Positions 1 through 64,000 of a DNA stretch of 64,000 nucleotides are shown in pieces (the first letter of the stretch is position 1; the number at the start of each line of letters is the position of its first letter). The position numbers and the translations under genes were made by a program. Origin of the DNA: Pseudobdellovibrio exovorus JSS (lineage in GTDB: Bacteria > Bdellovibrionota > Bdellovibrionia > Bdellovibrionales > Bdellovibrionaceae); NCBI RefSeq assembly GCF_000348725.1, contig NC_020813.1, positions 992,001-1,056,000 on the forward strand, written 5' to 3'. The notes under the pieces are model-generated. The model searched no databases. It had not been told where the DNA came from and saw nothing but the letters and a program-made list of their open reading frames with translations.

Positions 1-2435
1 GTCTTTCGGCCTATGCGCGGAATTTTTTAGAACAGCTTAAAAAACCAGAAGTGGATTCAGTTACAGGACTAAGTCCTGCGATTGCAATTGATCAGAAGTC
101 AGTAGGTTTAAATCCAAGATCCACAGTGGGCACGGTTACTGAAATTTATGACTATCTTCGCTTGTTGTATGCGAAAGTAGGTATTCCCGAGTGTCCGATA
201 CATCATGTGCCGGTGACATCGCAAACTCCACAGCAAATCATTGATGACATCTTTAAAAAATCAATGGGCACTAAGTTTTATATTTTAGCACCGATGGCTC
301 AGGCTAAAAAAGGTGAGTTCTTAGCTGAGTTCCAACGATGGGCTAAAAAAGGTTTCGTTAAAGCAAAAGTCGATGGTCAGTACATTGAGCTAGAGCGTGC
401 TACGAAACTGGCGAAAACGAAAACCCATGATATTGACTTGGTTGTTGATCAACTAATTCTAAAAGATACGATCAAACATCGCCTCAGTGAAAGTATTAAC
501 ACGGCTTTGTCTTTATCAAATGGACGAGTGATTATTGAAACAGTGAGCGGTGAGCGCATAAATTATTCTTTGCACTCTACCTGTCCTATCTGTGCGTTCA
601 GCTTCCCTGATTTAGAGCCGCGACTTTTTAGTTTTAATAATCCACGGGGAGCTTGTCCAACATGTAATGGCCTAGGCACTTTAGATCTTGTCGAAGAAGA
701 GCAGTTTGCTGATTCCGATGTGGGTGGACGAAAATTAGAAAAGGTTAAGTACACTTACAAAGGTAAAAAGGTATCAGAAGAAGATACTGATGATGAGGAA
801 TCAGAAGAAATGGTTTTGAATGAGTGTCCAGACTGCCAAGGGACACGCCTCAAGCCTGAATCTTTAAGTATTAAAATTGATGAAAAAAATATCGCCCAGT
901 TATCTGTCATGTCGGCTTTAGAGCTTAAGTCGTTCATGCTCAATTTAGACTGGAGTGAAAAGAATCGCATGATTGCGGACAAGATTGTGAAGCAAATCGT
1001 GTCACGCCTAGAATTCCTAGAGCGAGTGGGAGCTTCGTATTTGTCACTTTCGCGTCCAGCCAGAACTCTGTCTGGTGGGGAAGCTCAAAGAATTCGTTTG
1101 GCGACGCAAGTGGGGTCGGCCCTTATTGGATGTATGTATGTTATGGATGAACCGAGTATTGGACTTCATCCACGTGATCATCATCGTCTTCTAGAGATCA
1201 TCGGAGAACTTAAAGATCGTGGCAATACCGTGATTCTAGTTGAGCATGACGAAGATACGATTCGCTATGCTGATTATGTTGTGGATTTAGGCCCGCGCGC
1301 TGGTGTTTTGGGCGGTGAATTGATCGCGGTAGGGACTCCGGATGAAATCGAAAAAAATCAGAACTCTTTAACAGGGCAGTACTTATCAGGTAAGAAACGT
1401 ATCCCTATTCCAAGCGTCAGACGTAAAGGTTCAGGTAAGACACTGGCTCTTTATGGGGCCTCAGGAAATAATTTAAAAAATGTAAATCTTGAAATTCCAT
1501 TGGGGACACTGACCTGTGTGACAGGTGTTTCTGGCAGTGGAAAAAGTACATTGGTGTTGGACACTCTTTACAAGATTTTAGCACGTGAATTTTTTAGGGC
1601 GAAAGTGTCGCCGTCTCCGTATAAAAAAATTGAAGGTATCGAGCATATTGATAAAGTGATCGATATCAATCAACGTCCGATTGGGCGCACTCCGCGTTCG
1701 ACTCCGGCGACTTATGTGGGACTTTTGCCGATGATTCGGGATTTGTATGCGGCTTTGCCAGAAGCTAAACTGCGCGGCTTTGAGCCTGGTCGATTTAGTT
1801 TTAACGTGAAAGGTGGGCGCTGTGAAACCTGTATGGGTCATGGGCAAATCCGTATGGAGATGCACTTCCTTTCTGACGTCTTTGTCACGTGCGATACGTG
1901 CGGTGGACGTCGTTACAATCGCGAAACCTTAAATGTGAAGTACAAAGAAAAAAGTATCGCAGATGTCTTAGATATGAGTGTTGCTGAGGCTTTTGATTTT
2001 TTCAAAAACCATTCACAAATTCATCGTAAGCTAGAAACCCTTATGAAGGTGGGACTGGATTACATGACTCTGGGACAATCTTCGACGACGCTATCAGGTG
2101 GTGAAGCCCAACGCGTGAAACTTTCAAAAGAACTCTCTCGTCGTGGTACAGGAAGTACATTGTACATTTTGGATGAGCCGACGACAGGATTACATTTTGA
2201 TGATGTTCGTAAGTTAGTAGAGTTACTTCAAGAGCTGACGGAGCAAGGCAATACTGTTTTGGTCATTGAGCATAATTTAGAGGTTATAAAAACTGCCGAT
2301 CACATTGTGGATATTGGCCCGGATGGGGGTGTGCATGGTGGTGAAGTGGTGGCTTCTGGTACGCCAGAAAAAATTGTAAATAATAAAAACAGCATTACAG
2401 GTCGCTTTTTAAAACCGCTGTTAGTTAAGGAATAA
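1..2435 (+). CDS. uvrA: UvrA, excinuclease ABC subunit A (5' end cut by window)
   Basis: DNA-damage recognition ATPase of nucleotide excision repair, which loads UvrB at lesions. The reading frame is already open at base 3, so the N-terminus (including the first Walker A) lies outside the window; about 811 residues of a usual ~940 are present. Visible are the first zinc module (CPIC...CPTCNGLG, about 585-675), ABC signature LSGGEAQRIRLA (about 1070) with Walker B MDEPSIGLHP, the second Walker A GVSGSGKST (about 1528), the second zinc module CETCMG...CDTCGG (about 1828-1905), and a second signature LSGGEAQRVKL with LDEPTTGLHF. All catalytic motifs in this part look intact. The TerC-like gene follows one base after the stop. 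uvrB and uvrC lie about 54 kb away, so the excinuclease genes are not one operon. Confidence 0.97.
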   Translation, partial: LSAYARNFLEQLKKPEVDSVTGLSPAIAIDQKSVGLNPRSTVGTVTEIYDYLRLLYAKVGIPECPIHHVPVTSQTPQQIIDDIFKKSMGTKFYILAPMAQAKKGEFLAEFQRWAKKGFVKAKVDGQYIELERATKLAKTKTHDIDLVVDQLILKDTIKHRLSESINTALSLSNGRVIIETVSGERINYSLHSTCPICAFSFPDLEPRLFSFNNPRGACPTCNGLGTLDLVEEEQFADSDVGGRKLEKVKYTYKGKKVSEEDTDDEESEEMVLNECPDCQGTRLKPESLSIKIDEKNIAQLSVMSALELKSFMLNLDWSEKNRMIADKIVKQIVSRLEFLERVGASYLSLSRPARTLSGGEAQRIRLATQVGSALIGCMYVMDEPSIGLHPRDHHRLLEIIGELKDRGNTVILVEHDEDTIRYADYVVDLGPRAGVLGGELIAVGTPDEIEKNQNSLTGQYLSGKKRIPIPSVRRKGSGKTLALYGASGNNLKNVNLEIPLGTLTCVTGVSGSGKSTLVLDTLYKILAREFFRAKVSPSPYKKIEGIEHIDKVIDINQRPIGRTPRSTPATYVGLLPMIRDLYAALPEAKLRGFEPGRFSFNVKGGRCETCMGHGQIRMEMHFLSDVFVTCDTCGGRRYNRETLNVKYKEKSIADVLDMSVAEAFDFFKNHSQIHRKLETLMKVGLDYMTLGQSSTTLSGGEAQRVKLSKELSRRGTGSTLYILDEPTTGLHFDDVRKLVELLQELTEQGNTVLVIEHNLEVIKTADHIVDIGPDGGVHGGEVVASGTPEKIVNNKNSITGRFLKPLLVKE

Positions 2436-2436
2436 A

Positions 2437-3468
2437 ATGGCTAAGTATTTTGTGGTTCCGTTTCTATCATTAATCGTCGGACTGATCTCGGCAGCATGGA
2501 TGACATGGAATAACACGGCAGATATCGGTCTGGTATTGCAGATGGTTCTAACGGTGGCGTTACTTTGTGTACTTGAGATTTCTCTTTCATTTGATAATGC
2601 GGTCGTCAATGCCACTGTCTTAAAGCGTATGGATGCTGTTTGGAAAAGAAGGTTTTTAACGTGGGGTATAGCCATTGCCGTTTTTGGGATGCGTTTTATC
2701 TTTCCACTGGCGATCGTTTCCATTATTGCCCATGTCTCTTTATATGAGTCTTTAGTTATGTCACTTTCAAAACCTGAAGAGTACGCGCAGATGATGTTGG
2801 ATGCTCACTTGGCAGTCAGTGCATTTGGCGGAGCCTTTTTGTTGATGGTTTTTTTAAATTATTTTTTCTCGGAAGATAAAGAAGTTCATTGGATTGGATT
2901 TTTTGAAAAGCCGGCAGCGAAAATGTCAGCCTTTCAGAGTATTGAACTGATCATTGCGATTGGTGTGTTAATGGGTATTTACGCTTCGTTACCGACTGAA
3001 GATGGCATGACCTTCTTGGTGTCATATCTTTGGGGAATTATGACCTATCTGATTGTTCATGGTATCAGTGGCGTTTTAGAGGGTGGACATCTATCACACA
3101 TAAAATTTTTCAGTTCAGGCTTTGGACTTTTCTTATACTTAGAGGTGCTGGATGCTTCATTCAGCTTTGATGGTGTGGTAGGAGCATTCGCGATTTCGAA
3201 TCAATTAGTTATTATTATGATTGGTTTGGGTGTGGGGGCGTTCTTTGTCCGTGGTATTACTTTGTATCTGGTTGAAAAAGAAACTTTGAATCAATTTAAA
3301 TTTTTAGAGCATGGGGCTTTCTATGCTTTAGGTGTGCTCGCACTATTTATGTTACTGGATACGTTCTTTCACTTTCCTGAATGGGTTACAGCTTTGACAG
3401 GGGCCTGTATTTTAGGAACGTCGATTCTTTGGTCGATCTATGAAAATAGAAAGGGTGCAGCTCAGTAG
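2437..3468 (+). CDS. DUF475/TerC-like integral membrane protein
   Basis: A polytopic inner-membrane protein of 343 residues with about eight or nine hydrophobic segments. Two similar acidic motifs, LEISLSFDNAVV near residue 47 and LEVLDASFSFDGVV near residue 230, are the hallmark of the TerC superfamily (DUF475 branch), in which the acidic residues in membrane helices are thought to handle metal ions. Members have been linked to tellurite resistance and metal homeostasis; the substrate here cannot be told. The ATG lies one base beyond the uvrA stop, with AAGGA just upstream inside uvrA, so translation is probably coupled to uvrA. The 3' end overlaps the convergent EamA gene by 57 bases. Confidence 0.85.
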   Translation: MAKYFVVPFLSLIVGLISAAWMTWNNTADIGLVLQMVLTVALLCVLEISLSFDNAVVNATVLKRMDAVWKRRFLTWGIAIAVFGMRFIFPLAIVSIIAHVSLYESLVMSLSKPEEYAQMMLDAHLAVSAFGGAFLLMVFLNYFFSEDKEVHWIGFFEKPAAKMSAFQSIELIIAIGVLMGIYASLPTEDGMTFLVSYLWGIMTYLIVHGISGVLEGGHLSHIKFFSSGFGLFLYLEVLDASFSFDGVVGAFAISNQLVIIMIGLGVGAFFVRGITLYLVEKETLNQFKFLEHGAFYALGVLALFMLLDTFFHFPEWVTALTGACILGTSILWSIYENRKGAAQ

Positions 3469-4359
3469 GATAATAGCGGCTCCAAGAAATTGTATGGGGC
3501 CGAGCCTTTCTTGTAGAAAATAGGCTGCAAAAATAAAAGCAAATGGAGCTTCGAGTAAGCATAACATGCTCGAGGTGGTGGTAGATAACACACGCTGCGC
3601 TCTGACCTGTAAATAAAAGGCCCCGATACTGACAACGATAGCTAAAGACAGCATGGAAAGCACAGAAGCTAACGAAACTTGCTGTGGCCAAAGGCTAAGA
3701 TCATTACTGCGAATATCAAATACTAAAAAGGGCAGAATGGTGAGCAAAGACCAAAAGGTTTGGTAGTTGTTAAAACGAAATGCACTTCTAGCATGAACTG
3801 CATTTTTCCCTATAAAAATAATTTGGAAAGCGGCGGTCAGAGCAGCTCCTAAAGTCAGAACTTCGCCCTTTTGTAGATATAGACTTTGTAGGTCTAGCAA
3901 AAATCCCATACCGCAAAAAGCCATGAGGCTTAATACAATGTGATGGGCTTTAATTGTGGTTTTAAAAAACAGAGCTCCGATAATGGGGATCAGCACGACG
4001 TACAACGATGTAATAAATCCCGAGTTCGTGGCTGTGGTAAAATATAATCCGTACGTTTGAAAGAATAAAGATAGCCCCAAGAAGAAACCAGCTAGCATAG
4101 CTAGGCGAGCATCATACCACGACTGTCGAAATAGTTTTTTATTGAAGATGTAGTGAAGAGCCTCACCCAAAATAAAGGCAATGAGGAATCGCCAGAAAAT
4201 CAAAGTGGTAGCCGAAAAAGACTCAAGGCCCCACCTCATAAGAGTGAACGAACCGCCCCAGATAAGACCTGCTGTGAACAGTTCAAGGACAGCTTGTCGA
4301 TAAGTGTAGGGAACTTTAGTCAAACGCTTCGGCCCATACGCTTGATTTATCAAGGCCAT
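3412..4359 (-). CDS. EamA-family (DMT) transporter
   Basis: Drug/metabolite-transporter superfamily permease of 315 residues with about ten hydrophobic helices forming two EamA repeats. The first helix carries the typical FTAGLIWGGSFTLMRWG and the second repeat ends in a short basic tail (IDRPKNRRS). Substrate unknown; EamA proteins usually export amino acids or metabolites. The ATG used here lies inside the end of the upstream flavin-reductase gene (44-base overlap). A TTG twelve codons downstream would reduce the overlap to about 8 bases, so the exact start is unsettled. The two genes are probably co-transcribed. The 3' end overlaps the convergent TerC-like gene. Confidence 0.85.
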   Translation of the reverse strand: MALINQAYGPKRLTKVPYTYRQAVLELFTAGLIWGGSFTLMRWGLESFSATTLIFWRFLIAFILGEALHYIFNKKLFRQSWYDARLAMLAGFFLGLSLFFQTYGLYFTTATNSGFITSLYVVLIPIIGALFFKTTIKAHHIVLSLMAFCGMGFLLDLQSLYLQKGEVLTLGAALTAAFQIIFIGKNAVHARSAFRFNNYQTFWSLLTILPFLVFDIRSNDLSLWPQQVSLASVLSMLSLAIVVSIGAFYLQVRAQRVLSTTTSSMLCLLEAPFAFIFAAYFLQERLGPIQFLGAAIILLSCTLSIFIDRPKNRRS

Positions 4360-5041
4360 CCAGCTCTAGAAGCTGATGTTTGACCTCTTTAATCATACCG
4401 CCGTTGCCACAAAGATAAAATGTCGTAGGAACTTCTTTGTAAGGAATATCTTTTAAGTAATGCTGAACGTAACCTTTTTTTCCAGTCCATTCATCGGAAG
4501 CGCGACTTAAAATATAATGATATTCAAAATTTGGAAGTTGTTGCTGTAGGCGTTTCAGTTCAGATTCATAGTATATATCGGCTTCTTTACGCACACCAAA
4601 GTAAAGCGTGTACTTCAAGTTTGGATATTGCTTCATCTTAGACTCAAGGAAACTGAAGTGTTGTGAAACACCACTTCCAGTATTGAGGAACACAATTTGT
4701 TCTGTCGGAGGTTCTTTGAAAAATACTTTTCCAAATGGGCCTGTGAACTTTAAAGTTTCGTCGCCTTTTAGGTCCCACACATAACGGCTGGCCACTCCGT
4801 TTTCGACATATTTAAAAATAAGTTTAAACCCATTTTTTTGTTCATCAGTAGAAGCGATAGAGTAGGCACGTAAAGCGGGTTTAGCAGCTCCCTCAACAGG
4901 TACATGAAGCATAACAAATTGTCCGGCTTTAAAAGAAAACTCGGGATTGTTGGTCAATTCTAAAACCAGCTCTCTGATCTCAGGTGTATGGTCAATGATT
5001 TGATTTATTTTGAATTCGTATAGAAAGCGTAGATTTGCCAT
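4316..5041 (-). CDS. FAD/NAD(P)-binding ferredoxin-reductase-like oxidoreductase
   Basis: A soluble flavoprotein of 241 residues with the ferredoxin-NADP reductase fold. The N-terminal FAD barrel contains the FAD-binding RAYSIAS motif (RxYS type). The C-terminal nucleotide-binding domain has a glycine motif LNTGSGVS and the closing CGNGGMIKEV signature. No [2Fe-2S] domain is attached, so it probably moves electrons between NAD(P)H and a separate partner. I chose ATG 5041 (MANLRF); an in-frame TTG at 5059 is possible but the barrel starts naturally after the ATG. The downstream EamA gene overlaps its 3' end. The electron partner is unknown. Confidence 0.8.
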   Translation of the reverse strand: MANLRFLYEFKINQIIDHTPEIRELVLELTNNPEFSFKAGQFVMLHVPVEGAAKPALRAYSIASTDEQKNGFKLIFKYVENGVASRYVWDLKGDETLKFTGPFGKVFFKEPPTEQIVFLNTGSGVSQHFSFLESKMKQYPNLKYTLYFGVRKEADIYYESELKRLQQQLPNFEYHYILSRASDEWTGKKGYVQHYLKDIPYKEVPTTFYLCGNGGMIKEVKHQLLELDGLDKSSVWAEAFD

Positions 5042-5141
5042 AGGCCTAATATTTTGCAATGGCTCTGTCTTGTCAAAGCGTTTTTACAATGAGCTACTAA
5101 ATGAAAATGGAGATATTTTTTAAATCCTCACAAGAATCACA

Positions 5142-5834
5142 TTAGAAGTAGAATACCAGTAAGGCACGGCCTCCGAAGCCTGAAATGCTACTCTGAGCTG
5201 CAGAGGTGTTAACTTGCGAGTACACACCAAATAATTCCCCGCGTAGAGCAGTAGTGGAATCGCCAATGAAATAGCTTATAAAACCACCACCATTCAGTGT
5301 CATTGTGGTGGCGCTTCCTCCGGTTGTTGAGCTGGGGAACTGTGTAGAGCCAAAGCCGATAAGAACGGTAGGTCCATAGATCACTTTACGAGGATCACGA
5401 TTAGGAACAAAATTGTAGTCCACATAGGCGCCAGCTAAAATAGTGGTCGTCGCACCTGCACCGGAATCTGTTGAGTCGGCATTCAAAAGGGCACCAGCTT
5501 CAAAGCTTGAGAAATTCCAACCATAGCGAACTTGTAAATCAAATTGTGTAGTTTCAGATGAGTCAGATTTTAAAAAACTAAAACGGCTTCCCAAAGTTAA
5601 TGAGTTATCACGCGGTTTAACAACGGATGATTTATAATCGATGTCTTCTACAATGCTGTCAGGTACAAGGCGGTAGGTTTGTCCCTCTTCTAGGGGGGTG
5701 GTACTTTCGATAATAGCGTTGAGCCCTTTTACACGTCTTACCTTTACACGTTCAGCAGAGAAAGCTTCAGGACTTAAGGCGAATACAAGTGAAAACAGAG
5801 ATAGAAATAGGGGCGATAGAGATGGTTTTTTCAT
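5142..5834 (-). CDS. Predicted outer-membrane beta-barrel protein
   Basis: Secreted protein of 230 residues starting MKKPSLSPLF with a signal peptide cut near AFSA. A short N-terminal stretch (VKVRRVKGLNAIIE...GQTYRLV) resembles a small periplasmic beta domain. The rest alternates polar and hydrophobic residues and ends in ALLVFYF, a terminal aromatic typical of BAM-assembled barrels. I do not recognise a specific family; an eight-stranded barrel fits the length. The frame stays open upstream to 6008, but that part overlaps the divergent HD-GYP gene and precedes the signal peptide, so I reject it. The layout of the protein resembles the gene at 24179. Confidence 0.7.
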   Translation of the reverse strand: MKKPSLSPLFLSLFSLVFALSPEAFSAERVKVRRVKGLNAIIESTTPLEEGQTYRLVPDSIVEDIDYKSSVVKPRDNSLTLGSRFSFLKSDSSETTQFDLQVRYGWNFSSFEAGALLNADSTDSGAGATTTILAGAYVDYNFVPNRDPRKVIYGPTVLIGFGSTQFPSSTTGGSATTMTLNGGGFISYFIGDSTTALRGELFGVYSQVNTSAAQSSISGFGGRALLVFYF

Positions 5835-5925
5835 GGTTTCATTATGAGAAAGTCTGATTAATTTCTCAAGTCCAGACAGTTTAAAACCGATACCTAAGTA
5901 ACTAGCTAAGTATAAGGGGAAGCTA

Positions 5926-6567
5926 ATGGCTTGGGATAATATTCCGGATTGGTCATACGATTCGGTCAGAGCCTTGCTCGAGGCACTTAAATCGGTCGAG
6001 CCCAGCACGTATCATCACTGTTTGCGTGTGGGTGAGTACAGCCGCAAGTTGGCAGAGAGCATGGGCCTAAACGAGTATGAACAGAAAGTAGCCGAATTCT
6101 CTGGCTTGCTTCACGATATTGGCAAAATGGGCATTGATCGCGCCGTTTTACTTAAACCAGGTAAGTTAGATCCTCAAGAGCGAGACATTATTCGCAATCA
6201 CAGTATTCTCAGTGAACAAATTATTAAGCCTTTTTCTGCTGACCCTTTCTTTCAACAGATTATTCCTGCAGTTCGTGGACACCACGAACGCTTAGATGGT
6301 GAAGGATATCCAGACAAGTTGATCGGTGATGAAATCCCATTGATGGCCAGAATTATTTTGGTCGTGGACACTTACGATGCGATGTCAGAAGATCGTATTT
6401 ATCGTAAGGGCTTACCAGATGATGTTATTTACGCTGAGCTTAAGCGTTGCTCAGGATCGCAGTTCGATGCTCAATTAGTAAAAATCTTTTTATCTGCTCA
6501 TCGATTTTGGAAGAAGAGCGAAAAAGATGAAGAGACGAGTAACCTCATTATTCGTAAAATCGCATAA
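5926..6567 (+). CDS. HD-GYP domain protein (probable c-di-GMP phosphodiesterase)
   Basis: A 213-residue, essentially single-domain HD-GYP protein that would hydrolyse cyclic di-GMP. The metal-binding HD pair is seen in LLHDIGKMGIDRAVLLKPG, followed by IRNHSILSEQII, and the GYP loop is present as RGHHERLDGEGYP with the downstream VVDTYDAMSEDRIYRKG. All ligand histidines and aspartates expected for activity seem present. There is no receiver or membrane domain attached, so input must come from a partner or from expression. The start ATG has AAGGGG upstream. The gene is divergent from the barrel gene at 5142 and ends in a strong terminator. A second HD-GYP protein lies at 40734. Confidence 0.9.
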   Translation: MAWDNIPDWSYDSVRALLEALKSVEPSTYHHCLRVGEYSRKLAESMGLNEYEQKVAEFSGLLHDIGKMGIDRAVLLKPGKLDPQERDIIRNHSILSEQIIKPFSADPFFQQIIPAVRGHHERLDGEGYPDKLIGDEIPLMARIILVVDTYDAMSEDRIYRKGLPDDVIYAELKRCSGSQFDAQLVKIFLSAHRFWKKSEKDEETSNLIIRKIA

Positions 6568-6576
6568 ACAAAAAAC

Positions 6577-6605
6577 AAAGGGCGCTTTTGGCGCCCTTTC
6601 TACTT
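6577..6605 (+). terminator. Intrinsic terminator after the HD-GYP gene
   Basis: A nine-base-pair perfect stem AAAGGGCGC / GCGCCCTTT with loop TTTTG, starting nine bases after the HD-GYP stop and followed by a mixed T/C tract. A-rich sequence on the left lets it also act for the convergent DUF1338 gene. Confidence 0.85.
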
Positions 6606-6635
6606 TTCTAATACACAATGATTTCTGAAGATGTA

Positions 6636-7442
6636 CTAAGATTTATTTGTGCTTTCGAAAATCTTATCCGCTGACTTCGCAATGAACCCTTGGTAAAGCT
6701 GGCCATTCGTCATAGGATAGCGTTTCGCAAACTCATAGTAGCATCCTGGAATTGCATAGATCCCATCACCGAATTGCACTTGAATCTCTGCTGCCATAGT
6801 TGAGCTTTGTTCTAGAAGCTCTGCCGGAGTTCCTTTAATTTCGCCACCTGAACTATTTAATTTAAAGTCGTTCTGTTTGATGAACGAATTGAGGCGATGA
6901 ATATCGTTGAAGTTGCGTAAGTGATTGATGCTAACAGTGAAGTGGTTGGGGCGGAAGCCATAAGCGTAAACCCAAGACGCATATTCACTTTCAGCCGCTA
7001 ACTTCAAGTAGGTCTGATGATTAGTAACCCAGTGCTTGCCACTGAAAACAAAGTTCTCATGGTTAACCACATCTGGGTTCATTTGATTGATACAGTTGTC
7101 GATAGTTTCACGAATGAAAGGTGAAACCTTATCTAACTCTAGTTCTGAAATAAAAATTTTAGGATAGCCCTCTGGGTGTTCATAGTGGCGGGCATAGAGT
7201 TTCTTTTCTGTGAAGAAGTACTCTTGCTCACTTTCCTTGTAGCCATATTTTAAAAAATGTTGAGCTAAAGACTGAAGACCTAATTTAGGGTGTTTGAATG
7301 TGCGTAGTGCGATGTGATCATTAATGACATGTTCGCCAGCATGAGTGAAAAGGTTATGTATTTTCTGAGCCTGTGGGTTCATCTGAACATAGTCATTCCA
7401 CATTGTGTTCATGTAGGTCGTCAGATTGGTATTATTTGCCAT
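6636..7442 (-). CDS. DUF1338-family protein (2-oxoadipate dioxygenase/decarboxylase-like)
   Basis: A cytosolic protein of 268 residues. The N-terminal DHIALRTFKHPKLG motif is characteristic of DUF1338 proteins, whose best-studied member (HglS of Pseudomonas putida) is a VOC-fold iron enzyme converting 2-oxoadipate to D-2-hydroxyglutarate in lysine breakdown. Also visible are NHFTVSINHLRNF, with a candidate metal histidine, and the C-terminal GCYYEFAKRYP containing a candidate glutamate ligand. It is shorter than HglS and belongs to the compact branch, so the exact substrate is unproven. The start ATG has a good GGAGG six bases upstream. No lysine-catabolism genes are next to it. Confidence 0.75.
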   Translation of the reverse strand: MANNTNLTTYMNTMWNDYVQMNPQAQKIHNLFTHAGEHVINDHIALRTFKHPKLGLQSLAQHFLKYGYKESEQEYFFTEKKLYARHYEHPEGYPKIFISELELDKVSPFIRETIDNCINQMNPDVVNHENFVFSGKHWVTNHQTYLKLAAESEYASWVYAYGFRPNHFTVSINHLRNFNDIHRLNSFIKQNDFKLNSSGGEIKGTPAELLEQSSTMAAEIQVQFGDGIYAIPGCYYEFAKRYPMTNGQLYQGFIAKSADKIFESTNKS

Positions 7443-7627
7443 GATAGCCTCCGGATGAGTATTCCTAGATTCTGAGCTGTTTTCTGCAGGTTTTCAATCT
7501 ACAGAATGTCGAACTTTTAGACGATGACCGAGAGCGTCTATAGGCCACAACTTAGACATGGAAATAGAGTTCATACTCAAATAAATGCAGATGTGGCTGG
7601 AATGCTTATCGCAGGTTCCTTCCAATT

Positions 7628-9070
7628 ATGATGGGTAATAGTTTAAAAGTAACAAAAATTGCTATGGTGTTCTTTGCCTTTTTCACGGCTTTTAGCACGT
7701 GGGCTCAGCAATCGGGTACCAAGGCCACAGGGACCTCACAAATCAAAAGATCTCAGCTTAAGAAGGCTGAGGCGCAGGAATCTGCAACTCGTTTAGAGGT
7801 GGATCTGAGCGCTATTGGTTATGCAGAGGAAGCTGCCAACGATAGCAGTTTTCAGCAACGTGCACAGTTAGGCTTAAAGTTCAAAAAAGAAGGAAGCTTT
7901 TTTGGTGCTGCGGATATTACCTTGGGTACATTTTCGACTCCGAAAAGTATGTACTATGCTTTCCCTGATGCTTACATGGGCTATGGCACAAAAGATGCCA
8001 ATGTTACATTCGGACGTAAAAAAGAGAATCTGAGCTTTGCGGATTCATTTTTCAACTTTGGACTTATGCAGTCTCATCAAACGAACGACAACATCAACTT
8101 TATTGAGGGTGGTTTAGTCGGTTTAACGGCACGCTTTTCAACAGGTAACTTCGGTGTGATGGCCGCATTCAATCCTATTTTTATTCCGAATCAAGGGCCT
8201 CAGACCCAAGTGGAAGATGGTAAGATCACCTCCAGTAATCGCTGGGCTCCGGCTCCGCCATCTAAATTCAAATTTGGTGATGATCATAAAAATATTAACT
8301 ACGCGATACGTGATTACCAGTTATTAGATATCATTACGAATAGTGGATATATGGCCAGCGCGTACTTAGGACCGAACAGTGTTCGTCCTTATTTAAGAGT
8401 GACTTATGCCTACAAGCCATTAAATGAAATTGTTTTGTCACGTGATACTTACAGTGATATTTCGACATTTGAAGGTTACGTGTACCTTTCACCCAATACA
8501 ATTATGCATCAGGTGACGGCGGCGGATATCAATTTCGATTTTGAAAATATTAAAACTACATTTTCGGTTATTTCGGATCAGCCTGAAAATAAAACAGCTA
8601 AAGACTTAGAATTTATTCAGACTTTGAACCCACTTAATATCGTCGCTGGTTATATTTCAGTGGATTTGAGCTCATGGGCTAAAAAGAAACTAGAAATCTA
8701 CGCGGGTGCGGCCTCTATCAGCGGTGGTGAAATGCGTGATATGAATAGCCAAAATCAAGAAAGCAGTTTTGCTATTGCAGATTCTAGAACATTGTTTAAA
8801 AAGCCTCTGCGTTTGGGTGTGAAAAGCGAGATGTTTTTTATCTATAATAAGGCTGTAGATGCAGACGTGAGTTATACATACGATCAAGATTTAAAAGGTG
8901 CTTTACTTTCAGCATCGGTCAAGTATGGTGCTACAAAGAATCTGACTCTTCGTGTGGGCGCGGATATTATTGGTGTCGAAAACGAATTGCCAACAGATGC
9001 GCAAGGAAACTTCTTAGACCAGAACAAGGCCAACGACAGATTTTTTGCTGGAGTGAATTATGCGTTCTAA
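7628..9070 (+). CDS. Outer-membrane beta-barrel of module A (paralogue of 19327)
   Basis: Secreted protein of 480 residues: signal peptide (hydrophobic core VFFAFFTAF, cut near STWA), a short lysine-rich linker, then a long region of alternating strands ending in DRFFAGVNYAF, a C-terminal phenylalanine as in BAM substrates. I do not recognise a named porin family. It is clearly related to the 439-residue product at 19327: both carry FGRK/IGRK, IP[ND]QG, a DG...SN.W.P.PP stretch and an AGV.Y end. The next gene starts inside its last codons (11-base overlap), so barrel and lipoprotein are translationally coupled. ATGs stand at both 7628 and 7631 and no clear ribosome-binding site is seen. Confidence 0.8.
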   Translation: MMGNSLKVTKIAMVFFAFFTAFSTWAQQSGTKATGTSQIKRSQLKKAEAQESATRLEVDLSAIGYAEEAANDSSFQQRAQLGLKFKKEGSFFGAADITLGTFSTPKSMYYAFPDAYMGYGTKDANVTFGRKKENLSFADSFFNFGLMQSHQTNDNINFIEGGLVGLTARFSTGNFGVMAAFNPIFIPNQGPQTQVEDGKITSSNRWAPAPPSKFKFGDDHKNINYAIRDYQLLDIITNSGYMASAYLGPNSVRPYLRVTYAYKPLNEIVLSRDTYSDISTFEGYVYLSPNTIMHQVTAADINFDFENIKTTFSVISDQPENKTAKDLEFIQTLNPLNIVAGYISVDLSSWAKKKLEIYAGAASISGGEMRDMNSQNQESSFAIADSRTLFKKPLRLGVKSEMFFIYNKAVDADVSYTYDQDLKGALLSASVKYGATKNLTLRVGADIIGVENELPTDAQGNFLDQNKANDRFFAGVNYAF

Positions 9071-12000
9071 GTTTATATCAGCACTTTTGTGTCCAGTCGT
9101 GGCGTTGTCCGTTGCTGGCTGCGGGATTAAATTAGGAGAAAAAAATAATAAACAGGAAAAAGTCGCTGAAATCCAAGGGACCTCCTGCCTAAAGCCCTCT
9201 ATGGAGCTACTGAAAAAGTTTGTTGCAGGTAATGCCAATGACGATGAACTTTCGGAATCCTTAGAGTGTTTACAAAGTGTTTTGCTGACATTTAAAGAAA
9301 ATATCCGTGGTAAAGATGTTAATGCTTATACTCCCGAGGAAATTGGTAAGTTCTTAACGCAAAATTTCTTAAAGAATAGCACCTTTCAACTGACGCCAGA
9401 GCTAATGGGCGAAGTGCTCAAATTCAAAGTGATGCTTTTAGGTGGGGACACCGAAAAAATCACGAAAGAAGAGATCATTCGTCTGGTCGATGTTTTTGCT
9501 CGTTACAAGCCAGAACTATTAAAACTTAATCCGCACATGAAAGTGATCACAGGTAAGTGGGCGGCAACAGGCAACGAAAAACAAGATCAGCGTCAATTTA
9601 ATGAGGCGAAACGTGCCCTGATTTCTTTCTTAGATCATTTAGGTCGCGATTTAGCCTATACGCAAAGATCTTATGAGTTGAATGACATGTTCGGTTTAGT
9701 CGAAAAAATTGCGGGTATCGTAAATGCGAATGAAAGCACTCTTTCTACAATTCGCAATGCACGCGTAGCGATTATCTCTTTCAAAAAAGCTTTAATTGGT
9801 GGTGACTCTTCGCTAACAGGACAAGAGTGGGTGTCTTTTACACAAACTTTGTCCCAAGCTTATGCGCAGTACTTACGAGTTCAATATTTCCTTAAACCGC
9901 TGAAGGCAAGTCAATCTACTGAAAAGTGGCAGGTGTATGAAGGCATCGCAACAGACGTTGTGGGGCTGATCGAAGATCTATTAGGACGCAAAACTGGCGG
10001 CTTGCTTTCAAACAATGAGATTATTGAGCTATTGGGTAGCTTAAGACCTCTATTGCCATCTTTAGAGTTAAATGCAGAGATGGTGGGACAAATCAATCAT
10101 ATCAAGATCATGCTTTTGGGACGTCATAATTTGTCTGAGCAAGGGTGGTCAAAAGAGGACTTCTCGACTTTAAAAAGAAAGATTCCTGTTCTATTAAAAA
10201 ACATCAATGTCATCACAGCGAACTTAAAACATTTAAAAGTAAATAAGGAAGCCTATCGTAAGTCAGAAATTAAGTATGAAGACTTCCAACAGGCCGAGCT
10301 TGCTATTCAAGCCGCTGTTAAAGAGATCGGCGAGCAAATTGTTGAATCCTACGACTTAGATGTTTTAAAAGCGACAGTTTTGAATTTATCGCGAACAGTT
10401 TTAAAAGACAGTCTAAAACTTCCAGAAAATATTGAGCAGCTATTTGAAGTTGTAAAAACAGCTAAATACACGCTGACAGGTGAATCGGGTGCGACTGTAA
10501 GCCGCAACGGGATTCGATTATTGTTAAATGTCGGTATTCACATGTACGCGAACTTCGTTGAATTTTCGAACTTCGTCAGTGTTTTTAAAATTGAAGAGAA
10601 TGAATTCACAGCAAATCTAGCTAAGTTGCTGCCTAAATTTAAAGAGAGCACAGCATTATTGCTGCGAATGAAGCCTGATCATAATATCAGTACGCAAGAG
10701 ATAGTACCTCTGGTGATGTCTTTGCAAGAGCAGGGCTTACTGAAGACGAAGTTTCGTCAGGCCAGTGTAGAGTCGACTATCAATGCTCTGTGGAGTCATC
10801 TATTAAATGATCCGGCTAAGCGTTTAGGGACACCACGTGTGCATCTGGGTGGATTCGGGAGCGTGGCTTTAGAGCAATTGGCAACCGAACTTCAGCACTG
10901 GGTTCTTAATCAGATGGTGATCAACAGACTTTTCACAGAAAAGGAAAGTTACACGAAAGAAGAATTGGCGCCGGCGTTACAGCAGATGGGCTTATCTGAA
11001 CTTCATCGCTTAGTTGGAGCTAAAGGTCTGATGAACTTTAACAGTTCTGGCTATCTTAAGATTTTATCCGAGACGAACGGGCGCTATACTCGCGGAGATT
11101 TAATTAAATCTAACTTAGCCCGCGCAATTAGCCGCTTGGTGATTAGAGCTTTTGCTACAGATATTAATCGCGTCAATAACTTGCAAGGTGTTAATCAAGA
11201 TGAGCTACAAGCTGGCTTTAATCTGGTGCGAGGTCTTCTTGTGGATATTGGTATGATGGATGAAGTGGGTGCAGATGGCTTCGTGGCCTCTCGCTTCAGG
11301 GAAGCTAATCTATTTCTATCAGTGGGTAATGGCGATAGTATAGCCAGCTTAGAAGAGATTCATCATTTGGCTTTACATATTATGTCGGGCCTTGGCCGCG
11401 CTAATGCACTGAAACCGCTGGCGCTTGAGCGTTGTGTACAGACCCGTAACACAGAAAATGAAGGCTTAAGCCTTCTTGATGAAAGCTGTCTAATTGATTT
11501 GTACTACAATGAGGTGGCCGCATTCTCTGATTTGCCTAAGCTCCTTGAGATGAAGCAAAAGCATACGGAAGAGGAAGTGAAGACGTATTACCTGAGCTTA
11601 TTGAAAGCTGCAGGGTATGTGCAGACGGAAGAGAAGCAAGTGAAACTAAGTGACGCCGCTTTATTCCCTCACGTGGCGCAGTACTTAGAAATGATTTATT
11701 ACTCACACGATAAGAGTCAGGATTCTTTACTTCAGAAAGAAGAAGCTCTAGCTGCCTTCCCTGTATTTAAAGAGTTGATTGTAACACTGACAAAATCTTT
11801 CCCTGCGCTCGTCGAGGACGATATGCCAGGTGTATTTATCTTCTTATTAAAAGAGGGTAAGGCCCCAAGAACTCTGGCTGAAAAATTACGATTTGCAGCC
11901 TTTGTTAAGGACCATGACTGCAGTAAACCAGAGGGCTGTCATAAGGGTTGGGATATTCAAAGTACACGTTTAGATTTAGGTAAGATCTTTAACTTCATTG

Positions 12001-12074
12001 CAGAAGCGACGAAGCCACAGCCTCCGACTCCAGTAGTTGCAGGCGCCGGTACTGAGACCGCAGGGAACGAGTAA
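9060..12074 (+). CDS. Large EF-hand-like repeat lipoprotein of module A
   Basis: A 1004-residue lipoprotein with lipobox LSVAGC (Cys21, then Gly, so predicted to go to the outer membrane). The mature chain is mostly helical. A recurring signature, roughly LLGG-x3-KIT-x2-E, appears near residues 126, 245, 352 and 472, with more EF-hand-like forms near 624 (KESYTKEEL), 755-766 (VGNGDSIASLEE) and 884-895 (DKSQDSLLQKEE, a nearly canonical calcium loop). Spacing is 107-152 residues. It is homologous to the lipoprotein at 20636 over its ends and signature units. The gene overlaps the preceding barrel gene by 11 bases and ends in a terminator. The likely role, by inference, is a surface or periplasmic partner of the barrel. 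Function unknown. Confidence 0.85.
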   Translation: MRSKFISALLCPVVALSVAGCGIKLGEKNNKQEKVAEIQGTSCLKPSMELLKKFVAGNANDDELSESLECLQSVLLTFKENIRGKDVNAYTPEEIGKFLTQNFLKNSTFQLTPELMGEVLKFKVMLLGGDTEKITKEEIIRLVDVFARYKPELLKLNPHMKVITGKWAATGNEKQDQRQFNEAKRALISFLDHLGRDLAYTQRSYELNDMFGLVEKIAGIVNANESTLSTIRNARVAIISFKKALIGGDSSLTGQEWVSFTQTLSQAYAQYLRVQYFLKPLKASQSTEKWQVYEGIATDVVGLIEDLLGRKTGGLLSNNEIIELLGSLRPLLPSLELNAEMVGQINHIKIMLLGRHNLSEQGWSKEDFSTLKRKIPVLLKNINVITANLKHLKVNKEAYRKSEIKYEDFQQAELAIQAAVKEIGEQIVESYDLDVLKATVLNLSRTVLKDSLKLPENIEQLFEVVKTAKYTLTGESGATVSRNGIRLLLNVGIHMYANFVEFSNFVSVFKIEENEFTANLAKLLPKFKESTALLLRMKPDHNISTQEIVPLVMSLQEQGLLKTKFRQASVESTINALWSHLLNDPAKRLGTPRVHLGGFGSVALEQLATELQHWVLNQMVINRLFTEKESYTKEELAPALQQMGLSELHRLVGAKGLMNFNSSGYLKILSETNGRYTRGDLIKSNLARAISRLVIRAFATDINRVNNLQGVNQDELQAGFNLVRGLLVDIGMMDEVGADGFVASRFREANLFLSVGNGDSIASLEEIHHLALHIMSGLGRANALKPLALERCVQTRNTENEGLSLLDESCLIDLYYNEVAAFSDLPKLLEMKQKHTEEEVKTYYLSLLKAAGYVQTEEKQVKLSDAALFPHVAQYLEMIYYSHDKSQDSLLQKEEALAAFPVFKELIVTLTKSFPALVEDDMPGVFIFLLKEGKAPRTLAEKLRFAAFVKDHDCSKPEGCHKGWDIQSTRLDLGKIFNFIAEATKPQPPTPVVAGAGTETAGNE

Positions 12075-12096
12075 AGGGGCGTATCAGCCCCTTTTT
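12073..12096 (+). terminator. Intrinsic terminator after module A
   Basis: Stem AAAGGGGC / GCCCCTTT with loop GTATCA followed by TT and G; the left arm begins inside the TAA stop of the large lipoprotein. It sits between convergent genes. Confidence 0.8.
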
Positions 12097-12101
12097 GCGT
12101 C

Positions 12102-12536
12102 TTACTTTTTTAATTCAAGACTTGTTTTTAAAGCGTGATTTTCGTTTCGAAGCTGATCAATCTCGGCGTAAAGAAGCATGATCTTTTTATTGAGCTCATG
12201 GATTTCTTTGGCATCTTGCGGAGAGATGCGGGCCCCTTCTTGTGAGTGATTATCTTCAAATTGTGCAATGGCTTGATTTGGTTTGGTCTTAAAGCCACTG
12301 CTTTCTGAAAGCCCTAGCTCGGGGTCCACCTGTTGAATAATCGCTGTATTCGACTTATTCAAAATATGTTTCATACTATCTTGAACTTGAGAGATTTTTG
12401 CCCCGTAGGTTTTAATAGTTTTAATTTTAGGTGGGAACTCGCCAGTTAAGAAGCTAATTGCGAAATAGCCGACAATCAGCATAACCAATAGGTTAACCAC
12501 CAACATCTTCAGTAATGATGAGAATAATCCGTTCAT
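12102..12536 (-). CDS. Small bitopic membrane protein with C-terminal coiled coil
   Basis: A 144-residue protein not recognised as a known family. It has one N-terminal membrane helix (residues about 9-30, MLVVNLLVMLIVGYFAISFL), then a polar, poorly ordered middle, then a heptad-like C-terminal helix (about 108-142, ELNKKIMLLYAEIDQLRNEN) that looks like a coiled coil. The topology resembles small scaffold proteins of the divisome type (one helix plus coiled coil), but no sequence motif supports that. It follows dcd after one base and probably shares its transcript (rpmG-dcd-this gene). Confidence 0.7.
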   Translation of the reverse strand: MNGLFSSLLKMLVVNLLVMLIVGYFAISFLTGEFPPKIKTIKTYGAKISQVQDSMKHILNKSNTAIIQQVDPELGLSESSGFKTKPNQAIAQFEDNHSQEGARISPQDAKEIHELNKKIMLLYAEIDQLRNENHALKTSLELKK

Positions 12537-12537
12537 A

Positions 12538-13074
12538 TTAGAACTTATTCTTAAACATCATTGATTCAACAGGAATTGATTTTTTATCGTTATATTTTGC
12601 GTTAGATTTTTTGTTGTACATATTTTGAATGTCACCTTTGACTTCAAAATAAATGAGTTGTCCCACAGGCATACCTGCGTAGACGCGTACAGGTTGTTTT
12701 ACAGAGATTTCCAGTGTCCAGTGATTGCAGAAGCCCACGTCACCTTTACCGGCAGTTGCATGGATGTCGATACCAAGACGACCCACACTTGATTTTCCCT
12801 CTAAGAAAGGCACATGAGCATGAGTTTCAGTGTACTCAGCAGTAACCCCTAAATAAAACTTAGCAGGGGTTAAAACATAACCTTCTTCAGGGATTTCAAA
12901 AGTTTTGATTTTATTATGAGCTTTAGCATCTAGGATTTCGTCGTCGTAAACGGCCAAAGTTTTGCCTAAGTGTACATCGTATGAGTTTGTACCAAGGCAT
13001 GATAAATCAAAGGGCTCGATTTTGATGAGCCCTTTTTCGATATGACTTAAGATTTCTTTGTCAGTAAGAATCAT
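12538..13074 (-). CDS. dcd: dCTP deaminase
   Basis: Cytosolic trimeric enzyme of 178 residues that deaminates dCTP towards dUTP for thymidylate synthesis. The family core is clear: LEGKSSVGRLGIDIHATAG followed by GDVGFCNHWTLEISV, which includes the SSxxR phosphate loop and the catalytic Glu of TLEI. The N-terminal GTNSYDVHLG is also typical. Length is close to the E. coli enzyme (193). Whether it is the mono- or bifunctional (dUMP-forming) type cannot be decided by eye. It lies 25 bases behind rpmG and one base ahead of the coiled-coil membrane protein. Confidence 0.93.
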   Translation of the reverse strand: MILTDKEILSHIEKGLIKIEPFDLSCLGTNSYDVHLGKTLAVYDDEILDAKAHNKIKTFEIPEEGYVLTPAKFYLGVTAEYTETHAHVPFLEGKSSVGRLGIDIHATAGKGDVGFCNHWTLEISVKQPVRVYAGMPVGQLIYFEVKGDIQNMYNKKSNAKYNDKKSIPVESMMFKNKF

Positions 13075-13099
13075 AATCCTAAAACACTATACGCTGAAA

Positions 13100-13279
13100 T
13101 TATTTAGTTTCGCGGTGAACAGTGTGTTTTTTTAAATTAGGATTGTATTTCTTTTTTTCTAAACGACCAGGAGTTTTAGTTTTGTTTTTTGTAGTTGTGT
13201 AACGAGAAACAGGTTTTCCAGCTGCTTTAGCTTCTGTGCACTCTAAAGTTACAATAATACGACCAGTCTTTTTTGCCAT
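13100..13279 (-). CDS. rpmG: Ribosomal protein bL33
   Basis: A 59-residue basic protein beginning [17 protein letters not shown] and containing the L33 core [20 protein letters not shown], ending [13 protein letters not shown]. It is a protein of the large ribosomal subunit near the E site. Only one cysteine (residue 14) is present, so this is the zinc-free (C-minus) paralogue type. The start has a strong AAGAGGTG ribosome-binding site and the gene is preceded by a near-consensus promoter. dcd follows after 25 bases, which suggests co-transcription. Confidence 0.93.
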
Positions 13280-13314
13280 GATACACCTCTTAAATGAATT
13301 CCAAAGACCTTCTT

Positions 13315-13343
13315 TTATAAGTAGGTTTACAGCGGTCAGTCAA
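13315..13343 (-). promoter_or_regulatory. Sigma-70-type promoter for rpmG-dcd
   Basis: Reading on the minus strand: -35 TTGACT, a 17-base spacer, -10 TTATAA. The predicted start of transcription is about 30 bases before the rpmG ATG. This is one of the best vegetative promoter matches in the window. Confidence 0.7.
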
Positions 13344-13381
13344 TCGAATATAAGGGTCTGGTACGAAATTGAGGGGTTTTT

Positions 13382-14233
13382 ATGCTTAAAAGATCGGTAT
13401 TTCTAGCTCTATCCGCATTATTTTATAGCTCTTGTGCTTTTTCTCAGCTTTTTGATGGCCGAACAGGTCAAGAAACCTCTCTGGAAAACCTGCTGAGTCG
13501 GGTACAAGCGGGCCATATCGTCATATTGGGCGAAAACCATGGTCTTGCCAGCCATAAAGAGCAACACCTCGAAATTTTACGCGGCTTACGCGCTAAAGGC
13601 TTAAAAGTTTCGGTGGGGATGGAGTTCGTCAATTACACGGACCAAACTTATCTAGATCAATACCGTGCGGGAGCCTTAACGGAAGATCAATTTCTAGCGG
13701 CTATCAAATGGGGTGGTTATAGCTTTGATTTCTATCGTGAACAGATTCTATTTCCAGCTTTGGCATTTAATGAAACCACAGTGGGATTAAATATCTCGCG
13801 CCAGATCACTTCGAAAATTTCAAGACAGGGGCTAGAGAGCTTAGATGAAGCTGAGCAGGCGCTATTGCCTCCAGCTTTTACTTTGGGTCGTGAGTCTTAC
13901 AAGACGCGCTTTATGTTAGCGGCGGGACATCACTGCAAGAGTCCGTTGAATTGTTTTACGGCTCAGTCGGCGTGGGATGATACGATGGCATGGCAGACGG
14001 CCGAGTTCATGCAGGCTCATCCTGATCATGTCCTTGTGATTGTTGTCGGAGAATTCCATGTTCAGTACGGCGGAGGGTTGCCAGATCGTATCCGTGCACG
14101 ATTAGCGGACGCTCGTCTGGTGACGGTGTCGCAGGTGAATGGCGAGGGAATGTTAGACGAAGAAAAGCAAGAGCAGATCGAGCCTTCTTTGACTGAAGGC
14201 CCGCGCGCTGATTTCATATGGATTAGTCAGTAG
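13382..14233 (+). CDS. ChaN-like haem-binding/Tiki-superfamily secreted protein
   Basis: A 283-residue exported protein with a signal peptide (LALSALFYSSCAFS). The family signatures are VILGENHGLASHKEQHLEIL near residue 45 and VVGEFHVQYGGGLPDRIRAR near residue 222. These match the ChaN (DUF399) haem-binding/EreA-Tiki fold, where the GENH glutamate and histidines form the metal or haem site. The Cys in SSCAFS could serve as a poor lipobox, but Sec cleavage after AFS looks as likely. Family members bind haem for iron acquisition or act as metalloproteases; which applies here is open. A GAGGGG ribosome-binding site precedes the ATG. Confidence 0.75.
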   Translation: MLKRSVFLALSALFYSSCAFSQLFDGRTGQETSLENLLSRVQAGHIVILGENHGLASHKEQHLEILRGLRAKGLKVSVGMEFVNYTDQTYLDQYRAGALTEDQFLAAIKWGGYSFDFYREQILFPALAFNETTVGLNISRQITSKISRQGLESLDEAEQALLPPAFTLGRESYKTRFMLAAGHHCKSPLNCFTAQSAWDDTMAWQTAEFMQAHPDHVLVIVVGEFHVQYGGGLPDRIRARLADARLVTVSQVNGEGMLDEEKQEQIEPSLTEGPRADFIWISQ

Positions 14234-14246
14234 TTACTTAAATCCG

Positions 14247-14840
14247 TTAGCGAATAGCTTTAACTTCTTCCATGGCTTTATTTTCTAAAATTGCAGCGAT
14301 GACCAGCGTGGCGCGTTTCATTTTTGAAAAGAAATCCTGTTCAGCTCCAAGAATAATTCTTTGAGGATGACCATCCCAGCTTTGCTTAATCTTATCATTT
14401 AATAGCAAGGCTTCATGGAAGCTTTCCGTACGGATTTCATTACTGGTGTCGTAATCAGGTTCTGTCGCTGTGTCTAAATGAATAACCCAGTCATAGCGAG
14501 CAAGTTCAGCAGCGCGAGTTGTCTGAGTTGTTTCAAAAAAATTATCGGCTGAATCGGGCCAGTAAGCTAAGGCATCCAATGAACCACGATCACACACGAT
14601 CAAGGCTTCGGGATTTGTCTTACAGCGCAAAGCCTCTAATTCTTTTTGTGTGAAGTAAATCGCTCGTTGAGCATGGAAGTAGCCTTCATAGCTTTTAACA
14701 CGAGGAAAGCCGCCCTTGTACAGGATCGAGGCCGCTTCTGGGACGATCTTTACTTTTTGTCCAAACTCTTTTCTAAGAGCTTCAATTAAGGTTGTTTTTC
14801 CGCCAGAGGGGCCACCAGTAATCGCAATTTTAACAGGCAT
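14247..14840 (-). CDS. P-loop ATPase/kinase, AAA_28-type
   Basis: A 197-residue single-domain P-loop protein. The Walker A is ITGGPSGGKTTLIEAL at the very N-terminus, with a Walker-B-like strand ALIVCDRGSLDALAYW (around residues 80-95) and a DTATEPDYDTSNEIRTE segment typical of the NadR-like/AAA_28 kinase-like family. Substrate unknown. It lies 18 bases downstream of the Rossmann protein gene on the same strand and has AAAGGA before its ATG, so the two are probably co-expressed. Confidence 0.72.
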   Translation of the reverse strand: MPVKIAITGGPSGGKTTLIEALRKEFGQKVKIVPEAASILYKGGFPRVKSYEGYFHAQRAIYFTQKELEALRCKTNPEALIVCDRGSLDALAYWPDSADNFFETTQTTRAAELARYDWVIHLDTATEPDYDTSNEIRTESFHEALLLNDKIKQSWDGHPQRIILGAEQDFFSKMKRATLVIAAILENKAMEEVKAIR

Positions 14841-14858
14841 AGAAATTCCTTTAATGAA

Positions 14859-16154
14859 CTAAGTTACACTCTTAACGACAACATCATGTCCTATCCAAGC
14901 TACAGGTGATTTTGGGTGATAGCCATCGTGAAGCATGATGTACCCACAGGCTCTAAAAATCAATTCACTCAAGGTAGCTGTCATCAATGATTTTTCGTCT
15001 TTGTGTAAAGAGAAAATTCGATCCGAAGTCTCAAGACCTAATGCTAACTGCTCTTTACCAGAGTGATGTGGCCAGCCCTCATAGACACTGGTTTTCAAAA
15101 AGAGTTCAGAGTTTAAAAAGTCATCTACAATTTGGAAAATTTGCTCGATAGAGGCATCTTCTTTTAAAACAGCACGGCATTCATTTTTAATTTTTTGAGT
15201 CAATTCATGTTGAGGCTGATCTTTTTCGAAAGCGCGGATCAAGTTGTAAAGTGGAATTTCAATCCCTTGGAAAATGGAACTCGAGTTTGTTAAAATCTCA
15301 GGACAATTGTAGACACACGTTTTGATACCTTGTTGGCTCCATTTTTTCGAAATACCTTCGAGTTCAACTTTTGCCCAACCTTGAATGTAGGGGGCGTAAG
15401 ATTGCCATTTGTAATCGTCATTGATGATGATCTCGGTGCCATGGTAGCCGTAAGCCACGTAGCTGACACTTCCGCCTTTTGACTCAATTTGCTGTCTTAG
15501 ATTTGCGGACTCATCAATCAGGATATTGTAAGTTTCAGCAGTGACTTCTTGAAAATTAAGTTCCAACAGACGACCAATGGTACTTTTCCAGAAAATCTCT
15601 GAAGGTAAGAAGCGGTCTCCGGTTCCTTTGAAAACGCGATTCATCAATGGCATGACGATTTTACAGCGGGGAACTCCACCTGCCATTAAGTGGGCAAAGT
15701 GAACATGGGCTCCGTCTTTCAGGTGAGGAGTCAGCTCTTTTAAAAACTGCTGAACACTTTGTCTGAAGCGCAGGCGTCCTTTTTCTTTGGATTCTTGTAA
15801 AGAGGTCTCTGGTAAAACAGCGTTTTGCCAATCACTGAGTTTAACATCTTTTAGATAGTCGACAGGTGACTTGCCGTGGGAATCTTTTTCTAAATCAAAT
15901 CCGGCCTCAAGAGGAACGTTAATAAAAGGCTGTGGAATTGACGCCGTTTCTTCAGCATTGAGAGCACGTAAGTTTCCTTCGCTATCGCGTCTTCCCACTG
16001 TGGCACGGATAACAGTTAGACCGCTCTTTTCGGCTTCTTCTACAAGCCCGTTTGCATAGCCGCGGTTAAAAAGTTCACCAAATAGTACAAGGACATCGCC
16101 TTTTTTAAAGGATTGAGTCTGAGGTTTTTCACGTAGTGGGTAGTAGTTTTTCAT
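14859..16154 (-). CDS. Rossmann-fold protein, possibly FabMG-type enoyl-ACP reductase
   Basis: A 431-residue cytosolic protein. Residues about 20-55 read as a first beta-alpha-beta nucleotide-binding unit (DVLVLFGELFNRGYANGLVE, then a strand TVIRATVGRR). The middle carries HVHFAHLMAGGVPRCKIVMP and a VSYVAYGYHGTE segment. This overall pattern recalls the atypical SDR-like family annotated as FabMG (enoyl-ACP reductases found through triclosan resistance), which I recall as occurring in Bdellovibrio relatives; that assignment is from memory and tentative. Length exceeds classical FabI (about 260). The small P-loop ATPase gene follows on the same strand. Confidence 0.45.
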   Translation of the reverse strand: MKNYYPLREKPQTQSFKKGDVLVLFGELFNRGYANGLVEEAEKSGLTVIRATVGRRDSEGNLRALNAEETASIPQPFINVPLEAGFDLEKDSHGKSPVDYLKDVKLSDWQNAVLPETSLQESKEKGRLRFRQSVQQFLKELTPHLKDGAHVHFAHLMAGGVPRCKIVMPLMNRVFKGTGDRFLPSEIFWKSTIGRLLELNFQEVTAETYNILIDESANLRQQIESKGGSVSYVAYGYHGTEIIINDDYKWQSYAPYIQGWAKVELEGISKKWSQQGIKTCVYNCPEILTNSSSIFQGIEIPLYNLIRAFEKDQPQHELTQKIKNECRAVLKEDASIEQIFQIVDDFLNSELFLKTSVYEGWPHHSGKEQLALGLETSDRIFSLHKDEKSLMTATLSELIFRACGYIMLHDGYHPKSPVAWIGHDVVVKSVT

Positions 16155-16215
16155 TCGGAAATAGTAGCGCGAGCTAATAGTTGACTCAACTAACAGTGAT
16201 TGACACGATTAGTTG

Positions 16216-16995
16216 ATGCTCGAAAAAAATGCTAAAATTCTTTCTTTGGTGCCGTCATGGACAGAAACCCTCATTGAAGCGGGTATTGATGTCGTCGGTA
16301 GGACGCGTTTCTGCATTCATCCCGAGTCAAAAGTGAAATCGATTCCCGCTGTTGGTGGCACTAAAAATATGCAAATCGATGAAATTTTGAAGCTGTCACC
16401 TGACTTGGTTGTTTTAGACCAAGAAGAGAATAAAAAAGAGATGGCTGAGGTATTAACTCAAAATGGAATTGAAATTGCTGTCTCCCATGTGACGGGTTTA
16501 CAAGAGGCTTCAGACTTTTTACACAATTTGGGTCAGAGACTTCAAAATCCAAAACTACAAGAGTACGCTCATCGCTATCGTCAGATCCTTGAAAAGAAAG
16601 AAAAAATCAATGCGGAATTATTCTGGAGACAGATTCTTATTCAAGATGCGGAACTGGTGGCAGAACTCAGTCGTAAATCCATTCAGGAGTTACAATTAAC
16701 ACCTATTGAATATGTGATTTGGAAGAATCCATTTATGGTTATTGGACAGGGGACATTTATAACTGAGGTGATGTCATTGGTAGGGGTTCATCTGTCACAT
16801 CCGCAGAAGTATCCGCAGATAGAGGCTTCTGCGCTTAAAAAAGCCATGTGCCTTTTTTCGAGCGAGCCTTTTCCTTTTGCTAAGTACATCCATCAGTTGA
16901 AAGCCGAAGGTTTTCAAGGCGCACTGGTCGATGGGGAAAAAATCAGTTGGTACGGATGGCGCAATCTTACTTTTTTAGAAAGCTGTTTTAATTGA
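16216..16995 (+). CDS. BtuF-like helical-backbone metal receptor, no signal peptide
   Basis: A 259-residue protein of the periplasmic-binding-protein family for corrinoids and metal chelates. Seen are ILSLVPSWTETLIEAGI at the N-terminus, VVGRTRFCIHP, VGGTKNMQIDEILKLSPDLVVLDQEENK, and the two-lobe architecture with a linking helix. Unlike BtuF there is no signal peptide or lipobox: the first strand starts at residue 7, so the protein should stay in the cytoplasm. I chose ATG 16216; a TTG one codon earlier is possible. No ABC transporter genes are adjacent. The 3' end overlaps the convergent waaA by 21 bases. Confidence 0.72.
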   Translation: MLEKNAKILSLVPSWTETLIEAGIDVVGRTRFCIHPESKVKSIPAVGGTKNMQIDEILKLSPDLVVLDQEENKKEMAEVLTQNGIEIAVSHVTGLQEASDFLHNLGQRLQNPKLQEYAHRYRQILEKKEKINAELFWRQILIQDAELVAELSRKSIQELQLTPIEYVIWKNPFMVIGQGTFITEVMSLVGVHLSHPQKYPQIEASALKKAMCLFSSEPFPFAKYIHQLKAEGFQGALVDGEKISWYGWRNLTFLESCFN

Positions 16996-18201
16996 TTCTT
17001 TGATGGTATCGAGGGCTCGCTGGCTTGCATTTTGATTTTTTTGCATTTCAGTTAAGATCTGCTCTTTATCAAAAGTCGAAATATTTTTAATAAGCCCTGT
17101 TAGCTCTTGTGGGGATTCAATTCTAATAACGGATTGCCCTACATAGCGGACAGCTTCAGGATTGTTGTGGTAAAAAGGTCCAACAGCAACGGGAAGGCCG
17201 CAGCAAAGCGGTTCCATTACCGAGTGAACTTTGTCTTTAAAAGAACCGCCAACGAAAGCTACAGAACCAAAGCGATAGAGGTCAGCGAGGTATCCCACTT
17301 GATCTACCAGTAGAATGTTTTTCGAAATATCCACGCGCTGTAAGTCCTGAGATTCAGACAATAACTGGTAGCTCCATCCGTATTTTTCCAGGTCATTTCG
17401 TAGACGTGCGATATTGCTGGAACTGACATCGTGGGGGCACAGAGCAATTTTGAACTTATTTTCAATTAAAAAATTAAAGCATGGAAAAAGCACCGCTTCA
17501 TCTTCAGCCCAAGTAGAACCGCAAATGAATAGGGGAGCTGAGTCCGACGAAGAGTTGGCGATTTTGACTTTCGGCTCTTGGCTCAAGCGAAAGAAAACTT
17601 GATCAAAACGCGTGTCGCCATCGGCTTTGATGATCTTTGTTCGCGTGATCAATTGTAGACTTGGGATGATTTGTTCTTGTAAGCAAGAAATAAAATCTAG
17701 CTGGCTAAGTAAGTGTCTATTTACAAAATGATTAAGTGAACTTAAACGAGGGTTGTACGAGATCACCCCTACAGGAATGCGCTGCTTTTTCACTTGATAA
17801 ATAAGCTCTGGCCATAAATCTGTTCTGGCAAAAACTAAAACACGCGGTTGTATGTATTGAATAAGACGCTTAATTGCAAAGGGCTGATCCCAAGGTAGAG
17901 GAATGAACTCGTCGACAAATTGACTGATATTAAAAAACAACTTTTCCGCAGATGGAGAGGAGTAGGTGACAACAACATGTGCTTTTGGATCTTCGGTTTT
18001 CAGTAGGCGAATAACAGATTTGCAGTATTCAATTTCTCCACTAGAGGCGTGGAACCAATAGCTGTTTTTGAAATTATTCTTTTGTGAGAGCTTTTCTCGA
18101 CGTAACTTTATCCATAGCTGTAAAGATTTTGGCAAAACCGGAGAAATCACAAATAGCAAAACTCTAAGCGTGAAGTAAATCAGGCGATAAAAATAAATCA
18201 T
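16975..18201 (-). CDS. waaA: 3-deoxy-D-manno-octulosonic acid (Kdo) transferase
   Basis: Membrane-anchored glycosyltransferase of 408 residues that adds Kdo to lipid A precursors at the inner-membrane face. Visible are an N-terminal anchor helix (YFTLRVLLFVISPVL), the catalytic region WFHASSGEIE with the conserved glutamate, ARTDLWPELIY, and the C-terminal nucleotide-sugar site FVGGSFKD...GPFYHNNPEAV. The ATG at 18201 overlaps the TGA of the upstream heptosyltransferase gene (ATGA), so the two are translationally coupled. Longer readings from 18267 are unlikely because the extra residues precede the anchor and lie wholly inside the upstream gene. Whether it adds one or two Kdo residues cannot be told. 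Confidence 0.9.
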   Translation of the reverse strand: MIYFYRLIYFTLRVLLFVISPVLPKSLQLWIKLRREKLSQKNNFKNSYWFHASSGEIEYCKSVIRLLKTEDPKAHVVVTYSSPSAEKLFFNISQFVDEFIPLPWDQPFAIKRLIQYIQPRVLVFARTDLWPELIYQVKKQRIPVGVISYNPRLSSLNHFVNRHLLSQLDFISCLQEQIIPSLQLITRTKIIKADGDTRFDQVFFRLSQEPKVKIANSSSDSAPLFICGSTWAEDEAVLFPCFNFLIENKFKIALCPHDVSSSNIARLRNDLEKYGWSYQLLSESQDLQRVDISKNILLVDQVGYLADLYRFGSVAFVGGSFKDKVHSVMEPLCCGLPVAVGPFYHNNPEAVRYVGQSVIRIESPQELTGLIKNISTFDKEQILTEMQKNQNASQRALDTIKESIKTAF

Positions 18202-19178
18202 TTGTTTTGCTCGAGGATTTGGTTCATGCGGCTTGAAACTTCCAGTGGTGTAATCGAGCGTAGGCATTCATGATAGGCCACATTCACACATGGCCCCTGT
18301 CCATGTTTAGAGCAAGGACGACATTTTAAGTTTCTTTCTAACTGTAAGGTCGTTTCGCGCGAAGGGAAACCAAAAGGGGCAGGTCCCATTAAGGCGATGG
18401 TGGGCTTTCCAAGTTGCTCTGAAAAATGCAGAAGTCCGGTGTCATTAGCAATCGTCATACTTGCTTTTTCAATCACAGCGGCGGATCCCAGTAGTCCGGT
18501 CTTTCCCGTTAGATTGAGGACATTTGAGTTTTGATTCAAGACAGATGTAAAGTTGTCCTCTGGGCCAGCTAAAACAACAAACTTTTTACTTGGGTTGAGT
18601 TTGATGAGTTCATCCCAATACTCTATTGGCCATCTTTTCAGAAAGTAGGCAGCCGAAGGCACAAGTGCTACGAAGTCTTCATCTGGAGTTTCTACAGATT
18701 GTCGAATACTTTCATTTAGAAACAATTGTGGTGTTGGAGGAAGCCGAAAAGGCATTCCCCATTTTTCTAACGGCTTAATCAGATCTCTTTGTCCAGAAAA
18801 AGGTTTTTCAAAAAGATTGATATGATATTCCAGAAGTAGAAATCTTTTGATGCGCATCATCGGTCTGACCAAAGTTTTCTTTGAGTGTACAAAGAAGCGA
18901 ATGAGTGCAGATCTTAAGTTATTGTGTGCATCATAAATGTGCGTGAAATTTTCCTGATTTAATTTTTTTATCAATTGGATGAGTCCACGGAATCCATCAC
19001 GGCGATCCAGTGTCCAGATGCGATCAATATTTGGGTGATTTTCAAGCAAACTCGAGAGGTCTTGGCGTGTAACAAAATGAATCTCGGCGTTCGGAACATA
19101 AGAGCGGATAAAGCTCGGTATGCTGAGTGCTTGTGTTAAATCGCCAATGCTGGAAAATCTTATAATGAGAATCTTCAT
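18198..19178 (-). CDS. LPS heptosyltransferase family protein (GT9)
   Basis: A 326-residue glycosyltransferase family 9 protein for the LPS inner core. It begins MKILIIRFSSIGDLTQAL, the classic GT9 start, and has the ADP-heptose site in the second lobe: VALVPSAAYFLKRWPIEYW, then ANDTGLLHFSEQLGKPTIALMGP with the conserved D-TG-xxH. A C-terminal cysteine cluster (LKCRPCSKHGQGPCV...HECL) is common in WaaF-like enzymes. I cannot separate WaaC, WaaF and WaaQ types by eye. It leads the pair with waaA (ATGA overlap), which supports a role in core assembly. Confidence 0.88.
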   Translation of the reverse strand: MKILIIRFSSIGDLTQALSIPSFIRSYVPNAEIHFVTRQDLSSLLENHPNIDRIWTLDRRDGFRGLIQLIKKLNQENFTHIYDAHNNLRSALIRFFVHSKKTLVRPMMRIKRFLLLEYHINLFEKPFSGQRDLIKPLEKWGMPFRLPPTPQLFLNESIRQSVETPDEDFVALVPSAAYFLKRWPIEYWDELIKLNPSKKFVVLAGPEDNFTSVLNQNSNVLNLTGKTGLLGSAAVIEKASMTIANDTGLLHFSEQLGKPTIALMGPAPFGFPSRETTLQLERNLKCRPCSKHGQGPCVNVAYHECLRSITPLEVSSRMNQILEQNK

Positions 19179-19326
19179 CCGAACCTGTATATAACTTATC
19201 TAGTCATAGTATACAAAAACTGTCATCTGTCCAGTTTCAGCGTCCTGCGCCCCTAAATTCTAGGCCAAATCGCATAAATTAAGCCTCAGACCTCTATTGG
19301 GGCACAAAACTTGATAGATAGCTGGT

Positions 19327-20646
19327 ATGGGAAGAAACCATCTGTTTTTGATTAGTGCTATCTTGTTTTTCAGCTTAGTGTCTCATTCTGAGATTCGCAC
19401 ATCTATGGTTGTTCAAGGGTTGTCATTTATCAGCCCTGATTATGAGTCTGCAAGCAGTAAATCTTTCGCATTCTTAGGCGCGAATCTTAAGACCAATCCT
19501 AAATCAGATGACCTTTTCCGTATTAACTTAACGGGTATGTATGCCATGGGGAACTCTGTTTTGAGTTTTCTGAATATCCGTGAAACATACTTCAGCACTT
19601 CATTTGAAGATAAATCAGAGCTTCACATTGGTCGCAAATTACATAACTGGTCTTCTTTAGACAGCGTATGGAATTTAGGTGTTTATCAACCTCAATTCCG
19701 TTGGAATCCATTGGCTCCTGAAAACCAAGGTTTAACAGGTTTATTTTGGGAGAAAAGAAACCAAGGATTTGCAGTGAGCTTATTTGCCTCGCCATTGTAT
19801 ATTCCAGATCAAGGCGCTAGTTTTGAGTTAAAAGATGGTCAGTTTCAAGCCAGTAATCCATGGTTCCCGATGCCTCCACAAAATGTTCGTTTTCAAGGAC
19901 AGTTGTTACCGATTGACTATAACGTCGATAAACCTGAAGTCAGTGAAGTGATCTTTCAAACTCAGTACGGAGCACAAGTTCGTATGGGTGAGGGACGTGG
20001 ATTCTTTGCTAATTTAGCAGGGATGTATAAACCTTCGAATCAATTGGCTTTGGGCTATAAAGGCGTGTTGGTAACGACACGTGTGCGTATAGATGTGACT
20101 CCGAAAGTCTATTATGAAAACGTGTATTCAGCAGATTTTGGCTACCGCGATACATGGGGAGCTGCTCAATTGTCGGTTTTATATAGCCAACCGAAAGATC
20201 CGAAGTTCGATGATGGATTTAACTCGCCTCAATTCGACGAAAGCTTAAGTTGGGGGCCACAGATATTTTTTAGATATCAACCCTTCACATTTTTCTTAGC
20301 CTACTTGGACACAACAGGTGGAAAAGTTAAAGATGTGGGACCTGATGCGGATGATAACAGAGCTTCCTTGTCGAATCGCTTTCAGTTCCGCCAAGCGGCT
20401 TTAGCTAGAGCTACATACACGGGAGTTTTTTGGAATCAATTTCGTTTAGACTCAACACTTCAATATAAATTCAGCCCATCAGAGTCGTTCCGCCAAATCA
20501 ACTTTAAGAATGCAGTGAAGTTACGTGGACCATGGGCTTTCTGGGTCGATGTGCTTTTAATTGATACTGATAGCGAAAAGAATTCGGCAATGGAAGCCTA
20601 CAAGAGTTTAGATCAAGTATGGGCGGGAGTAAGTTATGATATCTAA
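19327..20646 (+). CDS. Outer-membrane beta-barrel of module B (paralogue of 7628)
   Basis: A 439-residue secreted barrel protein with a signal peptide (LFLISAILFFSLVSHS). Alternating strands run throughout. Homology to the product at 7628 is seen by eye in HIGRKLHNWSSLDSVWNLGV against the FGRKKENLSFADSFFNFGL of the other, in IPDQG...DG...SNPWFPMPP, and in the C-terminal QVWAGVSYDI. It lacks the lysine-rich linker of module A. The downstream lipoprotein gene starts inside its last codons with an 11-base overlap, exactly the arrangement of module A. Function unknown; a channel or export partner for the lipoprotein is an inference. Confidence 0.8.
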   Translation: MGRNHLFLISAILFFSLVSHSEIRTSMVVQGLSFISPDYESASSKSFAFLGANLKTNPKSDDLFRINLTGMYAMGNSVLSFLNIRETYFSTSFEDKSELHIGRKLHNWSSLDSVWNLGVYQPQFRWNPLAPENQGLTGLFWEKRNQGFAVSLFASPLYIPDQGASFELKDGQFQASNPWFPMPPQNVRFQGQLLPIDYNVDKPEVSEVIFQTQYGAQVRMGEGRGFFANLAGMYKPSNQLALGYKGVLVTTRVRIDVTPKVYYENVYSADFGYRDTWGAAQLSVLYSQPKDPKFDDGFNSPQFDESLSWGPQIFFRYQPFTFFLAYLDTTGGKVKDVGPDADDNRASLSNRFQFRQAALARATYTGVFWNQFRLDSTLQYKFSPSESFRQINFKNAVKLRGPWAFWVDVLLIDTDSEKNSAMEAYKSLDQVWAGVSYDI

Positions 20647-23032
20647 AATCTGCTTAGCTTTTTTAGTTATTCCTATGATGTTATTGTCATCATGTACTGA
20701 GTTTACTAAGGGAAAACCTAAGAAAGAAGAAGTTGTAGAAATCAAACAAGACGCGATGAGTTGCTTGAAAGATGTTCCTTTAGATGTGCAAAATTTTATG
20801 AAATCTGAAGTGACACCGGCGGATATTGATAAAACATTTTCTTGTATTGATGACACCTTGTCACAGTTCCAAACGCGCGTTGAAGGACGCCAAGAGGCGA
20901 CTTCATTTAATGCAGAAGAGCTTTTTGAAATTTTTGAAAAATTCATTGAAGATTCAAATATCTCTAGAGACGCTACACGAGATTTACTCTCTTTAAAAAC
21001 AGCCTTACTAGGTGGTTCAGATCAGAAAATCACTAAAGATGAACTAACAGAGCTTCGCGCTTATTTGTTGGTGATTCGTGAAGAAGCTAAAAATCTACTA
21101 CCTTATGCTCAATTGTTTACTTTTCAAAAAACAGATGCACCACTAACTAAAACCATGATTAAAGATGGATTTGCTCAGCTTAATTTAAGTCTTAAAAATC
21201 TTTTGGCAGCATCTCGTATGTCTCAGTCTTCTTATGGATTTGAAGACTTCAAAAGAACTATCAAAAATATGAATGTTTTGAAAGAAGATCAGCAGGGAAT
21301 GCTAGAGTTGGCTGACAAGGTCAATACTCTTTTGATCGGTCAGCAGGCCGCTGGCGGTGAGTCTGAAAGACAAATCTACATTGATAATTTAACAGAGGTA
21401 CTACGTTTATACTCAACTCATATTCATGGACATGTTAAATTTGAAATCAGCACGCCTGCTGTATTAAATAACTTAATCGAGTTTATCGAAGATGCGGTAT
21501 CGTTATTAGAAGGCACATTGCAATACCGAAAAACTCAAAAAATTTCGATGGCCTCACTTGATCCTTTGATTTCTGAAGTTTTTGAAAAAGAGATGATGCC
21601 ACTTCCAGTTTCCAGTTCAACGGCATTGAGCTTTTACAAAACAATAGTAGTGCGTGTTTTAGAATCAGGACTTGCTGGCGATATCATGGCATTTGATGGT
21701 ATCAAGCGCGTGCATTTCAGTAATTTGAAAAGAGAAATAGCTGTTTACAAAATCTATAGTAAGTATCTTGAAACTATCGCAAGCGAGTCGGTTTTGGCTT
21801 CAAGCCAGAATCGCAGAATCCCTGTGGAAACAGTTCAGCGTCAGCTACGTCAATTTGACCCTGCAAGCGAGACGGCAATTCTAAAAGATTTCGACTCAGA
21901 GACGCAAAGACTCATTGTTAATATTGTGAAAGAATTAAAAGAACAGTTTTTAATTCAAAAGCCTTCTATTTATCGCAATAAAAAGTTGATGTTGTATGCC
22001 AATCAAAATCTAGCTCAGCAAAATTGGGTGGATTTGACTCGTGGATTTTATGTGATGATGTTATCGCGCCAAATGCTATTAGGTTGGGGCGAGACGCCGT
22101 TTGTGAAGTTAGTGAAAAATGCCCATGCCAGCAAGCGTGGAATGGTGCAGTGGTATAATGAGTTTAAAAATTTCGGAATCGAAATCAAAGCTATGGACCC
22201 ACGAGTTGAAAACCAAGGTGAGGCTAGCGTAATTGCTGCAAACCTGTTTACCGCATCTGGTAATGGCGATGATAAAATGAGCTTTTCGGAAACGCTACAA
22301 AGCTTCAATATTCTGATCTCTGGCGGTCAGACTTTTAATGAAATGAAGCAGGGCTTAGCCAATGCCAACTGTAACCTTTCAGATATGGATGTGTTCGGTA
22401 ATCCATGGAATAACGAAGCCTGTTTTATAGGCGAGCTGAAGCGGGGATATAAATACTATTTTTCTAACCTTCCAGCTTTAAGTGTTTATTTAGAGCGTTT
22501 GACACCGGAACAGTTCCAAGATTTCTTTGTGGCCTTGCTCGATGCGGCCCGTAAAGAAGAGGCTAACAAAAATGTGCGTTTGGAAAGTGCAGATATCAAA
22601 ATGATGATTTCTTTGTTGTATTACATGGAGTCCTTGTATGCGGCCCATGATAGCAATAACAACTTCCTATTATCTCCGACAGAGATCCGTACGGCTTATC
22701 CAAAGTTTAAAAACTTTGCAACGGAGTTTGCCCGTGAACATTCCAAAGCTGAACTGGATAAGTTTAATGGCCGATTGGGCCGTGTGGCTTATTCTTGTTA
22801 TGGTGAAGAAGACCTTATCCGTGAATCTTTTATTTTCTTGTTGTTTAAAGGACGCACTCCAAAACAAGAGGATTTAAGTACATTGCCATGTGTGGTAACG
22901 CCGGGGATTCTTCGCCGTATAACTCCAGATAACTTGGACAATCGCAGACCACTCATTCAACACGAGGGTGAGGTCGGCCGTCGTACTATTATTAATACTT
23001 TTAAAATCCTGAAAGCTGTATTAAGCTCCTAG
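20636..23032 (+). CDS. Large EF-hand-like lipoprotein of module B
   Basis: A 798-residue lipoprotein with lipobox LLSSC (Cys20, then Thr, outer-membrane sorting expected). It is mostly helical and homologous to the lipoprotein at 9060: both have SCLK near residue 44, an LLGG-x3-KIT-x2-E unit (here about residue 124, TALLGGSDQKITKDEL), a degenerate unit near 541 (SGNGDDKMSFSE), and a near-canonical EF-hand loop close to the C-terminus (residues 672-683, DSNNNFLLSPTE), then FIFLL.KG.[AT]P. It is about 200 residues shorter, apparently having fewer repeat units. It overlaps the barrel gene by 11 bases, and the MFS gene starts one base after its stop. Confidence 0.85.
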   Translation: MISKICLAFLVIPMMLLSSCTEFTKGKPKKEEVVEIKQDAMSCLKDVPLDVQNFMKSEVTPADIDKTFSCIDDTLSQFQTRVEGRQEATSFNAEELFEIFEKFIEDSNISRDATRDLLSLKTALLGGSDQKITKDELTELRAYLLVIREEAKNLLPYAQLFTFQKTDAPLTKTMIKDGFAQLNLSLKNLLAASRMSQSSYGFEDFKRTIKNMNVLKEDQQGMLELADKVNTLLIGQQAAGGESERQIYIDNLTEVLRLYSTHIHGHVKFEISTPAVLNNLIEFIEDAVSLLEGTLQYRKTQKISMASLDPLISEVFEKEMMPLPVSSSTALSFYKTIVVRVLESGLAGDIMAFDGIKRVHFSNLKREIAVYKIYSKYLETIASESVLASSQNRRIPVETVQRQLRQFDPASETAILKDFDSETQRLIVNIVKELKEQFLIQKPSIYRNKKLMLYANQNLAQQNWVDLTRGFYVMMLSRQMLLGWGETPFVKLVKNAHASKRGMVQWYNEFKNFGIEIKAMDPRVENQGEASVIAANLFTASGNGDDKMSFSETLQSFNILISGGQTFNEMKQGLANANCNLSDMDVFGNPWNNEACFIGELKRGYKYYFSNLPALSVYLERLTPEQFQDFFVALLDAARKEEANKNVRLESADIKMMISLLYYMESLYAAHDSNNNFLLSPTEIRTAYPKFKNFATEFAREHSKAELDKFNGRLGRVAYSCYGEEDLIRESFIFLLFKGRTPKQEDLSTLPCVVTPGILRRITPDNLDNRRPLIQHEGEVGRRTIINTFKILKAVLSS

Positions 23033-23033
23033 G

Positions 23034-24212
23034 ATGCTTTTCCGCTGCTCTAAAATGTTTTGGGCACTTCTATTTGCTTACCTGAGTATGTTCATACTCG
23101 GGTTGGCGGACAATCTCAGAGGCCCGTTGTTCCCTGAACTTTTAAAATATTTTAACTTGAGTAATTCTGAAGGGTCATTCAGTTTTGCGCTAGCTTCTAC
23201 CGCAGCCTTATTAGGTAATATCGCCTCTGCCTTTGCTTTGAAGAAAGTGCATTTGAATCGTCTTTTAACATGGACCATTGCTTTAATGATGGCCGGTGTA
23301 GCCCTCATGGGATTTGCGCCATTATTTGTGTGGTATCTTGCTGGATGTTTTTTATTCGGTTTTGGTTTGGGCGCGACAGGTGTAACTCAGAATCTTTTGA
23401 TTGCTGAAAATGTTCAGCCGCCCCATCAAACTAGAGCCATGTCCTCTATGCATGGCATTTACGGCTTTTCGAGTTTGCTGGCACCACTGTTGGCATCGAG
23501 GTCTCCACGTGTATTTAGTGATCATTATCCTTCAGAAAATCTTTTGACTCAGTGGCAAAGTGGTTTCTTAGTTGTCAGCTTTTTATCGATGCTTGTGGTG
23601 TTATTAACATTTATCATCAGCCCCAAAGAAGAATTTGTTCATCACGAAGAGGCCTCGAAGGGGACTGTGAAAAAAAGTTCGGTGACCACGATGCTTTGGT
23701 TTGCGGGATTTTTTGCCACCTATGTGGCGGCAGAAATTTTAGTAAGTACGCGACTGGCTTTGTATATGAGAAGTTACTTTAACTTGAGTTTTGAAGATTC
23801 AAGTAATTATGTGACTTACTTTTTTGTTTTTCTTTTGCTTGGTCGACTTTTGTTTGCGATTAAGAGTTTTAAAAGTGCCATTAAGCTTCAAATGAATCTA
23901 TGCTTAATGGGATCGGTTTTATTTCTGATTATGGGTCTGTATGTTCACCCATTTTTCTTGGCCCTTTGTGGTTTAAGTATGGCACCTTTTTATCCTTTGG
24001 CGATTGTGTATATTTCGGAAAAAGCAGGTTTGCAGAAGCGTAGATTTATTACTTTTGCGATGAGCATTCAAAGTGTCTGTGTGATTTTAATGCATGTCTG
24101 TGTAGGTTATCTGACAGATGCTTTTGGTCTATTATTTGCTTTTGGTTTTGGTGTTGTTCTGCTAATAATGGCTTTGGTATGTCTAAATTTTCATCCGCCT
24201 ATAAAGGCCTAA
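23034..24212 (+). CDS. MFS transporter
   Basis: A 392-residue major facilitator with about twelve hydrophobic helices. The segment FGFGLGATGVTQNLLIAENV followed by MSSMHGIYGFSSLLAPLL resembles the sugar-porter-like/FucP group, but the substrate is unknown. Starts at M1 or at M8 (MFWALLFAYL) are both possible; the first lies one base after the lipoprotein stop. The next gene begins 34 bases before this one ends. It is the third gene of a tight five-gene run that starts with the module B barrel, so it may handle a solute connected with that module (inference from position only). Confidence 0.85.
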   Translation: MLFRCSKMFWALLFAYLSMFILGLADNLRGPLFPELLKYFNLSNSEGSFSFALASTAALLGNIASAFALKKVHLNRLLTWTIALMMAGVALMGFAPLFVWYLAGCFLFGFGLGATGVTQNLLIAENVQPPHQTRAMSSMHGIYGFSSLLAPLLASRSPRVFSDHYPSENLLTQWQSGFLVVSFLSMLVVLLTFIISPKEEFVHHEEASKGTVKKSSVTTMLWFAGFFATYVAAEILVSTRLALYMRSYFNLSFEDSSNYVTYFFVFLLLGRLLFAIKSFKSAIKLQMNLCLMGSVLFLIMGLYVHPFFLALCGLSMAPFYPLAIVYISEKAGLQKRRFITFAMSIQSVCVILMHVCVGYLTDAFGLLFAFGFGVVLLIMALVCLNFHPPIKA

Positions 24213-25213
24213 AAGGCTTTTTCTTTATTATCTTAATTGCTGTTGTGATGGCTGCTCCTGCAGCCTATGCAGATATTGAGTCCCAAGCTGTGATTGAAAA
24301 AGTAACGGACAGTGATCGTCTTTTGGCGACCAGTCAATCTGAAGAGTGGCATGTAGGTGAAACGCTCGTGATTGTGTCGCAGGATTTGCGACGCGGAGTT
24401 ATTGGCTTTGTTGAAGTTATTGGAACTCGAAAGATCATTGATGGTCTGTATGAAGTTCGCTTGGGCCTACTTAGACAATCGCGTAAGGTTTTAATCCAAC
24501 CGGGTGATTTTGCTCGACGCCTAGATTTATCTTCCACAAATCCTGACTATATTGGAACAACGGATTTACTTCTGCGCGATAAGCAGATGCAGGTATCGGC
24601 ACAGTATAGACCACTCGTTTACCAAGGGTTAGCCATCGGGGATACAGCGCAGACATTATTCGAAGATGAATTTCTGATCAATTACCTTGGCGATACTTAC
24701 TATGGATTTAAAGATTGGCTCACTGTGGGGTCCTTTATCCCAGCCAATTTCTTTGGACGGCCGAATGCAAATTTCCGCGCAAAATTTTATGACAGTGAAG
24801 CGACAACCTTAGCCGCAGGTGTTTCTTTTGCGAGGCTAGTGAAAGAGGATCAGGGCTCTGTTAACTTGAATTTCTTCTGGGATTCTATTTCATCAGATGC
24901 TTTGATTTCTCATACCTTTGTGGGGATTGGTATCGTTGAGTGGGACGGGGCCGAGGATGCTGCGGCTTTGAAGTATGTCACTTCCAGTTCTTTTCAGACA
25001 GGATACGAAGTGATTTTAAATAACTGGGATCGCTTCCTTATTGGTCCGAATTACAATTTTGCGAAAAAGGCGCTCGGTGGCTATCTTTCGTATGTTTGGA
25101 CGATGGAACACTTTCACTTTCAGCTCTCTGTCAATAGTACGGATATCACCAGTCTTCGCTTAGATCCGTCGGATGGCTATTACGGGTTCTTTGATCTCTA
25201 CTGGAGATTTTAG
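24179..25213 (+). CDS. Predicted outer-membrane protein with N-terminal periplasmic domain
   Basis: A 344-residue exported protein. The signal peptide (GFFFIILIAVVMAAPAAYA) is followed by about 75 residues of a small beta domain (EKVTDSDRLLAT...WHVGETLVIV...IGFVEVIG) and then a barrel-like region ending YYGFFDLYWRF with a terminal phenylalanine. The layout of N-terminal domain plus barrel resembles the protein at 5142, though it is longer. Family not recognised. The ATG lies inside the MFS gene with a 34-base overlap; no alternative start before the signal peptide exists downstream, so the overlap is probably real. Its stop shares one base with the GTG of the methyltransferase gene. Confidence 0.7.
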   Translation: MSKFSSAYKGLKGFFFIILIAVVMAAPAAYADIESQAVIEKVTDSDRLLATSQSEEWHVGETLVIVSQDLRRGVIGFVEVIGTRKIIDGLYEVRLGLLRQSRKVLIQPGDFARRLDLSSTNPDYIGTTDLLLRDKQMQVSAQYRPLVYQGLAIGDTAQTLFEDEFLINYLGDTYYGFKDWLTVGSFIPANFFGRPNANFRAKFYDSEATTLAAGVSFARLVKEDQGSVNLNFFWDSISSDALISHTFVGIGIVEWDGAEDAAALKYVTSSSFQTGYEVILNNWDRFLIGPNYNFAKKALGGYLSYVWTMEHFHFQLSVNSTDITSLRLDPSDGYYGFFDLYWRF

Positions 25214-26367
25214 TGTCGCGCTTTTTTATTAGCTGCCCAATAGGATTTGAAAACTCGCTTGTAGAAGAGTTAAAAAGTTTCTGGTTTGAAATGATTGATC
25301 TGGATGGTCTACCGACGCGGTCTTCTTTTCCAGAGCTAGATCTTATTAAAGGTGGACTTGAACTTGAATGTGAAGATCATCTTGGTTATCAGATTAATTT
25401 ATTCAGTAAAATTGCTGGTCGTGTTTTGCTACGTGTGGCTTCATTTGAAAGTCGCTACTTCGATCAATTTGAAAAACAATTGTCTAAAGTTCCACTGAAT
25501 ACGTTTCTAGAAACAGGAATGCCTGTGACTTTACAAGTAGAGTCGCACAAGTCACGTCTTAATAACGAGAAAAGCATTTTAGAGTCAGCATCAGGCGTTT
25601 TACAGAAGATGGGGTTTAATGTTGTCGATAAAGCTAAGGTGAATATCTATCTGCGCTTTGAAAAAGATAGAGCCACGATCAGTTTAGATACAACAGGTGA
25701 GCACTTGCATCGTAGGGGATATGCGGTTTATCGAGGTGAGGCTCCGCTGCGCGAGACATTGGCGGCCTATCTTATACGTCGATTGTCTGCTCTGGTGAAT
25801 CTAGATCAAGACCTGACGATAGTGGACCCCTTTGTAGGTTCAGGTACGATTTTATTTGAAGCTTTGTCGTGCTACTTACCGAATTTGCACCGCGAGTACA
25901 GTTGGCAAATATTTAAGAAAACACCAAAGCTATTTAAGTCGGATTCTTGGACAAAGAATTTTCGTTGGATTCGAAATTCTGGTCAGCCCTTAGCTGTTGG
26001 TTACGATATTGATGAAAAAGCGATTTTGAATTTAAGTCGTAATAAAGATGAGTTCTGTAAAGTATTTGGTGTAACAGATGTTCCTATAAAAGCAGAAGTG
26101 AAAGACAGCCAAGATGTTCAATTGCAGCGCTCTGAGCTGACAAAAAACGTATGGCTTGTATGTAACCCTCCGTATGGTATTCGCTTAGATGATCAGAATG
26201 TTCGAGAGATTATTCAGTCATTTGAACAAGATGTGGATGGTATGGTGATTCTTCATCCACCGATTTGGAACTTTAATTTCAGTCATCTGAAGTTGGTGTC
26301 TTCAGATGACTTTAAAAATCAAGGACTCAGCCTTAAACTTTCGATCTATTCGAAAAAAATAAATTAG
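25213..26367 (+). CDS. THUMP-domain class I RNA methyltransferase (RlmL/UPF0020-like)
   Basis: A 384-residue cytosolic enzyme. The N-terminal ferredoxin-like and THUMP region (SRFFISCPIGFENSLVEEL to about residue 155) precedes ATISLDTTGEHLHRRGYAVY, and the SAM-binding Rossmann domain follows with TIVDPFVGSGTILFEALS and the catalytic-type CNPPYGIRL. These are the hallmarks of the RlmL N-terminal-half/UPF0020 family that makes N2-methylguanosine in rRNA or tRNA. It lacks the second (RlmK) half of the E. coli fusion. The start is GTG overlapping the preceding TAG by one base. The 3' end shares TTAG with the convergent EEP gene. Confidence 0.85.
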   Translation: MSRFFISCPIGFENSLVEELKSFWFEMIDLDGLPTRSSFPELDLIKGGLELECEDHLGYQINLFSKIAGRVLLRVASFESRYFDQFEKQLSKVPLNTFLETGMPVTLQVESHKSRLNNEKSILESASGVLQKMGFNVVDKAKVNIYLRFEKDRATISLDTTGEHLHRRGYAVYRGEAPLRETLAAYLIRRLSALVNLDQDLTIVDPFVGSGTILFEALSCYLPNLHREYSWQIFKKTPKLFKSDSWTKNFRWIRNSGQPLAVGYDIDEKAILNLSRNKDEFCKVFGVTDVPIKAEVKDSQDVQLQRSELTKNVWLVCNPPYGIRLDDQNVREIIQSFEQDVDGMVILHPPIWNFNFSHLKLVSSDDFKNQGLSLKLSIYSKKIN

Positions 26368-27479
26368 AAGTATTTAATACGAGCGTAAAGTGGGAAGTGA
26401 TCTGCCGCGCCTGACTTTTCTATAGAGTCAAATCGTTTAGGACTCCCTTGTGTATCCGTATTCATAGATGTTTTTACGATTTGGATAGAGTCTGGAATTA
26501 ATTCAAAACCCACAGTTTTTAAATTGTTCGAGAAAACTAAAATATCAAGAAATGACCATGTGCCTTTATAATTATAAGACCCCACGCAGTGTTTACAGCC
26601 AACAAGGTGCGAAACTTGTCCCGCTTGAGTCATTTGATTTTTGAAATAACCATGAGTTTCCTCTTCCGAGGCGATGATATTTAAGTCACCACCGAAGACA
26701 ACAGCACGCCCTTGTTTTTGGTATTTCAACATTAGATTTTTAGCAAAATCAATGGCTTGAGCTCTCCATTCAGTGGGGTTGGACTGTGAAGGAAAGTGGG
26801 CTGTTAAGAAAGTGATATTCTTTCCGTTAGGGGCTTTGACAACAACCTCCAGGATTCCGCGCGAGCGTTTGGCCCATTTAAGTTGTTCTGGGTTTTTGTC
26901 TTTGTAAGGAATAAGATGTAACTTTTCTTTTCCCACTTGTGGGAATTTAGAAATGAAAGCGGGATCAATACCGCGTAGATCGGGACCTTCAATAAGAACA
27001 ACTGTTTTATATCCTAAATCTGATAGGGGACCATTAACAAATTGTTTCAGCACACGCAGGTTTTCAACTTCTGTTAACATAATGTTATCAGGTCCACGTC
27101 CTTGATCCGTGAAACGGATGACGTGGTTTAAATTACGCATTTTAGCTTCTAAAGCCTCGTCGCTCCAGTCGAATTCAAAACATTGTTTTCTATAGAAGTT
27201 GTTTTTGACCGACTTACAATAGTCTTGAACCTTTTTTTGATTTTTATCTTTTAAAGGCAGGTAGCTAAAGTCTTCTGTTCCTTCATCGTGTTGAGTATCG
27301 AAAAGATTCTCTACATTATAGGTCATAATTGAAATTTCATTTTCAGACTTAGCAACAGATTGCTGTGAAATTAGAACTGACGAGTTCTGATTCGTATCAA
27401 CCGAAGGGGTCGATTTACAGCTAACGAAGAAGAAAAAAGAAAGGATGGATAAGGATAAAATTTGGATAAGTTTTTTCAT
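26364..27479 (-). CDS. Endonuclease/exonuclease/phosphatase-family lipoprotein
   Basis: A 371-residue lipoprotein (lipobox FFVSC near residue 21, then Lys) of the EEP (DNase I-like) superfamily. Motifs in order: ISIMTYNVENLFDTQ with the metal-binding Asn/Glu, LTEVENL, FLTAHFPSQSN, VVFGGDLNI, and SGAADHFPLYARI with the catalytic Asp-His. Such envelope-anchored EEP proteins could cut extracellular nucleic acid or hydrolyse phosphoesters. A nuclease feeding on prey DNA is plausible in a predator but is only inference. The gene overlaps the methyltransferase gene at the 3' end by 4 bases. The pseudouridine synthase gene ends 9 bases upstream of its start. Confidence 0.87.
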   Translation of the reverse strand: MKKLIQILSLSILSFFFFVSCKSTPSVDTNQNSSVLISQQSVAKSENEISIMTYNVENLFDTQHDEGTEDFSYLPLKDKNQKKVQDYCKSVKNNFYRKQCFEFDWSDEALEAKMRNLNHVIRFTDQGRGPDNIMLTEVENLRVLKQFVNGPLSDLGYKTVVLIEGPDLRGIDPAFISKFPQVGKEKLHLIPYKDKNPEQLKWAKRSRGILEVVVKAPNGKNITFLTAHFPSQSNPTEWRAQAIDFAKNLMLKYQKQGRAVVFGGDLNIIASEEETHGYFKNQMTQAGQVSHLVGCKHCVGSYNYKGTWSFLDILVFSNNLKTVGFELIPDSIQIVKTSMNTDTQGSPKRFDSIEKSGAADHFPLYARIKYF

Positions 27480-27488
27480 ATCGTGAGC

Positions 27489-28385
27489 CTAGAAAGGCTT
27501 TTGGGGAATGTCAAAATCTTCATTTAAATTGAAACGGAGGCGTTGTATGCCCCAGTTAAATTGCAATTCGCACGCTCTCAGAGCGATTGCATTAGGTTTG
27601 TAGGGGTGTTGACCGCCATAGAGGTGATCGCCTAGGACTGGAGCTTCTGAATGGGACATTTGAGCACGGATTTGGTGTGTACGTCCGGTCAAGAGGTTGA
27701 TCTTAACCCAAGTGAGTTCCGATGATATGGACTTCTGATCTAGAATCTCTAATTCGCAAAGGGCCGCATTTTCTACAACAGAGTCACTGAGCTTTTTGGG
27801 TGCACGAGGTGAGGGAATCATATAGTGGAGCAGTCGTGCAGGTAAGCTTCGCTTACTTTCAACGATGGCCACGTATTTTTTCTCGATATTGCGCTCTTGC
27901 AATTGGATATTAAAACTTTTCACGAAGTTATTATTCTTAGCGTAGACAATAAGTCCTTCGGTTAAAGTATCAAGGCGATGTGTAATAAAAAGAGGAATTC
28001 CCAAATCGAAAGAGAGCTGGGAAAGAGCATTTTCAATTTTATTATCCACGGAGGGGTGGCTGGGGATACCTGAAGGTTTATTTAAGACAACGAGATCTGT
28101 ATTTTCGTAGATAACCAATGAACGCCAATTATAGTTGCAGTTGTATCGACGAGGTTTTGTGTGCACACGAAAGAGCGAGTTTTCAGCAATGACTTCATTC
28201 TGTTCTTGACGGATATTGTTGACGTAAACCGCACCTAATTTGAGCAGAGAGTGAGCCTCTTCCGCCTCTAGGTTTAGCAAATCAAACATTATTTCAGTTA
28301 TGGAGCCCGACTTAGGGTTGTAAAAGTGTTTAACCCCATATTCGAATCCCTGCGAGCTGACGGATGTGCCCTCATTTTGTGACAT
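27489..28385 (-). CDS. RluA-family pseudouridine synthase
   Basis: A 298-residue RNA pseudouridine synthase. An N-terminal S4-like region (EAHSLLKLGAVYVNN) is followed by VVLNKPSGIPSHPS and the catalytic loop FITHRLDTLTEGLIVYAKN, with the essential aspartate in HRLD. LTGRTHQIRAQMSH and LGDHLYGG complete the RluA pattern. Target uridine cannot be told. I use the ATG at 28385; an in-frame GTG at 28400 is possible, and the AAAGG next to the ATG is too close to be a good ribosome-binding site for it. The EEP lipoprotein gene follows after 9 bases. Confidence 0.9.
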   Translation of the reverse strand: MSQNEGTSVSSQGFEYGVKHFYNPKSGSITEIMFDLLNLEAEEAHSLLKLGAVYVNNIRQEQNEVIAENSLFRVHTKPRRYNCNYNWRSLVIYENTDLVVLNKPSGIPSHPSVDNKIENALSQLSFDLGIPLFITHRLDTLTEGLIVYAKNNNFVKSFNIQLQERNIEKKYVAIVESKRSLPARLLHYMIPSPRAPKKLSDSVVENAALCELEILDQKSISSELTWVKINLLTGRTHQIRAQMSHSEAPVLGDHLYGGQHPYKPNAIALRACELQFNWGIQRLRFNLNEDFDIPQKPF

Positions 28386-28448
28386 ACCTTTGATTAGCAC
28401 AGTGTATCGTTTGATTTCAAGATCTTAACAATTCTACAAAAAACATTC

Positions 28449-29141
28449 ATGATCATCAGAATGGACGATTCATTAATACAGTGTCTTTGGCACAGTAAAG
28501 AGACACTGGCCTGTCTGACTCCTTATGCGTATCAGCCTATATGGATTTACACTTTTTTAGTGGTCATGATGCTGTTATCTGCGATTGGACTGCCTTTTCC
28601 TGAAGAAGCAACATTAGTCAGTGTGGGCGTTTTAGCTTATATGGGATCAAATCCAGATAAGTATCCGCCGCCGTATGAAGGAGCTCCGCATGTACATGCG
28701 GAGACTGCTGCGATAGTTGCCTTTCTTATTGTCTGGTTATCTGACTTTTGGGTTTATGGTGTCGGGCGACTTTTTGGTCGACGTATTTTTGAATGGAAGC
28801 CGATTAAGTCAGTTTTATCAGAAAAAAATCGTCTACGCATTGAAGAGTGGACTCAAAAGTACGGAGCCTATGCTTGTGGAATCTTTAGATTCACTCCGGG
28901 GATTCGCTTTCCCGGCCACTTAGCCTGTGGGATGTTGAAGTTTCCAGCATGGAAGTTCCTCGTGATTGATGGGATTGCGGCTCTAATTTCAGTGCCAACG
29001 CAGATCTTATTACTGGCTTATTATGGCGACCATATTTTGTATTATCTAAAGCAATTCAAAATCGGCGTTTTGATTGTCCTTGTGATTCTTGGCTTATACT
29101 TTCTTTATAAAAAATACTTCGCTAAAAGAGCGGTCGCTTAG
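28449..29141 (+). CDS. DedA-family membrane protein
   Basis: A 230-residue polytopic inner-membrane protein of the DedA/SNARE-associated family, members of which are lipid (undecaprenyl-phosphate or phospholipid) flippases. Motifs: IGLPFPEEATLVSVGVLAY with the membrane-embedded acidic residues, and the central FRFTPGIRFPGHLACGML with the conserved arginines. An in-frame ATG at 28461 is an alternative start. The C-terminal codons and stop lie in a hairpin shared with the convergent gene (see 29131). Confidence 0.85.
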   Translation: MIIRMDDSLIQCLWHSKETLACLTPYAYQPIWIYTFLVVMMLLSAIGLPFPEEATLVSVGVLAYMGSNPDKYPPPYEGAPHVHAETAAIVAFLIVWLSDFWVYGVGRLFGRRIFEWKPIKSVLSEKNRLRIEEWTQKYGAYACGIFRFTPGIRFPGHLACGMLKFPAWKFLVIDGIAALISVPTQILLLAYYGDHILYYLKQFKIGVLIVLVILGLYFLYKKYFAKRAVA

Positions 29142-29148
29142 GCGACCG
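29131..29148. other. Perfect hairpin carrying both stop codons in its loop
   Basis: CGGTCGC - TTAG - GCGACCG, a seven-base-pair GC-rich stem with a four-base loop. The loop TTAG is at once the TAG of the DedA gene and the reverse complement of the TAA of the convergent His-rich gene. No long T tract follows on either side, so termination strength is uncertain. Confidence 0.6.
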
Positions 29149-30199
29149 AACTGTTCGTAGCTAGATCTTTTTCTGAAATTTCAAAACAGATGTTCAAAGA
29201 TGAAGAGGTTTTTACTTTTCCTCCGGCACTGTTAAACCAGAAGATTTTTTCATAACCTTCAAATGCGCCGAAAAGTTCTTCACGCATCTTGAATAACAAT
29301 CCACTGTGTGAACCCAGTAACCAATCCATTTGGGCTTGATGAAGAGCTTCCTCTTGATCATGTTGGTTGAAGTTCGCTAGGAAAGAGGTCGGCAGATTCT
29401 CAATAAGACGGCAAGCATTGTGACTGTACTGGTGGAAGTACTGTTGTAGAGGTTCGACAAAATGCTTTTCTGTGCGTTGGTCCGCGTCTTTATGTGAATG
29501 GAATTGGTGTTGCAGTTTGGTGAAGTGCCAGTATAAAAGCGCGTCGTTAACAGTGTAATCCGCTTTTGGTAGATAGTCAGAAATTGAATCACAAGTGACG
29601 GACTCGTAAGAACTGTCTTCAACGTGAGCATTATGATCTACGGCCATGATTGAACGCAAATGGAATAGGAACGAGTAAAAACAAATCAGTTTTTCTGAAA
29701 AGTTTTCGCTAAAGTGTACAGAAAAGTTGTAAATCAGCGGAGTCGAAATTTGCGCTTCAAAATCAGCAATCAAATCTAGTGCTGGTCGTACTTTTTCAAA
29801 AGAAAATGAGTTTTTATGAAAAGCATTTTCCCAAACTGCAGACATTTGTTTTTCGAAATTTTCAAAGTGAATTTGTTGAGACAGATCTTTCTTTCTGAAG
29901 TTTTTCACACGGGCTGCTGATTTCTGAAAAAGCTCATTATAAGGATTGAACGTCAGATAGGCTTTTTCAGAAAAGCTTCTTTGTTCGGGAGTTAAGTGGC
30001 GGTAGTCCGTCATCTTATGGAAGCAAAGACCTAAGATCGCATCTGTATAGAACTTAAAAGGCGATGCGGGTAAGAAGTTATGAAGATGTTTGGGGTGATG
30101 AGGGTTGGCTAAATCCCAAAAGTGAATTTCGTGTGGCTTTAAAACGCTGCCAGATTTCGTTTTGATGTCGATAACCATTTGAAAAACATCATGTTTCAT
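29138..30199 (-). CDS. Hypothetical His/Phe-rich cytosolic protein
   Basis: A 353-residue protein I do not recognise. It has no signal peptide or membrane helix. It is markedly rich in histidine and phenylalanine (for example NPHHPKHLHNF, KLQHQFHSHKDADQRTEKHF), predicted largely helical, and ends in SEKDLATNSSVA. The start is supported by GAGGAG seven bases upstream of the ATG. Base composition is like that of its neighbours, so recent transfer is not indicated. It might bind metal through its histidines, but there is no recognisable metal motif. The 3' end overlaps the DedA gene by four bases. Confidence 0.7.
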   Translation of the reverse strand: MKHDVFQMVIDIKTKSGSVLKPHEIHFWDLANPHHPKHLHNFLPASPFKFYTDAILGLCFHKMTDYRHLTPEQRSFSEKAYLTFNPYNELFQKSAARVKNFRKKDLSQQIHFENFEKQMSAVWENAFHKNSFSFEKVRPALDLIADFEAQISTPLIYNFSVHFSENFSEKLICFYSFLFHLRSIMAVDHNAHVEDSSYESVTCDSISDYLPKADYTVNDALLYWHFTKLQHQFHSHKDADQRTEKHFVEPLQQYFHQYSHNACRLIENLPTSFLANFNQHDQEEALHQAQMDWLLGSHSGLLFKMREELFGAFEGYEKIFWFNSAGGKVKTSSSLNICFEISEKDLATNSSVA

Positions 30200-30298
30200 A
30201 CCAAACTCCTCAATCGCTAGATCTCTATAGTTTCAGTTCTATACGTTTCTATCGGAATAAAATTGAAACTAGATGAGTCCAGAAGTACACTCGACTAA

Positions 30299-30318
30299 GG
30301 TATAAGTTGGTATAAGTT
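30299..30318. repeat. Tandem decamer, two copies of GGTATAAGTT
   Basis: Two perfect head-to-tail copies in the short upstream region of the TatD gene, 18 bases before the ATG. It could be part of the promoter or an operator. A single GGTATAAGT also precedes the lipoprotein gene at 63201. Confidence 0.5.
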
Positions 30319-30335
30319 GAGGCATAATAGAAGAT

Positions 30336-31124
30336 ATGAAATATATAGACAGCCACTGCCATTGGGCCGATTTACGCTTTCCTCAGACAGATGAAGAGGT
30401 TCAAAGTCTGATGCAGAGGTGTTTAGAAAAAGATATCGACTTTTTCTTGCAAGGCGGGGTTTCGCCTGAAGAGTGGCTACGCCAGATCGAGCTTAAGAAA
30501 AAGTATCCAGAGAATATTGGACTGTGTTTTGGCTTGCATCCTTATTATGTAGCCGACCATCCGGCGGAAGAATGCGAGCGCGCCTTAGATGAATTGGCCC
30601 AGCTTTTACCGCAAGCTATGGCGCTTGGAGAAGCGGGTTTAGATTTTCGGCCACATATTTTAAAAGAATCAGAGGGCCTACAAATTGAAATGTTTGAAAA
30701 CCAAATCGCCTTAGCAAAGACGTTTCAAAAACCTATGGTATTGCATGTGGTTCAAGCCCATGAAAAAGCGTTACAGATTTTCGATATTTGGGGTGCCCCA
30801 GAAAAGCGCGGAATGTTGCATGCCTTTTCCGGTAGTTATGAAACGGCGATGCGCTTTATCGATCAGGGCTTTTTGATCTCCGTTGGCGGAGCTGTGACCT
30901 ACGAGAAAAATAAGAAGCTCCGTGATTGTGTCAGCCGTATGCCTTTGGAGTTTTTACTCTTGGAAAGTGATTCTCCGGATCAGCCGCCGGAGGGTTGGAA
31001 TGGACCGAACGAACCTGTTTCTATTTACTCTGTAGCAGAAGAAATTGGGCTCATAAGAAATATAAGCCCTTTAGAGGTCCTTGAACGGAATACACAGAAC
31101 TTTAAAAGGCTTTTCAGTCCCTAA
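30336..31124 (+). CDS. TatD-family metal-dependent hydrolase
   Basis: A 262-residue TIM-barrel amidohydrolase of the TatD (DNase) family. The first metal motif is DSHCHWAD; GEAGLDF supplies the bridging glutamate; VLHVVQAH and LHAFSGS supply histidines; LLESDSP has the last aspartate. TatD proteins are 3'-5' exonucleases implicated in repair and in D-aminoacyl-tRNA handling. All metal ligands look intact. A poor AGAAG ribosome-binding site precedes the ATG. tcdA follows after 26 bases on the same strand. Confidence 0.85.
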   Translation: MKYIDSHCHWADLRFPQTDEEVQSLMQRCLEKDIDFFLQGGVSPEEWLRQIELKKKYPENIGLCFGLHPYYVADHPAEECERALDELAQLLPQAMALGEAGLDFRPHILKESEGLQIEMFENQIALAKTFQKPMVLHVVQAHEKALQIFDIWGAPEKRGMLHAFSGSYETAMRFIDQGFLISVGGAVTYEKNKKLRDCVSRMPLEFLLLESDSPDQPPEGWNGPNEPVSIYSVAEEIGLIRNISPLEVLERNTQNFKRLFSP

Positions 31125-31150
31125 AGTTTCTGCTATAAAAATCCCACTTT

Positions 31151-32065
31151 ATGCAAACGCCAAATTCTGAAACTAAAGCAGCTGAAGCTACGATTCAAAA
31201 CGTAGTTAATCATTCACCGGTTAATAACATAACTGAGACTAAATACGTTCTGCACAGACGTTTTGATCGTATGGGACGTCTTGTGGGTGACGAGATGATG
31301 CAGAAGTTATTCAACACTCATGTTATGGTGATCGGATTAGGTGGTGTTGGTTCTTGGGCAGCCGAGTCTTTGGCTCGTTCTGGAGTTGGTCGTCTGACGA
31401 TCATTGATTTTGATGAAATTTGTATCACGAATGCCAATCGCCAACTTCACGCTTTACAGGGATTTGTCGGTCATAAAAAATCCAATGTGATGGCTGAGCG
31501 ACTACGTAAAATTAATCCTCAGGCGCGTATTGAATCTTTGCCTCTATTCTATAACAAAGATACTGCAGAAGAAATTTTAACTCTACAGCCAGATTATATT
31601 TTAGATGCGATTGATAACTTAACAGCGAAGACACATCTGTTGAATGAATGTCGTCAACGTGGAATCAAAGTGATTACAAGTGGTGGCGCCTCTGGAAAGA
31701 TGGACCCGACTCGTATCAGTATCGTCGATTTAGCAAAAACACATATTGATCCGTTATCACATTCTGTACGTAAAATTTTACGCCAAGAATATGCCTTTCC
31801 GCGCGGGAAGAATGAACTATTTGATATTCCCTGTGTGTTTTCAGATGAAATTCCAGCGCAACCAATTGAATTGAAGTATGATAACGGACAGGGCTTTAAA
31901 TGTGTTTGTCCACAAGGGGAAATAGATCCTCATGGTTGTTTACATCGCTCGGTTATTTATGGAACGGCTAGTTTTGTAACAGGAGCTTTCGGTTTAGCGA
32001 TGGCTTCGTGGGTGGTTCGTCAAATTACAACTCAACAGGCAGTTGTTGCTCCAGAGGTTTTATGA
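31151..32065 (+). CDS. tcdA: tRNA threonylcarbamoyladenosine dehydratase (TcdA/CsdL)
   Basis: A 304-residue E1-like (ThiF-fold) enzyme that cyclises t6A37 in tRNA to ct6A. Motifs: RFDRMGRLVGDEMMQKL, the nucleotide-binding VMVIGLGGVGSWAAESLARSG, IIDFDEICITNANRQLHAL, and the downstream DAIDNLTAKTHLL and GGASGKMDPTRI that mark the TcdA subgroup. A CVCPQGEIDPHGC stretch lies where these proteins carry their cysteines. The N-terminus has about 35 extra polar residues before the family core. The stop overlaps the ATG of a 50-residue membrane protein. Confidence 0.9.
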   Translation: MQTPNSETKAAEATIQNVVNHSPVNNITETKYVLHRRFDRMGRLVGDEMMQKLFNTHVMVIGLGGVGSWAAESLARSGVGRLTIIDFDEICITNANRQLHALQGFVGHKKSNVMAERLRKINPQARIESLPLFYNKDTAEEILTLQPDYILDAIDNLTAKTHLLNECRQRGIKVITSGGASGKMDPTRISIVDLAKTHIDPLSHSVRKILRQEYAFPRGKNELFDIPCVFSDEIPAQPIELKYDNGQGFKCVCPQGEIDPHGCLHRSVIYGTASFVTGAFGLAMASWVVRQITTQQAVVAPEVL

Positions 32066-32214
32066 GTTTAATTATATTCTTTGGAATGGCCTTATTTATC
32101 TTTGTATGTGGCTCTATTCTGATTGGAGTTACAATTCGCCACTGGATTCAGCAATCTCGTGAACAAAAACAACTGCGAATCGCTGAAAAAGAAGCCCTTA
32201 AAAGATCTGTTTAA
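32062..32214 (+). CDS. Small single-helix membrane protein (50 residues)
   Basis: A 50-residue protein beginning MSLIIFFGMALFIFVCGSIL: one N-terminal membrane helix and a short basic, helical cytosolic tail (RHWIQQSREQKQLRIAEKEA). The start overlaps the tcdA stop as ATGA, so it should be translated by coupling. The clean hydrophobic/polar division and the coupled start argue that it is real. Function unknown. Confidence 0.6.
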   Translation: MSLIIFFGMALFIFVCGSILIGVTIRHWIQQSREQKQLRIAEKEALKRSV

Positions 32215-32219
32215 AGCAC

Positions 32220-32247
32220 TTGTCATTTGAAAAACTTGTAGTAGATT
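32220..32247 (+). promoter_or_regulatory. Sigma-70-type promoter for the DHS-like gene
   Basis: -35 TTGTCA, 16-base spacer, -10 TAGATT, giving a leader of about 30 bases with the ribosome-binding site CGGAGG eight bases before the ATG. Confidence 0.5.
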
Positions 32248-32284
32248 CGGCCTTTCATTAACAGACCTAACGGAGGCTAAAATC

Positions 32285-33256
32285 ATGTCTATTACTCAGT
32301 TTATTGATCATCACTATCGTCACTTCAATGCAGCAGCTTTGAAAGATGCAGCTAAAGGTTACAAAGAGCTAGTGGATCAACAAAACGGTAAAATGCTAGT
32401 GACACTAGCTGGTGCCATGAGTTCTGCAGAATTAGGACTTTCATTGGCTGAAATGATCAGACAAGACAAAGTTCATGCAATTTCTTGTACTGGTGCCAAT
32501 CTTGAAGAAGACGTTTATAACTTAGTAGCGCACGATCACTATGTGCGTATCCCAAACTATCGTGATTTAACTCCTGAAGACGAACAAAAACTATTGGATC
32601 GTCACTTAAACCGCGTTACTGATACATGTATCCCAGAAGAAGAAGCGATTCGCCGTATCGAAAAAGCAGTTTTAGAAGAGTGGCAAAAAGCTGAAGCTGA
32701 AGGTAAAAGCTATTTCCCACATGAGTACATGTATAAAATTTTACTTTCTGGAAAATTAGAAAAGTACTACCAAATCGATCCAAAAAACTCATGGTTGTTA
32801 GCGGCAGCTGAAAAGAATTTACCAATGGTAGTTCCGGGTTGGGAAGACTCAACTACAGGTAATATCTTTGCTGGTCACTGTATTAAAGGTGATATCAAAA
32901 GTTCACGTACAGTGAAATCGGGTATTGACTACATGATGTACTGGGCTGAGTGGTACATGGCGACGGCTACAAAAAATAAAGTTGGTTTCTTCCAAATCGG
33001 TGGTGGTATTGCCGGTGACTTCCCCATCTGTGTTGTTCCGATGTTATCACAGGATTTAGGTCACGAAGATGTTCCTCTTTGGAGCTACTTCTGTCAGATT
33101 TCAGATTCAACAACATCGTATGGTTCGTACTCAGGCGCGGTGCCAAACGAGAAAATCACTTGGGGTAAATTAGCTATCGATACTCCTAAATACATCGTTG
33201 AAAGTGACGCTTCGATTGTAGCGCCTTTGATGTTCTATTACATCTTAGGTAAGTAG
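32285..33256 (+). CDS. Deoxyhypusine-synthase-like protein
   Basis: A 323-residue NAD-dependent Rossmann-like enzyme of the deoxyhypusine synthase superfamily. MLVTLAGAMSSAELGLSLAEMI, SCTGANLEEDVYNLV, GWEDSTTGNIFAG and the C-terminal ITWGKL...VESDASIVAPL match the family. Bacteria have no eIF5A, and such bacterial homologues are thought to act on free polyamines (homospermidine-type chemistry) or have unknown roles. The stretch aligned to the eukaryotic active site reads QIGGGIAGDFPI, where the eukaryotic enzyme has GGGVVKHHI, so the imine-forming lysine is missing. It is well expressed to judge by its promoter and CGGAGG ribosome-binding site. A terminator follows. Confidence 0.85.
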   Translation: MSITQFIDHHYRHFNAAALKDAAKGYKELVDQQNGKMLVTLAGAMSSAELGLSLAEMIRQDKVHAISCTGANLEEDVYNLVAHDHYVRIPNYRDLTPEDEQKLLDRHLNRVTDTCIPEEEAIRRIEKAVLEEWQKAEAEGKSYFPHEYMYKILLSGKLEKYYQIDPKNSWLLAAAEKNLPMVVPGWEDSTTGNIFAGHCIKGDIKSSRTVKSGIDYMMYWAEWYMATATKNKVGFFQIGGGIAGDFPICVVPMLSQDLGHEDVPLWSYFCQISDSTTSYGSYSGAVPNEKITWGKLAIDTPKYIVESDASIVAPLMFYYILGK

Positions 33257-33287
33257 TTCTGATTTATTTAAATAGGATAGATAAAAT

Positions 33288-33317
33288 GGCCTGTGTGAAC
33301 CACAGGCCGTTTTCTTT
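33288..33317 (+). terminator. Bidirectional terminator after the DHS-like gene
   Basis: Stem GGCCTGTG / CACAGGCC with loop TGAAC, AAAA on the left and GTTTTCTTTTT on the right. It separates the convergent DHS-like and phospholipase D genes. Confidence 0.85.
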
Positions 33318-34778
33318 TTAAAGCTGTTTCTTGATCAGTGGATAGATCAATCGGAAGAAACGGGCATTGGCGCGGTCTCGTTTCTTGGCGACATGAATAA
33401 GGTTATTGAGTTCCGTTTCGCTTAAATCGCTTAATTGCACATTAGATACGGGGCTGCACGTGCTGGATCTAACAAGACAAGAGTTGCGGGCGATGCGACC
33501 GAACTTTTCATCAATATCATGTCTTAAAGCTGTATCACGATAAGCTGGCAGGTTCACAATAAGCCCGACTTCGCGATTAAGATTTTGACTGCGATAATCC
33601 CAGTTAAATGAACCGATATAAAAAGTCTTACCATCAATCAAAGCTAGCTTGGCGTGTAAGGTGTCTGGGCCTTGATACTCATACAAATTCACATTGTGAC
33701 GTAGTGCAAGTTCCCGTGTTTTTTCATACCCTACATGGGCTGCCGAGACGTCGTTAGCCGCCTTAGAATTGGTGTAGAGATTTACGCGTATATTACGCTC
33801 ACGTAGTTGGCGGAAAAGTGATTCCTGCTCTGGGGTGATAACCAAGTAGGGTGTGATTATCGTCACGCTTTCCTGAGCTTGTTGTATGAAGTTATAAAGT
33901 TGGGACGCGATATTGTGCTCAGGTTTGTCCAAATTAGAAGGTTGTGTGCGAACATCATCGTAGAGGAATTCAATAGGGCCGACTTCTGTTGCTAAATTAT
34001 TCCAGTCCTGTGCTTCATAGGCATCGGCGGTTTGTCTGGCTTTAAATGCTTGAATAAATTCATTGATGCGTTCTTCCTCTTGCTGCACCAGCTTGACGTT
34101 GCGTTGGCGAGTGCGCTCACATGACGCCGCATCGGTTTTTCCTGGGCAGCGCAGACGTTTTAATGAAGAGGCTGAGAATTGTCCCAGCGAGGCCGAGCTA
34201 ACGAACTTAGAGTTCCAAAGATCATTAAAGTATTCAGACGCATTATGAATAGAGCGACTTTCTAAAATTAAAGCATCGCTGTCTTCAAAGATAGGTAGAA
34301 TTTTACGCTCGCCAGATCGACCAAAGAAACCATTGGCGATATTGCGACCACCGGAAATCATAGCTTTGTCATCAATGATAAGGCCTTTATCGTGCATGCG
34401 TTTTGTGTAGCGAAGTGGGCGTAGCAAATTGAAGCTGTTGTAGACTTTAATTTCAATATTCGATTTTTTCTCTGGAGTTAAACTAAGAAGCAGGGCTGAC
34501 ATGGTCTGTTTGAGGATGTCGTTATGCATGGCATCCACTAGGATTTTAACTTTTACCCCACGGGCAGCAGCATCACGTAGAATCGCTAGAGTAGAAAAAG
34601 ACAAATAGTCTTTATCAATGGAAAAGTACTGCACCTTGATTTCACTTTGTGCATTTTGTATGTAGTCAAATCGCGCTTGTAAAGAATCCAAGTTACTATT
34701 CAGTAATAGAATCTTGTCCGCGATTGCCGTTGACCCCAACAGAGCCATTCCAAGGAAGAGCAGGATATTTTTTTTCAT
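33318..34778 (-). CDS. Secreted phospholipase D-like protein
   Basis: A 486-residue exported protein with signal peptide MKKNILLFLGMALLGSTAIA. It has the two catalytic HKD motifs of the phospholipase D superfamily: RMHDKGLIIDDKAMISGG in the first half and TLHAKLALIDGKTFYIGSFN in the second. It may be a periplasmic phospholipase, cardiolipin-modifying enzyme or nuclease; the motifs do not decide. I place the start at 34778, where the signal peptide begins, rather than at an upstream TTG at 34811. AAAGGG lies directly against this ATG. The gene faces the DHS-like gene across a shared terminator. Confidence 0.88.
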   Translation of the reverse strand: MKKNILLFLGMALLGSTAIADKILLLNSNLDSLQARFDYIQNAQSEIKVQYFSIDKDYLSFSTLAILRDAAARGVKVKILVDAMHNDILKQTMSALLLSLTPEKKSNIEIKVYNSFNLLRPLRYTKRMHDKGLIIDDKAMISGGRNIANGFFGRSGERKILPIFEDSDALILESRSIHNASEYFNDLWNSKFVSSASLGQFSASSLKRLRCPGKTDAASCERTRQRNVKLVQQEEERINEFIQAFKARQTADAYEAQDWNNLATEVGPIEFLYDDVRTQPSNLDKPEHNIASQLYNFIQQAQESVTIITPYLVITPEQESLFRQLRERNIRVNLYTNSKAANDVSAAHVGYEKTRELALRHNVNLYEYQGPDTLHAKLALIDGKTFYIGSFNWDYRSQNLNREVGLIVNLPAYRDTALRHDIDEKFGRIARNSCLVRSSTCSPVSNVQLSDLSETELNNLIHVAKKRDRANARFFRLIYPLIKKQL

Positions 34779-34849
34779 CCCTTTTGTGTTACAAATCAAG
34801 GGCCAGACCAAAGCTTGTTTATTGCTGTTGAGGCTCAGCAGGGTGTTAC

Positions 34850-34877
34850 TTACATAACAAAGTGCCTATTTATGTAA
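34850..34877. repeat. Inverted repeat in the 34.8-35.0 kb intergenic region
   Basis: TTACATAA and TTATGTAA, perfect eight-base arms 12 bases apart, followed by TTTTTC. It may be an operator or a weak terminator. It lies between the divergent phospholipase D gene and the gene at 35044. Confidence 0.45.
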
Positions 34878-35043
34878 TTTTTCAGAGGAGGAGTTGGATA
34901 AGGTAAATCGGGGTTCGATTCGAATCTCATATTGAGACATTGATCTAGCTCTGAAAGGCGAAGGCGGCAGAGTTCGCAATTATGCTTGCTGAAAAGCACG
35001 GCTTCAAGCCAAAATTAAGCTTGGAATTCACAGCGAGGTAAGT

Positions 35044-35781
35044 ATGTTTCACCAGTGGTTTCAGGGGCTTAAACCGATAGCGGTTCTTTCTATATTTCTT
35101 GTTTCGATTTCTTCTCAAGCCAAGCTTTTTAAGAACGCCTATATTTCGTTTGAAATGGATGATGGTTGGTCTTGCACGTTAGAGCAAACGGAATGGGTTT
35201 GTCGTGCAACAGATCCGAATACAGCTAAAGAAGCTATGATTATTTTAACGGCGAAGGAAAAAGGGCCGACAGACTCACTTCCGCTGTATGAAAACCACAT
35301 GAATAATCCGATCAGCGTGGTCAGTAAAGTCAGTGGTCCCATGACTTCAGTGCTGAAATATAAAGTTCAGCAAAATAAAATTAATGATCATATTTGGTTA
35401 GATGCACTTCACCAAGATAGTGAAGTGAAACATTACTTCACTCGTTATTTAGCGACGTTAAAAGGAAATATTGCTGTATTGGTGACGTTCAGTGCACACA
35501 ATAAACACTATTCAAAGCATAGTGAACACTTTAACAGAGCCATTCAAACAATTCGCTTAGCGGATGAGACGAATAATTTAATTGCTGACAGTCGCGGGAT
35601 GGGTGAGTCATACGGACAGAACTCGTCAAGCGGAAGTATTTTTGAAATCTTACAATCAGAAAATGAAAATGCCGGTGGAAAAAAATCTATTTGGCAGAAC
35701 AATATGATACTGGGTGTGGCATTTCTAGTTTTAGCAGCCTTGATCTTTGTGGTCTTCCGTATTTTGAAAAAAAGAAGATAA
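35044..35781 (+). CDS. Hypothetical type I membrane protein
   Basis: A 245-residue protein of no recognised family. An N-terminal signal peptide (KPIAVLSIFLVSISSQA) is followed by a compact alpha/beta domain of about 155 residues (starting YISFEMDDGWSCTLEQTEWVC, with paired cysteines), then a polar linker, one membrane helix (NMILGVAFLVLAALIFVVF) and the basic tail RILKKRR. The domain should therefore face the periplasm with the tail in the cytoplasm. The start has GAGGT six bases upstream. A short open frame of 19 codons ends two bases before it. Confidence 0.7.
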   Translation: MFHQWFQGLKPIAVLSIFLVSISSQAKLFKNAYISFEMDDGWSCTLEQTEWVCRATDPNTAKEAMIILTAKEKGPTDSLPLYENHMNNPISVVSKVSGPMTSVLKYKVQQNKINDHIWLDALHQDSEVKHYFTRYLATLKGNIAVLVTFSAHNKHYSKHSEHFNRAIQTIRLADETNNLIADSRGMGESYGQNSSSGSIFEILQSENENAGGKKSIWQNNMILGVAFLVLAALIFVVFRILKKRR

Positions 35782-35811
35782 TATAAGAGCGATTGAGTCG
35801 TTTTTAAAAGC

Positions 35812-35847
35812 AGAAGTCGTTGGCGAGATTAAATCGCAACGACTTCT
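35812..35847. terminator. Hairpin between convergent genes, overlapping the nfu end
   Basis: AGAAGTCGTTG and CAACGACTTCT, perfect 11-base arms separated by 14 bases. The right arm lies within the last codons of the Nfu gene. T tracts are weak on both sides, so it could be a poor bidirectional terminator. Confidence 0.5.
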
Positions 35848-36371
35848 TTAATTTCAGGGATCAATTCTTTCATACGAACTTCAATGCCGTCTTTTAAAGT
35901 GGCCTGCGAACTTGGGCATCCCGCGCAAGCTCCGCGCATATGGATATAAAGCACATGGTCTTCATATTTTGAAAAGACGATGTCTCCTCCATCTAAAGCA
36001 ACCACGGGTTTGATCTCGTTTTGTAGAATGCGTTTGATTTGCTTTACGACATCACTGTCGTTCTGATTTTCATCTAAACTGGCTTCTAGCTGTAAAAGTA
36101 CAGGCTGGCCACTTTCCACGTGTTCGCCTAGTAAACCAGCAAGAGGTGTTGCTAAAATGTCCCAATCCACCCAGTCCTGCTTGGTGACGGTGACGAAATC
36201 TTCACCTAGATAGACCGATGCCGTCCACGGAAAGCCAAAAATTTTAGCAGCTAAGGGAGATTTTTCGCAGGCATCAACATTAGGGAAGTCGACGCTTTGG
36301 TCAGAAATTTTTTGACCGAAGTTAAACTTCATTGTCGATGGATTTGGGGTAGATTCAAATGTAACTTTCAT
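35829..36371 (-). CDS. Nfu-type iron-sulfur scaffold protein
   Basis: A 180-residue Fe-S carrier. The N-terminal Nfu_N domain begins MKVTFESTPNPSTMKFNF, and the C-terminal NifU domain contains the cluster-binding RGACAGCPSSQATLK with its CxxC. It would deliver Fe-S clusters to client enzymes in the cytosol. I place the start at 36371, where the Nfu_N pattern begins; the frame is open for 13 more codons upstream. It stands alone, with no suf or isc genes in the window. Confidence 0.9.
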   Translation of the reverse strand: MKVTFESTPNPSTMKFNFGQKISDQSVDFPNVDACEKSPLAAKIFGFPWTASVYLGEDFVTVTKQDWVDWDILATPLAGLLGEHVESGQPVLLQLEASLDENQNDSDVVKQIKRILQNEIKPVVALDGGDIVFSKYEDHVLYIHMRGACAGCPSSQATLKDGIEVRMKELIPEIKEVVAI

Positions 36372-36439
36372 AGTGTCAATTAGTTTAGTCTGATCACCCA
36401 CAGAAGTCAATTTATAGTCTTCTGATGACTCTATAAACC

Positions 36440-36468
36440 TTGCTATTGAGGCGCAATTTTACTAAATT
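36440..36468 (+). promoter_or_regulatory. Possible sigma-70-type promoter for aldolase-lysS
   Basis: -35 TTGCTA, 17-base spacer, -10 TAAATT, followed by AAGGAG six bases before the aldolase ATG. Both boxes are imperfect. Confidence 0.4.
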
Positions 36469-36500
36469 TTAGGGCTGTTTGTTTATGATAAGGAGACATC

Positions 36501-37427
36501 ATGACACCTAGAGTGAGAGAGATATTAAGTTGGTATGGATCTGAGAACATTGGTGTATTGACCAATATGGCCCGTATGATGAATACAGGGAAATTGGCTG
36601 GTACGGGTAAACTGGTGATCTTGCCTGTGGATCAAGGCTTTGAGCATGGACCTGCACGTAGTTTTGCCAAGAATCCAGATGCCTACGATCCTGCTTATCA
36701 CTTTGAATTAGCTATTGAGTCAGGTTGTAATGCCTATGCGGCTCCGGTTGGACAGCTTGAAGCTTGTGCTCGCGACTTCGCTGGTGAAATTCCGTTAATT
36801 TTGAAAGTGAATAATTCAGATGTATTATTTGGCTCTAAAGCACCGATCTCGGCTTTAACATCTTCAGTTGATGATGCTTTACGCCTTGGTTGTTCTGGTA
36901 TCGGTTTTACGATCTACCCAGGTTCTCAGCACAGAAAACAAATGTACGAAGAAATTGCTCAAATTTCTCAAGAAGCAAAAAAAGCGGGCTTGGCTGTTGT
37001 GATCTGGTCTTATGCGCGTGGCGAGCAATTATCTAAAGAAGGTGAAACGGGTATTGATGTTATTGCTTACTCGGCTCATATCGCAGCTCAGTTAGGTGCG
37101 AACATCATCAAAGTAAAACCGCCAACAGCTCACATTGAACAAGCCGAAGCGAAAAAAGTTTATGAAGCTCAAGGTATCAAAGTTTCTACTTTAGCTCAAA
37201 GAACTGAACATGTAGTGAAATCTTGTTTCAATGGAAAACGCGTTGTGATTTTCTCTGGCGGGGAAGCAAAAGCGACTCCGGATATTTTGGAAGAAGTAAA
37301 ACAATTGGCACAGGGTGGAGCTTTTGGTTCGATCATGGGTCGTAATGCGTTCCAACGTCCAAAGAAAGAAGCGTTAGAGTTATTGAAAAACGTTATGGAA
37401 ACATTTGCTGGAAAAACTCTGAACTAG
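36501..37427 (+). CDS. Class I fructose-bisphosphate aldolase (DhnA/FbaB type)
   Basis: A 308-residue Schiff-base aldolase of glycolysis and gluconeogenesis, of the archaeal-type/DhnA group. Motifs: LVILPVDQGFEHGPARSF near the N-terminus, VIWSYARG, and the Schiff-base region GANIIKVKPPT with the catalytic lysine. GGEAKATPDILEEV and GSIMGRNAFQRP bind phosphate. Length matches the E. coli FbaB-type proteins roughly (350). lysS follows after 21 bases. Confidence 0.9.
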   Translation: MTPRVREILSWYGSENIGVLTNMARMMNTGKLAGTGKLVILPVDQGFEHGPARSFAKNPDAYDPAYHFELAIESGCNAYAAPVGQLEACARDFAGEIPLILKVNNSDVLFGSKAPISALTSSVDDALRLGCSGIGFTIYPGSQHRKQMYEEIAQISQEAKKAGLAVVIWSYARGEQLSKEGETGIDVIAYSAHIAAQLGANIIKVKPPTAHIEQAEAKKVYEAQGIKVSTLAQRTEHVVKSCFNGKRVVIFSGGEAKATPDILEEVKQLAQGGAFGSIMGRNAFQRPKKEALELLKNVMETFAGKTLN

Positions 37428-37448
37428 TTATCAAGAAAGTGAATTTAT

Positions 37449-38927
37449 ATGTCTGATTTAAACGATAATCCCATAAAAGCTGAAAAAAGAAAAAAACTGC
37501 ATGCTCTAAAAGAAAAGGGCATCAATCCGTATCCATACTCTTTTGATAAGACAGCTCATATCGAAAAGATTATCGCAGACTTTAGCTCTATTGCAGCTGG
37601 TGAAAAGAAAACCGAAAGTGTTTTCCGTATTGCAGGCCGCTTGATGACTAAACGTGAGATGGGTAAAGCCAGTTTCTTCAACGTGCAAGATATGACAGGC
37701 ACCTTACAGTGTTACGTTAAAGTTGAAGAGCTATCAGAAAAAGATAAGACAGCATTTGGCCTTATCGACCTTGGGGACATCGTCGGTCTTGAGGGTTATG
37801 TTTTTAAATCTCAAAAAGGTGAACTGTCTTTGTATGTTAAGACTTTCGAAGTGCTGACAAAGACACTCGAACCACTTCCTGAAAAATTTCATGGTATCCA
37901 AGATGTCGAGATCAAATACCGTCATCGTCACTTGGATCTAATTTCAGATCCAGAATCCCGTGAAGTTTTTGTTAAACGTGGAAAAATCATCAAAGCGATC
38001 AAAAGATTCTTAGATGACCGCGGATTCATGGAAGTTGAAACTCCGGTATTGCAACCACTTTACGGTGGAGCGGCGGCTCATCCGTTCACAACACATCATC
38101 GCGCTTTAGATATGAAGCTCTATATGAAAATATCTCCGGAGCTTTATTTAAAACGCCTGATTGTAGGTGGCTTTGAAAAAGTTTATGAAATCGGTAAGAA
38201 CTTCCGTAATGAAGGGATTGACCGCTCTCATAATCCTGAGTTCACGATGCTAGAGTTCTATGAGGCCTATACAGATTACAACTATCAAATGACTCAATTC
38301 GAAGAGTTGGTGTCTACAGTTTGTAAAGAAATCACAGGCTCAACAACAGTGAACTATCAAGGTAAAGAAGTTAATTTTGCTCCACCTTGGAGACGCCTGA
38401 CAGTTTTAGATGGAATCAAGCAGTACGCTGAAATCGATCCACAAGACGATGCCGCATTAGATTCTTATTTAAAAGCAAATTCGGATAAGCCGGTGCACTT
38501 GGATAAATTATCTCGCGGTGAAAAACAGATGAAAGTATTCGAGATCGCGGCTGAACCTCATTTATGGCAGCCAACATTCGTTATGGATCATCCGGTTGAA
38601 ATCTCTCCGTTGACTAAAATTCATCGTGATAACTCAGCTTTAGTTGAGCGCTTCGAGCCATTCGCAGCTTGCATGGAGATCGGTAACTCGTACTCTGAGT
38701 TAAATGACCCAGAAGAGCAGCGAGCGCGTTTGAAAGAACAAGAATCTAAACGTGGGCATGACGAAGAGGCTCATCCAATGGATGAAGACTTCTTACATGC
38801 TATTGAAACAGGTATGCCGCCAACGGGTGGTGTCGGCCTAGGTATTGAGCGTATCGTGATGATCTTAACGGATCGTCCAAGTATTCGTGATATCATCTTT
38901 TTCCCAACGATGAAGATCAGCCGATAA
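37449..38927 (+). CDS. lysS: Lysyl-tRNA synthetase, class II
   Basis: A 492-residue class II synthetase. The N-terminal OB fold for the anticodon (residues about 60-150) is followed by motif 1 (IKRFLDDRGFMEVETPVL), motif 2 (NFRNEGIDRSHNPEFTMLEFYEAY) and motif 3 (GVGLGIERIVMIL). Length and motifs are standard. The TAA stop overlaps the ATG of a rhodanese-like lipoprotein by one base (TAATG), implying coupling. Confidence 0.96.
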   Translation: MSDLNDNPIKAEKRKKLHALKEKGINPYPYSFDKTAHIEKIIADFSSIAAGEKKTESVFRIAGRLMTKREMGKASFFNVQDMTGTLQCYVKVEELSEKDKTAFGLIDLGDIVGLEGYVFKSQKGELSLYVKTFEVLTKTLEPLPEKFHGIQDVEIKYRHRHLDLISDPESREVFVKRGKIIKAIKRFLDDRGFMEVETPVLQPLYGGAAAHPFTTHHRALDMKLYMKISPELYLKRLIVGGFEKVYEIGKNFRNEGIDRSHNPEFTMLEFYEAYTDYNYQMTQFEELVSTVCKEITGSTTVNYQGKEVNFAPPWRRLTVLDGIKQYAEIDPQDDAALDSYLKANSDKPVHLDKLSRGEKQMKVFEIAAEPHLWQPTFVMDHPVEISPLTKIHRDNSALVERFEPFAACMEIGNSYSELNDPEEQRARLKEQESKRGHDEEAHPMDEDFLHAIETGMPPTGGVGLGIERIVMILTDRPSIRDIIFFPTMKISR

Positions 38928-39460
38928 TGAAGCTATTTTTAGTCGCTATCCTCGTAGGAGCTGCGTTTGTCGGTTGTCAGTCGAAGCCGACAAAAGTAAC
39001 AGAAGAGTCTGGAAACCGTGATTCGCAAAATCAAGTTTTGGTCGATACGCGCACCGCACTTGAATTTGAAAGCTTCCACATTGCGGGTAGTGTGCACTTA
39101 AGATCAGATGATTTTCTAGTTTTACAAAATCCAAAAACTAAAAAACGTATTTTAGATCCTGATATCGAGCAAATCGTTGAACGACTGGCTCGTCGTGGGA
39201 TTTCTCCGAACCGCGAAGTGGTATTGCTTTCAGACCGAGCTGATTCGGTGGAAAATAAAAAGTGGAATTGGCTGTTATTGCAGTTGGATGTGAAGAACGT
39301 GGTGATGATGAGTCTTCCGATTTATCGCGATATTCATAAAAATCGTCCCCCACAAAGTCCCGCGGAACGAGCGTCTGTGTGGTCTGTTGAAAGACCGCAG
39401 CTTATAAAAGCTCAAGCGCAACAGTGCTTTGTGACATGGTCTGACGAGCACTGCCTTTAA
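38927..39460 (+). CDS. Rhodanese-like lipoprotein without catalytic cysteine
   Basis: A 177-residue lipoprotein (lipobox FVGC, Cys17). The mature part reads as a rhodanese fold: VLVDTRTALEFESFHIAGSVHL, then VVLLSDRAD...WNWLLLQLDVKNVVMM. The position of the active-site Cys loop after the VVLL strand holds Ser-Asp instead, so sulfurtransferase activity is not expected; a binding role is more likely. A C-terminal extension contains two cysteines (QQCFVTWSDEHCL). It starts on the last base of the lysS stop. Confidence 0.75.
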   Translation: MKLFLVAILVGAAFVGCQSKPTKVTEESGNRDSQNQVLVDTRTALEFESFHIAGSVHLRSDDFLVLQNPKTKKRILDPDIEQIVERLARRGISPNREVVLLSDRADSVENKKWNWLLLQLDVKNVVMMSLPIYRDIHKNRPPQSPAERASVWSVERPQLIKAQAQQCFVTWSDEHCL

Positions 39461-39476
39461 ATTCTAACAGGCTAAA

Positions 39477-40697
39477 TTAAAAATCTAATTCTAGTTGTTC
39501 TGTGCGATGGACTTCATTTTCTGGAAGCTGAATTTTATCATTGCGATAAAAGGTGATGCTGCTGACAAAGGATCTGAAGTAGTCGGCATACATATGATAG
39601 AATCCATTGTCCCCAGCCTCGCGGCCCCAGCTATTTTGAACTTTCCACTTAATAACTCTGCCTGTAGTTGGGTCTATTTCGTATCCAACAATTTGTACAG
39701 CATGTCCGCCATCGCGTATTGAAAGTTGATCTCGTTGTGTACGGCTCAAAGGGCGGCCATCTTGAGGCATATTAAAAGCAGAAATAGACATGATACCTGT
39801 TTTTCCAGACACAAAATTTCCATTGTGATCGTAAGCCACATAGACATTTTGTCCATTGTCGATAAGGTCTTTCGCCAATCTTTCCACTGTATTGATATTC
39901 GTATCTACTAAGGTGAAAAATTCATTTGAATCTACTTCTGTTTTTACACGTCGATTTGCATTCACAAAAACATGGACAATAGGGTTTGAGAGCTCCGGAA
40001 AGAACTCTTGCTGGAAAGATCGAGGAGTGTATTTTTTATTTCTATAGGTAAATTCCATATTGAAACCACCACCGATGTACTCTTCAAAAGTACGCTTGAT
40101 TTCGGCTTTAGCAGATTCAATAGTTTGTCTTTTCTTCTCGGGGTTGATTTCTGTAGCGTTGCGTGCTTTCGCTCTGGCTACTATATTCTGTAAGTATTCA
40201 CTCATACGTGTGGCAAAAGGCCCTTCGTGAAAGCTTCTAGAGAAAGTCCATGCGGCATCAGGTACAAGTCCTAGCTGCAACATAATACGACGAGATCCGT
40301 AAACGGAGGCTCCAAGCTCTGTTCTAACAGCGTTATTATCGGCTTCCAGTGTACGAATAACACTGTCATGCCAGTGCAGCATACTGAGGTAATGTGTTGA
40401 AAGGCTGATGTTTTGCCCGGTTCGTTGTTTGTGAGTAGATTCTAATTGGCTCACCCATGAGTGTAAGTGACATGTCCCCAATGAACATTGATTTTTAATG
40501 GCTCCTTGAGGCAGTTCTTTGGTGTAATTTCGATTATGTTTAAAATCTGGTCGGAGAGTTCCAAATAGAGGAGTGAATAGGGCCGAGCAGCGAACAGCGG
40601 CTAAACTGTAGTCAAATGACAAAATAAGTAAGCCAGCTAATAATAATTTAGAGGCTAAATGCGGTATAAACGTGTGTGTTCTTTTTAAAAAGTGCAT
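39477..40697 (-). CDS. Secreted papain-like (C1 family) cysteine protease
   Basis: A 406-residue exported protein with a signal peptide (LLLAGLLILSFDYSLAA). The papain-type catalytic set is visible: oxyanion glutamine and nucleophile in IKNQCSLGTCHLHSW, the histidine in DGGHAVQIVGY and the asparagine in KVQNSWG. A long helical insertion separates them (about residues 140-270). It is probably a hydrolase of envelope or prey protein in a predator, by inference. Start ATG 40697; a GTG one codon upstream is possible. Several opposite-strand frames inside it are shadows. Confidence 0.85.
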   Translation of the reverse strand: MHFLKRTHTFIPHLASKLLLAGLLILSFDYSLAAVRCSALFTPLFGTLRPDFKHNRNYTKELPQGAIKNQCSLGTCHLHSWVSQLESTHKQRTGQNISLSTHYLSMLHWHDSVIRTLEADNNAVRTELGASVYGSRRIMLQLGLVPDAAWTFSRSFHEGPFATRMSEYLQNIVARAKARNATEINPEKKRQTIESAKAEIKRTFEEYIGGGFNMEFTYRNKKYTPRSFQQEFFPELSNPIVHVFVNANRRVKTEVDSNEFFTLVDTNINTVERLAKDLIDNGQNVYVAYDHNGNFVSGKTGIMSISAFNMPQDGRPLSRTQRDQLSIRDGGHAVQIVGYEIDPTTGRVIKWKVQNSWGREAGDNGFYHMYADYFRSFVSSITFYRNDKIQLPENEVHRTEQLELDF

Positions 40698-40733
40698 CAC
40701 GTGCTATCAAGCAACTCTGAAGCCAAGTTGGTA

Positions 40734-41687
40734 TTAGGAAGCCTGATCTTTTTCCATTTTAAACAAAATAGAGTACATGGCGTTCAACATATCAGGATCA
40801 AAGCGTCCCGAGATTTTATCTTTCATCATGTTTAAGGCTTCTGTGGGCTTTAAAGGTGTGTTGTAAGAGCGTTGTGTGGTCATGGCATCATAGGTATCAG
40901 TCAAAGCCACGATGCGACCAAAAGGGTGAATTTCGTGTCCCGAAATATCTTGCGGATATCCGCCTCCGGTCCACGATTCATGGTGTTCATAACATGCGGC
41001 TTTGACGGCATCGCTGATATTTTCATGCGCATTCAAAATTTTTAATCCGTAGGCAGGATGTTGGCGCATTTCAAACCATTCATCTTCGCTTAAGGCACCT
41101 TTTTTACAAAGGATTTCTAAAGGCACGTTGCGCTTGCCAATGTCATGAAATAAAGAGCTCTGACCAAGTTCTTCCAGTGTGACTTTATCCATGCCCAGAA
41201 CTTGCCCTAATCCCAGTGAGTAAATGCTCACATCAAAAGAGTGGTTGTAAGTGTAGAAGTCGTGTCCTGTAAGGCTTATCAAATTCCCGATAGATTCAGG
41301 AGCATTGTCCATAAAACTCAATAAGTCCGTGATAATAGGCTTAGCTTCTTCAAGAGCGCGGGCCACATCCGGTGTTTCAAATAAGTCCTCTAAAATAGCA
41401 ATCGAGCTTTCGCGCAAGATCACCGCTTTTTCATCGTTTGAGATCTTGTCTGAATTCATCGAGGATTTAACATAATCACGATAAATTTGTTTGTGTTGGT
41501 TATGGACGAAGAAGGATTCTCCGGTGTCTTTATTGTGAAGATGAGTGATCTTCGTGTCGGTAAGGCTTTCACCCATACGTAAATAAGTGATTATTTTACC
41601 ATCAAGTTGCAAATAAATATCGAACGGCAGCTCTTCAAAAGCCCTTACGGTGCTCAATCGAATGCGAAAATAATCAAACGAAGACAT
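40734..41687 (-). CDS. HD-GYP domain protein with N-terminal extension
   Basis: A 317-residue predicted cyclic di-GMP phosphodiesterase. The first about 130 residues form an unrecognised domain, possibly PilZ- or sensor-like (FDIYLQLDGKIITYLRMGES). The HD-GYP domain follows: HSFDVSIYSLGLG, SLFHDIGKRNVPLEILCKKG, MRQHPAYGLKIL, CYEHHESWTGGGYP and TDTYDAMTTQRSYN. The GYP loop and HD residues are intact. N-terminal layout resembles the 'DUF3391-like plus HD-GYP' group, but I cannot confirm it. It lies divergently from recG with a 62-base gap. Confidence 0.88.
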   Translation of the reverse strand: MSSFDYFRIRLSTVRAFEELPFDIYLQLDGKIITYLRMGESLTDTKITHLHNKDTGESFFVHNQHKQIYRDYVKSSMNSDKISNDEKAVILRESSIAILEDLFETPDVARALEEAKPIITDLLSFMDNAPESIGNLISLTGHDFYTYNHSFDVSIYSLGLGQVLGMDKVTLEELGQSSLFHDIGKRNVPLEILCKKGALSEDEWFEMRQHPAYGLKILNAHENISDAVKAACYEHHESWTGGGYPQDISGHEIHPFGRIVALTDTYDAMTTQRSYNTPLKPTEALNMMKDKISGRFDPDMLNAMYSILFKMEKDQAS

Positions 41688-41749
41688 CTTTTTAATTGTA
41701 GCGTGTTTGTCTGTTTGACGTCTCTTTTATTTTGACATGAAATACATCC

Positions 41750-43837
41750 ATGGCCCTTCGTCTAGAGACAGAAATTCAATATATTAAAGGCGTCGGCCCT
41801 AAACTGGGGGCTCTGTTTTCGCGTCATGGTATTCGAAATGTCTTAGATCTCTTACAGAATTATCCTCGCGCTTATGAAGATCGAAGAGCGGCTCGTAATA
41901 TCGCCAGTTTGCAAGAAGGCGATGTTGTCAGTTTGCGTGCGCGCGTAATGAGTGTCTCATCTTACAACATGGGACGATCCACACGAAAAATCTATGATGT
42001 CTTAATTCGGGATAATACAGGGCAAATTCGCTGTAAGTATTTTCGCACTCCCTACAAAGGATATTTTGAAAGATTTCAAAACGGGCAAGAAATTCGTGTC
42101 GTCGGCAAAGTCACAAACTATCGTGGGCGATTAGAGTTCCATCATCCGGATTTAAAAGATGTGGAACCCGATGAGGATTTGAAAGATGCACTTATTCCTA
42201 TTTATGTTGAAAATGAAGGACTGAGTTCAGCTAAGATATCAAAGATGATTCAGACCTGTCTGAATGAAGTGAAAGAGTGGCCACAAGAAAAGTTGCCCCT
42301 TTCCTTAGTTCAAAAAAATCGACTGATGGCCCTGGACGAGGCGCTGTATCGCCTGCATTGTCCAGAGCCTGAAAATGGTCATTTGTATAATGAATTCAAA
42401 TCCGAGGCTCATCGCCGTGTTATCTTCGAAGAGTTCTTCTGGTTAGAGTTGTATTTAGCCTCTAAGCGCTCTGGTCTTAAAAGTGAAAAAGGATTGGCCT
42501 TTTCTGCTGCTGAACCCAGTGTGAAAAAACTCGCGGATTCGTTGCCGTTTAAACTGACCAATGCGCAGTTGAATTCCTATCGTGAAATAAAAAAAGATCT
42601 TGAGTCAGGTAAACCGATGAATCGCTTGGTTCAAGGGGATGTGGGTTCAGGTAAGACGCTGGTGAGTTTTATGGCGGCGCTAAAGAGCTTTGATTCTAAC
42701 TATCAAACTTGTTTGATGGCACCGACCGAAATTTTAGCAGAGCAGCACTATAAAAACGCACAAAAGCAATTGCAGGAATTAGGTGTTGTTACAGGGCTGT
42801 TGACGGGTAAGACAAAAACCAAAGAGCGCCAAGAAATTTTAGACAAGTTACAAAACGGAGAAATCCACTTTTTGATTGGAACCCATGCTTTAATTGAGGA
42901 TTGGGTGCAGTTTCAAAATTTAGGATTAGTGATTATCGATGAGCAGCATCGATTCGGCGTGGCCCAACGTGGACTTTTGAAAAACAAAGGTCAGTCCCCG
43001 CACTTTTTGATTATGACCGCAACACCGATTCCTCGAACATTAGCTATGACGGTGTACGGGGATTTAGATGTATCGATTATCAACGAAATGCCAGAGGGGC
43101 GGACCCCGATTCAAACGCGTGTAATTAATGAATCCAAACGCCTACCGGCTCTTGATTTTATGGTAAGTCATATCGAGCGCGGTCGTCAGGCTTACATTGT
43201 CTATCCGCTAGTTGAAGAAAGTGAAAAAATTGATTTAAAGAATGCCACTGAAGAGTATGAAAAACTCAAAGTGCAATTTCCAAAAGTTCGGTTCGGACTT
43301 CTGCATGGAAAAATGAAACCTGCAGAAAAAGATGCTGTGATGACAGACTTTCGGGAGCATAAGCTAGATGTTTTAGTTTCAACGACAGTTATTGAGGTCG
43401 GAGTCGATGTTCCCAACGCGACTATTATGATGATTGAACATGCCGATCGCTTTGGATTGTCACAGCTACACCAATTACGTGGACGTGTGGGGCGTGGTCT
43501 TCATAAAAGTTTCTGTGTGATGATTATGGGATATGCAGTTTCACAAGAGACCCGCGAAAGAATTGAATTTATGGAAAGAACCAGCGATGGATTTAAAGTG
43601 GCTGAGTTTGATTTAGAGATTCGTGGCCCAGGTGAATTTATGGGTTCAAGGCAATCCGGTTTAACTGGATTTAAGATGGCCAACCTTGTGCGTGATTTTG
43701 AAATCCTGAAAGTCGCACGGGATGCCGCCTTTGATATTTTACATCGCGACCCACTGCTTAAATCTAAAGAGAATCAGGCTCTTCGCGAAGAATTGATGAA
43801 AGCCTACGGACCTACGGCTTTGGCCGGAATTGCATGA
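41750..43837 (+). CDS. recG: ATP-dependent DNA helicase RecG
   Basis: A 695-residue superfamily 2 helicase that remodels stalled replication forks. An N-terminal wedge/OB domain (IKGVGPKLGALFSRHGI through FRTPYKGYFERF) leads into helicase motifs: Walker A QGDVGSGKT, motif II VIIDEQHRFGVAQR, MTATPIPRTLAMT, and motif VI HQLRGRVGRG. Length matches E. coli RecG (693). The stop overlaps the photolyase start (ATGA), so the two repair genes are coupled. Confidence 0.96.
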   Translation: MALRLETEIQYIKGVGPKLGALFSRHGIRNVLDLLQNYPRAYEDRRAARNIASLQEGDVVSLRARVMSVSSYNMGRSTRKIYDVLIRDNTGQIRCKYFRTPYKGYFERFQNGQEIRVVGKVTNYRGRLEFHHPDLKDVEPDEDLKDALIPIYVENEGLSSAKISKMIQTCLNEVKEWPQEKLPLSLVQKNRLMALDEALYRLHCPEPENGHLYNEFKSEAHRRVIFEEFFWLELYLASKRSGLKSEKGLAFSAAEPSVKKLADSLPFKLTNAQLNSYREIKKDLESGKPMNRLVQGDVGSGKTLVSFMAALKSFDSNYQTCLMAPTEILAEQHYKNAQKQLQELGVVTGLLTGKTKTKERQEILDKLQNGEIHFLIGTHALIEDWVQFQNLGLVIIDEQHRFGVAQRGLLKNKGQSPHFLIMTATPIPRTLAMTVYGDLDVSIINEMPEGRTPIQTRVINESKRLPALDFMVSHIERGRQAYIVYPLVEESEKIDLKNATEEYEKLKVQFPKVRFGLLHGKMKPAEKDAVMTDFREHKLDVLVSTTVIEVGVDVPNATIMMIEHADRFGLSQLHQLRGRVGRGLHKSFCVMIMGYAVSQETRERIEFMERTSDGFKVAEFDLEIRGPGEFMGSRQSGLTGFKMANLVRDFEILKVARDAAFDILHRDPLLKSKENQALREELMKAYGPTALAGIA

Positions 43838-45294
43838 TGGTGAATAAGCGATATGGCATTCATTGGTTTCGCCGTGATTTACGTATAGCTGGCAACGAAA
43901 GCCTTCGCTATAACTGGAGTCAGCACGCGGGGCGTGTTCTAGGTCTTTTTTGTTTTGATTCGGAATTCCTAAAACGCGCTGATTTTTCACATAATCGTTT
44001 TGCGTTCTTTTTAAAAACACTTCGACAATTGCAAAGTGAAATGCGCCAGCAAGGAGGGGACCTTTTAGTGGTGGATGCTGCTCCATCAAAAGCTTTTCCA
44101 CAAATATTGAATGAACTCAAAAGATCTGATTACGGGCTGCCATCATTAGTGAGCTGGGGGCGTGATTATGAGCCTTTTGCTCGTGCGCGCGATCAGCAGA
44201 TTGAAAATATTTTGCAATCTTTCCAAGTGAATCATCATACAGAACGGGATCATCTTCTGATGGAACCGCATGAAATTTTAAAAGATGATGGTGGATTTTA
44301 TCAGGTTTACTCGCCTTATTTTAAACGCTGGTATGCCAGTGTATTGGCAGAAAAAGGACAGCGGCGTATTCAAGCTCAAAAAGTGAGTGAAGGTTATGCT
44401 CAGCGCCTGATTCAAGGTGACTTGAAAAATATATTCCAAACCTCATGGAAAGACTTCAAGGGCCTATCATTTTTAGATCAACTAGAACATTTTGAATCCG
44501 AAAATAAAAAATCAGTGACCATCGCCATTCCTGAAGCAGGGTTTCTAACCGCCTACAGACGACTACAAGAATTTAAAAATAGAGTGGGGGATTACACGGC
44601 TCAGCGTGATTTGCCATTTTTAGATGGAACCTCGCAGTTATCTCTTTATCAAAAAAATGGCTCTTTGGTTTCATCACAAATTTTGCAAACAGTAGGTTTT
44701 CGAGACCAACAGTTTGTAAAAGAAATTGCATGGAGAGAGTTCTATTATTCCATCCTATGGCATAGACCAGATGTAGAAGCCTCGGCTTTTTTACCTCAGT
44801 ATAAAAACATCAAATGGCAAAACGATGCATCATGGTTTCAGCGCTGGTGTGAAGGCACGACAGGATTTCCTATTGTAGATGCGGGAATGCGGCAGCTCAA
44901 CACGACAGGTTGGATGCACAATCGTGTTCGTATGATCGTGGCTTCGTTTTTGGTAAAAGATCTTCTGATTGATTGGCGCTGGGGTGAAAACTACTTTATG
45001 AAAATGCTCTTAGATGGTGATCTGGCTCCTAATAATGGTGGATGGCAGTGGGCCGCTTCGACTGGCTGCGATCCTCAGCCTTATTTTAGAATCTTTAATC
45101 CGTGGTTACAAGCGGCCAAGTTTGATCCAGATGCAGAATATATTAAACAGTATGTTCCAGAGCTGCGGGATCTTCCTGCCAAAATCATACACGCTCCGGA
45201 TGCAGAACGTGGTATAGCTGGCTACCCTGAGCCAATCGTAGATCATGCTGTGCAAAAAACCAAGGCGCTGCAACTCTTTGCGTTAAGTGAATAA
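43834..45294 (+). CDS. phr: Deoxyribodipyrimidine photolyase
   Basis: A 486-residue FAD enzyme that repairs cyclobutane pyrimidine dimers using blue light. The N-terminal antenna domain starts HWFRRDLRIAGNESL. The FAD-binding C-terminal half shows WREFYYSILWHRPDV, CEGTTGFPIVDAGMRQLNTT, GWMHNRVRMIVASFLVKDLL, WRWGENYFMKMLLDGDLAPN and GWQWAASTGCDPQPYFRIFN. It is a class I-type photolyase by these motifs, and tryptophans of the usual electron chain appear present. Coupled to recG; in keeping with the repair-rich window. Confidence 0.93.
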   Translation: MMVNKRYGIHWFRRDLRIAGNESLRYNWSQHAGRVLGLFCFDSEFLKRADFSHNRFAFFLKTLRQLQSEMRQQGGDLLVVDAAPSKAFPQILNELKRSDYGLPSLVSWGRDYEPFARARDQQIENILQSFQVNHHTERDHLLMEPHEILKDDGGFYQVYSPYFKRWYASVLAEKGQRRIQAQKVSEGYAQRLIQGDLKNIFQTSWKDFKGLSFLDQLEHFESENKKSVTIAIPEAGFLTAYRRLQEFKNRVGDYTAQRDLPFLDGTSQLSLYQKNGSLVSSQILQTVGFRDQQFVKEIAWREFYYSILWHRPDVEASAFLPQYKNIKWQNDASWFQRWCEGTTGFPIVDAGMRQLNTTGWMHNRVRMIVASFLVKDLLIDWRWGENYFMKMLLDGDLAPNNGGWQWAASTGCDPQPYFRIFNPWLQAAKFDPDAEYIKQYVPELRDLPAKIIHAPDAERGIAGYPEPIVDHAVQKTKALQLFALSE

Positions 45295-45317
45295 AAAATA
45301 GCCCTCAGACCTAAGTC

Positions 45318-45338
45318 GTGATGCAATTTTCGCATCAC
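45318..45338. repeat. Inverted repeat upstream of the S8 protease
   Basis: GTGATGC and GCATCAC, perfect seven-base arms around AATTTTC, ending 23 bases before the protease ATG. There is no T tract, so it is more likely an operator or leader hairpin than a terminator for phr. Confidence 0.5.
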
Positions 45339-45361
45339 ACACGTCTATTCAAGGAGGAATG

Positions 45362-47497
45362 ATGAAGCTGGCGTATATCGTTTCAATGCTTTTTTCTTTA
45401 TCGGCATTTGCAGGTACCGAAATCAAATTGAATTCAGGAACTATTAACACAAAAAATCGTGAAGTCTTGGTTCAACAAAATGAACTGAATCAAAAAACAG
45501 AGTGGTTGATTCAATTTAAGTCACCCATTACAGAGAAGTTAAAGCAAGACTTGTCTCGCCAAGGAATTGTTGTTTTCAGTTACATTCCTGAAGACGCTCT
45601 ATTGGTTCGCGCTTCTGCGGAATCTGCTTTAAAACTTCAAGGGCAGGTGGATGTCCAAGCTGTTGTGGCTTTTGAACCTTATATGAAGCTTTCGCCAACT
45701 TTAGGTAGAGTGAGTGCCGCTACATCTGCGGCCCGTGAAACTTTCATTGTGAGTGTTTTTGATCAAAGTGAACGTTCCATTATCGAAAATACGATTCGTA
45801 AAATCTCAAAAGACATTTTAGTCCAATCGTCGGCAGCACGTAATATCGTGGTGACGACTGAACGCCGTCATTTGTTAGCGATGGCAGCTGTAGATGGTGT
45901 TGAGCACATTCAAGCTTTTGTACAGGTACAGCCTCTACATGTAATCCTTGAAGAGACTCAAGAACCGCCAACTCAGCAGCCTCCTCAACAAGAGCCGAAA
46001 GCTCCCGCTGGTGATTATACAGATTTAAATGGCTACGAAACTGGTACTAAAGTGATGAACTTTGATGTGGCTTGGGCGGCTGGATTAACAGGCTTAGGAC
46101 AGATCGTGGGCATGGGTGATACAGGATTGGATTCTGGTAATGCCGGAGCTATTCACACTGACTTTATGGGAGCGGTAAAATCAGGTTATGCTGTGGGGAT
46201 GTTTGGTCGCAGCTGGGCAGACCCAATGGGACATGGAACTCACGTTGCAGGATCTGTACTTGGACGTGGTACAGCTTCGGGTGGTAAACTTAAAGGTGGA
46301 GCCTACGAAGCGACAATGGTGGTTCAAGGTATGTGGTCACCAATTCTGAATAACTTATCAGTTCCTTCGAACTTAGCTAATATGTTCACTCAGGCATATA
46401 ATGATGGCGCTCGTTTGCACACAAATTCTTGGGGAGCAGCCGCGAACTTCGGTGCCTACGAAAAAATGGCGGCAACAGTTGATGAAGTGATGTTTGCTAA
46501 AGAAGATTATCTAATTCTTTTTGCTGCGGGTAACAGCGGTGTCGATAAAAATCGTGATGGTCGTATTGATCCAAACTCTATTGGAACTCCAGGAACTGCA
46601 AAAAATGCTTTAACTGTTGGTGCCAGTGAAAATCTTTTAGATGTGGGTGGTATTCAAGTGCCTGCGGGTAAATTGAAATCTGGTCCGGAAAATTGGCCAG
46701 TAGATCCAATCGCATCAGGAAAAATTTCTGACAATGTTGATGGTATCGCGATGTTCAGTTCACGTGGACCAACAAATGATGGACGTATTAAGCCTGATAT
46801 CGTGGCTCCTGGTACGAATATCCTGTCTGTTCGCTCACAAGAAAAAACGGCAGTGGATATGTGGGGCAAATATAATGATGACTACGTTTATGCTGGTGGT
46901 ACATCGATGGCGTGTCCATTAACAGCAGCCAGTGCGGCGATCACTCGTCAGATGTTGATCGAAAAATTAGGATATACAAATCCTTCAGCGGCTTTACTAA
47001 AAGCCTACTTATTACATACGGCTACCGATATGTATCCAGGCCAATATGGTGAAGTGGGAGCCTCTCGTGGCCAAGAAATTTTAACTAAGCGTCCAAACAA
47101 TGATCAAGGTTACGGACGTGTGAATGTGGCTCAGATTGTATCTTTAGGACAAAACGGAGCTCGTTTGTTAGCGGATTCTCGTGGTGTTGCAACTGGCGAA
47201 ACAGAAACAGCGACAATGACAATATCTGAAGCTGGTCATCTTGTTGTGAATCTAGTTTGGACAGATGCTCCGGGTTCTGCCAATGCAAGTAAAGCCTTAG
47301 TAAACGATTTAGACCTAGAAGTTGTTTTACCAAACGGGACTGTTTTAGCGGTAAACGATCAATTGAATAACCATGCTTTTGTTCAAGGTGAAACTCCAGC
47401 CGGCGAAATCCAAATCCGTGTTAAAGGTATTAATGTGCCTATGGGTAAATCAGGTAAACAGCCATTTGCTTTGGTGGCATCGGTTCAGCCTCGCTAA
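45362..47497 (+). CDS. Secreted subtilisin-like (S8) serine protease
   Basis: A 711-residue exported protease: signal peptide (IVSMLFSLSAFA), an N-terminal prodomain of about 200 residues, a proline-rich linker (PPTQQPPQQEPKAP), then the S8 catalytic domain with Asp in VGMGDTGLDSG, His in GHGTHVAGSVLG, and Ser in GGTSMACPLTAASAA. The C-terminal beta domain (VVNLVWTDAPGSANASK...) is like that of KP-43-type subtilases. Start: AAGGAGG lies too close to the ATG at 45359 but well placed for the second ATG at 45362, which I prefer. A terminator follows. A degradative enzyme for prey protein is a reasonable inference. Confidence 0.93.
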   Translation: MKLAYIVSMLFSLSAFAGTEIKLNSGTINTKNREVLVQQNELNQKTEWLIQFKSPITEKLKQDLSRQGIVVFSYIPEDALLVRASAESALKLQGQVDVQAVVAFEPYMKLSPTLGRVSAATSAARETFIVSVFDQSERSIIENTIRKISKDILVQSSAARNIVVTTERRHLLAMAAVDGVEHIQAFVQVQPLHVILEETQEPPTQQPPQQEPKAPAGDYTDLNGYETGTKVMNFDVAWAAGLTGLGQIVGMGDTGLDSGNAGAIHTDFMGAVKSGYAVGMFGRSWADPMGHGTHVAGSVLGRGTASGGKLKGGAYEATMVVQGMWSPILNNLSVPSNLANMFTQAYNDGARLHTNSWGAAANFGAYEKMAATVDEVMFAKEDYLILFAAGNSGVDKNRDGRIDPNSIGTPGTAKNALTVGASENLLDVGGIQVPAGKLKSGPENWPVDPIASGKISDNVDGIAMFSSRGPTNDGRIKPDIVAPGTNILSVRSQEKTAVDMWGKYNDDYVYAGGTSMACPLTAASAAITRQMLIEKLGYTNPSAALLKAYLLHTATDMYPGQYGEVGASRGQEILTKRPNNDQGYGRVNVAQIVSLGQNGARLLADSRGVATGETETATMTISEAGHLVVNLVWTDAPGSANASKALVNDLDLEVVLPNGTVLAVNDQLNNHAFVQGETPAGEIQIRVKGINVPMGKSGKQPFALVASVQPR

Positions 47498-47528
47498 ATA
47501 AATCCTTAAATAAGGTATCTATTTCTTT

Positions 47529-47556
47529 AAAAAGGCCACTTCGGTGGCCTTTTTAT
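47529..47556 (+). terminator. Intrinsic terminator after the S8 protease
   Basis: AAAAAGGCCAC - TTCG - GTGGCCTTTTT: perfect stem with an ultra-stable TTCG loop and a T tract. Confidence 0.95.
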
Positions 47557-47658
47557 TTCAGATCATTTCAGAAATTAGACACTCAAATCGAATATAGACG
47601 TATATAGACATTTTTGTTGTGTACCTTTTACAAGAAGAGTCTTTTTCCAGCATTGATT

Positions 47659-47687
47659 TTGCTGAATAGTGTCAAAAGTGCTATAAC
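47659..47687 (+). promoter_or_regulatory. Sigma-70-type promoter for carD
   Basis: -35 TTGCTG, 17-base spacer, -10 TATAAC; the expected transcript start is about 37 bases before the ATG at 47731. Confidence 0.6.
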
Positions 47688-47730
47688 AGGCCTGCTTACG
47701 GGTCTACCCATAACAAAAAATGGAGTATTA

Positions 47731-48225
47731 ATGTCACAGTTCAAAGTTGGAGAGTATGCCGTATATCCCGGCCACGGAGTGGGAAGAATTCATGCGATTG
47801 AATCTAAAGAGATTCTGGGAGCTCAACATGAGTTTTATTCGATCCAAATCTTAGAGACAGGTATGAAAATCATGATTCCTGCATCTAATATCCAAAAAAT
47901 TGGATTAAGACCTCTAATCTCGAAGGCAGAAGCAACGAAAGTTGTGGATATTCTGAAAGATAAAGATGTAAAAATCGACACGCAAACGTGGAATCGTCGT
48001 TATCGTGACTATATGGAAAAAATCAAAACAGGTTCTGTTTTTGAAATTGCTGAAGTTTTGCGCGACTTATATGTTTTAAGAGTGGATAAAGAGTTAAGCT
48101 TCGGAGAGAAAAAGATGTTAGACACAGCAAAAAATCTTCTTCTGAAGGAATTAAATCTCGCTCCAGATGTTAAAGACGTTGTGAATTCAGATTCTGAGAT
48201 CAAAGCGATATTCGGTGTGCAATAA
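47731..48225 (+). CDS. CarD/CdnL-family transcription regulator
   Basis: A 164-residue RNA-polymerase-binding protein. It starts MSQFKVGEYAVYPGHGVGRI, the Tudor-like RNAP-interaction domain shared with TRCF, and continues into a helical DNA-binding domain (NRRYRDYMEKIKTGSVFEIA...EKKMLDTAKNLLLKEL). Homologues (CarD in mycobacteria, CdnL in Myxococcus) stabilise open complexes at rRNA and growth promoters. The ATG at 47731 has GGAG upstream and a good promoter; upstream extension of the frame to 47614 covers the promoter and is rejected. A terminator follows. Confidence 0.92.
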   Translation: MSQFKVGEYAVYPGHGVGRIHAIESKEILGAQHEFYSIQILETGMKIMIPASNIQKIGLRPLISKAEATKVVDILKDKDVKIDTQTWNRRYRDYMEKIKTGSVFEIAEVLRDLYVLRVDKELSFGEKKMLDTAKNLLLKELNLAPDVKDVVNSDSEIKAIFGVQ

Positions 48226-48269
48226 TAACGAATAATCGGCTGACAAAAAGCCCATAAAAATGGAAAATA

Positions 48270-48299
48270 AAAAAAGCTCGGAAAACCGAGCTTTTTTTA
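48270..48299 (+). terminator. Intrinsic terminator after carD
   Basis: AAAAAAGCTCGG - AAAA - CCGAGCTTTTTT: 12-base-pair perfect stem with T tract, ending about 20 bases before the gltX ATG. Confidence 0.95.
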
Positions 48300-48317
48300 T
48301 TTTGTTCGAGGTAAGTT

Positions 48318-49796
48318 ATGAGTTCTGCATTTTCTGAAGTGCGTGTACGTTTTGCTCCAAGTCCAACGGGTTATCTTCACGTAGGTGGGGCAAGATCAGC
48401 ATTATTTAATTATCTATTTGCCAAAAAGAATAAGGGTAAATTTATTCTAAGAATTGAAGATACAGATCAAGCACGCTCAACAGAAGAATCACTTAAAATG
48501 ATGATTCAGGATTTAAAGTGGTTGGGTTTGAATTGGGATGAAGGTCCTCACCCAGAGACGTTAAAGGATATGGGAGACTGTGGTCCTTACAAACAAAGCG
48601 AGCGCCAAGATATCTATCAAAAAGTAGCCTTGCAATTACTTGAGGCGGGTAAAGCCTATTACTGTTTTATGACAGATGAAGAGCTAGAAGCAGCCCGTGA
48701 AAAATTGAAAGCTCAAGGGTTACAGCCGCACGTAGAGTCTCCGTATGAAAATATGTCGTTAGCAGAAGCTCGCCAAAAGATTCAAAATGGTGAAAAGGCT
48801 GTTGTGCGTTTTAAAACGCGTCAACTTAAGAAAGATTACATTCTGAATGATCTTATTCGCGGTGAAGTGAAGTTCCCATCTGATATGGTGGGTGACTTTG
48901 TACTTTTGCGTTCAGATGGGATGCCAGTTTATAACTTCTGCTGTGTTGTAGATGATCACTTGATGAAGATGTCCCATGTTTTACGAGCGGAAGAACATCT
49001 TCCTAATACACTAAGACAGTTGATGATTTATGAAGGAATGAATTGGGAGACACCGCAATTTGGTCATATTTCGTTAGTGTTAGATGATGATCGTCAAAAA
49101 TTATCAAAGCGCAAAGGCGCTGTAGCCTGCGACCAATTTAAAACTGATGGTTACTTGCCAGAAGCTATGGTGAATTACTTGGCTTTATTGGGGTGGTCAC
49201 ATCCTGAACAAAAAGAAGTTCTGACATTAGAAGAGATGTGCCAGACATTCAGCTTAGACCGAGTGAACCCATCTGGGGCTATCTTTGATCGCGTCAAGTT
49301 AAAGTGGATGAATGCGCAGCACTTACGTGCGCTACCGAATGATCAGATTTATGCGCGTATCTCTCCATTTTTAATGGCGGCGGGTTTATCTTTGTCGACA
49401 GATCCTGAGTGGCAAGTTAAGTCTGTGGAAACATTTAAGCCTTATCTCGAGATCTTATCGGACGCGGTGGCACTTTATTCACCTTTAGATGATAGCAAAT
49501 ATGAAATAGCGGCTGAAAGTGAAGAAGCTTTAAAGTGGGAAAGTACAAAGCCTGTTTTAGAAGCGTGGAAGGAACTTGTGACGGCCCATGCATCGGAAGT
49601 TTTTACGGAAGCTGATTTCCTTGCTATTCAGGATGCGGTGAAGAATAAGACTTCTCAAAAAGGAAAAAACCTATTTTTTCCTATTCGTATTGCATTGATT
49701 GGTAAACCTCAAGGTGCCGAGCTTAAAATTTTAGTTCCACTTATGAACAAGACTTCTATATTGGCCCGTGCCCAGAAAGCTTTAGAGAAATGCTAA
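48318..49796 (+). CDS. gltX: Glutamyl-tRNA synthetase
   Basis: A 492-residue class I synthetase. HIGH-type motif in RFAPSPTGYLHVGGARSALF, WDEGPHP and RIEDTDQARS for glutamate and ATP, and the KMSKS equivalent DDRQKLSKRKGAV. An anticodon-binding helical domain forms the C-terminal third. Whether it is discriminating or also charges tRNA-Gln is not decidable by eye. The ribosome-binding site GAGGTAAG is close. Its last seven bases overlap cysS, so the two synthetases form one unit. Transcription must start in or just after the carD terminator. Confidence 0.95.
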   Translation: MSSAFSEVRVRFAPSPTGYLHVGGARSALFNYLFAKKNKGKFILRIEDTDQARSTEESLKMMIQDLKWLGLNWDEGPHPETLKDMGDCGPYKQSERQDIYQKVALQLLEAGKAYYCFMTDEELEAAREKLKAQGLQPHVESPYENMSLAEARQKIQNGEKAVVRFKTRQLKKDYILNDLIRGEVKFPSDMVGDFVLLRSDGMPVYNFCCVVDDHLMKMSHVLRAEEHLPNTLRQLMIYEGMNWETPQFGHISLVLDDDRQKLSKRKGAVACDQFKTDGYLPEAMVNYLALLGWSHPEQKEVLTLEEMCQTFSLDRVNPSGAIFDRVKLKWMNAQHLRALPNDQIYARISPFLMAAGLSLSTDPEWQVKSVETFKPYLEILSDAVALYSPLDDSKYEIAAESEEALKWESTKPVLEAWKELVTAHASEVFTEADFLAIQDAVKNKTSQKGKNLFFPIRIALIGKPQGAELKILVPLMNKTSILARAQKALEKC

Positions 49797-51250
49797 AAGT
49801 TTACAATACACTTGGTAAAAAACTAGAAGAGTTCAAACCCTTGAAGGAAGGGCAAGTGTCTATGTATGTCTGCGGTCCTACAGTGTACTGGTATTTACAT
49901 GTGGGAAATTTTCGTGGACCTGTATTTTTCAACTTTGTTAGAAATTGGCTAGAGCATTTAGGGTACAAAGTGACCTACGCTCTTAATTTTACAGATGTGG
50001 ATGATAAAATTTTAAAGCGTGCTCAAGAAGAAGGGAAAGACCCTCAAGAGGTGGCAGAGTTTTACATTGAGCAATACAGACATGACTTTTCATCTTTAGG
50101 TCTTCGTCCACATGAGCACAATCCTAAAGTGACGGAATACATGCCGCAGATCATTTCCATGGTGTCAGAGCTGATTGAAAAGAATAAGGCCTATGTAAGC
50201 GGTCACGACGTGAATTACTCTATTGAATCTTTTAAAGATTACGGAAAGCTTTCTGGGCGTCGTACAGACGAATTAAAAGAAGGTGTTCGTATTGAAGTTA
50301 ATGAACAAAAACGAAACCCGTTAGACTTTGCTCTTTGGAAGTCGGCAAAAGAGGGTGAAGGTTTAAGTTGGAAGTCTCCGTGGGGTGATGGACGACCGGG
50401 TTGGCACATTGAGTGTTCAGCTATGGCCCGAGGGCTTTTTGGAGATCAAATAGATATTCATGGCGGGGGGCTAGATTTGATGTTCCCTCATCATGAAAAT
50501 GAAATCGCTCAAAGTGAAGGGTGCTCGGGACACGATTTTGTGAAGTATTGGATGCATGTCAACATGCTGAACTTCGGTGGAACAAAAATGTCGAAGTCTT
50601 TAGGAAACGTCGTGAGTATGCGAGACTTCTTAAAAGCGAATCATCCTGAAATTTACAAGTGGATGATTTTGTCTGTTCATTATCGCAGTGTCGCTGACTT
50701 TAGCGACGAGGCTATTGATCGTGCTGTACAGGGCCTAGCGAAATTCTATTCGGCTATGGCTATGGCTGAAAATGTAAAAAGCAGTGATTCTTCTGTGATA
50801 GCGGTATTAGATGAAAAATACAAAAAAGAGCTAGAGCAAGCGTGGAAACAAATTGAAGAGGCTTTTAACGATGACTTTGGCACTCCTGCGGCTTTTGCTG
50901 TTGTTTTTGAAGTGATCAGAAAGTTTAATTCGCGAATTCGTCGTGGGATGAAATTAACACCGCAGGTATACAGTCAGTGTGAAGAGTTCTTAGCCTTTAT
51001 TAAAAAGTTTGGGGCTCAACTGAGTTTATTTCAAGAACCACCACAGACATTTTTAACAGAATTAGATGATCAGCTTTTAGTGAAGCTGGGGCAAAAAAGG
51101 TCTGTTATAGATTCACTTGTGGCTGATCGTGCGAAAGTGCGCGCTGCAAAAGATTTTGAAAGAGCGGATGAGCTACGTAAAAAACTAACAGATATGGGTG
51201 TTGCGGTCAGCGACACTCCACAGGGAAGTTTTTGGGAAGTTATTAAGTAG
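49790..51250 (+). CDS. cysS: Cysteinyl-tRNA synthetase
   Basis: A 486-residue class I synthetase. Zinc ligands and HIGH-type region: VCGPTVYWYLHVGNFRGP, then NFTDVDDKILKRA, GWHIECSAMA, GGLDLMFPHHENEIAQSE and the KMSKS motif TKMSKSLGN. The DALR-like helical domain and C-terminal part are complete. It overlaps gltX by seven bases and ends before a terminator, completing a gltX-cysS pair. Confidence 0.96.
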   Translation: MLKVYNTLGKKLEEFKPLKEGQVSMYVCGPTVYWYLHVGNFRGPVFFNFVRNWLEHLGYKVTYALNFTDVDDKILKRAQEEGKDPQEVAEFYIEQYRHDFSSLGLRPHEHNPKVTEYMPQIISMVSELIEKNKAYVSGHDVNYSIESFKDYGKLSGRRTDELKEGVRIEVNEQKRNPLDFALWKSAKEGEGLSWKSPWGDGRPGWHIECSAMARGLFGDQIDIHGGGLDLMFPHHENEIAQSEGCSGHDFVKYWMHVNMLNFGGTKMSKSLGNVVSMRDFLKANHPEIYKWMILSVHYRSVADFSDEAIDRAVQGLAKFYSAMAMAENVKSSDSSVIAVLDEKYKKELEQAWKQIEEAFNDDFGTPAAFAVVFEVIRKFNSRIRRGMKLTPQVYSQCEEFLAFIKKFGAQLSLFQEPPQTFLTELDDQLLVKLGQKRSVIDSLVADRAKVRAAKDFERADELRKKLTDMGVAVSDTPQGSFWEVIK

Positions 51251-51300
51251 TTCTCTGCAAATAAAAAAGAAATAATCGACATAATATTGATATAATATTT

Positions 51301-51335
51301 AAGGGGCTGTTTGTTTAGAGGAACAGCCCCTTTTT
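51301..51335 (+). terminator. Intrinsic terminator after cysS
   Basis: AAGGGGCTGTT and AACAGCCCCTT, 11-base-pair stem, ten-base loop, followed by TTTATTTT. Confidence 0.93.
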
Positions 51336-51420
51336 ATTTTGATTTGAAAAGCAAATATAGATCTTAAGTCTAGACAGAATTTTTTTGTTCATCACCTTGA
51401 CAGTTTTCATTCTGAACACA

Positions 51421-51439
51421 CCTTCACTGTAGAAGGAGG
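51421..51439 (+). promoter_or_regulatory. Hairpin that would mask a strong ribosome-binding site
   Basis: CCTTC (51421-51425) can pair with GAAGG (51432-51436), which forms part of GAAGGAGG, the ribosome-binding site for the small frames at 51443 and 51447. The stem is only five base pairs, so regulation is suggested, not shown. Confidence 0.4.
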
Positions 51440-51442
51440 TGC

Positions 51443-51517
51443 ATGCATGATAATAAATATCACTCTGCAGCGAAACTCTTCTGTGGATTTTCGCCACGAT
51501 CTGCTAACGCGTACTAG
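51443..51517 (+). CDS. Possible 24-residue leader or small protein
   Basis: A short frame starting ATG CAT GAT, encoding a 24-residue peptide that begins MHDNKYHSAAKLFCGFSP and ends in SANAY. A perfect AAGGAGG lies only three bases upstream, which is closer than usual. A second 24-codon frame starts at ATG 51447 (seven bases from the same site), ending at 51521. At most one of them is likely to be used. The nearest gene, the HPF-like factor, starts about 80 bases further on. Not recognised. Confidence 0.3.
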   Translation: MHDNKYHSAAKLFCGFSPRSANAY

Positions 51518-51600
51518 GTAATTTTAAAATTTAATCGTGAGTTAACGAGTTAATTTAATTACTTAGTTTCAAAAAACTTACAACATTGAAAGGAAGCTAT

Positions 51601-51957
51601 ATGAGCAAAAGTAATGTTGCTGTTCAATATCATAATTTTAACCCATCAGAACATACAAAAAGTTTTATCGATGCAATCATAAATGAAATTCAAGAGGAAT
51701 TACCAAGTGGTTCTACTGTGAAGGCGACATTTACGAAAACAAAGAACGATGATGTTGTGAAAGGAATGCTGCAAGTGGGTTCTTACAATGGACCATTCTT
51801 TGCCGTGGCAACAGCGAGTGGTCTAAGAGAAGTCACCATGAAGTTGATGCAACAGATACGAAGACGGTTAGATAAGTGGAAAACAAAGCGACATGACCGT
51901 AAGACTTTGAGGCATTTGGATGTAAGAACCGAAATTGAATCGGCAGCAGGGGCCTGA
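51601..51957 (+). CDS. HPF/RaiA-like ribosome hibernation factor
   Basis: A 118-residue basic protein of the ribosome-associated/sigma-54-modulation family pattern: an N-terminal beta-alpha unit (VAVQYHNFNPSEHTKSFIDAI), a central sheet (TVKATFTKTKNDDVVKGMLQV), FFAVATASGLREVTMKLMQQ and a basic C-terminal helix (IRRRLDKWKTKRHDRKT). The last corresponds to the rRNA-binding segment. Such proteins silence or protect ribosomes in non-growing cells, which would suit a free-swimming predator phase (inference). The ATG at 51601 has GAAAGGA upstream. A terminator follows. Confidence 0.7.
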   Translation: MSKSNVAVQYHNFNPSEHTKSFIDAIINEIQEELPSGSTVKATFTKTKNDDVVKGMLQVGSYNGPFFAVATASGLREVTMKLMQQIRRRLDKWKTKRHDRKTLRHLDVRTEIESAAGA

Positions 51958-51988
51958 CCTCTATAAAGCCGAAAACCAAAGCCAGAAT

Positions 51989-52018
51989 AAGGCGCCTGAG
52001 GGCGCCTTTGTATTTTTT
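51989..52018 (+). terminator. Intrinsic terminator after the HPF-like gene
   Basis: AAGGCGCC - TGAG - GGCGCCTT followed by TGTATTTTTT. Confidence 0.9.
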
Positions 52019-52062
52019 GATACTTTTTATTGTACGTTACAAGTCTCGTGTTAAAATTCGGT

Positions 52063-53541
52063 ATGGCTAATTTACCGAAGCTTATCAGTAAAACAAAGAT
52101 CATGCAGGGATACCAATGCCACAAGCAATTGTATCTATCTGTACATCGAAAAGAGCTGATTCCTCCGGTTACACCCGAACTTCAGGCCTTATTTGATCAA
52201 GGAAATCATGTGACGGAAGAAGCTAGAAAAAGGTTTCCGTCTGGAGTTCTTATCGATAATCCGGCATTTGACTTTGTCGGATCATTAAAGAAAACGCGCG
52301 AATTATTGAGCGCTCATACAGAAACTATATTCGAAGCGGCCTTTGAGTATAAAGGGTGTTACGCGCGGGCGGATATTATTTCGTATAATCCACTAACGCA
52401 AAGATGGATCATTCGTGAAGTCAAATCGACAACTAAAGTAAAAGATGAGCATCTGGATGATGTTGGTTTGCAAGTTTGGATTATGGCCAATGCGGGGCTG
52501 CCAATCGAAAAAATAGTGCTGATGCATTTAAACCCACTTTGTAAGTATCCAGATTTGCGAAATCTTTTTGTAGAAGAAGATATTACAGATAAGTTAAGAG
52601 GTCTACACACCTCTATAGCACCTCGATTGAATGAGGTGTTTAAGTCTTTACGGGCAGAGCAGGTTCCTGCAATTTCTATCGGCGAGCATTGTTATCGTCC
52701 ACGGGAATGCCAGTTCAAAGATCATTGTTGGGCTGAAAATCAAGTTCCAGATCTCAGCGTATTTGATATTCCTACCTTGCGCCAAAAGAAATGGGAGTTC
52801 TGCGATAAAGGTCTACTGAAGTTAGACGATATCCCAGAATCAGAGTTAGACCATCAACAACAGATATTTTTAAATGTTTTAAAAACTGGGAATAGGTTTA
52901 TTGATCGCGAGCGCATTCATTCAGAACTGGCTAAATGGAAATTCCCACTAGTATTTTTAGATTTTGAAACGCAGAGCTCTGCTATCCCTAGATTTGATGG
53001 AACAGGGCCTTTTGCGCAGGTACCATTTCAGTTTAGCGTCCATGTATTAGACTCTTTAGACTCTGAATTAAGACATTACGAATATTTGTGTAATGAGGAT
53101 AAAGACCCACGTGAAGAGCTAACTCCATTACTGATTGAGGCCTGCCGTGGCGTTGGCAGTGTGGTGGCCTATTACTCTCAGTTCGAAGCTGGGCGAATTC
53201 AAGATCTAGAGGACTATTTCCCCCATCATAAAGAAGAACTAAAATCTATACGTGATCGTTTGGTAGATCCTTTACCGCTTCTACGTGAGGCTGTTTACGA
53301 CAGAGCGTTTCGTGAAAGCTTTAGTATCAAAAGTGTGGGGCCAGCCCTTTTAGGGGATGTTTTTGACTATAAGGCGATGACTGTTCCCGATGGTGGGGCG
53401 GCTCAAAGAGCCTATGCTGAAATGGTGGATTCCAAGACTTCGGGTGCTCGTCGGGAAGTCTTAAGAAATGCCTTGCTGGAGTACTGCGCAAAAGACACTC
53501 TGGTCATGGTTGAACTGGTCAAGTGGTTGTATAAATGCTAA
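52063..53541 (+). CDS. DUF2779-type fusion: Cas4-like nuclease plus DnaQ-like exonuclease
   Basis: A 492-residue protein with two nuclease domains. The N-terminal domain resembles Cas4/AddB PD-(D/E)xK nucleases: an aspartate in ARADII, IIREVKSTT with the ExK, and QVWIM behind them. Four cysteines (Cys19, Cys210, Cys216, Cys222 in HCYRPRECQFKDHCW) could hold an Fe-S cluster. The C-terminal domain has the exonuclease DxE (Asp300, Glu302 in FLDFETQ), AYYSQFEAGRI and YCAKD (Tyr474, Asp478), as in DEDDy exonucleases. The arrangement matches the DUF2779 family, whose role is not established. Start at ATG 52063; a TTG at 52030 is less likely. Confidence 0.75.
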   Translation: MANLPKLISKTKIMQGYQCHKQLYLSVHRKELIPPVTPELQALFDQGNHVTEEARKRFPSGVLIDNPAFDFVGSLKKTRELLSAHTETIFEAAFEYKGCYARADIISYNPLTQRWIIREVKSTTKVKDEHLDDVGLQVWIMANAGLPIEKIVLMHLNPLCKYPDLRNLFVEEDITDKLRGLHTSIAPRLNEVFKSLRAEQVPAISIGEHCYRPRECQFKDHCWAENQVPDLSVFDIPTLRQKKWEFCDKGLLKLDDIPESELDHQQQIFLNVLKTGNRFIDRERIHSELAKWKFPLVFLDFETQSSAIPRFDGTGPFAQVPFQFSVHVLDSLDSELRHYEYLCNEDKDPREELTPLLIEACRGVGSVVAYYSQFEAGRIQDLEDYFPHHKEELKSIRDRLVDPLPLLREAVYDRAFRESFSIKSVGPALLGDVFDYKAMTVPDGGAAQRAYAEMVDSKTSGARREVLRNALLEYCAKDTLVMVELVKWLYKC

Positions 53542-53576
53542 AATTATAGGGTTAATCACTACAAAGGATTGAGCCT

Positions 53577-54677
53577 ATGCATAAGAATCAGGGACCGGTT
53601 TATTACAACGATTATTTAATGCTGGAAAAATTTTTAGATTGTCAGCAGCCATTAAGTCGTAAATACGCAGATCAAAGTAACCCAGAAGCTCACGATGAAA
53701 CTTTATTTATTGTTGTTCATCAGGCCTACGAACTGTGGTTTAAGCAGATTTTGCATGACTTGAATTCAATCCTAAAAATATTTTCTCAAAGTAAAGTTCA
53801 TGACCACGAACTGGGGACTGTTGTTCAAAGATTAGAGCGTATCCGTAAAATCCAAGTGATGATTGGATCGCAGCTTGAAATTCTGGAAAGCATGACGCCA
53901 ATGGATTTCCTAGAATTTAGAAATCTTCTTATTCCCGCATCGGGATTTCAAAGCACGCAGTTTCGTGAAATTGAAATTAAATTGGGTTTGAACACACATG
54001 ATCGTCAAAGTATTGATCGGGAGTTCTTCCTAGGTCGTTTAAATGAAAAAGATCGCCAGAAGTTAATTGAGCTAGAAGGAAGTCCTTCTTTGTTAAAACT
54101 TCTTGAGGCGTGGCTAGAGCGAACTCCTTTCACGATTTCAGGTGATTTTAATTTTTGGAACGAATATCAAAAAACAGTTCAGGCCATTTCCTCAGAAGAT
54201 GAGGCCACTATTCAGTCTAATATGGCTAATTTGTCAGATCGTGAAAAACAGATGCAGCTAGAAAACCTGAAGGTGACACGTGAAACCTTTGAAAGCCTTT
54301 TTGATGAAGAGGCCCATGCTCAGCTCGTCAGTGCCGGAGGCCGAAAATTATCGCGAAAAGCGATTTTGAATGCGCTCTTTATTTTGCTTTATCGTGAAGA
54401 GCCTATGTTAGCGCTGCCATATCAGATGATGAGCTTGATGATGGATATAGATGAAAACTTTACGACATGGCGCTATCGCCACGCTCTTTTGGCTCAACGT
54501 ATGTTAGGAACAAAAATTGGAACAGGTGGATCTTCTGGACATCAATACTTAAAACGGGCTGCTGATAACAATCGTGTGTTTGTGGATCTCTTTAACTTGT
54601 CGACTTATTTGATTCCAAGAAGCCGTTTGCCACAAATTCCAGAAGCGGTGAAAAGGCAGTTGAACTTTCATGTTTAA
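53577..54677 (+). CDS. kynA: Tryptophan 2,3-dioxygenase
   Basis: A 366-residue haem enzyme that opens the tryptophan indole ring to N-formylkynurenine. Signatures: HDETLFIVVHQAYELWFKQI, MDFLEFRNLLIPASGFQS and the C-terminal GTKIGTGGSSGHQYLK with the haem-ligand histidine region. An AAAGGA site precedes the ATG. The last eight bases overlap the kynureninase-like gene. The length is above the usual ~280 of bacterial forms because of an internal extension, like some other non-pseudomonad TDOs. Confidence 0.92.
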   Translation: MHKNQGPVYYNDYLMLEKFLDCQQPLSRKYADQSNPEAHDETLFIVVHQAYELWFKQILHDLNSILKIFSQSKVHDHELGTVVQRLERIRKIQVMIGSQLEILESMTPMDFLEFRNLLIPASGFQSTQFREIEIKLGLNTHDRQSIDREFFLGRLNEKDRQKLIELEGSPSLLKLLEAWLERTPFTISGDFNFWNEYQKTVQAISSEDEATIQSNMANLSDREKQMQLENLKVTRETFESLFDEEAHAQLVSAGGRKLSRKAILNALFILLYREEPMLALPYQMMSLMMDIDENFTTWRYRHALLAQRMLGTKIGTGGSSGHQYLKRAADNNRVFVDLFNLSTYLIPRSRLPQIPEAVKRQLNFHV

Positions 54678-55818
54678 AAAGTATTACCAATACTTTTTAA
54701 AAGCGAACAGTGAGCGTCAGCACTATGCTTCACACAGCCATCATTATTGGCCAGATGTAACGCGGGATGCGGTTTTACGTTATTGGGATGACTCCGCTCG
54801 TTTAGTTGACGAAAAGTGGGATTACTTCTTTTCTGATCGGATTCCCACAGTTCAAAGACAGATAGCCCGTGTACTTAATTTATCTAAACCTCAAAATATC
54901 GTCTTTGCTTCTAATACACATGAGTTGGTCTATCGTGTGCTTTCTTGTTTTGAACCAAAAAAAACAATACGTGTGCTGACGACAGATTCTGAGTTTCATA
55001 GTTTTCGTCGGCAGATTCAGCGTCTATCTGAAAGTGACTTGGTCCATGTAGATCAGGTTTCAACACAAGACTTTCATAGTTTTGAAGATAGATTTATTGA
55101 AAAAATCAAATCTGAGGAATATGACCTGGTTTTTTTAAGTCAGGTCTTTTTTAACTCTGGAGTTGCAGTACGTGATTTAGAAAGAATCGTAAAATCTGTT
55201 GCTCAGTCTAAAACTGTAATTGTCATCGATGGTTATCATGCCTTTATGGCTCTTCCCACGGATTTGTCTAGCATAGAAGATCGTATTTTTTATATCGCAG
55301 GGGCTTATAAGTATGCTCAAGGCGGCGAGGGATGCTGCTTTATGTCTGTTCCAGATCACAGCAAGCTGCGCCCTCTTTATACGGGTTGGTTTGCAGGGTT
55401 TTCAGATTTAGCAGGTCAAGAGTCTAATGTTAAGTATAAGGTTAATTATTCAGATGATGGATTTAGATTTGCTGGATCGACGATGGATTTTACGGCGCTT
55501 TATAGGCTTCATGCGGTCCTAGATCTATTTGAAAAAGAAGGTTTAACAGTTCCTAAAATACATTCATTTATTCAAAATTCACAAAAAAACTTCCGTGAAG
55601 AATTAAATAAATTAAATCATCCTGTCCTCAACGAAGAAAATCTTCTGCGACGTGATTATGATGTGCATGGACACTTTTATACGTTTGAAACCAAAGATAC
55701 TCATGTGGCGCAAACACTTTATCAGGAACTTAAAAATAAAAAAATTGATACGGACTATCGCGGTTCTTGTTTGAGGTTTGGTTTTGGTCTTTATCAGGAA
55801 GATCGAATTAGGTTTTAA
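54670..55818 (+). CDS. Class V aminotransferase-fold enzyme, kynureninase-like
   Basis: A 382-residue PLP enzyme. The PLP lysine is in AGAYKYAQGGEGCCFM, the upstream aspartate in VIVIDGYHAFM, and SHSHHYWPD and RFAGSTMDFTALYRLH are further aminotransferase-V features. Translational overlap with kynA suggests kynureninase activity (kynurenine to anthranilate). The fold is shared with cysteine desulfurases and other lyases, so substrate is by context only. No kynB formamidase is seen in the window. uvrB follows after three bases. Confidence 0.7.
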   Translation: MFKKYYQYFLKANSERQHYASHSHHYWPDVTRDAVLRYWDDSARLVDEKWDYFFSDRIPTVQRQIARVLNLSKPQNIVFASNTHELVYRVLSCFEPKKTIRVLTTDSEFHSFRRQIQRLSESDLVHVDQVSTQDFHSFEDRFIEKIKSEEYDLVFLSQVFFNSGVAVRDLERIVKSVAQSKTVIVIDGYHAFMALPTDLSSIEDRIFYIAGAYKYAQGGEGCCFMSVPDHSKLRPLYTGWFAGFSDLAGQESNVKYKVNYSDDGFRFAGSTMDFTALYRLHAVLDLFEKEGLTVPKIHSFIQNSQKNFREELNKLNHPVLNEENLLRRDYDVHGHFYTFETKDTHVAQTLYQELKNKKIDTDYRGSCLRFGFGLYQEDRIRF

Positions 55819-55821
55819 TCT

Positions 55822-57894
55822 ATGGCAAAGACGTACAAAAAGAATTTTGAACTAGTGTCGCCATTTAAGCCTTCTGGGGATCAGCCCAAGGCGATTGAGA
55901 CTATGGTTGAAAACTTTCAAAAGGGACTGAAGCATCAGACTCTATTGGGTGTGACGGGAAGTGGTAAGACCTTTTCCATGGCTCATACAATTGCGCAAAT
56001 GAATATGCCGGCGTTGGTGCTGGCTCCGAATAAAACATTGGCCGCTCAGCTTTACTCGGAATTTAAAGAGCTATTTCCCAGTAATGCGGTTGAGTACTTT
56101 GTATCTTACTATGATTACTATCAACCAGAGGCTTATATCCCATCTAGTGACACTTACATTGAAAAAGACTCTGCCATTAATGAACAAATAGATAAAATGC
56201 GTCACTCGGCGACACGTTCGCTGTTTGATCGTCGGGATGTGATTATCGTATCTTCCGTGTCCTGTATTTATGGTTTGGGTTCACCAGAAGCCTATGAAGG
56301 CATGATGATTCAAGTGGCGAATGGACAAAAGCTCAAACGCGATGATTTCTTAAGGGAATTAATTCGTATTCAGTACACGCGTAATAATGTCGATTTTGCG
56401 CGGGGAAATATCCGCGTGCGGGGTGATGTGGTTGAGGTCTTTCCCCCCTACGAAGACTCGCGGGCTTTGCGGGTTGAGTTCTTCGGTGATTTTGTTGAAC
56501 GTATCTGTTGGATAGATCCATTAACGGCACAGATTTATGAAGAATTAGATCAAGTGGGGATATACCCAGGGTCGCATTATACGACAGGTGATGAAAACTT
56601 AAAAAGAGCGATTCAAACGATTCAGGTTGAATTGCGCGAGCGCATTCAGGAACTCAATTCGCAGATTAAGTTTTTAGAAGCTCAGCGATTAGAGCAGCGA
56701 ACGTATTACGATATTGAAATGATCGAACAGATCGGTTTCTGTTCTGGCATTGAAAACTATTCGCGTCACTTAACCGGTCGCGGCCCAGGTGAGCCGCCTC
56801 CCACACTGTTAGAGTATTTTCCGAAAGATTTTTTAACATTTATTGATGAGTCCCATGTGACAGTTCCACAGATCGGGGCGATGTATCGAGGGGACAGAGC
56901 GCGTAAGTCCACGTTAGTAGAGCATGGTTTTCGCTTGCCCTCAGCTTTGGATAATCGTCCGCTGAGCTTCCAAGAGTTTGAAAAGATGGTGGATCGTGTG
57001 GTCTATGTATCAGCGACGCCAGCGGTGTATGAGTTAGAAAAATCAGAAGGGCTGATTGTTGAACAGATCATCCGACCAACGGGCTTAGTCGACCCTATCG
57101 TGGAAGTGCGTCCGGTAAAGAATCAAGTGGATGATTTGTTAAAAGAGATTCGCATCCGTATCGAGAAAAAAGAGCGGGTTTTAATCACAACCCTTACGAA
57201 AAGATCTTCTGAAGATTTAACAGAGTACTACGAATCTATTGGTATTAAAGTGAAGTATCTTCATAGCGATATCGACACATTAGAGCGTAGCGAAATTATT
57301 CGGGATTTGCGCTTGGGTGTTTTTGACGTTTTGATTGGTATCAACTTGCTACGTGAAGGTTTAGATATTCCAGAAGTCAGTTTGGTAGGGATTACAGATG
57401 CGGACAAAGAAGGTTTCCTGCGTTCGGAGCGCTCACTTATTCAGACCATCGGGCGTGCGGCAAGGAATGCAGAAGGACGTGTGATCCTTTACGCGGATCG
57501 CATCACGCAATCTATGCAAAAGGCCATGGATGAAACGGCCCGCAGAAGAAAACTACAAATGGAGTATAATGAAGTTCATGGGATTACTCCGAAAACCATC
57601 AAAAAGAAAATCCGCGAGGGTATTGGGGAAATGTTTGATGGCACGTTAAGTACGCATCAGGTCCAAGGCGTAAAAGATAAAACAGCTCAGCAGTTAAAAA
57701 AGTTTGCTGAAAAGCCGAATAAGATTCAGGACGAAATCACTAAGCTGCGCGATAAAATGAAAAAATTATCTGCGGAGTTAGAGTTTGAAGAGGCGGCCTC
57801 TGTACGTGATGAAATTAAACGTCTTGAGATTTTAGAACTGCAAATTCGCGAGGGCGCAGAGCAAGACAGAACCTCAACGGGGAGTGAAACATAA
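55822..57894 (+). CDS. uvrB: UvrB, excinuclease ABC subunit B
   Basis: A 690-residue damage-verification helicase of nucleotide excision repair. Motifs: Walker [12 protein letters not shown], the beta-hairpin region [71 protein letters not shown], and the C-terminal UVR motif for UvrC contact ([19 protein letters not shown]). Full length. It lies three bases behind the kynureninase-like gene and six bases before uvrC. Confidence 0.97.
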
Positions 57895-57900
57895 GATTTC

Positions 57901-59808
57901 ATGTCGAATCAATTTGATTTTCTGAAAGAGAAAATAAAAGACTTCCCAACTCAGAGTGGGGTTTATCTGATGAAGAGTTCATCGGATAAGATCATCTACG
58001 TGGGCAAGGCTAAGAATATTCGCAGCCGTGTGAAGAGTTATTTTCTAGATTCCAGAGATCATTCAGCCAAAACCCGCGCCTTGGTTCACAACATACATGA
58101 AATTGAATACTTGCTGACGAAAACCGAGGTCGAAGCCTTTTTGCTAGAAGCTTCACTTATTAAAAAGCATCGTCCAAAATACAATATACGTCTTAAAGAT
58201 GATAAGACCTACCCCTACATACAATTAACATGGCAAGATGACTTTCCGCGCCTGTATCTTTCTAGAAAAGTGAAACGTGATGGGAGTCTTTACTTTGGCC
58301 CTTATACATCCGGCGGGGCGGTATTTGGGACCATTCGTTTTTTAAATCGTCTTTTTAAAATTCGCGATTGTACAGATCATATGTTTAAAACAAGAACTCG
58401 CCCTTGTATGACACATCAGATTGGTCGTTGTACGGCCCCATGTGTGAATTTGATTTCGAAAGAAGACTATCGTTCAGATGTGGAAGGGGCGAAAGACTTT
58501 CTAAAAGGACGTAGTAAAAAACTGATTAAAGACTTAGAAAAAAAGATGAAGCAGGCTGCCGATGAGGAAAAATTTGAAGTGGCAGCAAAGATGCGCGATT
58601 CGATGTTTGCTATTAAAAACATTATCGAAAAGCAAACTGTCATCAATGAACTATCTGAAAAAGATCAAGACGTGGTCAGCTATTATGGTGACGAGCGTGG
58701 AGTCTTGGTTGAAACTCTTCACGTGCGTAGCGGCCGAGTGATTGGACACAGACCTCACTTTTTACCTAACATTAATCCTTTAAGTCCAGACGAAGATCCG
58801 CGCGAGTGGCTCGCTTCGTTCTTGAATCAATACTACGAAGATAATTTTATCCCCGATGAGGTTCTTTTAGGAACTGATCTGGGTGGTGATATTCATAAGT
58901 TATTGCAAGATGTTCTAAAAGAGCGTTCAGATCAAGTTGTAGCTGTACGATTTGCTACAGACAATAAAGGGCAGGCTTTAGTGGAAATGGCCACACAGAA
59001 TGCCAAAGCCCATTTCGATAAGTACGTTTCAAAAGACGAGGAAAAGAAAAAAGGATTAGATGAAATTCAGGCGAAATTACATTTGCCGAATAGACCTACA
59101 CGCATCGAGTGTTTTGATATTTCGCACTTTCAGGGAAGTGAAACAGTGGCCAGCCAAGTGGTTTTCGAAGATGGTGTCCCATCCCGCGATCACTATCGCC
59201 GTTACAAAATCAGAACAGTATCTGGAATAGATGATTTTGCTTCTATGTACGAGGTCTTAAAAAGACGATTCGCACATGAAGAGTATGAAGAGCCACAGCT
59301 TATCGTTGTCGATGGTGGTAAAGGTCAGCTTTCGATGGCTGTTAAGATTTTAGAAGAAATCGGCAAGACTCATATTCCGGTGGTGGGGCTGGCTAAAGCA
59401 CGAACGCTATCTGACTTTAAATCAGACGAAGTGCAATCGACAGAGGAAAGATTTTTTCTACCAAATCGGTCCAATCCTGTAGTCTTTAAAACCAATAGCG
59501 AGGCCTATCAAATTTTAACAGGTCTTCGTGATGAAGCCCATCGGTTTGCTATTACATATCACAGAAAACTACGTGAGCAGAATTCGTTAGAAAGCGAATT
59601 GGACTACGTTGTTGGATTAGGTGAAAAGCGCAAAAAAATTCTGCTACAAAAATTTCAAACGATTGATGAAATCAGACAGGCAGAGGTGGATGAAATTGCG
59701 GCTCTTCGTAGTTTCAACCGCGTTCTTGCGGAAAGAATTCTGCTTCAATTGAATGAAGCAGAATCAGGTTCAGATGAAGATAAAAGTGAGGACCTACTCA
59801 AATCTTAA
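57901..59808 (+). CDS. uvrC: UvrC, excinuclease ABC subunit C
   Basis: A 635-residue dual nuclease of excision repair. The N-terminal GIY-YIG domain for the 3' incision reads SGVYLMKSSSDKIIYVGKAKNIRSR; a UVR motif follows (KKMKQAADEEKFEVAAKMRD). The RNase H-like domain for the 5' incision has IECFDISHFQGSETVASQVV and IVVDGGKGQL, and two helix-hairpin-helix motifs form the end (VVGLGEKRKKILLQKF...LRSFNRVLAERILLQL). The 3' end overlaps the convergent AMP nucleosidase gene by 15 bases. Confidence 0.97.
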   Translation: MSNQFDFLKEKIKDFPTQSGVYLMKSSSDKIIYVGKAKNIRSRVKSYFLDSRDHSAKTRALVHNIHEIEYLLTKTEVEAFLLEASLIKKHRPKYNIRLKDDKTYPYIQLTWQDDFPRLYLSRKVKRDGSLYFGPYTSGGAVFGTIRFLNRLFKIRDCTDHMFKTRTRPCMTHQIGRCTAPCVNLISKEDYRSDVEGAKDFLKGRSKKLIKDLEKKMKQAADEEKFEVAAKMRDSMFAIKNIIEKQTVINELSEKDQDVVSYYGDERGVLVETLHVRSGRVIGHRPHFLPNINPLSPDEDPREWLASFLNQYYEDNFIPDEVLLGTDLGGDIHKLLQDVLKERSDQVVAVRFATDNKGQALVEMATQNAKAHFDKYVSKDEEKKKGLDEIQAKLHLPNRPTRIECFDISHFQGSETVASQVVFEDGVPSRDHYRRYKIRTVSGIDDFASMYEVLKRRFAHEEYEEPQLIVVDGGKGQLSMAVKILEEIGKTHIPVVGLAKARTLSDFKSDEVQSTEERFFLPNRSNPVVFKTNSEAYQILTGLRDEAHRFAITYHRKLREQNSLESELDYVVGLGEKRKKILLQKFQTIDEIRQAEVDEIAALRSFNRVLAERILLQLNEAESGSDEDKSEDLLKS

Positions 59809-60567
59809 GTGTTTGACGGATTCCCCAGAGTCGCGAAGTTCGCGTAAAGAATCAATTCCCACAGACAAGTGATTATTTACAAACTGTTCAGTTACTTTTT
59901 TATCTGACTGCTCAGTTTTAATCCCTTCCGGAATCATCGGATTGTCGCTGACAAGTAACAAAGCTCCACGGGGAATGTCATTCGCAAAACCTGCTGTAAA
60001 CAGTGTTGCTGTTTCCATGTCGATTGCCATCGCACGTGTACGCACTAAATAGTCTTTGAAGTTTTCATCGTGTTCCCACACGCGGCGATTGGTGGTGTAC
60101 ACCGTGCCTGTCCAGTAATCTAGATTGTGCTTAATAATCATAGATGAAACTGAACGCTGCATACGGAATGAAGGCAGAGCTGGAATTTCAGGAGGCAAGT
60201 AGTCGTTGCTAGTTCCGTCTCCGCGAATGGCGGCTAAAGGAAGAATTAAATCGCCCAGTTGGTTTTTGCGTTTTAAACCACCGCATTTTCCCAAGAACAA
60301 AACAGCTTTGGGTGCGATTGCTGATAACAAATCCATAATCAATGCGGCCATGGCAGAACCAATGCCAAAATTGATTATGGTAATGTTTTCCGCTGTAGCA
60401 CTTCTCATGGGGCGATCTAAGCCATTAATAGGCACGTTAAATTGTTCTGCGAACATTTCGACGTAGTTATTAAAGTTAGTTAAAAGGATGTATTCACCGA
60501 ACTCATTAAGAGGCACACCCGTGTAGCGGGGAAGCCAATTTTCTACTATTTCTTCTTTGCTTTTCAT
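59794..60567 (-). CDS. amn: AMP nucleosidase, short form
   Basis: A 257-residue nucleoside-phosphorylase-fold enzyme that hydrolyses AMP to adenine and ribose 5-phosphate. Motifs: IINFGIGSAMAALIMDLL, AVLFLGKCGGLKRKNQLGDLI for phosphate and ribose, AMAIDMETATLF with the catalytic-site glutamates, and LLLVSDNPMIPEG. It lacks the N-terminal half of the 484-residue E. coli Amn, like the short forms of Bacteroidetes. ATG 60567 chosen; GTG at 60573 is possible. It may help regenerate adenine and bases from nucleotides, useful on a nucleic-acid-rich diet (inference). Confidence 0.88.
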   Translation of the reverse strand: MKSKEEIVENWLPRYTGVPLNEFGEYILLTNFNNYVEMFAEQFNVPINGLDRPMRSATAENITIINFGIGSAMAALIMDLLSAIAPKAVLFLGKCGGLKRKNQLGDLILPLAAIRGDGTSNDYLPPEIPALPSFRMQRSVSSMIIKHNLDYWTGTVYTTNRRVWEHDENFKDYLVRTRAMAIDMETATLFTAGFANDIPRGALLLVSDNPMIPEGIKTEQSDKKVTEQFVNNHLSVGIDSLRELRDSGESVKHLRFE

Positions 60568-60671
60568 CTTCACAGATTATTCTATTGTCTTAGTTGCGAC
60601 AAGTGTTCTGGGTAGCTAAGAGTCACGTTCTTCTGGTGGACAAGTGTCATGATGTGTGATTAAACCAACTT

Positions 60672-61097
60672 ATGTCGGAAAAAGAAGATTATTTTAGCTA
60701 TCTTGAAAATGTTTTGGGAATCAAGACAGTCTTGATAGATCAAGCGAGTCAACAGGCCAGCAGTCAGCAGATTAAATCTCCGCTTATTTTCTTGGTTGAA
60801 GGTCTTTCCAGTTACAGCGCTGACGAAACAGAATTGCTTAACAAGATGATTGCCGCACTTAAAATTGATCTTAGCCAAGTGCAAGCGGTGGATAGTCAAA
60901 TTTCAGCGTCATGCGAGGCGGAGTTCACAGTTCACTTTGTTGATCATCTGGGTGCATCTTTACCACGGATACCGACAGGTGAGACCGTGTTGGTGACACA
61001 TTCTCCGCGTTTCCTATTAAAAAATGCAGCCTTCAAAAAGCAGGCGTGGGATGATTTACAAAAGGTCATTCGCTTTTTTAGTCGGCAGGCCAACTAG
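60672..61097 (+). CDS. Small uracil-DNA-glycosylase-fold protein (degenerate)
   Basis: A 141-residue cytosolic protein with weak resemblance to family 4-like uracil-DNA glycosylases. LIFLVEGLSSYSADETELLN followed by KMIAALKIDLSQVQAVD matches the usual GEAPGxxED... LL.KM..AIGL....VYI..V pattern with the catalytic GEAPG lost, and THSPRFLLKNAAFKKQAWDDL matches the terminal HPxYLLRNP..K...W.DL pattern with His-Pro altered. Enzyme activity is therefore unlikely. Size and fold type also recall HolD (psi subunit of the clamp loader, itself a UDG-fold relative). Function remains open. Confidence 0.6.
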   Translation: MSEKEDYFSYLENVLGIKTVLIDQASQQASSQQIKSPLIFLVEGLSSYSADETELLNKMIAALKIDLSQVQAVDSQISASCEAEFTVHFVDHLGASLPRIPTGETVLVTHSPRFLLKNAAFKKQAWDDLQKVIRFFSRQAN

Positions 61098-61173
61098 ACC
61101 TTGGGATTGAAATAGCGGTTAGCGGCAAATATTACCTAGTCTAAAGTGTTATAAAAAATCAAAATCAAAGAGC

Positions 61174-62211
61174 ATGCACCATGTATTTCATCTTGTGTTT
61201 CTTCTGTGTGCTACCTTTTTGTCTTTGCAGAGTTTTGCTGCAGAGACTCCTGCATTGATACGTATTCGTGTCTTGGCGGATCTTTCGACTTTCCCTGAAT
61301 TGCAGCAGGTTCAATTAAAAAAAATATCTCCTCGTATATGGAGCCTGAATGGTGACTCGTTGATGATAGACGGGAAGCCTCTTGCGACCAGTAACTTAAT
61401 TCACCAAAAATCCAATGGAAAATTTGATGTGATTTCACTCGTTGAGTTTAACGAGTATTTAGCCGGAGTGGTCACGGGTGAAATGCCATCGTCATGGCCG
61501 CTAGAGGCGTTGAAAGCGCAGGCTGTCGTGGCGCGCTCTTACGCGCTATCGCGAATTGCGGAAAGACAAAATCAAATTTACCATCTTGACGGCGATCATC
61601 TAGATCAGGTTTATCGTCCGCAGTCTTCGAAAAAAGCCCGTGCCGCGGTGCTGGCTACAGATGGTGTCGTTCTTAAAAAACAAACGGGTGGTATTCTGAA
61701 AGCCTATTATCATGCGGATTGTGGTGGGCACACAGTAGATGCGTCTTCGGTTTGGGGAAGTGGTGAGTATAATTCAGGGACGGCGAAAGATCCTTGGTGT
61801 GCAAGTCGTCTTTCCCATCGCTGGAGTCATGAAATGGACTTGGGTGAGTTCTCTCGTAAATTGCAAATTAAGGAACAAGAGCTGGCAACTCGAAGTTATT
61901 TTGCGCCTCAGGCCCAAGTGATTAAGATTGGTTCGCTAGTTGTGTCAGTACAGCGATTACGAGAGATGTTTGGCTTTTTTAATTTGCGCAGTTCGATAAA
62001 TAAAATCGAATTAAGTGCAGACTCATCCGTTAAAATCTCAGGGCAGGGTTTCGGTCACGGAGCGGGATTGTGTCAGTGGGGAACACGAGATCAAGTTAAA
62101 GCGGGAAGAACTTACGTACAGGTTCTAAAACACTACTATCCACGTGCAAAAATCGAAAGAAATCAGACCTATTTAAGCTTTGTAAAGAGTGTTGAAGCTG
62201 TCTCGAACTGA
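61174..62211 (+). CDS. SpoIID/LytB-domain secreted protein
   Basis: A 345-residue exported protein with signal peptide (FHLVFLLCATFLSLQSFAA). The SpoIID domain shows EYLAGVVTGEMPSSWPLEAL with the catalytic-type glutamate, KAQAVVARSYALSR, ADCGGHTVDASSVWG and the terminal GQGFGHGAGLCQWGTR. SpoIID proteins are lytic transglycosylases acting on denuded peptidoglycan glycan chains; in a non-sporulating Gram-negative it is probably a cell-wall remodeller, here of its own wall or that of a prey cell (inference). A weak AAAG lies before the ATG. Confidence 0.9.
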   Translation: MHHVFHLVFLLCATFLSLQSFAAETPALIRIRVLADLSTFPELQQVQLKKISPRIWSLNGDSLMIDGKPLATSNLIHQKSNGKFDVISLVEFNEYLAGVVTGEMPSSWPLEALKAQAVVARSYALSRIAERQNQIYHLDGDHLDQVYRPQSSKKARAAVLATDGVVLKKQTGGILKAYYHADCGGHTVDASSVWGSGEYNSGTAKDPWCASRLSHRWSHEMDLGEFSRKLQIKEQELATRSYFAPQAQVIKIGSLVVSVQRLREMFGFFNLRSSINKIELSADSSVKISGQGFGHGAGLCQWGTRDQVKAGRTYVQVLKHYYPRAKIERNQTYLSFVKSVEAVSN

Positions 62212-62267
62212 GAGAGGTGTTAGCACTTTTCGTCCCTTGTTACAGAATAGCTAAAGATTAGACGTCT

Positions 62268-62288
62268 CATTCTGAGTCATACAGAATG
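62268..62288. promoter_or_regulatory. Enhancer-like inverted repeat of the sigma-54 region
   Basis: CATTCTG and CAGAATG, perfect seven-base arms with a seven-base spacer, centred about 78 bases upstream of the predicted sigma-54 transcript start. This is the position at which bacterial enhancer-binding activators usually sit. Confidence 0.55.
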
Positions 62289-62329
62289 AAGTCATAGTGA
62301 TTTCAATAGGTTATAAAAAAAGAAACTTC

Positions 62330-62344
62330 TGGCACGGCCTTCGC
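62330..62344 (+). promoter_or_regulatory. Sigma-54 (-24/-12) promoter for the 62375 lipoprotein
   Basis: TGGCACGGCCTTCGC, with GG at 62331-62332 and GC at 62343-62344 separated by exactly ten bases. The -24 box TGGCACG is a perfect consensus; the -12 box TCGC has one change from TTGC. Predicted start near 62356, giving a short leader with AAAGGAAGG before the ATG at 62375. Confidence 0.75.
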
Positions 62345-62362
62345 TATATACATCTGTATATA
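62345..62362. promoter_or_regulatory. Palindrome over the predicted transcript start
   Basis: TATATAC - ATCT - GTATATA, perfect seven-base arms directly after the -12 box, reaching to the edge of the ribosome-binding site. Possible operator. Confidence 0.45.
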
Positions 62363-62374
62363 AAGGAAGGTTTT

Positions 62375-63151
62375 ATGAAAAAATTAATACTTATCACATC
62401 TATGATGGCTCTAGGATTGATGAGTGTCGGTTGCTCAAAATCCCGCTCAAACTCGACAGGTAATGTAAATACAAGTGCAATCGGCGGAGAAAATCCGGTC
62501 ATTATCGATCCGAATGCAAGCAATGGGGTTCCGACCTTTTCTTCAGGTTTCACTACTGATCTAGTGACGACTTATCAAGCGATGAGTCAGTACACCAGTA
62601 TCCCAGGAAACTTTGTAGGATTGAATAATCCACAAAACATTAAGATCAATTTGAACTTCGCGCATGTGGCCGATGGTCGCTACGGTGGAACTGTGACGAT
62701 CAGCTACTATGATAATGGTGTTTTGCGCACAGGAACTTTTGATGCAGGTACAGGTCGCAATCCGACTTATAAAGGAATGCATGATAATAACAGTCTGCAA
62801 TCTGAGTACAATTTCTGGTTCAACTTTGAAAACAAAACTGTGTACACAGGTTTCTATGAGGACTCATTTGGTGCCTTAGTTATCTCTCTTGAGCCAGAAG
62901 TGGTGTCAGGTGGGGGTAATGATGCAGAGCCTCTTAATGTAAAATATAAGGGCTCTGTGTACTTCAAAAACTTTGCCAAAGTTAAGAATAATCCGTATCG
63001 CTCGTGCTGGCATATATACGCAGGTGACAATGATTGTCGCTCGAACGTGATCCAGACTAAGTGCGGTTTGGCACCAGGTGTGGAAGCGGGTTATACACTT
63101 CTTGGAACTTTTACAAATGTTAATGTGAAGCAGGCTTTTAATATAAATTAA
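62375..63151 (+). CDS. Lipoprotein under sigma-54 control
   Basis: A 258-residue lipoprotein with lipobox LMSVGC (Cys20, then Ser, so outer-membrane sorting expected). The mature protein starts with a Ser/Asn-rich linker and is then beta-rich: NFAHVADGRYGGTVTISYY, NFWFNFENKTVYTGFYED, LNVKYKGSVYFKNF. Four cysteines in the last third (SCWHIYAGDNDCRSN and TKCGL) may form disulfides. Family unknown. It has the strongest regulated promoter of the window and a good AAAGGAAGG ribosome-binding site. The next lipoprotein gene starts 49 bases downstream. Confidence 0.8.
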   Translation: MKKLILITSMMALGLMSVGCSKSRSNSTGNVNTSAIGGENPVIIDPNASNGVPTFSSGFTTDLVTTYQAMSQYTSIPGNFVGLNNPQNIKINLNFAHVADGRYGGTVTISYYDNGVLRTGTFDAGTGRNPTYKGMHDNNSLQSEYNFWFNFENKTVYTGFYEDSFGALVISLEPEVVSGGGNDAEPLNVKYKGSVYFKNFAKVKNNPYRSCWHIYAGDNDCRSNVIQTKCGLAPGVEAGYTLLGTFTNVNVKQAFNIN

Positions 63152-63200
63152 AATTTTAAATAAATAAGAATCATGGTATAAGTCGAAATCGGAGAAGCTT

Positions 63201-63830
63201 ATGAAAAAGAATATCTTACTAAAAACAATCAAAGGGACGCTGTTGGCTACAGCCTTGATGATGACGCTGGCTGCGTGTGGAAATAAGAATAACAACACCA
63301 CACCAATCAACGCCTACACTCAAAGTTGTGTGAACTGCGAAAATATCACAGGTTATCCATTCTTTAGTGCCCAGACACAGGCCTACAGAACACAAGGATG
63401 GAGCTACATGTCTGCGTTCACGATTGCTTGGAGCTTCTCGGGTCAAAATACGAACACAATGAATAACGGACAGAATTATAATCAATGGGCATCCCCTGCG
63501 ATGAATTATTCTGGTCAAGTAAGTGCCGCGGGAACGGTTAACGTGAGCACAGCTACTAACTTAGGTTTCTGTCCACTTCCTGCTGGAACTTACACGCTGA
63601 CAACACAAACTGTTGGTCAGTGGAATCAAGGTCAGGTTTCTGGATTGAAATTATTAATCACAGGTCCTGCTACATTGACAGCTGTAGTTAATCAGGCGCA
63701 AGCTTCTGATTATGGTTACGGCTACTGGGGTGGTGGTTCAAGCACTAGCTCTAGCCGCATCCAAGGTTACTTAGTGATCGAGCAAGTGAATGGTATCTAC
63801 TGTCACGGTGCTCAGTTAACGATCTACTAG
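63201..63830 (+). CDS. Asn/Gln/Ser-rich lipoprotein
   Basis: A 209-residue lipoprotein with lipobox MTLAAC (Cys26, then Gly). The mature chain opens with GNKNNNTTP and a CVNC pair and is rich in Asn, Gln, Thr and Ser with a beta-rich pattern. A low-complexity stretch (YGYGYWGGGSSTSSS) lies near the end. Family unknown. GGAGAAG precedes the ATG, and a terminator follows. It may be co-transcribed with the preceding lipoprotein; a GGTATAAGT element lies upstream and could instead be its own promoter. Confidence 0.8.
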   Translation: MKKNILLKTIKGTLLATALMMTLAACGNKNNNTTPINAYTQSCVNCENITGYPFFSAQTQAYRTQGWSYMSAFTIAWSFSGQNTNTMNNGQNYNQWASPAMNYSGQVSAAGTVNVSTATNLGFCPLPAGTYTLTTQTVGQWNQGQVSGLKLLITGPATLTAVVNQAQASDYGYGYWGGGSSTSSSRIQGYLVIEQVNGIYCHGAQLTIY

Positions 63831-63882
63831 TAAGTAGAGTTAACTTATTACAGCTAAATTATACAGTTAAATGATCTCCGAT

Positions 63883-63923
63883 AAAAACCCCAATAAGAAG
63901 AGCCAATCTTGTTGGGGTTTTTG
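63883..63923 (+). terminator. Intrinsic terminator after the last lipoprotein
   Basis: AAAAACCCCAA and TTGGGGTTTTT arms with extra TAAG/CTTG pairing inside the loop, followed by GC and TTTT. It is symmetrical enough to work in both directions. Confidence 0.88.
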
Positions 63924-64000
63924 CTTTTAAGCTTGTGTAAAATCGTTTTTAAATTCATTATAAATACAAATGGACCACTCACTTTGGATCGACTTCTTTG

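Follow-up and report, generated by a model that had tools for sequence, protein, structure and literature searches.

A co-inherited barrel–lipoprotein gene pair as a candidate two-subunit outer-membrane complex of the Bdellovibrionota

Two paralogous gene modules, each comprising a gene for a porin-like outer-membrane β-barrel and one for a large EF-hand-like lipoprotein, are found in the window analyzed here, a 64,000-nucleotide stretch of Pseudobdellovibrio exovorus JSS (contig NC_020813.1, positions 992,001 to 1,056,000). We propose, with moderate confidence, that each module encodes a dedicated two-subunit outer-membrane complex, with solute uptake as its likelier role. This reading builds on the homology, pairing, overlap and co-inheritance of the genes, together with predicted folds and conserved loops; that the subunits touch, which way they face, that Ca2+ is bound, and what is carried in which direction we infer from these. 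Since the pair is phylum-wide and none of the protein-family libraries consulted has a name for it, it probably represents an undescribed two-part outer-membrane machine. The relevant features are as follows.

7628–9070, + strand: barrel A, 480 aa, outer-membrane β-barrel homologous to barrel B, in the A clade of the tree
9050–9053, + strand: GGAG, Shine–Dalgarno-like, module A, in the conserved Gly-Val codons of barrel A, 6 nt 5′ of the lipoprotein ATG
9060–9070, + strand: gene overlap of module A, 11 nt, with the lipoprotein A ATG within the last codons of barrel A
9060–12074, + strand: lipoprotein A, 1004 aa, lipobox SVAG-C21
11709–11744, + strand: EF-hand-like loop DKSQDSLLQKEE of lipoprotein A, residues 884–895
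19327–20646, + strand: barrel B, 439 aa, AlphaFold pLDDT 94.9, about 20 predicted strands
19639–19731, + strand: loop L3 of barrel B, residues 105–135, predicted extracellular; most conserved long segment, mean 2.21 bits
19792–19962, + strand: loop L4 of barrel B, residues 156–212 (FIPDQG...NPWF..PP), predicted extracellular/luminal; mean 1.96 bits
20626–20629, + strand: GGAG, Shine–Dalgarno-like, module B, in the conserved Gly-Val codons of barrel B
20636–20646, + strand: gene overlap of module B, 11 nt
20636–23032, + strand: lipoprotein B, 798 aa, lipobox LLSS-C20; all-α model, pLDDT 91.3
22649–22684, + strand: EF-hand-like loop DSNNNFLLSPTE of lipoprotein B, residues 672–683
23034–24212, + strand: MFS permease (PF07690, E 3e-25), separated from lipoprotein B by 1 nt

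Both barrel–lipoprotein pairs reported in the preliminary description are present as open reading frames at these coordinates, with the identical 11-base overlap it had claimed; the ORF list checked (window bases 1–59.8 kb) contains no other same-strand overlap of 11 nt. Barrels A and B share 21–23% identity (two-sequence E 2e-15), and the lipoproteins are related over their N-terminal ~165 residues (6e-10) and C-terminal ~190 residues (4e-13), with no relatedness of the middle region in pairwise comparison, which bears out the described paralogy. The motifs attributed to the barrels (GRK, IP[ND]QG, DG...SN.W.P.PP and a final AGV.Y) and to the lipoproteins (SCLK and LLGG-x3-KIT-x2-E) were recovered. 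A further lipoprotein motif, given as FIFLL.KG, is present, but the A sequence is FIFLLKEG and the B sequence FIFLLFKG, so that it is better written FIFLL.[EK]G. As an internal control, a barrel profile matched only the two modules in the source genome.

The Shine–Dalgarno sequence and start codon of the lipoprotein gene sit within the last codons of the barrel gene. The conserved Gly before the barrel C-terminus is encoded by GGA or GGG in 71 of 80 cases, versus 44% elsewhere (Fisher 1e-16), and this excess indicates that the ribosome-binding site of the lipoprotein is written into the barrel end. By translational coupling, the lipoprotein would be made in step with its barrel.

Across 291 genomes of the phylum Bdellovibrionota, the barrel occurs in 230 and the lipoprotein in 229; both occur in 228, and 60 genomes lack both (Fisher p about 1e-58, uncorrected for phylogeny). 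The barrel alone was found in two genomes (G202, G294) and the lipoprotein alone in one (G232), all three at most 84% complete. Isolated joint absences within positive families occur in the near-complete genomes G217 (f4), G053 (f6) and G065 (f17). At least one neighboring pair is present in 30 of 30 deep representatives, and 89 of 98 distinct linked pairs, families f17, f22 and f18 among them, have the same 11-nt overlap. Four of the others are in tandem without overlap, one is in reversed order (L061) and four are divergent yet adjacent; the divergent arrangement was seen in 9 of 13 f18 representatives, four of which were studied as loci. Adjacency survives gene rearrangement, as the divergent f18 pairs and the reversed L061 demonstrate. 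In trees, A-barrels pair with A-lipoproteins and B with B, with no partner swap among 64 pairs; the module would have been duplicated as a unit, each copy keeping its own cognate partners. The pairing that the preliminary description called fixed thus held phylum-wide in this homology search for neighboring occurrence, and homologs were not found mostly unpaired, but it is not without exception: family f10 has one barrel, plus two lipoproteins in 3/4 genomes, on different contigs or loci, and an extra orphan lipoprotein without a neighboring barrel occurs in 8 of the 30 representatives.

Scanning every GTDB contig with lipoprotein B as the single-protein query gave no match, pattern scans being insensitive for so divergent a family; whole-genome searches, in contrast, show the lipoprotein family to be widespread in relatives. 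A barrel-alignment scan returned 26 loci, all in records resembling Bdellovibrionota, which is no proof of absence elsewhere, and tblastn against plasmids gave no match. Coevolution signals between barrel and lipoprotein (64 pairs) were discarded, as barrel hairpins were recovered at background (about 2–6% vs 2%); the top inter-protein pair, barrel 438 and lipoprotein 2, merely reflects the shared overlap DNA.

AlphaFold predicts a confident barrel of about 18–20 strands for barrel B, with its first strand at residue 23, directly after the signal peptide, and no N-terminal domain. Foldseek matched this model to AlgE, OmpK36, chitoporin and OprD-type porins at TM 0.4–0.5, with AlgE the nearest among PDB structures (E 2e-9, TM about 0.5); the predicted fold is thus porin-like, as in general porins. 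Sidedness was assigned by the rule that long loops lie outside and short turns inside. L3 and L4 constitute 20% of the barrel yet house 21 of the 45 most conserved positions, and L3 exceeds in mean information both the strands (1.59 bits) and the predicted periplasmic turns (0.82 bits), which are all 2–7 residues long and unconserved. The two loops (GRK-WS.LD, QGLTG, FIP.QG, NPWF..PP) probably cover the lumen or reach into it, where they would filter solutes selectively or gate the channel. Even with an E-value limit of 1, no Pfam model, Alginate_exp included, matched the barrels of the window; 71 relatives gave a single weak match, to OprD (0.0019), and neither barrels nor lipoproteins are covered by any Pfam or NCBIfam family.

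In the lipoproteins, the lipobox Cys is invariant (78/78), and the invariant cysteines correspond to C20, C43 and C70 of lipoprotein B. The residue at +2 is Gly in A and Thr in B, neither an inner-membrane retention residue, as expected of outer-membrane lipoproteins; since 16 relatives have Asp at this position, the sorting rule of E. coli possibly does not extend to the whole family. Between the lipid Cys and the first structured Cys lie about 22 residues, with a conserved motif of the FLxGK or GEK type. The lipoprotein B model is all-helical and consists of EF-hand-like pairs with one recognizable EF loop. In both DKSQDSLLQKEE and DSNNNFLLSPTE, position 6 departs from the strict PROSITE EF-hand pattern; of 78 relatives, however, 15 match the pattern at exactly that site versus 0.22 expected from shuffling, so that calling the loop near-canonical, as had been done, is fair wording. 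EF-hand Pfam models match up to 8 of 40 relatives (EF-hand_7 in 8/40), and the lipoprotein profile matches PDB EF-hands at E 4.5e-5. The canonical 12-residue Ca2+ loop between helices that defines the EF-hand superfamily is therefore recognizable in the family and degenerate in both window proteins. As in sorcin and calmodulin, there is a C-terminal EF loop and there are paired helix-loop-strand-helix units, and Foldseek gave a partial match to sorcin (probability 0.93); the module lipoprotein, however, is an array of 800–1000 residues, for which no significant whole-chain PDB match was found. Judging from its sequence, the lipoprotein may respond to Ca2+ through this one loop.

Module B commonly continues into an MFS gene, which in 19 distinct loci lies directly behind the lipoprotein gene (−35 to +46 nt), and the permease is likely the third gene of module B. 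The first reading of the window did not include this continuation. None of the A modules examined has an MFS gene downstream, nor do the loci examined in Bdellovibrio proper, and the evidence for a transport role is therefore indirect. LPS-core glycosyltransferase genes adjoin module B; LPS-core transferases, MFS, ChaN-like and housekeeping genes recur beside modules, and no synthase or polymer-modifying gene recurs in the neighborhoods examined.

The likeness to AlgE brings to mind the alginate export system of Pseudomonas, in which a large porin-like barrel likewise has a large helical outer-membrane lipoprotein, AlgK, as its partner (PMC9734138). In an exporter of this kind, the module lipoprotein would be a periplasmic scaffold that hands polysaccharide or protein to the barrel for export, and the LPS-core genes next to module B would suit such a role. 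However, none of the three marks of the AlgE family looked for was found: the barrels lack an Alginate_exp match and a synthase operon, and their short, variable periplasmic turns offer no counterpart to the long, conserved periplasmic T8 gating loop used in the AlgE–AlgK model. Moreover, the lipoprotein helices are EF-hand-like, whereas those of AlgK are TPR helices. We consider this alternative unlikely, and solute uptake more likely than polymer export. Strict cognate pairing, coupled translation, the conserved extracellular or luminal barrel face and the stretch behind the lipid Cys would also fit a barrel that exports or anchors its own lipoprotein, Slam-like or RcsF–OMP-like, for surface display as an adhesin or sensor. 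In the Slam system of Neisseria, barrel and surface lipoproteins likewise are a functional pair, but neither Pfam nor the barrel B model revealed a Slam-type barrel or the periplasmic TPR domain of Slam, and the modules have a strict one-to-one cognate gene overlap. Orphan lipoproteins without an adjoining barrel argue against such an exporter as well, and the MFS neighbor suits transport better; we give this explanation little credence.

A structural role, in which an array of barrels holds lipoproteins that organize the wall or cell curvature, could be imagined for Bdellovibrio and its relatives, whose cells are vibrioid. A porin–lipoprotein complex with such a role, Por39/Por41–PapS, is known from Rhodospirillum rubrum (PMC11369160). 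PapS, however, contains an OmpA-like domain for peptidoglycan binding and attaches to a periplasmic loop of its porin, whereas neither this nor another peptidoglycan-binding domain was found in the module proteins of the window or in 40 relatives, and the barrel offers no comparable loop, making a structural role rather improbable. The porin-like fold, and the unlinking tolerated in f10, would also be in line with a plain diffusion porin co-transcribed by chance with an independently acting lipoprotein. Operon inertia alone, however, can hardly account for the shared presence or absence of the two genes in 288 of 291 genomes, for the inheritance of A and B with their own partners, or for neighborhoods formed anew with the genes divergent or reversed, and we regard this explanation, too, as quite improbable.

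Other barrel systems differ more clearly. SusC–SusD and BtuB–BtuG of Bacteroidota likewise comprise a barrel with a dedicated, repeatedly paired lipoprotein, but the module barrels, with 439–480 aa and about 20 strands from residue 23, have no TonB-dependent receptor or plug match in Pfam and lack the N-terminal plug of such large barrels, and their lipoproteins have another fold. Predatory bacteria possess a further porin-like barrel, PopA (Bd0427), the plugged major outer-membrane protein of Bdellovibrio (PMC12228718); PopA is described as pentameric, with 16 strands and a helical plug, and on that description is set apart from the module barrel. The earlier remark that the pair matches no system known by name agrees with our searches of Pfam, NCBIfam, PDB sequences and the literature, in which no description of the pair was found.

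In the two-subunit complex that we favor, the lipoprotein most likely would be docked on the conserved face or in the lumen of its own barrel. The lineage B complex would usually be co-transcribed with the inner-membrane MFS permease, which makes the selective passage of small hydrophilic solutes across the envelope, with uptake the likelier direction, the most economical role. A bolder version, a phylum-wide transport machine whose barrel is opened or closed by Ca2+ through the docked EF-hand lipoprotein, for example on prey contact, and which feeds the predator through the MFS permease in lineage B, we regard as doubtful but conceivable.

A pair kept through most of the phylum, with nucleotide-exact coupling and no curated family, points to an overlooked basic outer-membrane function in predatory bacteria. 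A barrel–lipoprotein complex of this new make-up, with an EF-hand lipoprotein and a non-TonB barrel, would join the few kinds known, and the module pair is relevant to the ways in which predators acquire material from prey or perceive contact.

Both modules belong to the single-contig genome (2,657,893 bases) of the epibiotic predator Pseudobdellovibrio exovorus JSS, and the placement of all four genes is confirmed, as is the 11-nt overlap between barrel and lipoprotein genes in both pairs.

7628-9070, plus strand: barrel A
9060-12074, plus strand: lipoprotein A
19327-20646, plus strand: barrel B
20636-23032, plus strand: lipoprotein B
23034-24212, 1 nt after lipoprotein B: MFS permease, likely the third gene of module B

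Barrel A and barrel B are homologs (21-23% identity, E 2e-15). So are the two lipoproteins, at the N-terminal end (E 6e-10) and the C-terminal end (E 4e-13); no homology was found between the lipoprotein middle regions in the pairwise comparison. Pfam and NCBIfam assign none of the four proteins. The motifs that the preliminary description saw as shared are real, except that "FIFLL.KG" should read FIFLL.[EK]G. Since the remaining same-strand overlaps checked in bases 1-59.8 kb of the window measure 1, 1, 4, 7, 8, 34, 44, and 70 nt, the 11-nt overlap is not a regional habit. The barrel's terminal Y-x-F/I-stop codons contain the lipoprotein ATG, and GGAG lies in its conserved Gly-Val codons, 6 nt upstream, so that part of the AGV.Y motif described earlier doubles as ribosome-binding site and start codon for the lipoprotein. 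That conserved glycine is encoded by GGA or GGG in 71 of the 80 pairs having it versus 44% elsewhere in the same barrels; judged from sequence, this bias and the GGAG/ATG placement support the proposed translational coupling.

Profile searches of 291 genomes drawn across the phylum found the barrel in 230, the lipoprotein in 229, and both in 228, and at least one neighboring pair occurs in 30/30 representatives of deep families (8 of which carry an extra unlinked lipoprotein), bearing out the fixed pairing described for the two modules. The discordant genomes are 75% (G202), 84% (G294), and 72% (G232) complete. G217, G053, and G065, all near complete, have neither gene, though their families carry both; thus, the partners also go missing together. 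Among the linked pairs examined, the exact 11-nt overlap, barrel then lipoprotein, recurs in 89 distinct pairs (88 ATG starts, 1 TTG); four tandem pairs have gaps of 9 to 73 nt instead, one pair has the opposite gene order, and in another four the genes diverge from starts 106-184 nt apart. By coordinates, 9/13 representatives of family f18 are divergent. Locus L116 is titled a Streptomyces griseus MAG, but its genes are plainly arranged as in Bdellovibrionota, and it is probably mislabeled or misbinned.

In family f1, the A and B lineages split apart in both the barrel and the lipoprotein tree, and each barrel tracks its neighbor lipoprotein, with A/B swaps in 0/64 pairs. Family f4 (loci L068, L069, and L071) carries two full modules back to back (barrel-lipoprotein-barrel-lipoprotein), an arrangement that fits a tandem duplication of the entire module. 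At locus L092 (G008:C8), the B-type lipoprotein is enlarged to 1005 aa, and a second B-type copy of 808 aa lies on another contig (L006).

The AlphaFold model of barrel B (pLDDT 94.9, pTM 0.89) has about 20 strands, counted from its DSSP string, with both termini on one side, taken as periplasmic; the long loops were placed outside. Conservation is higher in L3 (2.21 bits) and L4 (1.96), two loops predicted to be extracellular, than in strands (1.59) or periplasmic turns (0.82), and L3/L4 account for 21 of the 45 best-conserved positions. This is unusual, because outer barrel loops normally change fastest. G102 and G138 are invariant among 71 aligned barrels.

Lipoprotein B is modeled as all helical (pLDDT 91.3, pTM 0.87) apart from paired short strands at 90/131, 302/355, 497/547, and about 650/679, which we read as a putative EF-hand pair signature. 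Whole-chain Foldseek gave no significant match; among partial matches of real probability, sorcin, a penta-EF-hand protein, ranked first (0.93). A recognizable Ca2+ loop sits in the last strand pair, and Ca2+ responsiveness is plausible. Among 78 aligned lipoproteins, C20, C43, and C70 are invariant and C579 and C596 near-invariant; the two cysteine pairs presumably form disulfides.

Module B in f1 usually runs on into the MFS permease (spacing -35 to +46 nt, 19 distinct loci), which is weakly TsgA-like, conserved in many f1 genera, and missing in Bdellovibrio itself. Upstream of module B, the divergent genes encode a heptosyltransferase and a KDO transferase. Module A adjoins a dCTP deaminase and a ChaN-like protein in the window and, in several other genomes, peptidase/deacylase-like and alpha/beta-hydrolase-like genes, assigned by eye. 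Nearby, 24179-25213 encodes a 344-aa protein ending in YWRF, probably an outer-membrane barrel, with no Pfam match; in B. bacteriovorus kdesi, a counterpart (L098:12728-13795) likewise follows closely on module B. A 288-aa minus-strand ORF (5142-6008), whose end resembles that of a small barrel, overlaps the start of an HD-domain gene (5926-6567), and probably begins at a more internal start codon.

Barrel and lipoprotein very probably form one functional unit. Other barrel-lipoprotein pairs are AlgE-AlgK (PMC9734138), Por-PapS (PMC11369160), and BtuB-BtuG (PMC10404256); PopA is another Bdellovibrio barrel (PMC12228718). The literature searched holds no description of the Bdellovibrionota pair. 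Given the porin-like fold, the conservation of the luminal/outer loops, and the association with the MFS gene, chances are roughly even that the unit is a channel, gated or selective, through which a small solute passes. Among solved structures, barrel B comes closest in fold to AlgE and porins (TM about 0.4-0.5), and no polysaccharide synthase recurs among the module neighbors; AlgE-AlgK-like export is a weaker reading than the channel. Also weaker than the channel are a barrel that exports or anchors its own lipoprotein and a structural role for the pair.

Family f10 (loci L064-L066, L072-L076, and L095-L097) keeps barrel and lipoprotein unlinked: the barrel adjoins neighbors typical of module A, and a B-like lipoprotein adjoins a module-B-type heptosyltransferase without a barrel there, with a further lipoprotein elsewhere in 3/4 genomes. 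This family is a natural experiment on whether a single barrel can serve two lipoproteins.

Follow-up and report, generated by a model that had tools for sequence, protein, structure and literature searches.

EF-hands, normally present in small numbers, are generally taken for calcium sensors, and the EF-hand pair is the fold of calmodulin. In SusD–SusC and AlgK–AlgE, an outer-membrane barrel is encoded together with a lipoprotein built of alpha-helical repeats of the TPR type. Calsymin (CasA) and EfhP are bacterial EF-hand proteins that have been described via their calcium-binding loops, two of them in EfhP (PMC4053335), and PopA is a pentameric porin-like outer-membrane protein of Bdellovibrio bacteriovorus, for which the excerpted description names no lipoprotein partner (PMC12228718). 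A literature search on EF-hand proteins in Bdellovibrio returned nothing beyond incidental mention.

Here we analysed a window of 64,000 nucleotides from the epibiotic predator Pseudobdellovibrio exovorus JSS (contig NC_020813.1, positions 992,001 to 1,056,000), in which two cassettes (A and B) each place a lipoprotein gene (lipA, lipB) behind the gene for a probable outer-membrane beta-barrel (barA) or its paralogue (barB) (Table 1). In its predicted bridged helix-loop-helix pairs and its last-loop consensus, lipA resembles the EF-hand superfamily (S100, frequenin/NCS, penta-EF-hand), from which it differs in holding about eight such pairs in one exported lipoprotein, nearly all of them without calcium ligands. 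Like calsymin and EfhP, it would be an exported or periplasm-facing bacterial protein with EF-hands or EF-hand-like units, but compared with their published description (PMC4053335) it is far larger, carries a lipid anchor, has a single credible loop and would partner a barrel. The likeness to SusD and AlgK is one of architecture, with no homology detected, and the bricks of lipA look like EF-hand pairs rather than TPRs; PopA and barA share a predatory group.

Table 1. Coordinates of the genes, repeat units and loops discussed in the text (positions in the window; residues of the protein named).
Feature	Position (nt)	Strand	Residues	Remarks
barA	7628..9070	+		480-aa exported protein, probable outer-membrane beta-barrel upstream of lipA, presumed to be translationally coupled to it
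barA/lipA overlap	9060..9070	+		11 nt, ATGnnnnCTAA-type
lipA	9060..12074	+		1004-aa lipoprotein; lipobox VAGC, Cys21
Repeat unit copy 1	9231..9911	+	lipA 58-284	EF-hand-like pairs 1, 2 (predicted)
Repeat unit copy 2	9912..10589	+	lipA 285-510	EF-hand-like pairs 3, 4 (predicted)
Loops of pairs 1-4			lipA 83-94/127-138, 198-209/245-256, 309-320/356-367, 424-435/473-484	AlphaFold2 secondary structure
Loops of pairs 5-8			lipA 536-547/592-603, 624-635/669-680, 704-715/755-766, 854-865/884-895	AlphaFold2 secondary structure
Site 1, loop 1b	9438..9473	+	lipA 127-138	LGGDTEKITKEE; acid at position 12 conserved, no ligands at 1, 3
Site 2, loop 2b	9792..9827	+	lipA 245-256	
Site 3, loop 3b	10125..10160	+	lipA 356-367	
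Site 4, loop 4b	10476..10511	+	lipA 473-484	
Loop 5a	10665..10700	+	lipA 536-547	RMKPDHNISTQE; head of diverged fifth pair
Site 5, loop 6a	10929..10964	+	lipA 624-635	first loop of sixth pair
Site 6, loop 7b	11322..11357	+	lipA 755-766	[ND]G[DN] at positions 3-5, E12 conserved
Site 7, loop 8b	11709..11744	+	lipA 884-895	DKSQDSLLQKEE; ligands at 1, 3, 5, 12 all conserved, in this loop alone
barB	19327..20646	+		439-aa paralogue of barA; BLASTP E 1.6e-15 to barA
barB/lipB overlap	20636..20646			11 nt
lipB	20636..23032	+		798-aa paralogue of lipA, one repeat unit copy
lipB repeat unit	20807..21475	+	lipB 58-280	
lipB loop, site 6 counterpart	22256..22291	+	lipB 541-552	
lipB loop, site 7 counterpart	22649..22684	+	lipB 672-683	DSNNNFLLSPTE

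The lipoprotein and its repeated unit

The lipA product was classed as a lipoprotein by its N-terminal signal sequence and lipobox cysteine, and M1 and C21 are conserved across the family alignment; searches of Pfam and NCBIfam with lipA and lipB gave nothing credible, leaving lipA without a family name in either. Besides the lipobox cysteine, lipA carries cysteines at residues 43, 70, 792 and 810 (nucleotides 9186, 9267, 11433 and 11487), with lipB counterparts at residues 43, 70, 579 and 596; to judge from the sequences, these are two invariant or near-invariant pairs that likely form disulfides. In some homologues (lipoboxes of L072 and L073), an Asp directly follows the lipobox cysteine; in E. 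coli such an Asp retains the lipoprotein in the inner membrane, a rule that may not apply in this phylum.

A first-pass annotation of the window had described seven repeated EF-hand-like signatures along this protein and proposed a solenoid grown by duplication of a helix-loop-helix unit, and all of the strings and positions that it quoted for the protein are present. Profiles computed from family alignments (28 A-type and 28 B-type relatives, picked from the genus, family and order) showed that residues 58–510 of lipA are a tandem duplication with a 227-residue unit: residues 60–170 matched residues 285–400 with 98.8% probability, and residues 180–290 matched residues 405–520 with 99.3% (98.3% for repeats 1 and 3 and 99.4% for repeats 2 and 4 with boundaries from the AlphaFold2 model), most unrelated segment pairs of lipA scoring <20% in the same comparison. 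From these matches, the first half of lipA consists of one two-part unit duplicated in tandem. Repeat 1 against repeat 2 was weaker (84% at best, with family sub-profiles), and pairs beyond the first four did not align with pairs 1–4 by sequence, save for a weak alignment of pair 5 with pair 3 (90% probability, refined boundaries). A hidden Markov model of the unit, trained on first copies and B-type units, found a second copy in 26 of the 28 A-type proteins; B-type and other homologues had one copy each. Both these profile matches and the loop statistics below were recomputed with altered segment boundaries or registers.

Growth by duplication thus holds for pairs 1–4, but the demonstrable block, two pairs and 227 residues long, is larger than the annotated one. 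The annotation had also named a missing self-alignment as evidence against itself; self-BLASTP of lipA and lipB as single sequences returned the full-length match only, with no internal repeat, so that this adverse outcome was found on the single sequence alone, whereas family profiles gave the opposite result (98.3–99.4%), a significant internal self-alignment across pairs 1–4. At the DNA level, repeats amounted to two short chance-like pairs.

Two same-genus relatives have each lost one whole unit, in register and with different breakpoints: L016 is without lipA residues 313–539 (227 residues) and L024 without residues 196–424 (229 residues). A tree built on the C-terminal region placed the A-type proteins in one group (100/100), within which both relatives nested among two-copy proteins, indicating two separate unit losses; because the two repeat copies are strongly diverged, assembly collapse would be an improbable cause. 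As such naturally occurring proteins differ by precisely one unit of two pairs, how the array evolved can be tested directly.

Barrel partner, gene overlap and distribution

With a signal-peptide-like start and a C-terminal Y-x-F end, barA encodes a probable outer-membrane beta-barrel, and its homologues lie directly upstream of the lipoprotein gene in most related loci. The barrel proteins had no match in Pfam or the PDB, and we therefore infer the barrel fold. PopA was considered as a relative and set aside, as barrel profile A5 retrieved no PDB chain at E ≤ 1. On the other side of barA, the minus-strand gene at 6636–7442 encodes a protein that matches PF07063 (2-oxoadipate dioxygenase/decarboxylase).

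The two genes of a cassette share 11 nucleotides that code for the barrel's Y-x-F-stop (or similar) in one frame and for the lipoprotein's M-x-S-K in the other, an overlap computed for every adjacent cassette examined (A, B and other types). Barrel and lipoprotein distances were correlated (r = 0.87, shared phylogeny not removed). In three distant homologues (L082, L083 and L088), no barrel was detected adjoining the lipoprotein gene; a further locus (L084) ends close to that gene. Within the sampled genomes, from which all related sequences were drawn, the lipoprotein family was recovered in 213 of the 291 from the phylum. A contig scan with a single lipoprotein sequence found nothing and one with a nine-row alignment succeeded, the named relatives with related loci being Pseudobdellovibrio, Bdellovibrio and Bacteriovoracaceae. 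In several related genomes, the A and B cassettes are linked within about 8–55 kb, which suggests an old local cassette duplication.

Predicted fold and calcium-type loops

AlphaFold2 modelled full-length lipA (15 sequences; mean pLDDT 82.3, pTM 0.73) as all-helical, short bridges of two or three residues immediately preceding helices, and the unit alone (43 sequences; pLDDT 94.1, pTM 0.85) with each repeat of ~110 residues as two helix-loop-helix motifs plus a short beta bridge, which is the topology of an EF-hand pair. With loop pairing read from the secondary-structure string of the model, lipA is predicted to consist of about eight EF-hand-like pairs, or 16 loops. The repeated helix-loop-helix that had been proposed is therefore present in the model, but its unit is a bridged pair, with about 16 loops instead of seven, and the annotated sites mark roughly one loop per pair, the fifth in another register.

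In a Foldseek search of the unit against the PDB, EF-hand proteins made up 25 of the top 50 matches by our own count (among them grancalcin, sorcin, SOS3, calmodulin, frequenin, CIB1, centrin, S100 and ALG-2), the best being frequenin by probability (0.89) and S100Z by superposition over one pair (TM 0.57). No single match was significant (best E 0.17), and the support thus lies in the consistency of the EF-hand matches and not in any one of them. The full-length model matched no known fold with Foldseek; its matches were long helical arrays (TM about 0.1) that we judged meaningless. Sequence profiles of the unit found no EF-hand families and, against the PDB, only coiled-coil and designed-helix noise, so the EF-hand relation of pairs 1–4 rests on the predicted fold.

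Of the seven signatures first listed, sites 1–4 do share a common element, an almost invariant K-x4-G (K123, K242, K349 and K469), but site 5 is out of register with them, having no profile alignment to that repeat and being modelled as the first loop of the sixth pair, and loop 5a had been missed. Averaged over the family, position 8 of the 16 loops is hydrophobic in 94% and position 12 acidic in 73% (background 12.5%), with position 8 placed by hand from the beta bridges. In a mechanical register, with position 8 set two residues before the helix start, the 16 loop-exit helices were compared with 21 other helices: position 8 was hydrophobic in 87% versus 34% (P = 9 × 10−5), position 12 acidic in 67% versus 20% (P = 1 × 10−4) and position 9 Ser or Thr in 47% versus 29% (P = 0.03). 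A hydrophobic residue followed by [ST]-x-x-E is also an ordinary helix capping box, so these statistics support, without proving, an EF-hand ancestry.

Calcium ligands follow a different course along the protein. Ligands at positions 1, 3 and 5 are not kept in pairs 1–4, pairs 1–5 keep little beyond position 12, sites 1–5 hold almost no ligands, and site 6 is intermediate (positions 3, 5, 9 and 12 kept; position 1 not a ligand), in keeping with the earlier view that most units have lost theirs. Ligands at positions 1, 3, 5 and 12 are conserved together at the last loop only, which had been singled out as the working one together with its module B counterpart in lipB (DSNNNFLLSPTE): almost all of the A-type homologues and most of the B-type ones have liganding residues at these four positions, and the consensus (residues 884–895 in lipA, 672–683 in lipB) is typically D-x-[ND]-x-[DN]-x-x-L-x-x-x-E. 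A strict 12-residue EF pattern occurs at this C-terminal place in 16 of 28 A-type, 11 of 28 B-type and 5 of 11 other homologues, compared with 0.007 per protein expected by shuffling; some homologues are without ligands there, and the window itself contains no match, the terminal loops of lipA and lipB failing at position 6, where Ser and Phe, respectively, replace the usual Gly. All PDB matches of the full-length A-type and B-type profiles were EF-hand proteins. Pfam EF-hand models matched about 10 of 24 A-type and 13 of 28 B-type members below cut-off, mostly at the last loop in the members inspected, and the module B consensus passed two Pfam EF-hand cut-offs; lipA itself had no EF-hand match in Pfam. 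Both their own conservation and their database matches thus mark sites 6 and 7 as EF-hand-like, and the last loop is, from its residues, the only one that looks able to bind calcium.

Alternative readings and a proposed envelope scaffold

These observations could be read in other ways. The repeats might be an array of helical hairpins that does not descend from EF-hands, with sites 1–5 as capping boxes bearing a hydrophobic staple and the true EF-hand confined to the C-terminal domain; such an array would explain why unit profiles find no EF-hands and why Foldseek E-values exceed 0.1, and helices of many kinds begin with [IL][ST]xx[ED]. We nevertheless consider it rather unlikely, given that short beta bridges pair both loops of each repeat, that EF-hand proteins are strongly over-represented in the structural search with the unit and that the 21 other helices show the capping signature far less strongly. 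A doubtful but more serious possibility is that the C-terminal loop is itself a relic, its D-x-S-x-D...E kept for structure in a protein that is calcium-free in P. exovorus. The non-glycine residues at position 6, the absence of the strict pattern from the window and the homologues that have dropped their ligands all agree with this, whereas the retention of liganding residues at positions 1, 3, 5 and 12 in almost every A-type homologue and in most of the B-type ones argues against it. Lipoprotein and barrel might, finally, be co-transcribed and form no complex, as the distant homologues with no detectable adjacent barrel would allow; this seems unlikely, since the overlap is exactly 11 nucleotides in every A or B cassette with an adjacent barrel gene and since the two genes have been duplicated together.

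The reading that we favour, and hold to be reasonably likely, is that lipA is a lipid-anchored, barrel-docked scaffold of about eight EF-hand-like pairs with a calcium loop at its end; the duplication, the family, the gene overlap and the conserved ligands come directly from computation and the fold from prediction, while its docking, calcium binding, location and role are what we infer. The EF-hand pair fold would have been kept as a structural brick while the calcium ligands were lost in nearly all loops, and pairs 1–4 would go back to a block of two pairs that was duplicated in tandem in the common ancestor of A-type proteins. Made with the probable barrel from the overlapping upstream gene, lipA would most likely dock on it, the two acting as a lipoprotein–barrel pair in the general manner of SusD–SusC or AlgK–AlgE, and calcium at the terminal loop would stabilize or orient the C-terminal end. 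More tentatively, and as a possibility somewhat less likely than not, the barrel partners across Bdellovibrionota could form one class of calcium-free EF-hand-pair arrays with a single terminal calcium switch, in which whole two-pair units are gained and lost.

Together, the occurrence of the cassette in 213 of 291 genomes, the missing family name for lipA and the probable barrel partner make this a candidate for an envelope system in predatory bacteria. If the favoured reading is true, the EF-hand would act here chiefly as a building element of an extended envelope scaffold, and the role of solenoid brick would be an uncommon one for this fold.
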